Origin: Hemibagrus wyckioides
Lineage: Eukaryota; Chordata; Actinopteri; Siluriformes; Bagridae
Direction of reading: 5' to 3'
Assembly (NCBI RefSeq): GCF_019097595.1
Contig: NC_080734.1
Span: 10,237,392 to 10,301,391, forward strand
DNA length: 64,000 nt
Below the pieces are notes generated by a model. That model worked only from the letters and a program-made list of their open reading frames with translations. It did no database searches and was not told where the DNA came from. Each line of letters begins with the position of its first letter. Within the stretch, counting starts at the first letter, position 1. This document shows positions 1-64,000 of this stretch, piece after piece. The position numbers were made by a program, and so were the translations under genes.

Positions 1-2011
1 GTAAGGGATGGTATTCCGGGAATACTATCAAAGCAAGGATACCCCATCCAGAACAGGGCATTACACACACAAGCTCCTTCATAGCTAAAGGCAATTTAGA
101 GTAGTCAATCCACCTATCAAGGTGGGGGTAAGAAAGCTACTCAGGCATTTAGGGAGAACATATGAAACTGCACATAACACAAGTTTAGGAATAAACCTAC
201 ACATAGGAAGAAAGCGCTGGAGCCTGAGGAAGCTCTGTTCTTAATTATTACAGATAAAATTATTCCGTAAGCTGTATTTAGATAATAGCTGGAAAAAAGT
301 GGGCTAAAAATGAATAGTGTACGTCTATAAAACTCTACGTGTTCATATTTTCACCTTGACATTTTGTTTATGTTTATTTGTATTTGAATGGATATATTAT
401 TTATTATTAGATTAGATTAGATTATTTCTCTATTTCCTGCTATTGCAAGAAATATGCAGAGAAAAAATGTTATCTAAAATACACAGAAAATACACTGCTA
501 ACCCTGTTACCTCCAATAAACTCTGCTAAGAGTTTGGCACGGAGTCACAGGTCACATGAGGACAGCGAATTGTATGAAATGGGACAGCACTGTGCTTGAG
601 CTCACAAAAAAATACCATTTATTACCACCTGCTTTTGTGCTAAGAAAGGACTCTTTGTGGTGGTAGTGTAATTTTGGCCCAAAGTGCGCTTGAAAATTTC
701 ACTGTGCCAGCTGAATTTGAATATCATACCCCCTATTGCGCCAAACACCAACATCAATGCAGGCAATTTCAGTTTTGACCAAGAATAACGCTTAAATCAA
801 TAAAGGAAAAAATTGTTTTGAGCCCAAAGAAGCAACATGCTTTATAGTACACAGCTGATCTTGAAAATAAAGTTGCTTATTCGCTTCAGCAAATAACCTT
901 GGATTTATGTTTGGCTAGAATAAAGATAAAGAGTCACAACACACAAAGTGAGAAGTCAGGAGCTGTCAGAAAGCCCACATATTCATATGGTCAGAATTAC
1001 ACAGAGTTGGCAGTGTTACATACTCATTCTATTGCACTATGTATGATGTACCTTAAACAAAAGAACACTGTTATTCAAGTGTTAACTGGAAACTGAGCAG
1101 ACCTAAAATACCCTATGAGAATATGTCCAGTCTGTGTGGTGTGTGTGCAATACATGTGCTCTGTGAGTCAGAAAGATTCCCGAACATAGGCTGCACTCTG
1201 TTTCCCCATGAGGCACTAAAGTGATTTTGCAACTTTCAACATCTAAAACGTACTTTGAGTCACAGCTAGCGATTAATACCTTACAGCAGTGTCACAGTGT
1301 GAATGTATGCCTTTGCGCAAGTGTCTTTAATTGTGACTGTGCTACATCTCTATTAGCCAGGCAAAAACCTGTAGTCAGCAGTGCTAAATTAACTTATTAG
1401 TACTTTCTTATGAATCATTGTTAATATGAACAGAATGTTCAAAGACACAGACAGGCAGGGTTTAACCGGGAATAATCATTTTAGCCTCATTTTGGTATCG
1501 TGCGTATATCATTTAGAAAAAGAAAGAAAAAAAAAAACAACCCAATATTTTGGACAGTATACAGAGTTTTATAGTATATTTTCTAGCTAACTGCAATTTA
1601 GACAAAAGGCTGCAGTAATTCTAATCAGTAAACTTGCATTAAGCATATTCAGCTGGAAATAATGCAGATATTGTGTAAATCAACACACTCAGTTGATCGA
1701 GTCAGAGAACACAACACAAGACTGAACAAATGGTGCAGGTATTCTAGCTAAATTTGTGCCTCGTGTTTCAATCTGTAACTGTTTGACTCTTACATTTGAA
1801 ACCTTTCTCAGTGATGTATGCAAAATACACACATTCCTTTAGGCACTGAAATAAATCAGAATTAAATCCGGTCAGAACAGATTCTATACATTTATTCATT
1901 TGATTTCTCATTAACAATATTTGGAATGGCTTACAAAAGTGCTTTTATAGTGTCCGTATAATTATATATCAGCCATTCAACCATTATTGATCTTCATACA
2001 GTCTTTATTTC

Positions 2012-2037
2012 CATACATACATACATACATACATACA
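2012..2037. repeat. (CATA)n microsatellite
   Basis: Uninterrupted tetranucleotide array of about six units in AT-rich intergenic DNA. Confidence 0.9.
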
Positions 2038-5000
2038 AAGATACATTTTAAATTCTGATAATTACCTTTTTAAGTAGCAAAAAAAATGCTATTTGATAGC
2101 ATACATATACATATAGATATTAGCTGATGATTAGCTAATGATCACCTAATTTTAATTATTAGCTGTCAATCACCTAAATAATTTATTCATCTTTTCAGAT
2201 GTGTTCACCTTTACCATGCTTAGTGTTCGGCAACAAGCTAGTAATGGACCCTCTGGGGCAAGACTCACACCGCCCCACGCACCAGGGAGGAGCAGAGAAC
2301 AGGCTGATTGTGTGGTGCCTTGTAAGTGGTAATTTGCATGTTTTGCAAATTGCGAGTAATGATGTCATATAATGCCTCGGTATGCGTGTCATGCAAAGCG
2401 GAACTGAACATGCATGCCTTCATGAAAGCATGTCAGAATGTGGAATGCAATATTCTGTAAAGCAACAGCAGAAGAACCAAATAGACATAGCAACAGCTTG
2501 TTAATAATATGATAACTCAAATCAAATCAGTGATGAGTTTAATGAGTTCAGTCTAGATTTAACCGAGTAAAAGAATGTAAAAAAAAAAAAAAAATTGACC
2601 TAAAGCCAAAAGAATTGATCTAAACTGTAAAACGACTGATCTAATGCCAATACTGTGATAAACTTCTTTAGAAATAAACGTACTTTACACTGTTCACAGT
2701 GTGGGTGGCCAGGCTGATCTGATCACTCGCTAGAATGGGGAGATAAATGGTAGAAAGTGGGATACTGGAGTGGATCATTTCTGTACAGCAGAAAAGTATA
2801 TTAAAATCAGTATATAAAACTTATTTCTTATTAACCTTATGGGGTTCATTTTCTAGAGTCTATAATATCAGTAAACTGTGATAGACTCATGACTTAATGG
2901 AGTGTGAGAGGAGATTGTTTTAGTACAGCAACAAAAGCAGTCCAGCAAGGTGTCTTCATTTTACATAAATGAAAACATTGTGCTGCTGTTGTAGAATTCC
3001 TGTTAACAATTACTTCTCGTTTCATCCTGAAATCCTCCTTGTTTTGCATCTTGAAGTCACAATCAGGGATCAAATGTTATCTGAAATTATGTTTGCTTTG
3101 ATTCTTTCAAGGCTTTTTTTAAAAAAAAAAAAAACAAACCCCAAAAAAAACCCCAATCTGTCTTCATTCTTGTAGTTTTTACAAACACAGGACATGATCC
3201 AATGAAACTGAACATGACGGTAAGTGCAAAAAGATGTAAGCTGTAACGTATGGAAGGAATAACCTGCAAAAGTGCAGCATCTCAAATTCACTATCAACTA
3301 TATTACCCCCCAAAAAATTCTTTTGAAGTTTCTCCATAATTCAAACGTCACCATGTTCATGGCTTGAATTTAAAGGAATAAATTTGTCTGATGCTCAGAA
3401 TACAATAGCAAACATCAAACATTCTTTTTACATGTTTCAAATTAATGGTGACTTCAATGTAAATCTCTCCTGCAAAGCCAAAAGGGCATTTGAGGCCACA
3501 GTTTGATGTACATTCCTGGGAATGCTCCAGGCCTCTGCTAAACTGTTACAGCACAGTGCACTGCATCCTCTGAAAAATAGGGGCATTTGAGGCCACAGAG
3601 CATTTTCCTTTTTTTCCCCTTTCCTTTTTATCAGAAAGCAGGCGCTCCTAAATCTGTGTGGCTACACACAAACACACACATTTTGATAAACATGTTGATG
3701 CTTTTTTAGAGGCACAACATAGGCACAGGGCCAAAAGGGCAGATAATGGGAAATATGGACAATTAATGATCCTGGATAAAACATCGTCACACATACAAAG
3801 AACGGTCATAAAAACTCTGCACTAAAAACGATCAAAATTTAATGTAAAGTGTGAGAAGGAACCTGGGTATTCGATGATTTAATTAGTTTTTATTAAGCCA
3901 ATAAAAATACACAACCCATCTTAGCTGGAATTCACTGGTGGAGTTGTTCTCTCCTGACAGATAGAATTAATCTCTGTTCAGTTTGTTATGACTGTGCATG
4001 TGGTGGGATTTTTTGTTGTTGTTGTTTTTTTAAGGAGAGTGACAAAGACATTGACTGTAACCCACATATTTCTCTACAGGAAATAGCTATCCTGAAGAAA
4101 GAGGGGAAAAAAACCCCCACACTTGAATCAAGTCCAGTCCTGTCCCATTACAGGAACGCCTTTGTTTTAATGCAAAGTCAATCATCATTATCTTTTCATT
4201 ACACCACAACTTCTGTATGCCTGGAAATTTGACCCATTTGCCTAATTTCATGGAGTTCTATGAGCAAGGTAAAATCGATAAATAAAAAATATAAAGAACC
4301 TAAAATGATTTGACATAGACATAGAGCTTCTCCGGGAATTCACCTGAGCGTTCCAGTTAAATCATTAGCTAGGTAAAGAGTGTTGTAGTGCAGGTTAAAC
4401 ATGTCAATAAAATCTCTGAACAGGGATTCAGATAAGATTATTTCAAAATCAATGTAAATATCTAATATTTTAATATATAATGTAATATTTTACTTTTACT
4501 TTTTCTCTTTTTTTAATATTTATTTTAATTTTAAATTCAAAATGAATTTGCCTTCGCTTTCAGTTGTTTCACTTTCAACTTGAGCAGAGATATTGCAAGC
4601 TCCAAAAGGAAATTATTTTATTGATTTAGCTTTGTCACTTTATTGTCTTGGTATATATAGTACCTATGTATAAATCTGTATAGAGACGCTATTGAAACTT
4701 TACTTTATCATCAAAATTGATCTGAAATATCAAAAGACAGATGCCTATTCTCTGCTGTGTTTCTATTCTATTTCTATTTTAAAAACAGGTAAATCAAGGG
4801 TGAAAAATTATGCTGCTAGATTTTATTCATCTATAGCAAGGGAGTAGAATGGAAGAGAGATGCTTCCCTTTTCCCCCCAGTGTTATCAGCCGTGTAAACT
4901 CTCCAGTATGTACAGAATTATGGATCTGTTGAAAATGTTGAGATTTAAAACAAGTACATTGTGGTGCACTGAAAGCCACTCAGAAGAAGAAAGAAAGGTT

Positions 5001-5648
5001 AAGTGGGCCGTTATGATGCGGCTACACTTTATATTAGCATATTATAGTGCAATATGATTGAGATATTCTGCAATCAAAATTGACCCATAAACAAATTAAA
5101 TTAGGCCCTGGGCTAACAAGCTAAGCCTAAGTCATGTGGTGTTAAAAGCTGCATTATAAAGCTGGTTAATAATCAATCATCAAATCATTTTTGCACCTAA
5201 GTAAATTTTGTAAACTTTGTGTCTATAAAATGTCTCTCAGAAAACCTGACACTAGGTTCAGCCAGCACTGAAGATCGCAATAAGGTGGTTCTAGTGTCGC
5301 ATGATGTAAAATAATGGTCGAGCAAACAATTATTGCATATGTGGCTCTTCATGTTTCAGATGAGGATGGAGCATGTCATTTCAGACACTTCTGTACCTAG
5401 ATCTATGCTGGAGATATTTTCTCTACGCTTAAAGGACTTAATTTGTCTCCCATTTGTAGAATGTTCCCACAATATAAAAAGATAACTACCGGCATTCTTC
5501 CTGATACAGACAAGAGTGAGACATTCTCAAAATGGAATTTGCTTTCACAGCGATAATGAAAAGAAAATTGTGTTTGTCTTTATTGGTAATTATTTTTATT
5601 TCAGTAACAACATATTGTTAGGGGGCAGTCTGTAACAGTGTTTATGAA

Positions 5649-5650
<2 letters not shown>

Positions 5651-5688
<38 letters not shown>
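5651..5688. repeat. (CA)n microsatellite
   Basis: Run of about 18 CA dinucleotides, the commonest vertebrate microsatellite type. Confidence 0.95.
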
Positions 5689-5689
<1 letters not shown>

Positions 5690-8600
5690 CAAAACAACAC
5701 ATATTTAAAGTTTTACACTAGATATCCCAGTAGGGTATCTTTACCTTACTTTCACTATGAATATTGAATGTTCACACTTCACACTTCTCTGGAACAGCAG
5801 GGGAAGTCTACCAGAAAGCTTTCCTATCAGCAAGACTTCCTGTAAGTATTTTTTTTAAGAACTTTTAAAGATGCCTATAAACCGACTATACTCACTCACT
5901 TTATGGTTTATACCAATTCCCCACACATAACTCAGGACCATAATATACATCATCAAACACTACTACTGTGTATTATGTTTCTTGGATAGATTTAGTGTCT
6001 TCTGTAAAGTTTAATGTATAGCTTTCTACACTGTATTTGTTGTTTCTACTAAATTTGTGGCGCTCTGTCTCTCTGTTTCTTTTCCTCTTGTCTGTCCCTG
6101 TTTCATAATAACTGTGGCACCGAACTGTATTTCATTCTTAACACCATGTCTGTGAAAGATGTGAAGAATGACAATGGCTTGTCTGGACCAGGGTACTTTA
6201 TATAACAACACTGTCCAAGAGTAATCAGGTTTTTATTATGGTGGGGTGTAAATATTTGCTCACCTCAACCTTGCCTAGATTTATAAAACAGGCTCGTTGT
6301 AATCCTTGTAAATTGAACTCTCTGCTACTTTGAGTAAAAAGTCTAGCATAAATGAAATGAAACCAAATAACAACGCAGTTTCTTCAGTGTTACCTTGTTT
6401 TTATCTGTGTTTTACCTTTTGTTACCAGCCAGTGAACATTGTCAGTTCCCTGTCTATTTTGTCTTTCAAATTTTTTCCTCTTTCTCTCTTTTTCTTGTGA
6501 AGGATGACACAATACTGAAATTCACAGTAAATTATTATAGCGCAGTACTCAAACACTCTGATTCTCTCTGTTCCAGATTCAGTTTTCCTGATGAACGATG
6601 GCACCCTTTACGTTCTAAATGCATAATTCCTTTTGTCGCTGATTAGTAGATATATTAAATATTTTAATATGACAAACTTCAAAGTCAAATCAGCAAAAAA
6701 TACAGCATGAGTACTTGAATAAAGTATTACTTTCATTCACGTATTTAGAGGGAAGATAGAATGATGACGAAGGTAAAATAAGGCAAGCATACATTTTACG
6801 TGACTTTAGTCTGTGTTATTTATTTCAACGTTTCTGCATTATGTAATTCTGTGTATTGTTTTCTCAGTGCCACATCTCAGTCAAAGTTGAAGCTATGCTG
6901 ATCAAGGTATTTATGTAAGAAATGTGGACCTGTGATGACTGGATGAAGATCTCCTTTCTAGGCCATGAAAAAACTGCCGATTCCTAAAACATTGGGCTAT
7001 TTGAGAAAGATTGTGACCAGGAATTAGACATTTTCCCGATGAACTGACAGTTGTGTTTTATCTGTGGTGATTATCTCCCCTAAGAATCAACTGTGCAGGG
7101 CTAGCCTTTGCATTGGAAGTTGCATCTCTCTCTTTAGCCAGCTTCTGGTTGCTGTTTACTGCGGCTTCTGTGGCAATAAACACTGAAAAATGAAGTGTCT
7201 GAATGCTGCAAATTCATTTTCAACATGAACATCATACAAAACAAAAAGCTGTGATAGCTGTGATAGCCTAAAAGCATGAGTGCATGGAGGATTCCCCATG
7301 CACTTGGGAGTGTGTAGCTTCTTCTCAGCAAAAGCACAGGCTTCTCATGGCAGATAATCTGTGGAAGTGAGACAATCAAATCCAAAGCTCTCAAAGCTGC
7401 TATATTTGACCGTATAAATCACTCAAAGCAGAAAACATCCTGGAGTAGACCGTGATAAGATTGGGAAACAAAGCAGAGATAAATTAGGATAGCTCACAGA
7501 GAAAATAAAAACAGGCTCAGTAGCATCAGTAAATCACTACAGTAACATGTACTGAAAGCTTGTGTTATATATGGGACATGTGCCATTGTGGATAGGTGAG
7601 GTTGATTAGAATTCTGGTGCTGGTCATTTGAGGAGGGGTCATGTGACGCAGTTTGTCATTTATTGTTGCGTTTATTGTTGCACTGAGAATAATTAAAGTA
7701 TTATTCTCAAAGCATACTCATCTATGTTTTAATTTATTGATTCCTTTATTATGAATTTAGTTCACTGTTGATTATTCGTTTTTTATGTGCTAAATCTAAT
7801 TTTTAGCACCCTGTGAGTCTCTTCTGTTAAGATAGGGTGGATAAACTGTATTACAAAGGAAGCATGACAGGTTTCATCTAATGCAGCCATTCTGGCTACA
7901 ACCCAATAAGTAGCAGCTCAAGCAGTAAGGATTGAGACTTGGGAAAAGAAGAGGTCAAACAAGGCCAGCCTGGTATTTAGAAGTCTGGCTTAGAAAGCTT
8001 TGGGGACAGTGTATTTACATGCTTAGATTTAGAGCAGCATAGTGAGTTAAGAACTATACAGTGAGTTAGTATGGTTTGTACATATAATTCACCTTTTGAG
8101 CAAATTTAAAAGCAGATGGTGACCTGATTTTCACTTTGCTTCAAAAATTCATCACACATGTTGGATAGCAGATGATAAATATTAGCCAGTGAACCCAGAT
8201 CTTTTACTCCAGTTCTTTTTCTTGCTGTTGAACGTTGAATGTTTCCAACAATGTTAAATCATTTTGTCTTCAAGATGATCATATAACATGTGTTTTCAGA
8301 GGTTTTCGAAAGCACAAAAAGTATGAATGTGGCATCTTTATTTGTATAACGTATAAACTTTCTGTATAAAATCTGACATTTTAGGTAAACCTTTCAGAGT
8401 AGAAATATATTGAAAGGAATTGTCCAAGCTTCGGAATCCAATGGGAAAAATGAGATTGTAAAAAAAGAAGTCAGAGGGTGTGATGATGACTGATAGAGAC
8501 AGAAGAATGCAAGTCTGCAATCCTGCACACTCTTAATTGGATGGCTAAAAAGAGACATTCCAAATACCTTTTACCACTTCTAAAAACTCCAATATAGGTA

Positions 8601-8940
8601 ATGTGGCAGATTAGCAAATTCTTGGTAAGGAAGGTTAAGTCTAATAGTCTAATGGTGATTATTTTGAAAGGAACAGATTCCTGGAATACTATATCCCCTT
8701 TCTATGCATCTTGAGGATCTAAACAAGGCTAGCCCTAGTTTTGTATGGAAGGTTAGGTATCCTAAAATGAGATTAGACAGTTGTGACGCCAGAGCTCACA
8801 CTAGCAGACTAAACATGCTCCTCACATGACTGCCGCCCAGGTGCTGAAAGGACAGCGCTATTTCAGTACCCCAAATGTTGTGGAAAGTGAGAAGGCACAT
8901 GGCTATAAGGTGGGGAGACAGAAGTACCCACACCTGGCAG

Positions 8941-8996
8941 CCAATCAGAGTGGCAACAAGTATTCACCCTCCATCAGAAGCAGGGAGATTATAAAG
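8941..8996 (+). promoter_or_regulatory. Possible LTR promoter of the Gypsy relic (CCAAT plus TATA)
   Basis: A CCAAT box at 8941 is followed about 45 bp later by TATAAAG at 8990-8996, some 350 bp upstream of the gag-like sequence. This spacing suits an LTR promoter. Without a second LTR for comparison it remains inference. Confidence 0.35.
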
Positions 8997-9329
8997 GGTA
9001 CAGCACACACTGCAAGGTGAGCAAGTTGCTTCAGCAGCAAAAAGTGACACATTCTTCCATATTTTTTCCAGAGCTAGCACTTTCTCCTGCATATCTATGT
9101 TCATCCTGCTGCAGCTGTGAAATGTTACAGTGGTGGAGAATGTGGGCATGAGCATGAAACCATCCCACAATTCCAAGATGGACCTCATATTATGAACAGT
9201 AGGCAGTGACCAAGGACTGGCACCGACCCTACACATTACAACAGAAACTCTTGGCCCTCAAGAAACTCTCCCTCTGCACTGCATTACTCCTCTCCCCAAA
9301 CCCTGCCACAATGCCTAGCAACATCTCAC

Positions 9330-9790
9330 AAAGCTGAGTAGCAAGGATGATATTGAGGTGTATATCCAGACCTTTGAGAGAGTAGCTCTCCAGGAAGAAT
9401 GCAACAAAGTAGACTGGGCCCTCATACTTGGTCCCTTTCTCCTGGGGAGGCACTTATTAAGTGCTTGCCACAGAGGAGGCCCCTGACTATGAGATATTGT
9501 AGAGTGGGATCCTGGTGCTCTGTGGCAGACTTTCACCACTGGACCTACCACCCTGGATTCAACCCTATCTGAGGAGAGCTAGGAGGTGGCTCCAAGCCAA
9601 GAAGCACATGACCACAGAATTTGTTGAGAGACTGCTTCCTGTGAGCTCTGCCACTGGAGAAGTGTGAAGCCAGGACCCCCAGAGAGATGATGGAAGCCCT
9701 CAAATGTGCCCTGGTCACCTTGGAAATAGGAATGAGAGAACTGCAAGAAAAGCAGCCAGACTCATGCCACATTCAGCCTTTTCACCACCT
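9330..9790 (+). pseudogene. gag pseudogene of Gypsy relic
   Basis: The plus-strand translation near 9345-9440 contains an acidic start followed by VYIQTFERVAL and then WALILGPFLLG. This matches the capsid-like gag of vertebrate Gypsy elements, which often read as a D-VEAYL-TFERVA motif followed by a hydrophobic LxPxLxG segment. Around 9600-9640 a second gag-like piece (TTEFVERLLPV) appears in a shifted frame. Stop codons and frame changes in between show long decay. I see no zinc knuckle that survives intact. Confidence 0.6.
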
Positions 9791-9899
9791 AGAACTGGAT
9801 AACCATAGGTAGAGAAACAACGTGAGCTGCCACACTTATGGACCAACACTGGGAGCAGCTCTCCCTGTTCTGCTTCATTATTGAATATGTCTAAGAAAT

Positions 9900-10190
9900 G
9901 CAACAGTGGCTCGACCAATTGGCCCCAAAAGTTTAGCAGCATATATGGAAGTGGCAAAAGAGAACAATAATGAGTGTATAACCAACCAGCCCAGCCCAGA
10001 GAGTTCCAATCAGGTGATCAAGTGCTCCTCCTTGTGCCAAATGCTGCCTGCAAGTTTCTATCCTGCTGGCAGAGCCCATACATGGTCCTTGAGGCGGTTG
10101 GCCCTGTGGACTACCTCCAACAGCAGCCCAGTAAACATATGACACCCAACTCTATCATATTAATTTGCAAAATGGTTGAGCTAGTGCTAA
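9900..10190 (+). pseudogene. Integrase C-terminal (GPY/F-type) fragment of Gypsy relic
   Basis: The frame from about 9974 reads AQPREFQSGDQVLLLVPNA, then a short linker, then a PYMVLEAVGPVDY segment. This is the C-terminal GPY/F-like domain of Gypsy integrases: a basic loop, the GDxVLLLVP strand and the GPY turn. The catalytic DDE core that should lie upstream is absent; the sequence before 9900 is gag-derived. It sits directly 5' of the RT start, which fixes the unusual IN-then-RT order. Confidence 0.7.
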
Positions 10191-10259
10191 TGGTGTCTGC
10201 ATTTGCTAGTACTTCCACAGATACCACTGAGCGTATCTTGCTCTGGTGACATCTCACAC

Positions 10260-11225
10260 TCATGCAAAATAAAGAGCTGACAGAGCTGTTGGACCAGATT
10301 ACAAATGTTTTCCCCTCCACCCCAGGACTGATGCATCTGGTCCACCATGAGGTCATAACCCCCCAAGGAGTAGTGGTCATACAGCAGCTCTACCTGGTCC
10401 TGTACACCCACCATCAGGCTACTGAGAAGGATATCATCCATGCTCCAGGACTGGATAATGGAGGAGTCGTCTAGCCTCTGGTTCAGCCCAATTGTGTGAA
10501 GCCTGAGGGCAGCCTGTGGCTCTGCAACTTCTGGAAGCTCAACCAGTTGTTGGAGTTTGACATCTACTCCCTGCCCCTAGTGGTGGACCTGGTGGAGCAG
10601 CTGGATAGAGCCTGGTTCATATCCAAAACTCAAAAAGGTTATTGGCATGTGGCCCTAGCACCAGAAGTGAAACTCTCCTTTTGCCTGCACATAGCTCCTG
10701 CAACATTCAAGCTGTCCAGCTGACTGGGGCACAGCACCTGGGGTACCACATCAGCCAGGGCCTGTTGAAACCACTGTAGAACAAGATCTGGGCAGTCATG
10801 GAGCACCCCTGTCCCACTGCCAAGAAACAGGTACGTTCCTTTCTAGGGTTGGCAGTGGACTACAGACGATTTGTCTCTAATTCTTCCTCTTTAGTCACCT
10901 TCCTCTCAGATCTTATCAATGAAGGACAGCTGGGTGCAGTGGATCAACACAGAGTAGGTGTTCCAGAACCTCAACCAGTGGCTCACCATTTCCATTATTC
11001 TCCAGAACCCTGACTTCAACCTTCCTTTCACAGTCCACGCTCACATCTTGGAGACAGGACTAGGTACCATCCTATCCCAGACCTTAATGAAACCTGAATG
11101 GGAGGATCACCCTGTTCTCTAAGTGAGCTGCAAGCTGAACTCTGTAAATAAAAGATCACTTTCCTCACTACGTCTGCCTCCTGTACCTGCTGCAGCTGTG
11201 AGTCACTACACAGTCTATGTAACAA
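10260..11225 (+). pseudogene. Reverse transcriptase/RNase H pseudogene of Gypsy relic
   Basis: Recognisable pieces in order: a pre-RT segment ending in a TPG-type motif with HEVITPQG (10260-10400); the RT fingers with PEGSLWLCNFWKLNQ, the DIYSLPLVVDLVEQL helix and KGYWHVALAPE (10496-10690); APATF (about 10700); then, after a deletion that removes the YxDD catalytic strand, the RT connection with KKQVRSFLGLAVDYRRF (10825-10875); and an RNase H-like start near 11015-11120. In-frame stops and the lost active site make it non-functional. Confidence 0.75.
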
Positions 11226-12199
11226 ATTTTTGGCTCCAAAAGTAATTTTTGATAAAAGAATTCTGGTATATTCGTACCACTGTCTGACTCAGCAGGGGTC
11301 TGTGTTACAGCAACCTTCACTGTGGAGAATTTCTTAGCCTTGCATTAGGCTGGTCAACAATATTATGATGTTGATTACATTGTGACAAATATCTATGACT
11401 ATCATGTCAGAAGACATGCATTAAAATGATATACATAGTTTAGTAATAGTATGCTTAGCAATGCTGAGATGATGTAAACATTTATTTGTAATTTCTGCTC
11501 AGTGAGAAGGAAAAATCATTCTAGAATTTAAGGAAAGGGCTTTCAAAAGTTCCCTGGAATTAGAAAGGATATTTGGGGTGTCCCTTTCATTGACAGTGAC
11601 CTTGACGTAGTGAAGGGACACATATGCTATGATGAAAATCAAGGATTTGTCTGTGGTGAGATTAATGCTCTGTGTACAGATACCCTTGATGAATGGATCT
11701 GAGAGGAGAGATCAAAGACCTGAAAACCTCCATAAAAACTAGTAAATAAATAAATGAATAAATCTTGCTTGGATTGGAGTACCTGGGACCTACCTGTGAA
11801 ACAAGGCCTGGGAGTGGAGTCCGCCGCAGATCATACTCTGGTGAAAATGATTATCTGGATGGGTCCTTCCAGCGTTTCCAGAGGAGATAAGCCTCAGGGA
11901 TACTTGGAGGGGCATGACTGCATAATTTCACTGCAGAAGATGGCAATAACAAACGTTCTTTGAACACATCCAGTTGAAGAAGGAGTAATGCTTACAGAAG
12001 GCTCTCCTTATTCAAATCATGAGGTATTAGAGAGCCAGAATGGCATGGGTGGACTTTTGAGAAACCTGAGAAAGAAGCTTGGAGGTAGCCTTAATGATGT
12101 TCTGGTAAAATGCCCAAGGAAGGGGAAATGAGATCATGTGCAAGCCATACTAAGAAAGTGCCTGGGAATATTGACCTCTACTGGATATAATGTTGAGGA

Positions 12200-12800
12200 A
12201 CACTTCTCTCCCTTAGAAAACAGTGCTGTGGTGGTTTGCAGTCTATCCTTGAAATTACTATGGTGGTTAGAAACCTTCATAGTGGTAAGGCGGATGGATG
12301 GGTGGATGAGATATGGCTGAAGATATTAAAGGCACTAAACATAGTTTGGGATTGTGAAGTTAACACATCTCTTCAATGCTGCATGGAGATCTAGGGCAGT
12401 GACTTGGGACTGCCAAACTGGGATGATGGTGCCTGTTTATTTAAAAAATGGGGGGCCAGTAGGTGGTTGAATTATAGAGAAAATGCATTCCTTAATCTCC
12501 TCTGAAAATTTTATGCCAGTGTTTATGCCAGTGAGAATAATCTCTTTTTTATACATGAACCTAGGATCAAAAGTTCTGCCGGTCCCTTGTCTGTGGAATA
12601 ATGGACCAGTCCCTTACTTTTCCACAGCATTCCAAGGGGTCATGGGATCATGCTAATCCAGTCTACATGTGTTTTGTGGATTTGGCGAAGGCTTATGATT
12701 GTGTGCCTCCCTTCAGAGACCTTGCCGAAGGAGTTTAAGTATCTTGGGATCTTATTCAGGAGTGCTGGAAAAAGAGAATGTGAGATTGACTAACACATCA
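12200..12800 (+). pseudogene. Non-LTR (LINE) reverse transcriptase relic
   Basis: Reading across two or three plus-strand frames gives LKALNIV, then a Trp/Asn-rich segment with FKKW and NYRE (about 12430-12480), an EPRI segment (about 12560), the RT motif A region VYMCFVDLAKAYDCVPP (about 12660-12710) and EFKYLGIL (about 12730-12755). This order matches the RT of teleost LINEs, where FVDLEKAYDRVP is motif A and FKYLG lies downstream. Stops and frameshifts are frequent. Flanking sequence from about 11990 to 13060 may belong to the same insertion but is too decayed to bound. I do not assign a clade. Confidence 0.6.
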
Positions 12801-13060
12801 GGCCAGTGGTAGTAGTATTTGTTACTGGACCAGTGGTTGTGGTTGTGAAACAGAAAAAAATCTTATGTTTACCCATCAATCTATGTCTGTATCCTCACCT
12901 ATTTTCACAAACTCTGGCTATATGCACCATGATCTGGGAGATACCTGGAGTAGTGCTGTTGCTCCTAAGAATTTAGAGGAGACATCTGAGGTGATTTGGG
13001 CACTTTACAATGATCCCACTAGTGTTGGCACTAGCACCATGTACCACTGGACATAGACCC

Positions 13061-15120
13061 TGCAACAGATATACTAGAGAGATTTTATGTAACAGTGGGC
13101 TTGAGAGCAGAAATCTGTAGCTAGGGATAGAGGAAGAATCTACCCTGAACTTCTGAGCCTATTGACACTGCCAATCCCTCCAGGAAAAGCAGAGTTAAAC
13201 AATGAATGAATGAATGAACAAATATGTGGGTGTGCCAAAATGATAGCATTATATGATCCTTCTTAAAATAATAGTGAGAATGTGACAAATGCGCATTCAT
13301 GTTCTAGCTCATAAAATTTGCTCTCCTCTTTCCTAAGCCAATTCAGTGCCTCTCTCCAATGTTCAGAATGTCTTACATAGTGATTTTGTGGATTAGCCAC
13401 CAACTAGAAATTTTACTGAATGACAGAAATATTCTGGAAGCACAAATATTCTGTCTTTTGCTTTCACAAGTAATAAGACGGTTATGCAACGCATACTGAG
13501 TTACTTGGCCACAGGCCAAATCAAGCTTCAGAAGAGATACTGTGAATGTCTAATTAGTATGCATATGTTTTAGCTAAAGAAGACTGGATAAAAGTGTTGC
13601 ATATTTTTAAATGAACATTTAGCAATAATATCCTTTGGCTCATGATATTAAAACAAACACATGTGACCTAATATATAGGTGTATTTGGTGTTTTCAGTTA
13701 TTCCATTTGAAGAGGTCATAGTAAAGATATAGTACATGTATAAAGTGGTTGCAACAGAGTAATCATGTCGTAAAATGTAACTTGCTTGATTTAGCTGTGT
13801 TTAACATATTGGTGAATATGAAATATAAATATAAAAAAGTGATCTACCACTTCGCTATCAGGTGCTGTGCTTCCGCTGCAGTGAAAGGGTTATGGTTTCC
13901 CATAAGGGCACAGTGCCCAAACATGCCACAGGAATTCCCTCTTGAAGCATAGCCAAAATGTCAAGTCTAATGGAGGAGTAATACCCTCCCCAGCCTCCCC
14001 CTTGTTTTCAATCCTGAGAGCATGTGAGGCCAGAAGTGGACTCAGGTCAAGCAAACTGTTTGTGTTTTGAATGTTAGGACATACCGGGTCACCAGTTTTG
14101 ACCTTTTGTGCAGCATCTGCTTATGTGGAGGTAGTGAGTGTGTGTTCTTTAATATTATTGTAAGAATATAAATATGGCTGTATGTATAATTAAGCGTAAT
14201 ACAATTTGGCAGTACATGTTTTTGTTGCTCTTTCACAGTATATTTGGCAAGGATCTCTGTGCGCATTGACAAAGCTTGAATCCCTGCCATGTTTTTACCT
14301 TCTGAGAGCAAACTTAGAAGTGTTTAAACATTAAGCAATACATGAACAGAGTGAATGACATCTACTTGCATTACACTCTCACATTACGTCATGTCAAGTG
14401 AAAAAGAAAACATAATTAAGCCTAAATATAATACTGTGGTGTAGAACCAGCTTCACTTTAAAAACCTTTTAAAAATCTTTTTTCGTTACTTATCCTTTCA
14501 TGAATAAATTTAACATTCAGAAAAGGTCTGTGTAAAAAGCACAGAAAAAAACCTGTTTGCTTAAGTAAGGCAAAGTCCATTAACACTTTAGTATCTATGG
14601 TGAAATATGGGTTCAGGGGGCAATCTAGGGCAATGAACAAGCCTGGGGTTCACACAGAACATTCACGCACATGTACAGGTTGAACAGATAACCTCATTTA
14701 CTCTCTCAATGATTAAGCACTTGTTCACCCAACTCTGGTGTGTGCAATGTGTATAGCTTCCTGCTCCAAACAAGACACTTTATCTGAAGGTAGACTTTAA
14801 AACACATTATCAAGGTGTAAACTGATGGTGCCTAAAACTCATGACAGTGAAGTGCTTATCTTATATGCAATATTTAAAGGAGTTCAGAGATAAGAGTGCA
14901 CTTATCAGACTGATGAACAGGACATATGTCGAGATTATACAAATTATTTAGTTATAGTTTATTATGACCTTTCATGAATTAATTAAGAAAAATCATTTCA
15001 GTTCAACATCCATGTTTGGTGACTTGGAAAAAAATTGATATTCATAATTGGGCTTCTGTAAGTCCTACCTACATATTATGAGGTCACACTGTGAACAAAA
15101 TGGGTAACAATGTCAAGATA
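13061..15120. other. Intergenic, nothing recognised
   Basis: No coding similarity, tRNA fold or clear transposon end seen. A somewhat G/C-richer patch at about 13860-14040 stands out from the AT-rich background, but I cannot give it a function. Confidence 0.5.
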
Positions 15121-15126
15121 AAATGC

Positions 15127-15133
15127 AAATTGC

Positions 15134-15188
<55 letters not shown>

Positions 15189-15194
15189 CAATTT
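15127..15194. repeat. AT-cored inverted repeat (palindrome 1)
   Basis: AAATTGCTGTGTGTA on the left and TACACAGCAATTT on the right are reverse complements apart from one extra GT unit. They flank an uninterrupted TA array of about 45 bp, so either strand could extrude a cruciform or long hairpin. Confidence 0.8.
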
Positions 15195-15246
15195 ATATAT
15201 ATATTTACATATTTATATATATATGTATTATATATATCTATATATA

Positions 15247-15334
15247 TAATTTTCTAATACAGTGGTAATATATATATAGATAGATATAGATATATATCTA
15301 TCTATATATATATTACCACTGTATTAGAAAATTA
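15247..15334. repeat. 88-bp near-perfect palindrome (palindrome 2)
   Basis: The left arm begins TAATTTTCTAATACAGTGG and the right arm ends with its exact reverse complement. The arms are about 42 bp each and meet at an AT/GATA-like centre with almost no spacer. It may be a small MITE formed almost entirely of its inverted repeats, or an expanded AT tract captured by a palindromic duplication. Confidence 0.85.
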
Positions 15335-15339
15335 CATAA

Positions 15340-17670
15340 CTGTAATGACCTCGTCATTGCATGTTTTTTTTTTTATTAGATGGTTTACACAGTGTGAGAT
15401 GGCAGAGAGGCTTTGATTGCCCAAGTATTTGGAGCTGCTCTATAAACCCTTGTCTCTGACAGGCTCATTCCAGGTCTCCTGGGCAGAGCAGCAGTACAGT
15501 ATCCTCCCCATTTAAGGATGGTTACATAATATCAAAGGATTTACACAGGCATTCATGCTGCGGTTGTAATACAGGACCTTGCTTCACCACAGCCAGCCAC
15601 TACAGGTAGTTTAGAGCAGCACCCAAATGAGATGATCATTATTACACAGTTACAGAGCCATATTACCCCACAACATCAAGTTGTAATGCTCATCCTGTTT
15701 TAAAACTTTAGAATATGAAGTTAAATGAAGTCACACCATCTTACACTGTCAACCACTACATTTTACTACATCACAATACTACAACGGTTATTCTGCAGCT
15801 GTAATAACATGCGCTGGAACAGAATCCATAGATACTATAACATACTTACTTCCTTTGTAGTAACACATAAAAAGTCATTGTTCATTTGAATGTCAGAGAC
15901 CCAAGAGGAAATAACTATGAAAATGATATATCAACAGTTGTGAAACTGATTTATCATCAAAATATACCCACCAACACAAGTTTCAGAGCCATGTAATGAC
16001 TTGGGAGCAGAGGGAAAGATAAATTTAAATGTATGGTCTTAGAAGTTGTATGATGTATGTCTGGAATGTGGCCTTGTGCTCTTGAAAACTCATAAAGAGC
16101 AGAAAACTGAGAGCAGTCAACACCAGCACAATAAAATCAGTGGTAAACTGCTAGAAGATTTAATGTGGCATTTGTTTCACATAAACTATAGAAATTCAAC
16201 ACTGCTGATTTGACCTTATGTATATGAATGTCAGTCCATGAAAGCTAATGTCCTTCATTCCAATCCTAAAAGATCAAGCCAAGTAGAAAAGAAAAAGCAG
16301 GCGAAGGTTTTTATGTGTAGAAGCTAGAAAGCAAACCTCTTTTTTAATAGAAACTTGCTTAGTGTTAACAGGAGTGTAATCTCCAACACAGAAAATTAGA
16401 GGGCCATAAATTAAAGTTGAAAGCTCAGTGGAAAAATGTGGAGGTTGTTGGAAAGGCACAAATTAATTCGAGTGTTTACAAACAACACAAATTTTACGTG
16501 TTAACTTGATGTGCACAATAACACCTGCAGAAACAGAGTGGTCTGTTCAGGCACATGTGATTGTGAAATACATATGTTGTTCTGTACGGCACTTTGTTTT
16601 ATCCAGTTAAATCTGGCTCTCTTAATACTCTCACAAAGTCTGCTGTGTGCGGCTGGACGCCAGGCAGCAGGATCCCAAATTGCATATTTCTTTTTTGACT
16701 GACTTCCCAGAGCTCCCTGTGGTTTTACTGCTTTTTGTTCTCTTTCTAGGAATCATATCCATGTACTGGAAATTCTCGGCAACACCATACGTTTATCAGT
16801 AAATTATTAAATACTCAAATAACGATTAAGTACTCAATTTTCTGTAGTTTTTTAGCTTATTCATTAATAAAAAACAGAGTAGTATATACGATGTATACAA
16901 TATATAAATATATCAAAAATATAGGAAAAGCTGCTGAATGCTTTTGCACAGATGTTTATCTGCTAAATCCTTTTTTTAAATGAGTTCACAGTAACACATT
17001 AGTGGTTAATCAAAAACTATAAAAAGAGGCATTAATCACTGTGTATATAGGAAATGTAGGAAGCACAGAGCCAGGGGGGGGGGGGGGAAGACATATTACA
17101 ACAGTTTAACATCTTGGTGTGGACACTTGTTGTAGCTTGTTAATGAAATAGTGTTATTATCCTACATTGTATAATATATGATTTGTTATTAGTTGTTAGT
17201 GTTGTGATCTGTATTTACTCAGTGACATTCATTTAATTAAAAGCATATGCAAATTGCCATTGTGGAAAACAAATCATCCATAAATTAGCCCCTTGGGTAC
17301 TACTATGAGGCTTTGCAGATTTACAGCTGTCTGCTAAGGACATTAGATAGTAAGTCATTTCTAAGCAAAACATTCCATGTGGTGTGCTCTTGAATTTCAC
17401 ATGCATGTAACAGCTAATCCGTTGTTAGTTTAACACTATGTTATGCATTAAGAAAAAGGAATCAGTATGACAGCTATAGCAATGCTATTCAACTGTTGAA
17501 AACTTTTAACCTTGTATTATTTCATTATGAAATGTAAAATATTTGATTGATATCATCAAACCTGTGTGTGGTATAAATATACAGCAGGGATGTATATTTA
17601 ATGAATACAAATGAATTATTGCGACTGAACAGTTAATGTGTTTTGAATAAGTACAAATACATATTATATA
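15340..17670. other. Intergenic, nothing recognised
   Basis: No gene or mobile-element end identified. A 14-base G run lies at about 17077-17090. The rest is AT-rich unique-looking sequence. Confidence 0.5.
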
Positions 17671-17680
17671 TATACAAATA

Positions 17681-17798
<118 letters not shown>

Positions 17799-18347
17799 CA
17801 CTACCAGTCAAAAGTTCTCAAAATCTTCTAATTCCATGGTCTTTCCTGAGGTTTATTTCTTTCTACATTGTAAAACAATGCTGAAGGCGGCCGAAATACA
17901 CAATAATGTCCTTTGAACAGTTGATATTGAGATATGTCTGCTACTGATGCTCTGTAAAGCCTTCATAATGGCTCTAATCTGAGGTGTTGTTAATTGGTGA
18001 TTTCTGAGGCTGGTAACTCTAAATGAACTTCTCCTCTGCAGCAGAGGTAAGTTTTGGTCTTGCTTTACTGGGATGGTCTTCATGTGAGCCAGTTTCATCA
18101 TGGTGCTTGATGGGTTTTGTGAATGCACTTGACAATACTGTTCTTGCAAGAACTATTCCAGAACACCTGACCTTCGTGTCTTAAAATAACAACTGACTGT
18201 TTTTTGTTGTCATTACATATGGATTACTGAAGTCCATGTGTGTTATTTCATAGTTTTGAAATCTCCAGTATTGTTCAAGAATGTAGAAAATACATCCCTA
18301 AACAAAAAACATTGAATTAAAAGGTGTGTCCAAACTTTTGACTGGTA

Positions 18348-18350
<3 letters not shown>
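17799..18350 (-). mobile_element. Tc1/mariner-type non-autonomous element, 552 bp
   Basis: The ends are inverted copies: CACTACCAGTCAAAAGTT on the left and the reverse complement of the same motif on the right (ending ...GACTGGTAGTG). A TA dinucleotide flanks each side, the target duplication expected of Tc1/mariner. The interior has an open frame of 98 codons on the minus strand (17853-18149) but no DDE transposase, so movement would depend on an enzyme supplied elsewhere. Similar short elements are abundant in teleosts. Confidence 0.8.

Positions 18351-18440
<90 letters not shown>
18351..18440. repeat. (TA)n array, about 90 bp
   Basis: An uninterrupted TA array starts exactly at the right end of the Tc1-type MITE. 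Together with the array on the left, the MITE sits inside a TA-rich microsatellite, a preferred target for TA-specific insertion. Confidence 0.95.
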
Positions 18441-18441
<1 letters not shown>

Positions 18442-20400
18442 TGTATATATTTGTTTCATTTATCCAACCCACAAATGAGGGAATAGAACAGCATTTCTAG
18501 GACTTTGTGTGTTGTTAGTAAAATGCCTGTTCTCCTAAGAAAAAACAACAGAAAATCCAACTAAACACACAAAAGCTAAAACACTCTAATTACAACTGTC
18601 AAAATGCTTACAGGATAAATCTTCTTGCGTGCTACAGCAGGGCTGTTGACAGTGCTACCGTGACAGTGGTACCAGGTCAAATCAGGACAACACAGTTCCT
18701 CCTGGGGCAGTGGTCAGAAAGGACTAAGCATGCAAAGCATCCGGCACAAATGTTTTAAGTCAGTAACACTTTTTGTAGGGATTGCCCTCTATCTCGTCTT
18801 ACCAGAGCAGTCAGGCGCTAATCTAAATAAAACCTCTTCTCAGTCACGTACATTGCACTGTGGAGATTGTAAAACACACAAGGTTTATTGAGCCCCTGAA
18901 ACTCTATGGCTGACAATGGTTGCTCTTGGATCAAGCTAGAGTAACTGGAGCAGAGTGGCTTTTGAAGCATTCACTGTGTCGTTTTCAGCAACTATGAAGA
19001 GCACAACATTCCTGGAGGTAAATGAAATGAAGGGGTTCTGCTGTCATGGATCAGACCTCTCCATGGTAAAGCACCATGCTCACTGACCCCATTTCCTCAA
19101 AGCTGGGTTAATTTTTTGACACAGCTCCACTGAAGTCATTTGGACAGTGACCTGAAATGACTCAAAACCAAACTGTGTCAAAAAAAGGTGACAAAAATAT
19201 CCATTAAATATGCTTTGGTTTGCTATGGTAAACAAGGGTAAACTAGGGTTAGGTATTATGAGCTTTGTCATTGCTAATAAGATTCAGGTCATCAAAATAC
19301 GAGGTGCATTCTTAGAGGGATAACAACAGTAAAACAACAGCAAGTTAAGCTTAGTCCACCCACTGCCATTTGTACAAATGTTAACCATATTCTTATGAAG
19401 TCAGTTATAGCTGTAGCTGCTATTTATATACACTGTAGTGTATCATTACGTATGGCTTAGAATAGGTTGTTTAAATGAACATCTTCATGTAAGCTTGTGT
19501 GTACTATACGCTCTGAGGTCTAGGATCATATCAATGTATAATTAGTGTATAGAATTAACACTCCTTTCTAGGCCACTAGTGCAAAGTAAATGTAGTTAAT
19601 AGGCAGAGCTTTAGATCATGTGTTTGTTGGGTATTACCCTAAGAGCACATACCTTACAGGTCTCATCCATAAAAGATGCTGAAATTAGGTTACACATGAT
19701 CAAAGGTGGCCTCAATGAACTCTTAATACAAAGGAGCTCATGAGCACTATACATTCAGAGAAGATTAAAGGACGAAAAGCACATTTCAACCTTTTCACTT
19801 AAACTGTTTGGAATATATATGTGCTTTATGCATTGAGATGGTCAAGAGAAGATCAACTTTAACTGAAGCAAATTCTGTCATGTTTATTTGTACATATTTG
19901 GGCTTTTCTTAAAGTTCTCAAATAGGTCAAGCTCCTCACTGTGTCTTCTATGTCCTAAATAATTTTCTTTGCTTGTTTTTTGGTAAGTTATTAAAAAGTG
20001 ATTCATAAATAAATGTATACATGGGTGTTAACTTTACTATTGTGATCTGTCTTAGTAATAAATTTATGACTGATTATTTTTGTGAATTTACACAGAATGT
20101 AATTACCTCTTCCAGACCAGTTCAGGACCGATGCTAGGCATGATTGCAGTCTAATTTTAGCTTGATGAGGCAAACAATAACAAGTTCACAATTCTGATTT
20201 CTTTAAACCCCATTTTTTTCCCATTCCCTTGCAAATTCTCAGCAGCTAGCTAGCTTATTATAATTATGACCAAAATAAGTGAAGTCTAGCATCCTCCGAA
20301 ACTACCTAACTAACTGCTGCTCATCCTACATCATAGGAAACTGAACACACTTGGAGGCAGTGCCCTATTTCATATACACACGCTCACAGATGACTATGAT
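18441..20400. other. Intergenic, nothing recognised
   Basis: AT-rich sequence without supported coding regions, RNA genes or transposon ends. Confidence 0.5.
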
Positions 20401-20415
20401 TGGCTAGTGTTGATT

Positions 20416-20740
20416 TGATTGACAGAAGATTGGTTAATGCCATTCTTCCTATTGAGACAGCATGAACAATTAGCGTTTTCTGGATGCATGGCCATGGATG
20501 GCTGTGTTGTTATCAGTGATAAAATGAGTTAATGGGTTTCAGCTTATTAGTCTGGTTTCTTGCTCCAATGCTTAAATTGCTGGTGATCAATTTCAACATT
20601 GCCAACAGTCTATTATGAGATAATTGTTAACTGATGGGTATGAGTTTGGCATGGCACAAAAGGAGAAAATGGAACATCCACCCGTGGCTTGATTTGCATG
20701 TGACGTCATTCATCTAGGAACTAATAATTAACTGTTAAAG
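20416..20740. promoter_or_regulatory. Candidate distal enhancer (PBX/MEIS, octamer and CRE motifs)
   Basis: A perfect PBX-MEIS/PREP decamer TGATTGACAG lies at 20416-20425. Further on, an octamer ATTTGCAT (20692-20699) is followed one base later by a palindromic CRE TGACGTCA (20701-20708), and a TAATTA homeodomain core lies just beyond. Perfect consensus sites of three classes within 330 bp in a non-repetitive stretch suggest a regulatory element. The sites are read directly; the function is inference, since short motifs also occur by chance. No target gene can be named. Confidence 0.3.
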
Positions 20741-20749
20741 GCCTTTGAC

Positions 20750-23700
20750 AAGCCCCCAGAGAAGAGCCATGGCATTTTGAAGCAGAAACATAAAAGCAGG
20801 TTTGAAGAAATAAGCCTGACAAAGAAATTCTTTGTTCTACAATATGTACATTTCTGTTTAGCAGTTAGCAGATGATGAACATATTTAAGTGAGGTTTTAT
20901 TAAAGCCACAAATGCAGATAATATTGATCAGAGTACTCTGATGATGGCATATTTTTTGAAGCTAAGATACGATTGCAGTACTCAATAACAAGCTGTGGTT
21001 TAAACCCTGGAGCTATGTTGCACCAACACATCCTGATGCAACACTGTGCCACCTTATTGGAAATTAGTTAAAAATTAGGCACACGTATTGCCAAGCTCTA
21101 CATTAAAACAGATTATGTGCTTTGTAGTAAACATAACAGACATTAGGTACTGTGATAAAATGTGGGGCATGATGGTACAGGTAGTGTTATCATTTCACAG
21201 CTGCAGTGTCTTTGGTTAGATTGTTCTTGTGTTTGCATTGGAATTTCATACAGGTTCTCTGGTTTTTACTCACCTCCCTAAAAATATTTCCATTAGGTCA
21301 ATTGTACAACTCCAAGGTTGCCAAGTTGTTAATTTGTGAATTGTGAATGTAAAGAAAGAATTGTATCCTGGAAATCTCTTCTGCTCACTGAAAGGCCTGA
21401 TAAAACAAAAAGACAAAAATGAAGAAGAAATAGAAACCACTATCCTAACCCCACATATTTTAAGTTAACATTTTTAAGAAATGTTTAAATTAATAATATG
21501 CTGTCTAGTTTTTCACATATTTGAGAAAAAAGCTATGGGACTCTATTGTAAACTGGCATCTTGTATTAAATTATTTGTTAGATTTTAAAGGTTGTCTCCT
21601 CATGGACCATATGAATTCTTTCTGTGTTTTTTTTTTTTTTCACTCAAATCCTTCACCAAATATTACTTACACCATAAAGCCACATCAACATATGTCTTAA
21701 TCTTTATAGGGCTCTGTCCATGTTGGAGACCCTCTCTGTGTCCTTAGCCCTAACCTGCTGTTAAAGTGACGGAAGTGTTGACATTTTACCTTGACCCTAT
21801 ACATGTGACCCTGCACATAAACTCATGTTTACTTTTTCTGTGTGTGCCAAAGTTCTTTCATGTTAACAACGTGTGCACATTTGCTTTCCTGTTTTGCTGT
21901 CACCCCAGGTGACTATCATTTAACTCACATAGTGTTCTTGTGAGCCTTTATGGGGTTGTTGTCTTGGGGTAGGTGGAAATGGTGTAAGATGTGCTGTACC
22001 AAAATGTACTACGATTAAATCTGCATTTGTGTTTTTGTGCAATCAGGCACAGAGTTAATAATAGTACAGGGACTAAAATTAGGGGAGCTGAATGGAGTAA
22101 CTTTGTTAGCTGGCCAGAACAACATAGAACAACACAGATAGGTTGCTCCATGTAATAGTCACAGTTCATACCTGACCTGATAACAGGCAACCTTCACTTG
22201 AAAACAACTTGACCTGATATAAGTATTGAAAGAACACTTTATCACAATATTTGGACTATACTGCTGTGGTGTGTTTTCAATAAGGCACTGACAAATCAAC
22301 ATGGTGAAGGGCAAAGGGGAGGAAACACACACAAAAACACACTGTTTCTTTGAAGAAAAAAACATTTGTTTCCAGTTTGATATCCTATGGCAATATCTTC
22401 ATAAATATAAGCATAAATGATAAACGATATGTGGAATGCTAATTAGCTGAGAACAGGAAAGCAGACAGTGATATACTTTTCCTGTGTATAAAACAAATTT
22501 TTAGCAATCAATATTACTAGATTGCTAGCCAAGAAGCTATGAAAGTGTAACGCAGAATTGAAAACAACATGTCCTCTAAGTAACAAAGGCATAGCTGACA
22601 CTCCAGTCTTCCAGTGGACCAAACTGAATTCACTGTACACCAACTGTACATCAGTTATCATATGTTAAGCAAATCCATGCTGTTACGTAGGCATAAAATG
22701 CAAATGAATTGAAATATAACAAGTTAGCTGTGAAGGACATATTAAAGGGTCAATTCATTTTTAGGAAGTTGGTTGTAGCTTTTATTTTTATTTTTAACTG
22801 TAGGAGGATGTTGCATTTTTAATTTTTGTTGTAAACATAATTTACAACGGATACCATTAACTCAAGGACAATTCTTTTGTGTTCGGCAAAGTTATTCAGA
22901 ATGCAAGATGTCACTAGACTACCCAGCGCTTTGTATATTCGTCACATGGCATGTGCCGGATTGTTTTTTCCTTTCTTTGTCGCTTTTAATTCCGGAGAAG
23001 AAAAGTGGAGATGTAACAGTCCTTGGTTAAAAAATACAAACCTAGCCTTGAAGCTTCAAATTAGAATTGGTTACGGCCCCCCCCCCGTCTCTTTCCACAT
23101 AGGCATGTGGGGTGAATGACTCACCAACCTTTAAAGCTCAGAGAACATCCATTTTCACATTTGCTTATTTATTTACATTTTTGTTAATGTTTCACACACT
23201 TTATTGGTTGCCCTTGGTGACACGTAAGACTAGAGATTGTGCAGATTGACATGTAAGTGCCTTATGGGGTTTGTCAATATCTTTAGCGTCACGTTTCCAG
23301 CATTCGATGACTAAACTACGATAAGTGGTGGGCAAAATAACATGAGAAATTTGAACTAAACCGTGGTTATAAAGACTGCTACCAAGGTATGTCATTAAGT
23401 TGACTTACAACTAAAGTGCGTCAATTAGCAGAGTCAGCACCTTTTTCAAAGCAATAATAATGTCATGAAAAGGCCAAAGAGTCAAAATAGAGAAACATAA
23501 AAGGAAAGGCAATATTTTTATCCAATGTTAAAGGGAAGAGGTGCAGTGATTACAAATTAAGCCTCACAAATGAGGACAGATGGCCACTTAACAGGATAGT
23601 GGCTAAATACCACTAAACCAAAGCCTTAAAAATGACAACTCTGTGTGATTCAGTCTCAGATGTTTGAATGACGTGAATGTCACAAAGCTAGAATTTAGGA

Positions 23701-26700
23701 CAACTGCACCATTTGTGATTTTCTTGTATCCAGGTAACCTGAGCCCCTAAGCACTGCACCTAAAGTATGTCATCTTTCACATTTTTTCCCTACATCTTGA
23801 CATATCTGCATTTGGTCATGGATAAATGACACCTTTATCTGTTGGAAGTGCTTCCAAGAAATTCATATTTTGGTGTCAGTGAAGCTGATGATCATTCCGC
23901 ATGGTTGTGAAAGGGCCACAGGATGTGGAACACAATTTTTTACACGTCCAGTGGCACTCTGTGGTGTAAACGCTTTTCTCTTATTAAGTTGGACCACGAG
24001 TTCTGTCACGTTTCATACACATAAGATGAGGGTTGTTTTTTTTTTTTTTGTCCCAGACTGTTGGTGGTCTCAGGTGACAGAAGAACCAGAACTTTACGTT
24101 GGTAGTGTTTACATCCTTAATGGATTTAATGCATTTCTGCACAATTCCTTGAATAAGCAGAAGAAAATGAGCTGTTGACCCTGGTACAAATGTGGATCTG
24201 TGGACAGGTCAAGCCTCACAAAACAGAACTGATGGTTAGTGATAGTTTCTGACTCTCTGACGACGCTGACTGCAGAATGACTCATTCCACTCTGTTTCAA
24301 CACTCACTTCTGTTTTTGTTTTCTGATGTTATCTCTCTCTTCAGCTGGCAAGGAATCATGCACACTCAATAAAATGATTGTTGTTTCACCTCAAGCTGAG
24401 GTCAACCTGAGCTGGACATTGTTGATTGGCATCTGGTAGGAAGTGGAGTATTGCACCATGTCCAGGACCACATCCAATGCATTCCTGCCATAGAAAGAGG
24501 AAAACAATATGTTCTTTTTAAGATGTATTGAAAGAACACATTCTGGAAGGGGTTGAGACTGAGGGAATACTAATTCAGCTGTGTTGTAATGTACATGGAA
24601 ATTGAAAGACTCGTTCCCATGCTGTACCGAGCACTCTGATTCCATCTTATTCAGGTCTGTGGTTTGTGTCACAGCAACCCTAGTTGAACCCAGTCTGACA
24701 GTACAGGCTTGTCACATGGAGTCGTGGCTCAGGAGGTACAGGAGCAAGGAGGGCACAGAAGGACAAGCAGCATGTGCCTTGCTCAGCATGGTATCTCTCT
24801 GCTATGGGCAAAATGCCTGAGCTCTCCTGCTGAGTCCATGCTGCCCCCCACTGAGAGGATGGAGGCAGTGGAGAGACCAAAATTTAATAAATAAATAAAT
24901 TAAATTAAATAAATAAATAAATAATGAATAGCATGAATAAAATGAATGAATAAATAAAAAAATAATTAAAGAATGAATGCTGGATCATGAGCTGTATTTA
25001 TCTAATAAAAATGCTGACACCCTAAATTATTATGTGTCATTTAAATTATTTTGTGGTCCACGTTAAAATAGCCAAAATTAGTTGAGTTTTTGTTTAGAGA
25101 CTTTCATACGTGGATAGACTACATAGGTAATTAATTTCTTGAATTAACTATTACTTATTTAATAACGTATCTTTCCATTACAACACTCTGAACATTAAAA
25201 CGCAAAATTACGCATGGTTAAAATGTAGTGATTAAAGACATTAATAATCACATTTAACACTAGTTTGAGTTTAGATAAATTTGTGTAATCTATAGATCTA
25301 TGAATCCTCACAGACACAGTGTGCATATTCCCCAATAAAGCATCTGCTTTCCATTTGTGTCTGTGTATATTCATATATTCGCTCAGTGAAATGAAAGATG
25401 CGCCATGCCATGGAATGGGTGCTTAAGCAGTCCGAACATTATTTATTTCTTATTTTTGCTCCTCTTCTGAGTCACTGCTTTGAGTGGCAGCTGAAAGATC
25501 AGGTAAGGCGACTGGAAATTACCATCTGCCACCAGCAGGGTGCATAAAAAAAAAGACCAAAATAGATCCACTCACAAGCTTCTGCTGAAGAGACAGAGAA
25601 TTATTTCTGTCATAATGTATTTGTTTTGAGAAGTAGGCTAAGTCACATCCTTGATGTTTGAGCTGGTGTAGAAACCAGACCCTGTAAGGGGATTTTATAT
25701 TCATATATATATATGTATTATGCTTTTTTTAAAAGTAGTGAGACACAGACATATAGACAATGGACTTGCAAGTCTTTAAAGCTTCCTTTAACATCTTTAG
25801 ATAATTGCCCACTTTATAAAGGTGAAATACATTAAGGCTTGATTTATGGAAAATGAACAAAAAAAAAAAAATCAAGCCTGTTCGATGTGACTCTGTAATT
25901 CTACCCTTTTATAAAGACCCAGATGTCTCTTTGTGTTATAATTCTGATAATCTTGTTTGAAGTGAAAGCGTATTTTACATGACCCACTTGCCATATATTT
26001 TTGCTCAAATGGGTTTCCTTCAAAAGGAAACATCTCTGTGTATGGATGCACCAAGTTATTGCATTTAGAAGCAATACTATATTAAATTGCTTTGTAAAAA
26101 CTGTAGACATGTATTGCATTTTACAGGGGTAGGATTTATTTACATGATATTATGGCATACTGCTGATGAAGTCTCTAATTCAATTAGTCAGAAGGTTTTG
26201 ATTAATGCCATGTTCAGATGGCTCCCAACCTTCTACAGTATTCCCTTTAATATAAGCTGTGGCCTCAGTCAGATCATCATCATGTATCTTCTACCAAATT
26301 GCCCTATCATCTTTAGAAGATTAAGATCTGTATCCACATAACTCAACCTCAAATGTGCCTAAAACCTGATATTAATTCATGACAAAATATATCCTATTGC
26401 TTTCTTTTAAACAACAAACAAAAACAATGTCTAACCAATTAAATATTATGATACAGACCATAAGGCCATAAACTAGCCCTAAAGTGGTAACATTGACTAG
26501 ATCCTGCAGAACACAAGAAAATGGTCAATAGTTAACAAGAGTCAGGTGAGCTCAACTCTTTTCTGTATTACAGGGTGCTATATTGCAGTATGCTTGTACC
26601 AAAATCTGAAAACTGAGGCTTTACTAAGTATTTATCCAGAATTTACCCCTAGAGAAACCTCTATGAAACCTATGTCTTTGTATTATATAAACATACAGGT

Positions 26701-29565
26701 CTGTAGACAGTGTCACTCAGATAAAACCGTTCAGGGGTCACAGATTAGCTGATGGAAACTGAATTCTGATGGAAATCCATGCACCATAATATTTTAGTTA
26801 TTTTAGTAAATCATGGCCATTATCTCCTTAGGACTCTTCCAGCTGGCAAACTATTACTGCTCCCAGTTCCTCAATGCCAAAGGTTGTACCCTGCCATAGA
26901 TTTTGTTTTGGGTCTGAACCCCAAGGCTTGACAACTACTCTATTGGTTGTGGACTGAATTTCTAAATCCCTGTGACTTATTCTTTTTCCTGCTTTGCTGA
27001 CCCAGTTTCCACATCTCAATCCCCAAGCCCATAGTATCCAGCCAAATGGTCTAAGCACCTCCTAGTGTGACACCATCTCTTGACAGAGAATGCTTATGAT
27101 GTCCTGCACTTATCAGAGATGTGCACACATGCTGTCCTGATCAACCAGCTCCATGACCCAAGGCTTGCCCAGGAGAATCTCATTCAGGTCCTGTAGTGAG
27201 CTCTTCAGGGATGAGTGAAGGGTGGGTGAGTTTACTCTCTGATTTCCTACTTGGTCTAGTTGGTTTGACATTTGCTTTATTCCTGATTACACACACTACC
27301 TGTCCTAGTTTATACTGTTTATGAATGGACAGACTTTCTGCTTGGCCCCTTTTTTTCAATAATAGTCCCTATGGCTTCTTAACTTGGATGGTTTTCATAA
27401 AAGCTTGCACCTGCCTGTCCACCAGTCATGAAATGAAGAGGGCATTGTTCTGCACCCAGCAGTATATAATACTATATAAAGTGCACATTCAAATATATGT
27501 TATCTTTCTGAGGCAAGTAATTCAATGGGACTTACAATGCAACCTCTCAAAAGTCTAACAATTAATGGATTATTAAAAAATTCTTATTTAACATAGAACA
27601 ATGCAAATTTGTTGGTGTAGTTACCTTGTAGGTCAGGTATTTGTTTAGCATTTACTGCTATGTCAGGACTTTGAAGGTAATGTTTTTCACAATAGGAAAA
27701 GTCTTTAGAGCAGAGGACTTTGCACATTGCATTTTATCAGTAACATGTTAAACTGTATTTTTTGCCTAATCAGTGTTAAAATAGAGAAAAAAGAAACATT
27801 GGGGAATGACTGTTTATAGATTTTATAACATGGTAACATAGATTTACATTCCACAACATTAAATCTAACTATAAATGGTTAAAAACCCGGTTCTTTAATA
27901 CATAACTAATTGTAATTATTGGCAAATTGCTGTGGCAAACTGTTGTCTCAGCTTCAGATGGTAGAATTGGATCATCACGCTGATGATCTTTTAAAATATT
28001 TTTTTAACTGTATCTTAGATTTGTTTTAGCAGAATCCTAGCAGCTCAGACAGGTGACTTGAATGGTCATGTGTCTGCCACAGGGGGGAGGCACAGCCTAA
28101 ATGATCACACAGATTCTCACATCAGGATTTACCTTTCAACAACAATGAAAATGAAACCCTTAGAATTATATTTTTACATCCCAAATGTAAAAATATAGGA
28201 AGTATAATTCAAATATAATTAAAAAAAAACATAAGGAGTTTTGTAAACATATAATGTAGGCAAATAATAAACTTTTTTATTTTTTTTTAAACATGAGGAT
28301 TTGTATTTTGGAACATGGGGACTTATATCTAGGATTGTAGACAGCAGGGGATTTAGCTGGTCAGGCAGCCAGGGCCCATTCATCCAAACACCCCCACCTG
28401 ACCCCCACCTGGGATCTAGTATAGAATTATATTCCTTTAACAGTCTTGGGCTAAGCTGTATTTGTAGCTACAAGATAGTTTGTGGGATTTGCCTCTAGCC
28501 ATCATGTAGGAGGGGGCTTGACCTTCTTTGTCTTTGCATGCATCAGGGGTTTAATTGTAATGTGGGCAGTTACAGGAAGTCAGCAGCATCTTGATAAGGC
28601 AGTCAGTCATAATAAATATATTACTCTCAACCAGGTGTAATCCGACTGTCCCACCAAATTCCTCAGCACATAATTATAATCATGCTTTCATGTACAGGAA
28701 GTGAAAATGATAGGAACGTGAATTAGGACACATGCTAGAAAAGTATATGCATCTGTCTGCCAAAAACCTCAACTGGGTAAGATGTTTGAGTTGGCCATTG
28801 ATCTCCAGAGTGCTGCGACTGTGTTATCTCCAGTGCAGAAGATTTCTGCATGGCCCACATGCAGTAGGACTTTTAATCCTACTAAATCCATTCCCCCATC
28901 TTGTGACAGCAGCTTGAGCAATATTCAAGGAGGAGTAAATATCGCATTAATGTATAAGTAATGTCCATAAATATCTGATTGTCCATAAATATCTGATATT
29001 TAAAATTTATATATGCTGAATCATTTCAGAATTTCACACTTCTTCTTTTAAGAAGTGAAGGCGTCACAGATTTGGCCTTGAGGCTAGACTCTAACATTTT
29101 TGATGGTAATAATTCAACTTAATTTAAAAAACAAAAAAACAAAACAAAAAAACTTAGGCTAAAAGGTAAGGTTTTAGACTGTATATAGGCTTTCTATAAA
29201 AAAGCTTATATTAGTATCCTGGTATCTATGTTGAGGTCATGTTGAATACTGAAGTACACATAAGCATGCAACCGATAAATAAACTTCTTAGATAAATCAT
29301 GTTAATTAAGCTGTCCCAACGACAGAAAAAAAACAGCAGTTATTTTTTGGGTAAAGTATACATGAACGCTATGGGCGTAGCATGGAGGAGGCTACTGAAC
29401 ACTGCTTTAAAGCTGTTGTTCCTATATGAGGAGAACAACAATAACATATTTCTTAGACAATAAAAGAAGTGCATTTAAACCATTCCTCCATTTCCTCTCA
29501 CCTCCCAGAAACATTCTGTAAGTAGACTGGCTATTCTAACCAATCTATTTTTTATAAATAATAAC

Positions 29566-29620
<55 letters not shown>

Positions 29621-30170
29621 CTTTAAATCAATATTCTTTGTCGCAATAATCTTAATAAAAAAGAGTTGAACTGGATGAAAAAATATGGCAAATAGTTGAG
29701 AGGACTTTTCTCTTGACCCTGCTGCTAAAAAGGGCCTTGATGAAGAAACTTCCTGTTTGCCATGTGACTTTATGGGGGTTTCAGTAAAAGAGTTGCGCAC
29801 ACTGGGTATTATATGGCTTAAATGTATAATTATTATTACTTAAAATAAATTCATAATGATAAATAATAAATGTTTTCACCCTTAAATATCTAAAATATAT
29901 AGTATAAAAATGAACCTGGATACTTTATATATTTTTTTATTACTGCATGTGCCATACAATAAAAACGTTATTGGTATTTTAATTTTTTTATTTTTTTTTT
30001 AATATTAATTACAAATTTTGTTCGTAATTTTATTTTGATTTTTTGGGACCACAACCATTAGAACCATTATTTTGTTTAATATTCTGTGCATTTACGATGG
30101 CACTCTCATTTGGCTGATGCATTTATCCAGAGCTATTTACAGTTGAGACAGTATAAAAAAAAGAAATAAA
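20750..30170. other. Intergenic, nothing recognised except simple repeats
   Basis: No protein family or splice-compatible exon was recognised. There are AAAT/AATG-rich low-complexity tracts at about 24885-24966 and an (AAT)n array near 29.56 kb. Short open frames here show no similarity I can name. Confidence 0.5.
29558..29619. repeat. (AAT)n microsatellite
   Basis: About 18 AAT units; antisense it would read as a meaningless poly-Tyr frame. Confidence 0.95.
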
Positions 30171-30179
30171 TAATTCGTG

Positions 30180-30300
30180 GGATGTAGTAGCTCAGTGGTG
30201 GGCCCTTGAGCAAGGCCCTTAACACTCAATTGCTCTGTTGTATAAAAATTTGATAAAATGGAAGTTGCTCAGGGTAAGGGTGTCTGCCAAATGTAATATA
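30180..30300 (+). repeat. SINE-like interspersed repeat fragment
   Basis: It contains GTAGCTCAGTGG, a B-box-like GGGCCCTTGAGCAAGGCCC and CTTAACACTCAATTGCTC. This arrangement is typical of short interspersed repeats common in otophysan fish. It is only a fragment, with no intact tRNA-like head or tail. Confidence 0.5.
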
Positions 30301-30529
30301 ATATAAAACTAAACATCTAGGCATAAATAAATAACCATTTCTCCAACACAGCATGGTTGTATTTGTCCTGTCTACTTACCTGTATATGTATTGTTCATTT
30401 TGCACTTTCTTTAATACTCTGTGTACCTTATTACTGTGTTGTTAATGCGTTGCCATTTCACTGCAGTGCATATTTGTAGAGGAATGTCGATGTGACTTGA
30501 CTGTCATGACTCTATAGTTAGGTCGATTT

Positions 30530-31047
30530 GAAACACACCCGAAGAGACTGATGCAACCCAGGAAAGTCGAGGCACGACCACAAGAGGGGGCGTGTCCGGT
30601 GGGATTGTTTTTCAACCGGACGTCGCCATTGGCCGAACTGGGCTTTATCGCGCGTGACGTCATAGCACACCTCCCGGTCTGACAGCTAGGCTGAAACCCA
30701 AGTAGACAACCGGCAGGCAGGGAGAGACTGAGAGGCGGATTTTTCCACTACAACACAGGAGTCAGTCAAACACACAGTAGTTTGAAGTCTTTTAGCTTTC
30801 TTACTGATCATTTTATTACCCAGATCTTTCATATCACTTAGGAAAAAAAAATCTCTATTTAAATTCCGTGGTCTGAGACAGGGATCTACATTACAGCTAG
30901 AAAGATATACTTAGCGCGCTAACCTCCAGCTAGTTTCTATCCTCTGTAATTATTATTTTCTGGTAAATAACTTTAAAAATATATATATATATATTTAAAA
31001 TTAAACACGTTCAGGCTGTCAACGTGTGAAGACTGGTTTGAGGAACA
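30530..31047 (+). promoter_or_regulatory. CpG-rich promoter and 5' UTR of slc25a29
   Basis: The sequence becomes CpG- and G/C-rich directly upstream of the first coding exon, in contrast to the surrounding AT-rich DNA. It holds a palindromic CRE (TGACGTCA, 30655-30662) and an inverted CCAAT box (ATTGG, about 30628-30632), and no clear TATA box. This is typical of a broadly expressed TATA-less promoter. The start of transcription probably lies between about 30650 and 30750, leaving a 5' UTR of roughly 300-400 nt that may include an unrecognised intron. Confidence 0.6.
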
Positions 31048-34000
31048 ATGATGGACTTCGTTGCTGGTTGCCTGGGAGGTAGGTGGAAAGCTGGTGAACT
31101 AGCTCGCGCCATAAAATGACTTCCTTGTCACAATTCAGCGCGTGCTTAACTAGTGAGCACGCGAGCTCGTTTTCGAGGCTAATTAACAGGTTAGCTACAG
31201 TTAATCTCGTTAAAATCACACACACAGGCATGAACATAGTCATACCAGGGGAGTTTGGCTTATCTGTTCTATTTTAACTCGTTTATTTATGTCAGCCACG
31301 TGCTGTTTTATATCATCATCATCATAGTAATAAAACTCCAAGCAGCATTTTCGTGATGCCAAGAACCCAGACTCTCCCAGCTGCTATTATTAATATTATC
31401 GCCTAAGCAATTACAGGAAAGCAGAGCTATAACTTTAGGAAAAAGTTATTCAGTAGTAATTTGTACTTTCTCACATGATGTGTATGTTCTGACCACTGAC
31501 AGTTCTGACCGTAGGAGAAAAGCTCTAGATGAGCAAATTGGCAGCAGGATGGCATTGCTGCTGCAGATGATTCTATAGCTGTGACATGTGGTGTAAGGTG
31601 CCAAGATGCTGTGAGCCAAATCCGGTGAAGCTTGGACACAATGCGAAGGAGCAGTGGCAATAATGGCAGATGTCAGCATTTGTAGTATTTATTGTAACTT
31701 TTGGGCAACATTGTTGCTGAGCTACAGCTTCACTTCCTGTTTGATGACTTTGCTGTCAGATTTGTTCACTGATAATGGCCAAACTATTAGTATTCGAAAT
31801 CCTTTTCATAACTTTTATTGTGCAGGTTGGTCTGAAAATGATTGCTAGATTTAGTGTTAATTGGATATAATCTCTCGGAGAAGTAGTGGAAAAAATTTCT
31901 TTGTGACAAAATCCAAGATGGTCAACAGGAAGTACACGTGAATATCAGATGATGTTGGTGTGTTTTCACTTCAGCATACTCCAGGGAATTGTCAATTTAT
32001 AAATATAACTAAGAGGTTGTTATAGTTCATCTACAGTTCATGTAACTTTATAGGATGAGTAGAAAGCGGATGATGTTGGTCAGATGATGTTGGTGTGTTT
32101 TCACTTCAGCATGCTCCAGAGAATTATAGGAAAATGTCAATTTATAAATATTACTAAGAGGTTGTTATAGTTCATCTACAGTTCATGTAACTTTATAGGA
32201 TGAGTAGAAAGCATGGCACTTAGAGGTTTGGCATTTATTTGGTCCGGAAGAGGCATTCTTTCATTTTCTATTGCTGTGCGAAGGTATTGCATGAGTGTCT
32301 ATATTGAACTAGTGCCACCCAAAGGAGGATGAGGTTCCCTTCTGAGCCTGGTTCCTCATAAGTTTTCTTCCTCATATTATCTCAGGGAGTTTTTCCTCAT
32401 CACCGTTGCCTCAGGCTTGCTAATTAGGGATAAAACAGTAACTTAACTTTAAACTTTATCATTTTTTCTTCTCTGTTTCTATACGTCGGTAAAGCTGCTT
32501 TGAGACAATATCAGTTGTTAAAAGTGCTATACAAAAGAATTGAATTGAATTGAAGTCATTGTGTCCTGTTTAGTGGCTTTGCTGTCAGGCCCATTCGTGG
32601 CGAAAGGTTCAGAGTATTCAGAATTCTTTTGATAACTCTTGCGAGGATTATTCTGAAATGGACATGCCAGATGTCTACAACATTTGTAGGAGGATTATTG
32701 AAAAACTCCTCCAAGATGATGGAAATTCTAATTTAAGCATAAATTAACATGATAGGGGTGTTAAAAATGCTCTGAACTCTCTAGGATCCAAGGAATCCAG
32801 GGAGGTCTAGTTTTTACACATGATTCAAAGTTCTGATTATAAACATACTTCTAAATTATGCCCACATTTGACCTATATAGTGGTGCTAGATTGTTGGCCC
32901 CAAATTAGGTCAGGCTAGACAGACCGTCTCATTCAAATTTCACAATCTTTTACAAGACGGTTTAATGGGCTGGCATAGACAGAAGAAAAAGACAATGAAG
33001 AAGAGGTAGAATAACAATAGGTTATTTATTTTGGCCCTTAATAGTAGAATTGTAAGAGTCTTGTGTTACCCAAGAACACTGTATGCGGATACACGGAGTA
33101 ACAGTCACAGTAAACCTAGCATATAGTAATACTGAAATCACATGCTGCTGATAAGGTTTTTTTTCCTTCCCATATTTGATTCTTTGACTGATCCAGTTTT
33201 GCGGTGTTTGCTGATTGGTGTAGAGACTGCTTGGGAGGTCAGTTTTGGAGAGCACGAGCAATCATAACAGCTTGTATGTGTATGTATAATACACCTGTTC
33301 CCATGAGGCCAGGTGTTTGAAAACTTGCACTCAAAATGTTTTGCCTTTTAATAGATTTTATACATTTTTACCTGATTATTTTGGTGCCATTCAAATAAAC
33401 ATATTTAACTATAACACATTGGCAGATCTGAGGTAGGCACAGGCTCCCTGTGACCTGAGTATAGATCGGATAAGCGGTACAGATATTGCCAGATTTTATT
33501 TAGGCCTTAATGAACTCAAGACGTTTACCTTCATTTGCCTTGACAGAGGATGTATTTTTAAGTGGGGAAAGTTAAGGCAAGCTGAAACATTACTAATGTG
33601 AGATTTTTGAAAGAGGAAGTGACTTCCAGTAATACAGTACACGTCAGAGGGTTCAAAACATTTGAGGAACTTTTTTTTTGTTGTCAGCGTAATCTCATGT
33701 TAAAATGTGGAGCTCCTGATGCAGTCATGTAAATGTTTAATTTTTGTATTTTTCCATCCCACACTTGACACATGCAATTGTGGACACAGTCCACAGTTTG
33801 AATACCTCTGACTTAAAGTGAAGCATAACTCACCTTTATCCTGTGATGAAACTTTTCTAGCCAGACAGCTCTCAGCTCAAGTGAAGATTCGTGGGAGTTG
33901 TGTTAGGTAGTCCACTCCACCACAATCATCAAAACATCAACTGATGGAATAAACATTTCAGAAAAATGCTATTTATCTCTCTGGTCATGGTGCGATTAAA

Positions 34001-36593
34001 TTCTTCTTGTAGTGGCACCACACCTTACTAAAACAGTTTATGGAAATATCCTAGAAAGATAAACATACAGAATATTACAATTACTTGAGCTATATAATTA
34101 GTATGTATTTAAACAACAGAAAATTGTCCCAGAAACCTTTCTCCACAATTTCTTAGTAAATGCAATTTGGTTAGCACCCCAGGCTGTTCCCACAGTAATT
34201 TCCAAAAAAAAAAAAACCCCTCCTTTTTTGCATAAAGCCCTATGGGATTGAGCTTTAAGTTGATAAGATTCAAGTATTAAGTTAGGTTCAGTTTTCCATT
34301 TTGATTTTCTCTATATCAGTTGGTAACGTCAACTGGATAATTACTAGACAGCATACTCATAATATATTGTTAATATTTTATGTGATGTATTCTAGCACAA
34401 TCTGTAGAAGCTTATAAAACAAATGCAGGCTTTCCTATCGTTAAAGTCCACCACATATTGCGTTGTTCATTAACAGGCTCTTGGTGAAATACTGTGTATC
34501 AAATAGTTCAATCACAGGTAACGTAGGCTATTCCTGACAAAATCCACCTTTATTATGTGACGATAGATTGAACACATGTTACTTCTCAGGCGGTTTTGCA
34601 AGCCAATATGCTAAGAGTCGTATACTAGTGTATTAGCTTGGGATAAGCAGAAAAGGCTATGCTCTGTCGATAGCAAGAACTGAAAGATTCTGCCAAATGT
34701 TTAAGGTCTGGTGAATGGAACCACTTTAGCTTCCTGGAAAGTTACACTGTTGACATGGATCGAAATGTTAAAGCATGCTGAGTCTGACAAGGATGTATGG
34801 CACACCAGTGTCCAACATCAGCCTGCTGTGTCATTCTGTAAAATTAAGACGCACAGATGTGTGCACACGCGCAGCAAACTGCTGCATTCAGACTGTCGTT
34901 TCATGCTGAGTCTGGGCAAAAGAAATCACTCACAGCCCCATATTCCTTAATGGAAAACTTATGAATTTGTTACTACTCTCACCACAGATGACAGTGTCCT
35001 TAAAACAGACACAAGGCCTGTTATTTGTGTTGGCTTGTAGCAGTGTGAGCACTGTGGAAGCAGAGTAACTAATTCAGTAATTTTGTGTATTCATAACGTC
35101 TTGTAAACTTTCCCAACCTCTTGTATTTCAGGGCAGGATGGCTTTGGATGATGGGCAATGATTAATGCCCAAATTGTTTGGGACCGGACCATCTTCAGAA
35201 AGCATGAACAGAGCCTTGCCCTAACTCCCCGTAGCGATGCGTAAAGTTCGCAGGCTATGGAAATACTGCTGACTAATAATTATCCTTGCTCTGACACTGC
35301 ATGGTCACAGCAGGAAGTGAGGTGAACAGGTGACATGTCTGTGGAGCCCCTAGGAAGAAAAGGTAAGCTCCCATGCTGTTTTATCATGGCAGGAACAGGA
35401 ATGGGCAAAAGGCTCTGCTGCTGAAATGCTGAAACCCTCAGAAATGGGAAGCATGAGCACCTTAAAAATGTTGAATGAATTCGGAGGTTAGTACAACTGC
35501 CTCACATACAAGATAGACCCTGATGTACTCTCAGTGGCTGCTTCTCATTATTTAACTACCATCACAGCATTCTGATGATCGGAAAGTAATGTAACAGTGC
35601 AGCTCAGTGGCAGCAAATGCATGCAGGCTGATATTAAAGCTGCCTTACTGAATGATTGCAGGATACACTTATTGCCCAACTTCCGTATACGTACACAATG
35701 TACTTACAAGTATAAATCAGCTTTTAGCTGACTCAAACCCAACAACTCAAGCATCACAGGCCTGAGAGGCACGGCTTCTGTTCATACCATGAACTGAACA
35801 TTTTGTTGCAGCAACCTATCTTTGTTTTTTTGTCATTAAAGATGAAATTCCTAAGGCTTTTCAGTGACAACTGAGTCATTTCAGTTAAGTGATTTGCACA
35901 GTTGCCCCATGTACAGCCTGATTATGCAGCGCTAACATTGCTACTGCAAGGTAGCTGGAAAGTCAAGTTTGCTGCAGTAAGCCCTGTAAGCTCAGTGGGA
36001 CAGTGAACTCCATGTATGGCAGTAACCAATGTTGAATTGTTCACCTTAATGATTTGCTCACAAAGACCAAGATGCTTGCAAACAAAACAGACCCAGCATC
36101 AAATTATTTGCAGAAACATTAAACATTAAACCTGAAACAACGTTAATGGCTCATTTAATATGGCACAGTTCACAGGAATTGCCCAGGCATCCTGGTACCG
36201 TGTCCACAACTGCTTCATCACTGACGACTACAAAACTTACACTTTAACACTCAAAATGACTGGTTGTGCTGATTGATGTGCTGTACGTGCTGAGGAAACA
36301 AGCAATATTGTACACAAGACAGAAATATTTTCTATATGTAAAAACCAAAAATTGTCCAGACAAATTAGATATAATGTGAATAAACACAATTGGTTGTGAA
36401 TGTAAAGTTTGAAGATGTATTTCTACATTTCTGATGATGTGGAATATAGAGGACCGCTTTCATTGCAATGATGTTGGGAGCAAGAGAGAGGGATGTTGTT
36501 ACATATACTATACAGTATAGTATAGTGAAATTACTTTCCCCAACTTTGTTAGCCAACTGGAGTCAGAGCGCAGGGCCAACTTCTAGAGCTGAC

Positions 36594-36640
<47 letters not shown>

Positions 36641-39600
36641 CAGAGTAAGAGTGTGTGTACATTTCGAGAGTATGGTATTTTTCTTACATACCACGTTATA
36701 CATTGCAACCAGAACTGTTTCTGTCTACTGGATTCTGAATGTGTGGTGAATCTAATGCTTTATTTCCTCGTTTTGCTGAAATGCCTTCAGTCATAACTAG
36801 GTGGTTATGTTTGCAGTCTGAATGCAGCAGTTTGGATTTAAATGAATGGAAAGAATAATGTTGAGGTGTTTGATTAAGGCTTAATCTTACAAACAGTATG
36901 TAACATAAACCAATCCTATTAGTAGTCAAAAAACTCAGTGGTGCTTTCCAGTATTTAAGACAGATTTTATACACTGATCAGGCATAACATTATGACCACT
37001 GACAGGTCAGGTTAATAACACTGATGATCTCCTCATCATGGCCCCTGTTAGTGGGTGGGATATATTAGGGAGCAAGTGAACATTTTGTCCTCAAAGTTGA
37101 TGTTAGAAGCAGGAAAAATGGGCAAGTGTAAGGATTTGAGCGAATTTGACAAGGGCCAAATTGTGATGGCTAAAGACTGGATCAGAGCATCTCCAAAACT
37201 GCAGCTCTTGTGGGGTGTTCCCGGTCTGCAGTGGTCAGTATCCATCAAAAGTGGTCCAAGGAAGGAACAGTGATGAACCGGTGACAGGGTCATGAATGGC
37301 CAAGGTTCATTGATGCATGTGGGGAGTGAAGGCTGACCCGTGTGATCCAATACAACAGATGAGCTACTGCTGAAGAAGTTAATGCTAGTTCTGATAGAAA
37401 GGTGTCAGAATACACAGTGCATGACGGGTCAGGGCTGTTTTGGCAGCAAAAGGAGGACCAACACAATATTAGGCAGGTGGTAGAGAGAGAATTATGAGGT
37501 ATATTTCATCAAACCGATTTTGACAGGTCTGACAGCCAATCAGAATCGTCCACGTCACAATGCCCCGCCCCTATCAACCAATCAGAATCGTCCACGTCAC
37601 AATGCCCCGCCCCTTTTCAACCAATCAGAAAAACGTATCCGACACAATATCCCACCTCCCTTTCATCCGATGATTGATGGGGTGGGGTTACATATTCCCT
37701 TAGTCATCAGAATCTTAATCTCACACACACACACACACGTGCACAAACCGTCAGTACGTGACACACACACACGTGCACAAACCCCCTGTACGTGACACAC
37801 CTACGCACATAAACATATATAAGTATGTTTCTACTGATAAAACATAGACGTTATAAGTTTATCTCCTGAAGGTTACGTATTCTATAGTCCTTAGTTACAC
37901 GTGTGTAGTGTTGCTTATCATACGCTATACTAACTATTTTATTTTTTTCCCCGCGTTATTTGTACGCATCTCAGTAATGGGGCAAAGCTGTCACTGACTC
38001 TTTGATACTCTGTGATGTCACTATACACATACATGGTGTAAAAACCTGCACGAATATCAACAGGGTTGGGTGCTTCTGGAGCTTCAAACGTTAACATACC
38101 GTCTGGGGGTAGACCCAGCATATAGGCCAGGTTTCTATTAGCGCTGAATGTGTACGATAATTGGCATACCATACGTATTTTATTTTTTATGGGGTTATAG
38201 GATAACTCCATGTCGATATTATGGTTTCTCATTGTTTGGTTGATTTCACTAACCAGGTTTTCAGTACTTTCGTAATACGCTTTAGTGATGTGACAGACGT
38301 AGTATTTTATTTTCTTTGATCTGTTCAACAGAACCACATGAAATTGACATTCTTTCTGGGTTACTGAGTGCCAACTATGGACATATTGAACCTCCGTGAG
38401 TGAGACTTCCCAGTCTCCTTTCAGATCAATTGGTTTGGCTAGTTTAGTAGTGTAGTGTGAGATCTTATTAGCAGGGTAAATGTCCGTAGACGCATTGCTC
38501 GGAAGAGTCACAAAGAATCCGCACTCATCCATGACTTAATGAATATAGTTAGAAGTTGTGTTCGTGTCGTGATCTTTAAATTCTATCGTGCGATGTTCAC
38601 TACTGCTTCAGCCGGAATCCAGGAATTGAATTTCCGGGGCCAATTAAGCCATTTCACCAGACATACCTTTTTCCGGTTTAGAGTCTTTTCTGACAGGATT
38701 TTCTCAATTTTGAATGTCTTGTCTTTTCCAATAATAATCTTTTGTATCTCAGGCTCATAAAATGTCCCATCAATTTTTCCCTGTCACAGTCTTGCAGTTT
38801 ATATACCAGGGGATCTCTCGGTATCCGTTCAGAAACTGTAAAATATTCATCCGTAAAATTTTGTTCGTATCCTTTTTCAAACTGTCCTTTTGATCTGGAA
38901 ATTCTAACTACGTCACCTATTTTATATTTGAATTTTATTTTCTCTATTTTCTTCATTTTCGATGAGCATAACCCGTAAAGAGTTTTAAATATCGTGAAAG
39001 AATTGGCTTCGTTGACCTCGGCTGGCTTCATTCTGATGCTGGAATGATAATTGTGGTTGTAACCATGAACCAGACCTTGTACAACGTCTGTGTATTTCCT
39101 CGTGTTAAATGTGGTAAAATATCTCCACATTTTGGTCTTTAGTGTTCTGTTGAACCTCTCACACACCGCTGCTTTTTGCCCTGTACCCGTGGCGAAATGA
39201 ATAATGTCGTGTTTTTTCATTAAATTCTGAAACTTCTTGTTAAAAAACTGCTTCCCTTGATCAGTTTGTAGGTTCTTAGGGGTTCTACCTTCCTTTAGAA
39301 TGGACTCAAAAGCTTTAGTTACTTCATCAGCGGTCTTGTTTCGTAACACACGCACCCAAGCATATTTGGATAAAATATCTATACACGTTATCAAACATTT
39401 CACATTGTCATTAATGTCTGACAGGTTACTCATATCTACTAAATCAGCTTGCCATTGTTCATCGATGTGTTTCACGAAAACAGTATTTCTTTTAAACTTT
39501 GTAGACACAGGTTTATGACGAGTGTAAGCATCCTGCTCGGCTAACCAATTTTTTATCTCTACATCATTAACTCTTTTACCCGTTTTCTCAACGATAGCTC

Positions 39601-42600
39601 TTTGCAAACTCTCAACACGGCCATATGATCCGGGATCGGATGGCGTATAATGGAGGGTTCATCTTTCCAGTCGCATATGGTAGCTTCTGCGATACCCTGA
39701 ATTTTTTCTAAGGATGGAGTTTTTTTTGACACCGCACATTTTCAGTCCTTTAGCCACAGCCTATTTCAACCAAGGTTTAAACAGCTTTTTCATCAATCTG
39801 TGGGAGTTCATATGCAAGTAGTATTGTACAGGATCGAAAAGGCACGAGTGTTGGAGTTGGCTCGGGTGATCGATCGCGCAACCGTTACAGTTGTCTTTGA
39901 GATCTTGGTCGATGATCCTGTCCAGCAGTTCACCCACCACAGCGTGGATGATAGCCAGAACAGTGGTAGAAATACACCCGTCAGCTTCATCGTTCGTAGA
40001 CAGATAGGTTAGATTTCTTTTTCCTAAGGAATCAGCGATGTTTCCATCAGCGTCTTTACAACCAGAACAGGACGCATCACCATCGGAAGCGAACGGGGTG
40101 TAGAAGAAGGGGTTGAATTCTTGAGACATTTCGTTCTCAGATGATCAGATGTTTTTACAACAGAAAATTTAGTCAGGGTCAGAGTCAGTAGAAGGTGTGG
40201 TTTCTGTTCAGTCTTGAAAGACTATTGAATCAGAAAAGTTCCTCTAGTTTTACACGTAATGCTTCCATTTCTTTGATTCTCGCCACTTTTTCGAATGATT
40301 TGCTGATTTGATTAAAGTACTGATCTAGATCATGCCAGCTGGCACGTTCAAACCTCATTTCACAGATCTCTCCGTCTTCAGATGTGTAGGCTTTGGCCTT
40401 AGCGGTGGTAGAAATATGTAGTGAGACTTGATTCTTGGAGAAATTTGTTGCTCTGATGCGGTATGTCAGATGCGGAGATGTATAGTTTTTCCATTTCCGT
40501 TTGTAGGCCATCGGTGAAAAGAAATCCATCCGAATGATGTAGTCAAAGTCTTTACACTGTTTACGAAACTTGACCCAGTCACTCAGGTCAAAAGTCACCA
40601 TCTCCGTGGCATTGCTGCAGTGAATTCGCCCCGGTACCGATAGCTTGAAAAGCGTTACGTCTACTGAATCTACATTGAAATAAGAACAGACTGTGCAGTC
40701 TTCTGATAATGTCCAGTATTGAACATTTTCGCATTCTAAGATGTCTGAAAATCTACCCATAGTAGATTTCTGTTTTTTAGGTGCACCAGGACAAGTAGCC
40801 ATAGTTGTGCTCAATGAATCTACGATATTCTGTACAACATAAAATATTTCAAGGGGAGAAAATTGGTGTGTCATGTACTGACGGTTTGTGCACGTGTGTG
40901 TGTGTGTGTGTGTGTGTGACATGTTCAGGAAAACCCAACGATGACTAAGGGAATATTCTGGACATTAACTTATTCAATATGCCATATCAGTAGAAAACAT
41001 GCTTATGTACGTAGATGTGTCACATACTGACGGTTTGTGCGCGTAGGTGTGTGTGTGTGTGTCATGTTCAGGGAGACCCAACGATTTATAAAACATTTTT
41101 TTAAAATGCGTGTGTGTGTTTGTGTGATTAAGATTCTGATGACTAAGGGAATATGTAACCCCACCCCATCAATCAACCTCATCGGATGAAAGGGGGGCGG
41201 GATATTGTGTCGGATACGTTTTTCTGATTGGTTGAAAAGGAAGCGGGATAATGTGACGGATATGTTTTTCGGATTGGTTGAAAAGGGGCGGGACATTGTG
41301 ACATGGACGATTCTGATTGGTTGAAAGGGGGCGGGACATTGTGACGTGGACGATTCTGATTGGCTGTCAGACCTGTCAAAATCGGTTTGATGAGATATAC
41401 CCCATAATTCTCTCTGGTGGTGTATATGCACGAATCCTTAAATGTTTCTTGTTCATGGACGTGCCTAGGAATATTCAGAAAAACCATTTCCAACCCGATC
41501 CTACTCTACTCCTGTAAAATGGAAAACATCCACACTGTGTCCAGTGTAGCTGTATTTTTTCCTGGAGTGTTTTTATTATGTTCATTCAATATTAGCAAAA
41601 GGTTAATAATTATTAAGAATTGCACACGTTTTTGTCATTGCAATCCAAATGGTGGTCATACTTTAATAAATGTCCCTCAATCTTGTAAATTTGCCAGTAT
41701 AACACACTTTAAAAACCCCACAAGTGTTAGACGTACTTTAACGATATTTCTGTAGATAGGCCTAATTATACCAGATTGCATTTCCACTCCTCAGGTGCTG
41801 CTGGGGTTCTAGTAGGACATCCTTTTGACACTGTAAAAGTAAGTACATTGGTTTATATACCATGTTCATTTTACTTTATATTTCATATTTCATGTTTGCT
41901 TTGTGGCCTGTAATGAACAAACATTGGCAACCCACAAGAAATCCTTCCTCATAGTAGTCATGAGCTATGGGCTTTGCATTTAATGGTGCCTTTGTGTTTA
42001 CAGTTAGTTCCACTTTTCTAAAGTTGCTGTTAATATTTGTATGATAGTTTTACTTTAAGTTTCTGTAAAACCATGCTTTGTCTTTTATAGGTCAGGCTTC
42101 AAGTGCAAAATGTGCACAAGCCTTTGTACAAGGGAACATTTCACTGTTTCCAGTCCATCATACGGCAAGAATCAGTCAGTACCAGTTTCTTTGTGTTCCT
42201 TTGCTTATTTTTATTATTTTAATAGTATAAATTCAAATCAGTGAAAGAAATAGGATGGTAAATCATTTTACATTTAAATGAACCTGATTAACCAATTTGC
42301 TGGAGGAAAATGTATAAATAGTTGTTATTTTCAAAAAATATATTAGTTACATTAAATCTACCTATAACCTAGGTAGCCATGACAATGAAATGGGTGATGA
42401 TGTTATACACTAACAGCTATGGTTCCCTACAGATATTTGGTCTGTACAAAGGCATTGGTTCTCCTATGATGGGCCTGACTTTCATCAACGCCATTGTCTT
42501 TGGTGTGCAAGGCAACACAATGCGTCTGCTGGGACGAGACACTCCCACAAACCAGTTCTTAGCAGGAGCAGCTGCTGGAACCATCCAGTGTGTTATTTGT

Positions 42601-43200
42601 TGCCCAATGGAACTGGCCAAGACACGCATGCAAATGCAAGGCACTGGTGAAAAGAAGAAGTCCACTCTCAAGGTGTACAAAAACTCATTGGACTGCCTGG
42701 CCCGTATATACCAGCGTGAGGGCGTGCGGGGCGTCAACAGGGGCATGGTGACCACCCTCATTCGAGAGACGCCTGCCTTCGGAGTGTACTTCCTAGTCTA
42801 TGATGTATTAACACGTTCACTGGGCTGTGAGCCAGATGACTCGTACATGATCCCTAAACTGATGTTTGCTGGTGGTATGTCAGGCATTGCCTCATGGCTT
42901 TCTACATATCCTGTGGATGTGATTAAGTCTCGGCTCCAGGCAGATGGTGTTGGAGGAAAATTCCAGTACAGTGGCATCATGGATTGCACACGCAAGAGCT
43001 TAGAGAAAGAGGGCTGGCGTGTGTTTACAAGAGGCCTCACATCCACTCTGCTACGAGCTTTTCCTGTTAATGCAGCTACTTTCGCTACCGTAACACTCTT
43101 CCTCATGTATGTACGGCGAGAGGAAGCTCCCAAGGATTGTGAAGCTGACCCACAACACCATGCTGCATTACAGCAGCAAGCACAGCCTACCAGCATGTAA
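31048..43200 (+). CDS. Mitochondrial basic amino-acid carrier SLC25A29 (four coding exons)
   Basis: A mitochondrial inner-membrane carrier; the human orthologue transports arginine, lysine and ornithine. Coding exons are 31048-31078, 41795-41838, 42091-42174 and 42433-43200. All introns are GT-AG, phases 1, 0 and 0, giving 308 residues against 303 in human. The three Solcar repeats each carry the PX[DE]XX[KR] signature: HPFDTVK across exons 2-3, CPMELAK in repeat 2 and YPVDVIK in repeat 3. Strong matches to the family include GSPMMGLTFINA, QFLAGAAAG and TRGLTSTLLRAFPVNAATFATVT. The start is ATGATG in exon 1, where MDFVAGCLGG matches the usual carrier N-terminus. Intron 1 is 10.7 kb and holds nested mobile elements on the opposite strand; no exon is disrupted, so the gene appears functional. 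Confidence 0.93.
31946..32212. repeat. Tandem duplication, about 125-bp unit, in slc25a29 intron 1
   Basis: The block 31946-32067 recurs at 32081-32212 with a few changes and a small indel. Shared markers include GATGATGTTGGTGTG, CACTTCAGCAT and TAGGATGAGTAGAAAGC. The high identity suggests a fairly recent local duplication. Confidence 0.85.
32245..32555 (+). repeat. Interspersed repeat common in otophysan fish
   Basis: It contains the sequence run GATGAGGTTCCCTTCTGAG, then CTCAGGGAGTTTTTCCTCA, CGTTGCCTCAGGCTTGCT and TGCTATACAAAAGAATTG with a GAATT-repeat tail. I recognise this as a high-copy repeat from catfish-like genomes. The element class is uncertain, possibly a non-LTR 3' end or SINE. 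Confidence 0.6.
32560..36590. other. slc25a29 intron 1 interior, nothing further recognised
   Basis: No nested gene or well-bounded mobile element was seen. Short open frames lack recognisable similarity. Confidence 0.5.
36592..36646. repeat. (GA)n microsatellite
   Basis: About 20 GA units with flanking imperfect GACA, in slc25a29 intron 1. Confidence 0.95.
36972..37481 (+). mobile_element. Truncated Tc1-family transposon copy, abutted by the Polinton-like element
   Basis: It begins after a TA with CACTGATCAGGCATAACATT, the same end as the copy at 61205. The N-terminal transposase region follows ([16 protein letters not shown], helix-turn-helix). Most of the catalytic domain is missing, and near 37430-37481 the sequence resumes with the 3' end (CAACACAATATTAGGCAGGTGGT). 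The remaining terminal repeat, present in the other copy, is absent because the Polinton-like element begins at 37482. Confidence 0.8.
37482..37841 (+). repeat. Left terminal inverted repeat
   Basis: It pairs with 40987-41415 in inverted orientation. From the outer end inward: AGAGAG terminus, a GACAGGTCTGACAG block, three CCAAT units (37536, 37578, 37621), a GATGGGGTGGGGTTACATATT block, a CA-rich tract with two GTGCACAAACC motifs, and a TTTCTACTGAT block. The right copy has one extra CCAAT unit. Confidence 0.85.
37939..38532 (-). CDS. Conserved element protein, LPSNAS type (F54H12.2-like, function unknown)
   Basis: A 197-residue protein, last gene of the cluster. It begins MDECGFFVTLPSNASTDIYP, followed by SHYTTKLAKPIDLKGDWEVSLTEVQY and, near the C-terminus, AGFYTMYVYSDITE then SDSFAPLLRCV. 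From memory this pattern belongs to a family found beside transposon-type integrases in invertebrate and fish genomes, similar to the C. elegans transposon-derived protein F54H12.2. Remembered relatives continue beyond the PLLR motif, so the end here may be premature: the stop lies in a T run (37942-37948 on the plus strand) that could hide a frameshift. The function is unknown to me; a structural or virion-like role is only a guess. The start 7 nt from the 38539 region leaves only a short gap to the integrase tail. Confidence 0.65.
   Translation of the reverse strand: MDECGFFVTLPSNASTDIYPANKISHYTTKLAKPIDLKGDWEVSLTEVQYVHSWHSVTQKECQFHVVLLNRSKKIKYYVCHITKAYYESTENLVSEINQTMRNHNIDMELSYNPIKNKIRMVCQLSYTFSANRNLAYMLGLPPDGMLTFEAPEAPNPVDIRAGFYTMYVYSDITEYQRVSDSFAPLLRCVQITRGKK
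38583..39658 (-). pseudogene. Retrovirus-type integrase (Polinton/F54H12.3-like), frameshifted
   Basis: The main frame (39658-38678) holds the catalytic core: first Asp in WQADLVDM, second in LQTDQGKQFF and the Glu in CERFNRTLK, with 33 residues between the last two. An N-terminal SYGRVESLQRA segment is open upstream of any ATG. The C-terminal half of the frame departs from the family after DCDREK, at a 5-T run on the plus strand (38774-38778). Beyond it another frame reads a chromodomain-like tail with the typical WLxWP and SWIP motifs, ending at the stop at 38583-38585. A single-base loss in the homopolymer explains this. At the 5' end, no ATG precedes the core in frame, and coding-like sequence continues in another frame beyond 39661. 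The copy is therefore probably inactive unless the breaks are assembly errors. Confidence 0.8.
39761..40129 (-). CDS. Small cysteine-rich element protein, function unknown
   Basis: A 122-residue protein starting MSQEFNPFFYTPF. Cysteines cluster as CSGC near residue 21, and CNGC with IDHPSQLQHSC near residues 82-98, a spacing that could bind zinc. A hydrophobic helix (TTVLAIIHAVVGELLDRI) lies between them. The C-terminus is basic. I believe similar CNGC-IDHPSQ-HSC sequences accompany related integrases in other fish, but cannot verify it. No start signal favours another ATG. Confidence 0.6.
   Translation of the reverse strand: MSQEFNPFFYTPFASDGDASCSGCKDADGNIADSLGKRNLTYLSTNDEADGCISTTVLAIIHAVVGELLDRIIDQDLKDNCNGCAIDHPSQLQHSCLFDPVQYYLHMNSHRLMKKLFKPWLK
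40230..40802 (-). CDS. Conserved element protein of about 190 residues, function unknown
   Basis: First gene from the right end. The frame is open to 40922, but the upstream part is only a translated CA repeat (His-Thr), so the likely start is the ATG at 40802 (MATCPGAPKKQKS), preceded on the minus strand by short AT-rich sequence. The protein has a WVKF / YKRKWKNY central region, several beta-strand-like stretches, and a charged C-terminal helix (KVARIKEMEALRVKLEELF) with heptad character that may self-associate. I recognise no enzyme motif. Its place at the promoter-proximal end suggests it is the first gene expressed. Confidence 0.6.
   Translation of the reverse strand: MATCPGAPKKQKSTMGRFSDILECENVQYWTLSEDCTVCSYFNVDSVDVTLFKLSVPGRIHCSNATEMVTFDLSDWVKFRKQCKDFDYIIRMDFFSPMAYKRKWKNYTSPHLTYRIRATNFSKNQVSLHISTTAKAKAYTSEDGEICEMRFERASWHDLDQYFNQISKSFEKVARIKEMEALRVKLEELF
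40894..40918. repeat. (TG)n tract between element genes and right inverted repeat
   Basis: This tract follows an ACTGACGGTTTGTGCACG motif that recurs at 41028-41043 and, inverted, in the left repeat at about 37736-37757, showing an internally repeated subterminal module. Confidence 0.85.
40987..41415 (-). repeat. Right terminal inverted repeat
   Basis: The inverted partner of 37482-37841. It has four CCAAT units (ATTGG on the plus strand at 41227, 41273, 41316 and 41359) against three on the left, plus point differences and a different CA/TG tract length. The divergence shows the insertion is not brand new. Confidence 0.85.
41200..41380 (-). promoter_or_regulatory. Tandem CCAAT / CRE-like / GC-box array reading into the element's genes
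   Basis: Units of about 43 bp each contain CCAATCAG (NF-Y type), an ACGTCAC half-CRE in some units and CCCGCCCC (Sp1/KLF type). On the minus strand they point toward the element's four genes. The order and spacing resemble a strong housekeeping or viral promoter. No TATA box was seen. The left repeat has the same array pointing inward on the plus strand, where no gene follows. Promoter activity is inferred. Confidence 0.5.
41422..41794. other. slc25a29 intron 1 end, between the element and exon 2
   Basis: No repeat or gene was recognised. The polypyrimidine tract and AG acceptor of exon 2 are at about 41780-41794. It does not contain the missing 3' terminus of the Tc1 copy that borders the left side of the element. 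Confidence 0.6.
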
Positions 43201-45123
43201 ATGCCTCTGTTTTTAATGCGAAAGCCAGGGCTGAGATGCAGCTGCCCTCTGTTGGTGAATTGCCCACCAACCAATCTGTAGAAATTATATATATATATAT
43301 ATAATATATTCAAGATATTATAGCGTGAATTGGAAGGGTTCTTAACAAAGGGATTTTGATTGAATATTCCTATAAAAAAAAAGTTTCCTTGTATGAATAT
43401 CTGATGGTAGAAATTTTAATAATACTGTCTAGAACCACTGTTGCATGAGTACTTCTGCTGATGCTGGTATTGCACAAAGCAATGAAAAGGCAGCAACTGC
43501 TGTAGTGAAAGAAAACCACAACATCCTATTATTCCATTATTCATTATCTGTTAAATTGTAATGAATTCAAATGTAAAAACTACTTCTTGAGGTAAAGTAG
43601 TTCATAAATGTGAAATACATATGGAAAAGTGCACTTTAGGGTTTTTTTAACTGACTGTAGAGCATGGGCTTGTAACAAAAACAAAACAATGTCTCTCCTT
43701 TCCATAATATAAAACTGCTAATGCACAGCTTAGTAATCTTTAGAGGCATAACCCCCCCCACACACAAAAAATAACAGCAAAAGCTGCACAGCCCCTTATT
43801 TTTATATAGAATGATCTAATGTAGATAAATACTGTATGTATAATCAAATAGATTGTCTCTTTGCACAAATTGGCCTCATTTATTAACAGTAGCAAGGGTT
43901 CCATTGGCATTATGTGTACTACTGTAAAATGTACAAATCATATTCTGGTGAGGGTGAAATGATGATTCTGTATCTGAATCCTTTTTAGTTTTGCACATGA
44001 AAGAACTGCTTTCCCCTGCTAGAGTCCAAATGGCTAAAAATGCCTGCCAAGTAGGCCAATTAACAAAGTCAGTCAAAATAGTCTGAATGTTCAAGTTTGG
44101 AAACAGAGAGTAATGTTTTCACAGTGTCACATAACTGGAAGAATCAGGTGAGCCTCATGAGAGCCATCAGACTTCCCATCTTCTCACAAAAATGGGAAAA
44201 CAACCATACTTGTTAATGGACGCTGTGTAACGTGCATAGTATCAGTGTTTCATGAACAAGATCTCGTCTCTGTACTTACGAGTTTTCTTGTGACTTTGAG
44301 TCTCTAGTCGTAATGCAGTCAGGTCCATTTTGGAATAGGATAATAATTGGTGACTGACACTGATCATAAAGTAGCAATACAGTCTCACCTCACTATAGTG
44401 AAAAATAAAATTTTGATATATTCCAAACCAATATAACTGGGGGAAAATCAGAACAATATTGCTCTGAGAGTAAGTGTATTTTAATTATTTTAATTTAATA
44501 TTTTAATTTGATTGAGTTAACTTAGGCCAAGGCTCTTCTGCAATACCTCTGTGGCTCACCAGGGGGGCGTGGAAGTAACTGTAGAAAAGTAGAAACTCAT
44601 TATCAAACATGGTCTGTGATTTCTTGCAGGTTAAAGAGAAGGATTTCTGAAAAATTTATAAAATTTAAGAATCCATGTCTTTTACATGCAACAAATTGCA
44701 CAGACTGTCTTTACCATTCAAAATGGATGCTTTTGGAGGTTTTTTTTTTGTATACTCTGTGTTATTTGTATGTAAGACTTCTTGGTCTCTGTACATAACC
44801 ACAGTCACTGTGGTAACAGCATGTTTATTTTATTTTTATTTTTTCAATCAATACATCAGTACGAGTCTGTGTGTTACAAGCAAATGCTGTGTCTTGCCTA
44901 ACTGATACGTCATTTGCCTCAGTACTACTGTATAAAGGTATTTTATTTCTTACAACGTGTGTACATTAAAAAGCTGATCCAAAGCCGTGGGAACCGTATG
45001 TAAAATTGGAGATTGTCAGAGGTAAACTTTCTACTGATTATGTTTGTATTTAAACTCTATGGCAGTTAGTGGAACCTGCACTAAAGTGGGTTATCAGCAT
45101 AGTCTACTGTTAATTATAATAAA
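43201..45123 (+). other. slc25a29 3' UTR and tail-to-tail intergenic region
   Basis: The 3' UTR must begin after the TAA at 43198-43200. Plus-strand AATAAA hexamers occur at 44404-44409 and 45118-45123, either of which could end the mRNA. Short A/T tracts and one TA microsatellite (about 43285-43310) lie within. No other gene is seen. Confidence 0.45.
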
Positions 45124-45735
45124 CTCATTCATTAGGCCATTACCTGTATGCTGTTCTTATGTACAAATAATGTGTTCCATTAAAACCTGAGCTTTAAAAA
45201 GTAAAATATTTTTTTCAATGATTCATCAATTATTCAATCAAATAATAATGAAGTAATAATATATTTATCAATAATAATAAAACATAATCAATTGTATTAC
45301 CTTTCAGACATTTTATGAGCATTTTAAAAGGAAATAAGGAAACCTTATAAATCTGCTAAGATATTTGGTCATATGGTTGTATTATTTGGTTATTGATTAA
45401 ATATATGATTATAATTAACCTTTTCTCTGTATTAGTTGCTGTTATAAGAGATTTTGGAAGATGTTTTAAGGCGTCAGTCGCTTATCATATCTAGATTTGA
45501 TTTATTTTATTGACTAATCAGGTGAAGTAATTTTTACTAAGCATTTTTTGCTGAATGGTAGAAAAGCTGACCCAGATAGTCTAGGTAAGTTATGCCGATT
45601 CATTAAGAAACTAGAAATAAATAAGTGACACAGAAGTGGAACAATGTAATGTTTACTTCTACAAAACTATTAAAGTATGTTGGTTGTATTTAATGACATG
45701 ATTAATCAGTGATAAAATATCAATAATTCATTGGC

Positions 45736-45764
45736 TTTAATTAAAATGTTTAATGGTATTTAAT
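45736..45764 (-). terminator. Candidate polyadenylation signals of the myosin gene
   Basis: Three ATTAAA hexamers on the minus strand (TTTAAT on plus at 45736, 45749 and 45759) lie about 180-210 nt beyond the myosin stop codon. The region is AT-rich, so chance matches are possible. Confidence 0.35.
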
Positions 45765-45942
45765 CACAAAATGCATGCATGCAGTTTCTAAAAAGCAACA
45801 ATTTTGAACAAATATTAAATTGTTAAATATATTGTTATTAAACATAATCAAAATGTTGAAAATCTAATTAATAATTTCAGATGATTGAGGTTAAACTAAA
45901 CTAGCAACACACTGAGTAATATCCACGTTTTGGGTCTTGCTC

Positions 45943-48900
45943 TTACTCATCCTGGGATTTTTTACCAGTCACACCATCCCTAGTTTTTGCACGGAGCTTG
46001 TTCACTTGGGATTCGGCAATATCTGCACGCTCCTCTGCCTCTTCAAGCTCGTGCTGTAGTTTTCTTAACTTGGCCAAGTTGGTATTTGCTTGCTCTTCTG
46101 CTTCCTCAGCTGAGCGCTTGTAGGACTTCACTTTGAGCTGTAGCTTGTCAACCAAATCCTGGAGTCTTGCCATATTCTTCCGATCTTCTTCAGTCTGATA
46201 GGTGAGTTCCTTAATGCGGCGCTCATACTTGCGAATCCCCTTTACAGATTCTGTACCTCGCTTTTGTTCTGCTTCCAATTCATTCTCAAGTTCACGGATG
46301 CGAGCTTCCAGTTTCTGAAGCTGTTTCTTTCCCCCCTTCATAGCTATTTGTTCGGCTTCATCTAGCCGGTGCTGCAAGTCTTTGATCGTTTGCTCCATGT
46401 TTTTCTTCATTCTCTCAAGATGAGCGCTGGTGTCCTGCTCTTTCTTCAGCTCCTCTGCCATCATAGCCGCGTCAGTTATTGCCTTTTTTGCTTTCTCCTC
46501 AGCATTCCGGTTCTCTTGTACCAACTCTTCCATCTCACCCTGTAGCTGTAGCAAATCAGCCTCATGCTTCTTCTTTTGGTTGATCAGGCTGGTGTTTTGA
46601 GAATGCAGTAGCTGCATCCTCTCTGTTGCATCTGTAAGTTCTTGCTCAGCCAGCTTACGCCCCCTCTCAGCTTGTTCCAACATTGCCCTTAGCTCCTCAA
46701 GCTCTGCCTGAATGAGGTTATTTCTCCGTTCTAACAGGGCAGTGTTCTCTTTGAGATCTTCATTATTATGAACAGTATCATCCAGTTGAAGCTGAGTGTC
46801 CTTTAAATATGACTGGACCATCTTAAGTTGTTTTTGTGCATCAGCTGCCTGTCTGTTGGCTTGACTTAGCTGAATTTCCATCTCATTTAAATCTCCCTCC
46901 ATCTTTTTCTTAATCCTTAGTGCTTCATTACGGCTTCTTGTTTCTGACTCAAGAGAACTCTGTAACGTTTCTACCATTCGTTGGTAGTTCCTCTTTGCCT
47001 GTTCCATCTCCTCGTCTTTCTCTGCCATCTTTCTTTCAATGTCTGCCTTTACCTGATTGAACTCAAGTTGGGCACGTAGGATCTTGCTTTCCTCGTGTTC
47101 TACCGCAGCCTCCGCTTCCTCCAGGGCAGACTGCAGCTCTGCCTTCTCTTGTTCTAATTGTTTCCTGAGTTTCTCCAGCTCATGAACACTCTTACCTCCT
47201 TCACCAAGCTGATCTGTCAGGTCTGATATTTCTTCTTGCAGATTCTTGTTCTCCCTTTTGAAGGTCTCAAGTTGATCAAGAGTTTCTTCATAAGCATTTT
47301 TAAGTTTGAAGAGTTCAGTGCTCAGATTTCGTGCTTCCTTCTGCGATGCTTCCAACTCACACTGTGACTCTTCATACTTTTGCTTCCATTCAGCTATGAC
47401 CTTATCAAAGGCACGTTGTTTCTTGTCCAGAGCCGCAGATGCAGCATTTGACCGTTCAAGATCCAGCATGAGGTCTTCAATCTCATTTTGCAGACGATGT
47501 TTAGTTTTTTCAAGAGAGGAACACTTTGCATTAACTGCCTCTACTGCCTCCTCTGCCTCTTGTAGCCTTTGAACAAGTTTTTTCTTGGCCTCTTCCAGTT
47601 CCTCTGTTCTCTGAATGCCGTCTGTCTCATACTTAGCTCGCCATGTTGCAACTTCAGAGTTTGCCTTGGACAGTGCCCGCTGAAGCTCTGCTTTAGCCTC
47701 CTGCTCCTCCTCAATCTGCTCCCTCAGCAAATCACAGTCATGGCGAGACGACTGCACTGCATGAGCAAGTGCGTTCTTTGCTTTGACTTCTTCTTCATGT
47801 TGCCTTCTCAGGTCCTCTAATTGTTGGGTGTAGGAACTTTTTCCTCTTGTGAGTTGAGAGATAAGGCATTCTTTTTCCTCCAGCTGACGCCCAAGTTCCC
47901 CATTTTCTGTTAGCAGTTTGGCTCTTTGAGTGGAGAAATCGTTTAGAGCTTTCTGAGCCTCTTCAGCCTTGGACCTATGTTCATTCATCTGATCCTCCAA
48001 GGAGCGACACATCTTTTCAAGATTCACCTTTGCTTTCACAATGCTCTCCATGTTTGAGGCCAGGTCATCCATTTCCAACTTCAGCTCTGTCTTTTCTTTC
48101 TCTAACTTTTGTTTGACTCGTTGTAGATTGTCAATTTGTTCACCAAGTTCAGCCACACTATCTGCATGCTTTTTTCTCAGGGCAGCAGAAGTGGCTTCGT
48201 GCTGCAGTGTAGATTCCTCAAGATCCCTGCGTAACCTCTGAAACTCAGATTCTCTTTTCTTGTTGAGCTCCACTTGAGCAGATGTGGCTCCACCTGCCTC
48301 CTCGAGCCGTTCACTAATGTCTTCTAACTCACGAGAAAGATCACTTCGCTGTTTTTCCACCTTTGCTCTGGCTGCACGTTCAGCATCTAGCTCCTCCTCT
48401 AGTTCCTCTATACGAGCTTGGCTTTCTTTTAATTTTTTTTGCAGTTGCACTACAGCTAATTGCTCATTCTCAATCTTTCCATTCAGTTGATTTATTTCAA
48501 AATCTTTCTTCTTCAGTTTCTCCTCTTGCTGCTGCTTATCATTCTCTAAATCCATTACATTCTCTTGAATCAGCTTGAGGTCGCCTTCCAGTTTTCTCTT
48601 GGCACGTTCAAGATCCATCCTAACTTTTTTTTCTTGTTCTAGGGTGCCTTCAAGATCATCTACCTGCTGCTCAAGCTTAGCTTTAGCTTTTGCCAATGTG
48701 TTTGCTTTATCTTCTTCACTCTGCAGATCATCTAGTGCCTGCTGCTGAGCCTCCTGGAGAGCTTTTTTCTCTTTTGTGAGCTTCATTATGATCTCATCTT
48801 GGGAGGCCATTTCCTCAGTGAGGTTTTTCACTTTATTCTCAATAGCATGTTTTTCTTTCTCAACTTTGGCTAGAGTTAACTCAAGGTCATCAATGTCTTT

Positions 48901-51747
48901 CTTTAGCTCAGAGCATTCATCTTCCAGCTTACGCTTTTTGGCTGTGAGTTCAGCATTGATCTCTTCTTCATCTTCAATCCGCTCAGTCATCTCTTTAACT
49001 TTAGCTTCCAGCTGGATTTTGCTCTTTATCAGCTGTTCACAACGCTCTTCTGCATCTGTCAGTGTATCTTGCTCTGACTGCACCTGGAGAAGTAAATCAT
49101 TCTTTTCTTGAAGAAGCGTGACCATTTTCTCCTCCAGCTCTTTTCTTCGGTTTTCAGATTTATCAAGAGCCTCTTTTATTTTGTTGAATTCATCTTTCAT
49201 ATTTGCCATCTCTTTCTCAGCCTCAGCACTCTTGAGAAGAGGCTTTATTTTAAAGAACAATTTCATCCAAGGCCAGTTTTTCACACTTAGGAAGGAGCGA
49301 AGGTTCCACTGAACAACCATTAGTGCATCTCTGCGTTCTACTAATTTTTGATATTCTGCTCTCATTAACAAAGCTCGAGCATTAGCTTGTATCCTGGTAA
49401 TGATCCGGGCAAGTTGTTCATCCCTCATTTCTTCCAGTAAACCCAGCAGACCAGCTTTGAAGAAAACCTTTGTGTGACCAAACTTATACTGTGTATGGTC
49501 AATGTCGAGTGATCCCAGTAGCTTCTCGGCACTCTTTTTGTTTTCAATAAACTGGCCTTCTGGGATAGCAGATGCATTCAGAATTCTGTACCTCTGTTTG
49601 AAGTCACCATAGAGTACCCTGTTGGGAAATCCTTTCCTGCAAATTCGGATGCCTTCCAGTACACCGTTACAGCGAAGCTGGTGCATCACAAGGCAGTTAT
49701 CCATAGCTCCAGGAGTCTTGGTCTCATTGGGAATCAAACACCGAACAAAATGTGGATGAGTGGTTTTGAGATTTGTCATCAGTTTGTTAAGGTTTTCTCT
49801 GTGGAGGGCTGATACAGTCTGAAAAGATGACCCCTTCTTCTTACCACCTTTTCCACCTGATTCAGCTGCTCCTGCATAGCTGGAAAAAAGATTGCTTAGA
49901 AGCTTGAGCGATGATTTTTGATACAGTCCAACCACTGTTTCATTTAGTGGATCTTTGTTTTTAACAAGCCAGCCAGCAATATTGTAATCAACAGTGCCAG
50001 CATAGTGAACCAGTGCAAAGTGTGCCTCTGCCTTGCCTTTGATAGCTCGGGGCTTCTGGAACATGCTCGATTTGCCCAAGTGATTATCATAAAGCTTTGC
50101 CTTGAAAGTCTGGTCGCTTGCTTTTGGAAACATGCACTCTTCCTCAAGAATAGACATGATTCCAAGAGGTTTCTCAATCAGATCAATACAGGCTTGCAAG
50201 TCCATCCCAAAGTCAATGAATTCCCACTCTATTCCTTCTTTTTTGTACTCTTCTTGCTCCAAGACAAACATGTGGTGATTAAAAAACTGTTGCAGTTTTT
50301 CATTTGTGAAATTGATGCAGAGCTGCTCGAATGTGTTAAAATCAAATATTTCAAATCCAGCAATATCTAACACACCAATGAAATATTGTCGATGCTGCTT
50401 GGTGTCTAAGGACTGGTTGATTCTGACCACCATCCAGCTGAACATCTTTTCATACACTGACTTTGCCAGTGCACCAATTGAGTAGTATACTTGATCAACA
50501 CCTTGGCCTTTTGTGACATATTCATTGCCTACCTTAACCCTTGGATGACAGAGTCCTTTAAGGAGATCAGCAGAGTTCAGCCCCATTAAGTAGGCTGACT
50601 TATCAGCAGCTTCAGTGCCATCTGGTTCTGCCTGTTCTTCTCGCTGTTTCTGCTTAAATTTCATGTTGCCATAATGCATGATGGCTCCTGTGAGTTTGTA
50701 GACTCCCATCTTCTCATCTGGGGTGAAGCCAAGCACATCAAAGGCATTATCAGTGGCCATTAACTCTTCACTATCATTTATGGAGGGAACACTTACTTCT
50801 CCTTGGGAGATGTAAGAGTAATCATATGGATTATTTGTAATCAGCAGCATATCCAGCAGCTCAGGCTTTGCATTGGTCAATATCTGGTAAAAGATGTGAT
50901 AGTTCCTTTCTGCCTTTAGCTGAAAGGTCACTCGTGATTTTTCCAGCAGGTATGTTTCAATGTCAGCTGAAGAAAGTTTACCACTTGTTCCAAAATGAAT
51001 GCGAATGAACTTTCCAAAGCGGGATGAGTTGTCATTTCTCAATGTTTTGGCATTGCCAAAAGCCTCTAGTGCAGGGTTAGCCTGGATGATTTGATCTTCC
51101 AGTGTCCCTTTGTTAGAGTCCTTCTTTCCCCCACTTGCTCCACCAGCAGCTGCAATACTTGCAAAATATTGGATTACTCTCTTCGTGTTAACAGTCTTAC
51201 CAGCACCAGATTCTCCGGTGATGAGGATGGACTGATTTTCCCTGTCCGTTAGCATGTATTGATAAGCATTATCTGAGATGGAAAAGATATGCGGAGGAGC
51301 TTCAGATCTTTTCTTACCTCGGTAGGCAGCAACTACTTCTGCATCATACACAGGCAACCATTTATAAGGGTTGACTGTCACACAAAACAGCCCTGAATAG
51401 GTATAAATCATCCATGCTGCATAGCGCTCTTTGAGGTTAAACAGCACTGCAGGCTCATGTAGGAACGTGAACATTGCCATATCTTCGATTTTATCAAATT
51501 TGGGTGGGTTCTGGGGATGAACATCTGTCTCTTTAACAGTTACTGTCCTTCCATCCTCTGTCTTCACAGTTGCTTTCCCATCTTCCTTGCTGATTATTTG
51601 TCCTTTCACATATTCCACTTTGTCATCCACTACAAAACATTCAGTTTTGATGTCAAAAGGTCTAGTTTGAGCTTCAAGCCGTTCTTTGTCCGACTTCCTC
51701 AGGAAAGGAGCTGCTTTACCAAATTCTGCCATGATAGCATCACCCAT
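45943..51747 (-). CDS. Sarcomeric myosin heavy chain, cardiac/slow (MYH6/7) class, intronless
   Basis: The molecular motor of striated-muscle thick filaments: an ATP-driven actin-binding head plus a dimerising coiled-coil tail. The frame is open for 1934 residues, the length of vertebrate sarcomeric heavy chains (about 1935). The head has the SH3-like N-terminus, P-loop GESGAGKT (178-185), switch [10 protein letters not shown], switch II DIAGFE, loop 2 with KGGKKKG, the SH2/SH1 region [15 protein letters not shown], and the light-chain lever ending at [14 protein letters not shown]. The tail keeps the heptad pattern to the end, with the conserved segment [14 protein letters not shown] and a short variable C-terminus [10 protein letters not shown]. 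The sequence is closest to cardiac/slow MYH6/7. Vertebrate sarcomeric MYH genes normally have about 40 exons; this copy has no intron. Start: ATGGGTGATGC, the usual MGDA N-terminus. All motor motifs are intact, so it looks functional. Confidence 0.95.
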
Positions 51748-51837
51748 TGTGATCTCTTGAGTTCCACAGGTGCTGTGGGAATCAGTGGACAGTGTTGGTT
51801 GGGATCAGGAACTGCAGTACACTGGTGCCACACTCTC

Positions 51838-51868
51838 TTTATAAACGATGACTAAGTTCCAAATATGG
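51838..51868 (-). promoter_or_regulatory. CArG box and TATA box upstream of the myosin gene
   Basis: A perfect SRF site CCAAATATGG lies at 51859-51868 (palindromic class, so strand-neutral). TATAAA on the minus strand lies at 51843-51838, 91 bp upstream of the ATG. Transcription would then start near 51812, giving a 5' UTR of about 65 nt. Both motifs are read directly; promoter use is inferred, but the combination and spacing are typical of muscle genes. Confidence 0.6.
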
Positions 51869-51869
51869 A

Positions 51870-53490
51870 TATGTCTGCAGGCATCTTGGACAAGCCTTAA
51901 CAACAAAGGACATGTTTATCAAGACTTTAAGTGGCGTGGGGGTGGAGGGGCAGGAAAAAGACCTTTAGGTGGTACTGTCCTTATTAGGACAGCTCTCACC
52001 TATTCTATAGTCTCATCTGGTCCACCATTTGGCAGTTTCAACTGGTAATTCTATCACTATTAATTTTTGCACTGCAGTTTGAGTATCTTTTATAGTCCAT
52101 ATATACGTGTATGTACAAAATATTACATTTTAATCTACCATTTACATTGCAATAGCGATGACCTAATAAGGAGATCAGTTTCGGATTTTAATACAACTCG
52201 AGTACTATTATCTTGGCATGCTAGCAAACCACTTTCTTTATCAAAGGTTTCAGTGATAGATTCCACTGACACCTCTTCCTCTATCATGGAACAGACTGTC
52301 TTGCCCCATCCCTCTTTAACTCCAGCCCCAAAATAGCACTGATGGATAAATATCAGCTTATGCTCCTTAGTCTAATGTTCCTCTGGTGTGAAAATCATTG
52401 CTGTACACATGAGAATTTCCTGCTGATACTATATACAAGCTATGCAGAGAGGGTGGTGAGTTTTTGTGTTGTTTAATGTGTGAACAAGCATGCATTTAAT
52501 AATATAGAACAGCTTTTTTTCACAGTTTCACATAAGCCTTTATGACAGCAAGATGGTAAATGAGATACAAACTTGTAACTTTTATTAAAACTTATTTTGG
52601 CAGTGTTGATTTTGTTCAAACAATGAAATTTTAAATTCAGATGAATGAAATGTCAACATCAATGTAGGAATGTATAGAATATGCCATGCTCTATTGTATT
52701 GCCCTTCCCTTTGTTCTTTTGTAGAAGCTTTATAGAGTTGAATTGTTTAATGAATAGCACACATACTAACTCCCAAAATATGCCTTCTAACAAAACTCTC
52801 AACTAAATATCCAGCCACTGGTTGCTGCTCATTATTGACTTATGCATGCACAGAACCATTATTTTTATGTTTTAATAGCATTTGAAGAATCAAGACTCTA
52901 GAGTAATGCTGTTACAAGAACCAAATACTGATTCAGAATGGAATTACATGGAACTAACACTGAATTAGTTCTTTAAATCTGATAAAAGCACGTAGAATAC
53001 ATTTCACTTGGAAATGCGGCTAATTTAATAATAAGCTCTGATGGCAGGAATAAGTGCTATAATATAAAATAGATTTGGGTGAGCAGGCTAACTTACATTC
53101 CCAATAAGACCATCACTTTGGAAAGACAGTTTATAATGGAAATTATGCACTCATTGTTCCAAGATGATTTGTGCCAATATTAAATAAATACATTCAATTA
53201 TCATTTAATTTATCAAGGATACACTAGGTTATTTTAAATGATACACTGGCGTTTAGGGAAATACTAAATATTAATATAAAAGTGAAAAAAAATGTCGTTG
53301 TGGATAAGACTTTGTGAAGTCTTTTAATAAATTTCTGTTAGGTACTGAATAATACTGAGATGTACTTGGTCTAGTGATGTTTTTTATATTGTGACGTGAA
53401 CTTGTTTTTTACTTCATGAGAGTCAATAGCTCTAGTGACCATTTATCCATGGTAGATGAAATAAAAATAAAAAAAAAAAAGTGAAAATTT
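51870..53490. other. Intergenic between myosin promoter and pak6 3' end
   Basis: No coding similarity was seen. A G-rich patch (GGGGGTGGAGGGGC, about 51935-51950) lies upstream of the myosin gene, and the rest is AT-rich. The pak6 3' UTR must occupy part of it; ATTAAA on the minus strand at about 53325 is one possible end. Confidence 0.5.
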
Positions 53491-53615
53491 TAAATGCATG
53501 TTCCTTTTGAAAATACTGACCATGGAGGTCAGGTCACAGATAAGCGGTTCACATTCACGAATTGCATTTTAAGAGTTTCTGTATTTTGCTTATGTGTACA
53601 ATGCTGTAGTGGCGT

Positions 53616-59539
<5,924 letters not shown>

Positions 59540-59548
59540 TTTAAAGAC

Positions 59549-61204
59549 CTGGGGGAAATAAAAGTGAAGTCGTGTTTTTTTCATCTTCCCCAACACAGCA
59601 AGACTCTGGGAAACCAGATCAGCTTGACACCGACAACTGACAACACCTCACCACATCTACTTCAGTCAGAGTAAAAAAAAAAAAAAAAAATCAAAGCACA
59701 ATACAAACAATGCCACATAGGTCAGCAATGAGTCCTTGAATTCTCTCAAGTGAGAAAGAGGTGGAGAGAAAATTACTACACACCCAGAAGAAAACACACC
59801 CCTCCATGCAAAGGTCTGTAGTCTATAAAATAAACAACACTGATGGGTTATGTTTCAGGCTGAACAACGCACATGCCGTCTGTTTGCAGTTCCCTTTCAC
59901 CACACCACTGTTAACACTGATGGAGTAAAGCGCACCATGACCCTGAATAACTATGAAAATGGACACTGTCCTCAATTTTTCCACTGTGAAATCAATCACA
60001 TGCCTGCAACAGGAGCAGGCTGAGTTACAGTGTCAATTCCTGACTGATTACATTCCTGATTTGTTACAACTGCTTGTGTGTATTGCCGCGGTGTTCTTAT
60101 CCCAACCCAGAATAAAGGATAGGCACATTTAACAAGCTGACACTGTCACAAAGCAACTTTAGAGAAATCCAGGCGTAAACACTAATGAGGATAAAAAACA
60201 AATTAAACGTATGAATCTATGTGTATTATCATTAACTGATTATAGAATTGATTAATACGTTTGCCAGGTCTGTGTTAATAAGCTGTGGAAATGCTACACT
60301 GGAGTGCATCTTTGCTTAATAATATAGAGAAATCTTTCATGTTGGAAAGCCTATTTATATAATGCAATGTCATATGCTTTAGACGTTTCACAGTGGAGTA
60401 TAATATGTTGATATACTATGTCCATACCTGAGTAATATCTACAGGCTATATCCTTGTCAATATTTACACACAAGTGAACATCAAACAGAGCAGAATGATC
60501 ATGTAATAAAGCTACACAGAAACTAAGAGGTAATAGGACGAGTTTACAGAAGCCTGAACAGTAGAGCCGAATAGAGTTACTAGAGATATACTGTAGAGTT
60601 CTAAAGCCACTTCGTATACACAGTTTTAATATATGAAATCCCGTACATTTTGTGAACTCTTCATATGTTACATTTAATTCATAATCATTTATAATTTCAT
60701 TTCAAGAAAGCTGAAATTCTAATCATCTCACATGGATCTAATGATCTCAAAGTCAAGCGTCTTCAGTGTGCATCAAAAATAAATAAATAAATAAATAAAT
60801 AAAAATACAAAATAGAAAGAAATAATTTGCTGTTTGGAGGGGACTGTTTTAACTTGAGGAGACTTTAGGGTAAATAGGAATGTCTTGAAGCCTTACCTAA
60901 ATGTTCCTGTCAGTTAAAGGTGATATTTAGTGATGGATGTCTCTCATTCTGTTCACATCAAGGCATTATTCTTCTCTTGCAAGACATCTATAAGGAAAAG
61001 GTGATTGTTGAAAGTTACAGAAAGAGCTTAATCTGATAATTAATGATAAATGTGTTTATCAGAATCAATATACATTTATTTAAATGACCGATTATTTGCA
61101 AGGACATTAATGTTTAATCCAAGATAATTTTCTACATTTGTTGTTGAAGACAGATGCATGCATCTTTTTTCTTTAGTTATCAGTTTTTCTTTTTATTTGA
61201 TATA
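59549..61204. other. Region upstream of pak6 coding exon 1
   Basis: AT-rich, with an (AAAT)n array at about 60777-60803. It probably holds pak6 5' UTR intron and noncoding exon(s). No CpG-rich promoter was seen here, so the true promoter may lie beyond. Confidence 0.4.
60897..60987 (-). other. Possible noncoding 5' exon of pak6
   Basis: On the minus strand a pyrimidine-rich TTTTCCTTATAG acceptor precedes 60987, and a strong donor ...ATTTAG|GTAAGG follows 60897, bounding 91 nt. It contains a short ATG-to-stop frame only. The splice sites look good but there is no transcript support. Confidence 0.3.
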
Positions 61205-62066
61205 CACTGATCAGGCATAACATTATGACCACTGACAGGTGAAGTGAATAACACCGATGATCTCCTCATCATGGCACCTGTTAGTGGGTGGGATATATTA
61301 GGCAGCAAGTGAACATTTTGTCCTCAAAGTTGATGTGTTAGAAGCAGGAAAAATGGGCAAGCGTAAGGATTTGAGCGAATTTGACAAGGACCAAATTGTG
61401 ATGGATAGACCACTGGATCAGAGCATCTCCAAAACTGCAGCTCTTGTGGGATGTTCCCGGTCTGCAGTGGTCAGTATCTATCAAAAGTGGTCCAAGGAAG
61501 GAACAGTGGTAAACCGGTGACAGGCTCATGGGTGGTCAAAGCTCATTGATGGACGTGGGGAGCAAAGGCTGGTCCGTGTGGTCCGATCCAACAGACGAGC
61601 TACTGTTGCTCAAATTGCTGAAGAAGTTAATGCTGCTTCTAATAGAAAGCAGCAGGATACACAATGCATCACAGTTTGTTACATATGGGGCTGCATAGCT
61701 GCAGACCAGTCAGGGTGCCCATGCTGACCCCTGTGCACCACCAAAAGCTGCAACAATGGGCACGTGATCATCCAAACTGGACCATGGAACAATGGAAGAA
61801 GGTGAAACACATTCTGATGAATCATGTTTTCTCACATCGAACCAGGATGCACTATGGGAAGAATGTAAGCGCAGGCAGTGTCATGCTTTGGGCAGTGTTC
61901 TGCTAGGAAACCTTGGGTCCTGACATCCATGTGGATGTTACTTTGACACGTACCACCTACCTAAACATTGTTGCAGACCATCTGTAAGTGTAGATCTAGT
62001 GGAGTCCATGCCTCAGTGGGTCATTGCTGTTTTGGCGGGTGGTCATAATGTTATGACTGATCAGTG
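61205..62066 (+). mobile_element. Tc1-family transposon, internally deleted, 862 bp
   Basis: The ends are inverted copies of CACTGATCAGGCATAACATTA, flanked by TA on both sides. The plus strand keeps the transposase N-terminal helix-turn-helix region ([16 protein letters not shown]...[20 protein letters not shown], 61353-61520) and part of the catalytic region (VRVPMLTPVHHQKLQQWA, then PNWTMEQWKKV, about 61695-61805). Frameshifts and deletions separate them. The same family as 36972-37481 but with different deletions; not able to make transposase. Confidence 0.85.
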
Positions 62067-62854
62067 TACATTAGATTGTTGATGTGAAGCTGAGATAATG
62101 CCTCAATGCTCAATAAATGATAAAACCTTTGTGCAATTTTACTAATGTTTGTTTATTCATGTTAGATAGCATGAGGTCAAATGCAGTTAGGCAGATTTTT
62201 TAATATAATACCTTTAAAGCAAAAATAAATAAATTGACAGTTTAGCTGTAAGGAGTCCCTCTGGAATATATGTAATAATTATTTACAGTCAAATTTGGTG
62301 GGTGTTTTTGGACACATCACACACTTTTACTTTGAAAAGTAGTACAGCTTCACAAAGAGTTAATGAGAAATACACAGACTAAAATTGCGCAAGCGTGTGT
62401 GTTGTTCTTCAAATTGTCTTTTAGCAAGCTAGTTCTGGCTAGCTGGCTAGACTTCAGAATTGCCTGGAGTGAGTAAAATTACTCTACAGTACAGTCATGC
62501 ACAAACAGAGCACTGAGAGGTCAGAGCAGTGAAACCCTTTCCCCTACAGCTGACTGGGGAAAGGCCAATCCTGGAAGCACCGGACATGAGACAGGAATAG
62601 AGGGCTTAAACAAGGTGCCAGTCTATCGTAGGGCACAATGTACAAATATTTATATACAGATTCACACCTAAGTTCAATTTATCCACAGAGCATGGTAGAA
62701 TGTTTATAGCTTAATTCTCCCAAGCAGTACCTCTGTCTGCACTCATACATTCATTTATATATTTTTTTATCACTGGTTTTTGTATTTGCACTAAAAGGAA
62801 ATAGACATCAACAGATAAGGCACAGGGGTTACAGATAATATCATGGCAATATCA

Positions 62855-62905
62855 TGACTGCCCATGTGTTCCGACTTCAACTTCCTAACAAGCTGGGATA
62901 TACTG
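62855..62905 (+). repeat. SINE 3' part fragment
   Basis: CTTCCTAACAAGCTGGGATAT followed by ACTGTGCTGTAATG matches the tail module of a high-copy short repeat I recall from catfish-like genomes; the head is missing here. Confidence 0.5.
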
Positions 62906-63216
62906 TGCTGTAATGAATAAGTGACAACAACTTCTTCTTCTTCTTCTTCTAAATCACAACTATACAATAATATTAACACATGCCACTTTAAAGTACAATT
63001 ATGCTTAACTTGTGAGTTACACCAGTTTACTAGGCAGGTTCCTCCTATGTTTTAGTGTTGGATATCTTGCAGCTGTGATCGGGTATAATGAGTCAATTTA
63101 AGCATTTAGACAGAAAACTAATATGGCGTATCAAACAGCTGGTGAGACTCCTGATAAATTTTACTGCAGCAGACAAGCTGGTTCAGCTTCACATTATCTA
63201 CATAGAAATTGTAGAT

Positions 63217-63330
<114 letters not shown>

Positions 63331-64000
63331 ATGTGAACCCTACTGAAATCCTCTCGTCTGAATTGATGAGGGCAGCCCACATGCACAAAATACAGCATAT
63401 AAACTTGAAACCCTCTATAAAGGAATGGTTAAAGACACATTTACTTTATTTACTTTAGTTTCCAAGCTTTTATACAATATAGGAAAAGGTTCAGTGCTGT
63501 TATTTTGCCCACAAGAGGCTTCAACAGCTAGTAATTGGTAGCAGAGGGTACCAATAATTTTAAAACCAGCTTTTTGGAGAAAAAACAATGTACACATGAA
63601 AGAATGTAATGAAAACATATATATAACATCCCGCATATGTTCAAAAATACTCCAAACACCATTAAATGAATTATGAATGATGCAAGTAACTGATGAGAGA
63701 ACAAAAAAAATTACCCAAGGCATTGTAAGCTTGACCAGTGTTCGTTCTTAAAGCAGTCACTGATGTTGAATTACTGAAGACGTCCATCATGTCCTCATTT
63801 ACAATCTAATCTGGTATTCAAAGTGCTCATTTTCTGCCCACTAATTACTGACTCAAAAATTCTACTCGAATGTAACTTAATAGAGACAAGATTACTGCAC
63901 ACTACTCGGCTAATTCAGTCCTGTAGAAGTCGGTTTATAGAGACAGCTTAACACTACCTGCTATTAAGAGTTACTTCTCCATTCAGACAGCCCAAGGCCA

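Follow-up and report, generated by a model that had tools for sequence, protein, structure and literature searches.

The 3.9-kb Maverick-like unit located in the analyzed stretch of Hemibagrus wyckioides DNA (64,000 nucleotides, referred to as the window) raises the question whether it represents a small lineage of its own or a larger element that has lost its interior. Comparison of junctions between copies settles this question, and the junctions were compared against longer copies within the same 790-Mb fish genome. With a probability of roughly 0.95, internal deletions turned a vertebrate (adintovirus-like) Maverick of approximately 15 kb or more into the dead derivative seen today. It is interpreted as a single deletion derivative because three of its four genes are broken, two clean internal deletions are present, and genes for PolB, a protease and an ATPase-like protein occur in longer copies.

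The unit comprises 3,934 bp (window positions 37482-41415) and carries long inverted repeats at both ends. Its termini read AGAGAG...CTCTCT and thus contain the conserved Maverick end motif (AG)3//(CT)3. The left terminal inverted repeat (37482..37889) starts with (AG)n, features CCAAT/GC-box repeat units and matches the repeats of other copies up to position 37889, while the right one (40960..41415, inner edge approximate) ends with (CT)3. Within the arms, the blocks 37484-37571/41328-41415 and 37671-37736/41110-41175 are 97% complementary, with mismatches at 8 of the 237 positions compared in the outer 239 bp. The hexamer GGTGGT directly abuts the left end (37476..37481) as well as the right end (41416..41421). 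This motif is common by itself, with 28 occurrences observed in the window versus 20.5 expected, and is regarded as a target-site duplication because of its exact abutment to both ends.

The insertion target was a transposon remnant on the plus strand (36968..37481), recognized by its similarity to a second copy within the window (approximately 92% identity over 405 bp, 61201-61605); both are presumably Tc1-like. The second copy harbors GGTGGT near its end (62038-62043), and the left flank of the element carries GGTGGT at the corresponding place. In an empty-site comparison within the window, the right flank did not match the terminal part of the other Tc1-like copy. Dating of the insertion by divergence between left and right repeat was rejected, since the repeats of several other copies are also mutually diverged: identity in the compared blocks is 84-94% in L014, L017, L011/L002 and L012/L004, and 98-99% in L013 and L015. 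The two repeats of the window element may therefore already have differed when it inserted.

All four genes of the element are encoded on the minus strand. The gene next to the left repeat is the remnant of a penton (minor capsid) gene (37887..38532), with an open frame at 37939-38532 that is lost near residue 196 and a missing 3' end; between this gene and the left repeat, no DNA remains. Its identification was made by sequence: 22 of 27 candidates are related, one of them being named penton; ‘penton [Astyanax tetra cavefish adintovirus]’ matches at 54%, and a further protein reaches 60%. Since the frame break yields the same 197-aa frame in the 14.9-kb copy on C6, it may be parental rather than a result of decay after insertion. 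The adjacent integrase gene (38586..39652) is represented by an open frame at 38678-39607, matching the rve domain PF00665 with an E-value of 4.9e-12, and by a conserved N-terminal part (39620-39652) that is preceded by no in-frame ATG. A C-terminal chromodomain (PF00385, approximately 38586-38780) follows in a different frame; in another copy, one open frame of 365 aa holds both the rve integrase and the chromodomain. The latter is described as a feature of Maverick/Polinton integrases (PMC11071296).

Further toward the right repeat, a relative of acintoc5 was found (c5, 39650..40129), in which an open frame (39761-40129) is followed by an internal stop and a frame change; the C-terminus is lost. 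Its matches include ‘acintoc5’ of the Astyanax tetra cavefish adintovirus. The outermost gene (40230..40802; 40230-40922 according to the ORF finder) encodes a 190-aa accessory protein of unassigned function, for which none of 27 candidates was related at E <= 0.001. This gene is present, whole or in part, at six other loci of the host genome. Among the five window frames scanned, no match to PolB, ATPase or protease was obtained. Decay is rated as moderate, since the 190-aa frame is still open and the three broken genes (penton, c5 and integrase) retain frames of 122-309 aa. With these three genes broken and a polymerase lacking, autonomous movement of the element is now unlikely.

Several claims of an earlier note on this DNA were confirmed, namely the Polinton/Maverick-type identity (based on the end motif, the long inverted repeats, the rve integrase and the penton remnant), the 6-bp GGTGGT duplication exactly at both ends, the retrovirus-type integrase, the location of all genes on one strand and the missing polymerase gene. 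Its description of three conserved-looking unknown proteins has to be revised, since one is a truncated penton and another a truncated acintoc5 relative, leaving only the 190-aa protein without a relative among the candidates examined. The impression of compact genes filling the space between the repeats does not agree with the broken state of penton, c5 and integrase.

Two deletion junctions were recognized. At the first (39650..39651), c5 is joined to the integrase gene with a 2-bp overlap, and approximately 620-720 bp are missing; the corresponding DNA is kept in 5/5 other copies compared, the rarity of this junction being judged on these five. At the second (37887..37889), the penton gene is joined to the opposite repeat with a 3-bp overlap, and the deletion amounts to approximately 10.6 kb, as measured on one copy (14.9-kb C6). 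In the search for this junction, 40 of 81 candidates were scored. Of 42 matches listed, the one spanning it is the window copy itself. Eight other matches cover the penton gene starting at query position 42-46 (window 37883-37887) and running to the end, with 93-97% identity, and continuation from penton into the repeat was seen in the window copy only, among the matches listed.

Longer relatives bounded by the same repeats exist in the host genome, in which opposite repeats are spaced approximately 15.0 and 14.9 kb apart. PolB (PF03175) is encoded in the 14.9-kb C6 copy and in a 9.4-kb copy on C8; the C6 copy additionally shows a weak, below-cut-off match to an A32-type ATPase. An adenovirus-type protease gene (PF00770) was detected in the C19:2.13 Mb copy, the DNA of which is shared by the C6 copy. 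The window element is accordingly classified as a deleted derivative of a Maverick/Polinton and not as a complete member, since the core genes for PolB, ATPase and protease were not found in it, yet PolB and the weak ATPase match occur in longer copies that share its repeats. The longer copies are themselves damaged and many related copies are shorter: the C6 copy has a gap inside the integrase gene, the 15.0-kb copy (C19:1.02) is devoid of c5 and integrase beside its 190-aa gene, and no undamaged full-length copy was demonstrated among those compared. Two deleted copies possess 6-bp duplications of their own, namely CCCAGC (C15:5.94 Mb, with a two-base boundary shift) and ATTAGG (C8:12.20 Mb). 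The earlier note had set its proposal against a scenario in which all related copies are full-length Polintons and the present one is a single deletion product; copies of approximately 15 kb with the same repeats indeed exist and the penton/repeat junction is unique to the window copy among the matches listed, but not all relatives are full-length.

The preference of the earlier note for a distinct small lineage over a deletion derivative was rejected for the window copy based on the junction comparisons, and a miniature Maverick or satellite mobile as a 4-kb unit with four functional genes is very improbable in view of these data. Although the element retains its two repeats, the 6-bp duplication and an open gene without known relative, and further short elements sharing its ends reside in the host genome, those fetched differ in their interiors or deletions, and three of the four genes are broken. 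Still more remote is a Ginger-type cut-and-paste transposon, for which the rve integrase, the long inverted repeats and the small size might speak; Ginger elements are described as DNA transposons with a Gypsy-like integrase (PMC2836005). This candidate was rejected on account of the 6-bp duplication together with the (AG)3 ends, the penton gene, which like c5 has adintovirus proteins among its relatives, and the occurrence of PolB and an ATPase-like gene in copies bounded by the same repeats. Moreover, target-site duplications of Ginger elements measure 4 bp, and Ginger transposons are not known to carry capsid genes.

It may be asked at which stage the interior was lost. The large deletion may have arisen during replication of Maverick DNA, in the manner of the defective genomes of adenovirus or AAV, with the truncated molecule being integrated afterwards by an integrase acting in trans. 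This origin, to which we assign somewhat less than an even chance, is in line with the short overlaps at both joints, the separate 6-bp duplications of the deleted copies on C15 and C8, and the existence of palindromic copies with 6-bp duplications, a form that a simple deletion in the chromosome would hardly produce. However, the window locus fits a chromosomal deletion of a full element after integration equally well, and the same deletion was not seen in any other copy.

For the deletion derivative, the following course is proposed. Starting at the right repeat, the parent carried the gene for the 190-aa accessory protein, then c5, integrase and penton. According to the published Maverick plan (PMC8097293), PW, major capsid and protease would come next, and PolB and ATPase would lie on the opposite strand. 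Two deletions, the order and cause of which we infer, removed approximately 620-720 bp and 10.6 kb; each left an overlap of 2-3 bp at its junction, and the two repeats stayed in place. Insertion into the Tc1-like remnant with a 6-bp duplication is as expected of a Maverick integrase acting on terminal repeats. Ends, duplication and gene order agree with the plan described for vertebrate Mavericks (PMC8097293).

The window element is ordinary in itself, a routine viral fossil, and illustrates clearly how a deletion derivative can imitate a compact small element. Its analysis also uncovered copies that share its ends and have very different interiors, among which the gene-less relatives are more interesting. 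In 8 of 23 repeat-bearing loci examined, the Maverick ends enclose a common private interior of up to 5.7 kb that is apparently gene-less; positions 4700-5500 of L016 fall within it. Furthermore, two copies (L013; L020/L023) are long palindromes with 6-bp duplications (two-base shifts); the palindromic copies occupy C7:19587072-19593146 and C7:22245780-22256153. Judged by their sequence, gene-less copies and palindromes may represent candidate satellites or integrated defective genomes. The satellite idea of the earlier note, of which the window element gives no sign, may hold elsewhere in this genome. Possibly, with the odds against it, Maverick-like viruses here regularly yield defective genomes (internal deletions, palindromic snapbacks and gene-less forms), with replication and integration provided in trans; the window element would then be one integrated deletion genome and the gene-less family (at least eight loci) an established vertebrate Maverick satellite. 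If Maverick replication made and moved the gene-less family and the palindromes, these would constitute genomic traces of defective or satellite virus genomes; particles of this virus group have not been observed according to PMC8097293.

Among known systems, the snapback defective genomes of AAV (PMC8235507) offer a possible model for the palindromic copies. In contrast to AAV snapbacks, the latter are chromosomally integrated and not packaged in particles, and any palindromic character of the window element is confined to its repeats. Non-autonomous deletion derivatives of DNA transposons keep their termini, lose their interior and transpose in trans only. The window element resembles them in its retained termini, lost interior and possible transposition in trans only; unlike them, no second copy of its deletion was seen, and there is therefore no sign of spread. 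Compared with the Astyanax tetra cavefish adintovirus, penton and c5 are 54% and 67% identical over the aligned part, whereas the window proteins are shortened and the search for relatives of the 190-aa protein was negative. Intact vertebrate Mavericks span 12.7-24.6 kb (PMC8097293), from which the window element differs by its size of 3.9 kb, by the absence of PolB, ATPase, protease and other core genes from those found, and by the broken state of the remaining ones. As described in the same source, vertebrate Mavericks feature 5'-(AG)3//(CT)3-3' ends, a 6-bp duplication, one module with both integrase and minor capsid protein, and accessory genes flanking the core modules, and 96% of their loci are reported as degraded (PMC8097293). 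The window element corresponds to these Mavericks/Polintons in its end motif, 6-bp duplication, repeats of approximately 400 bp, integrase adjoining the minor capsid gene, outer accessory genes and decay.

The unit at window positions 37482–41415 (3,934 bp) is a real element of a known sort, namely a Maverick, and it is dead. Strong inverted repetition exists between its two arms, the ends read AGAGAG at the left and CTCTCT at the right, and GGTGGT adjoins both ends exactly. Since the window contains many copies of this hexamer (28 observed vs. 20.5 expected), its evidential weight derives from its exact position. Inverted repeats, AG terminus and target duplication, as described in the earlier note, were thus recovered, and so were the location of all four genes on one strand (minus) and a retrovirus-type integrase (PF00665, E 4.9e-12). 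The left flank represents a Tc1-like remnant, a second copy of which (61201–62068) has GGTGGT near its own end; in an empty-site comparison, the right flank showed no recognisable continuation of this remnant. CCAAT boxes are much denser in the repeats than in the surrounding DNA (CCAATCAG, 6 within the element vs. 4 across the other 60 kb, both strands), and the GC box CCGCCC was counted five times vs. twice on the same basis. Because of this enrichment, the repeats may represent candidate promoters. By eye only, an exon-like stretch with a 273-aa frame at 41790–43200 (plus strand) resembles a mitochondrial carrier (SLC25-like), and the element may lie inside an intron of such a gene. Likewise by eye only, one unbroken 1,934-aa frame at 45943–51747 (minus strand) resembles a complete myosin heavy chain and is apparently an intronless gene; a literature search on this frame found no paper.

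The integrase also matched, at the sequence level, two solved chains named 'Integrase' and retains the acidic residues D55, D116 and E150, which we take to be catalytic, with 33 residues separating the latter two. Its chromodomain is located in a different frame (PF00385, E 2.1e-7 for that fragment), and the conserved N-terminal part has no ATG in frame ahead of it. Among the three further proteins, previously considered conserved-looking but unknown, two are truncated and have adintovirus proteins among their relatives. For the penton, 22 of 27 candidates were related, one being 'penton [Astyanax tetra cavefish adintovirus]'; 20 of these 22 have 244–279 aa, and the window frame of 197 aa is lost near residue 196 and ends early. 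The second, c5, is a relative of 'acintoc5' of the same adintovirus (198 aa; 12 of 19 candidates related, lengths in the candidate list 96 to 198). Its 122-aa frame is followed by an internal stop and a frame change, and the C-terminus is gone; another copy encodes c5 in a 217-aa open frame. In a ten-row alignment of this helical protein, C63, C66, H70, H76 and C78 are invariant (residues 63–78 of P0029), a candidate metal site. The third, a 190-aa protein, did remain without a relative among 27 candidates. Since six further loci in this genome (L011, L012, L014, L017, L018, L021) contain its gene, complete or partial, it is an accessory gene that belongs to the element family.

Within the 790-Mb assembly, the left repeat of the element yielded at least 245 matches (40 of 128 candidates scored), many of them short tandem pieces. 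Pairing of opposite repeats by position delimited elements of widely differing length, the longest being approximately 15.0 kb (C19:1.02, contig label and Mb position) and 14.9 kb (C6:40.51), followed by 10.7, 10.4, 10.1, 9.8, 9.4, 7.9, 7.5, 6.1, 6.1 and 5.1 kb, and 3.9 kb for the window. PolB is encoded in pieces of C6:40.51 and C8:12.20, an A32-type ATPase gave a weak match in C6:40.51, and C19:2.13, which shares DNA with C6:40.51, encodes an adenovirus-type protease. Moreover, C15:12.29 encodes a 365-aa integrase with chromodomain. The two longest copies carry damage themselves. Gene order (accessory, c5, integrase and penton, with more frames beyond) fits the second module and flanking accessory region that section 7 of PMC8097293 describes for published vertebrate Mavericks. 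In some copies (L019, L020; C4:31.043–31.052 Mb, C7:31.578–31.587 Mb), minisatellite units from the inner portion of the Maverick repeat are expanded to long arrays.

The earlier suggestion of a distinct small lineage rather than a deletion derivative did not hold at the internal joints. Searching with 37842–38540 returned at least 42 matches in the own genome (40 of 81 candidates scored), and among the matches listed the span from repeat to penton occurs in the window copy only. Eight others cover query position 42–46 to the end at 93–97% identity, four of them from C17; the remainder are shorter or less similar, and four cover the repeat part alone (positions 1–48). The C17 set comprises four repeat and penton matches spaced by about 27 kb (G000:C17, ~12.95–13.04 Mb), probably a tandem duplication containing a Maverick. 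Script alignments placed the penton/repeat joint at 37887–37889 with a 3-bp overlap, and in C6:40.51 the DNA flanking it lies approximately 10.6 kb apart. At the c5/integrase joint (39650–39651, 2-bp overlap), about 620–720 bp missing from the window are retained in all five compared copies (L011, L014, L017, L018, L021), although the L011 alignment on the c5 side does not resume before 39715.

We conclude that the parent was a Maverick at least about 15 kb long, from which two internal segments were lost at short overlaps, with both ends retained. The losses may have occurred in replicating DNA before integration, to which we assign somewhat under even odds, or in the chromosome after integration. 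Because C19:1.02, where the 190-aa gene is fused straight to penton, and C15:5.94 show deletions differing from each other and from those of the window copy, this family produces deletion derivatives repeatedly.

Target-site duplications were compared in the 13 elements whose two ends had both been read. Three (window, C19:1.02, C8:12.20) matched 6/6 at the set boundary and seven more once one end, or each of them, was shifted by one or two bases (C15:5.94, C7:19.59, C7:22.25, C4:31.04, C15:12.29, C7:31.58 and C29:19.84, the last lying in a GT repeat and hence uninformative). By our own estimate, the probability of a chance 6/6 match with shifts is ~1% for each element (49 trials in 4096). C6:40.51 matched 5/6, no duplication was found at the ends of C10:16.09, and C12:0.88 has CATGTC on both sides by eye (script 3/6 at a mis-set boundary). 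Two copies are palindromic as assembled. C7:19.59 (L013:573–6649; C7:19587072–19593146) has two 2,601-bp arms with 99.0% identity that enclose a loop of ~0.9 kb, and is flanked by TATAGT on both sides given a two-base boundary shift. C7:22.25 (L020/L023; C7:22245780–22256153) has arms alike over at least 4.2 kb at 98.4% and, given the same shift, is flanked by CTTAAG, its final two bases overlapping the AG end. Both look like integrated snapback genomes.

C7:19.59 bears PolB-side coding DNA and falls outside the set of loci, to which C7:22.25 belongs, with Maverick ends and a private interior of up to 5.7 kb, apparently without genes. This interior is common to eight of 23 repeat-bearing loci fetched, some in part: C10:16.09, C29:19.84, C7:22.25, C12:15.21, C16:8.26, C1:1.60, C12:0.88 and C4:31.04 (handles L015, L016, L020/L023, L025, L028, L029, L033 and L035). 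Measured against positions 1250–7000 of the C10 copy (5,751 bp; blocks of at least 300 bp), the seven others cover 1,990–4,605 bp at 81–98% identity, mostly above 90%, vs. 294 bp in C15:12.29 and 0–20 bp in the other 14 loci, window included. Outside this interior, they share repeats and adjacent DNA with coding copies. A search of the eight loci with 14 Maverick proteins gave no match. The longest frame in the C10 interior is 83 aa (shuffles: mean 60, maximum 101); short genes are conceivable there because four frames reach 60 aa vs. 1.6 in shuffles and two of these are open or almost open in several copies. Frames above 130 aa in some loci fall in minisatellite, near ends or beyond the shared part, and several copies are incomplete. 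The eight loci look like a candidate non-autonomous Maverick family or satellite; a literature search on non-autonomous or defective Mavericks found no paper. The satellite idea is better pursued here than in the window element.
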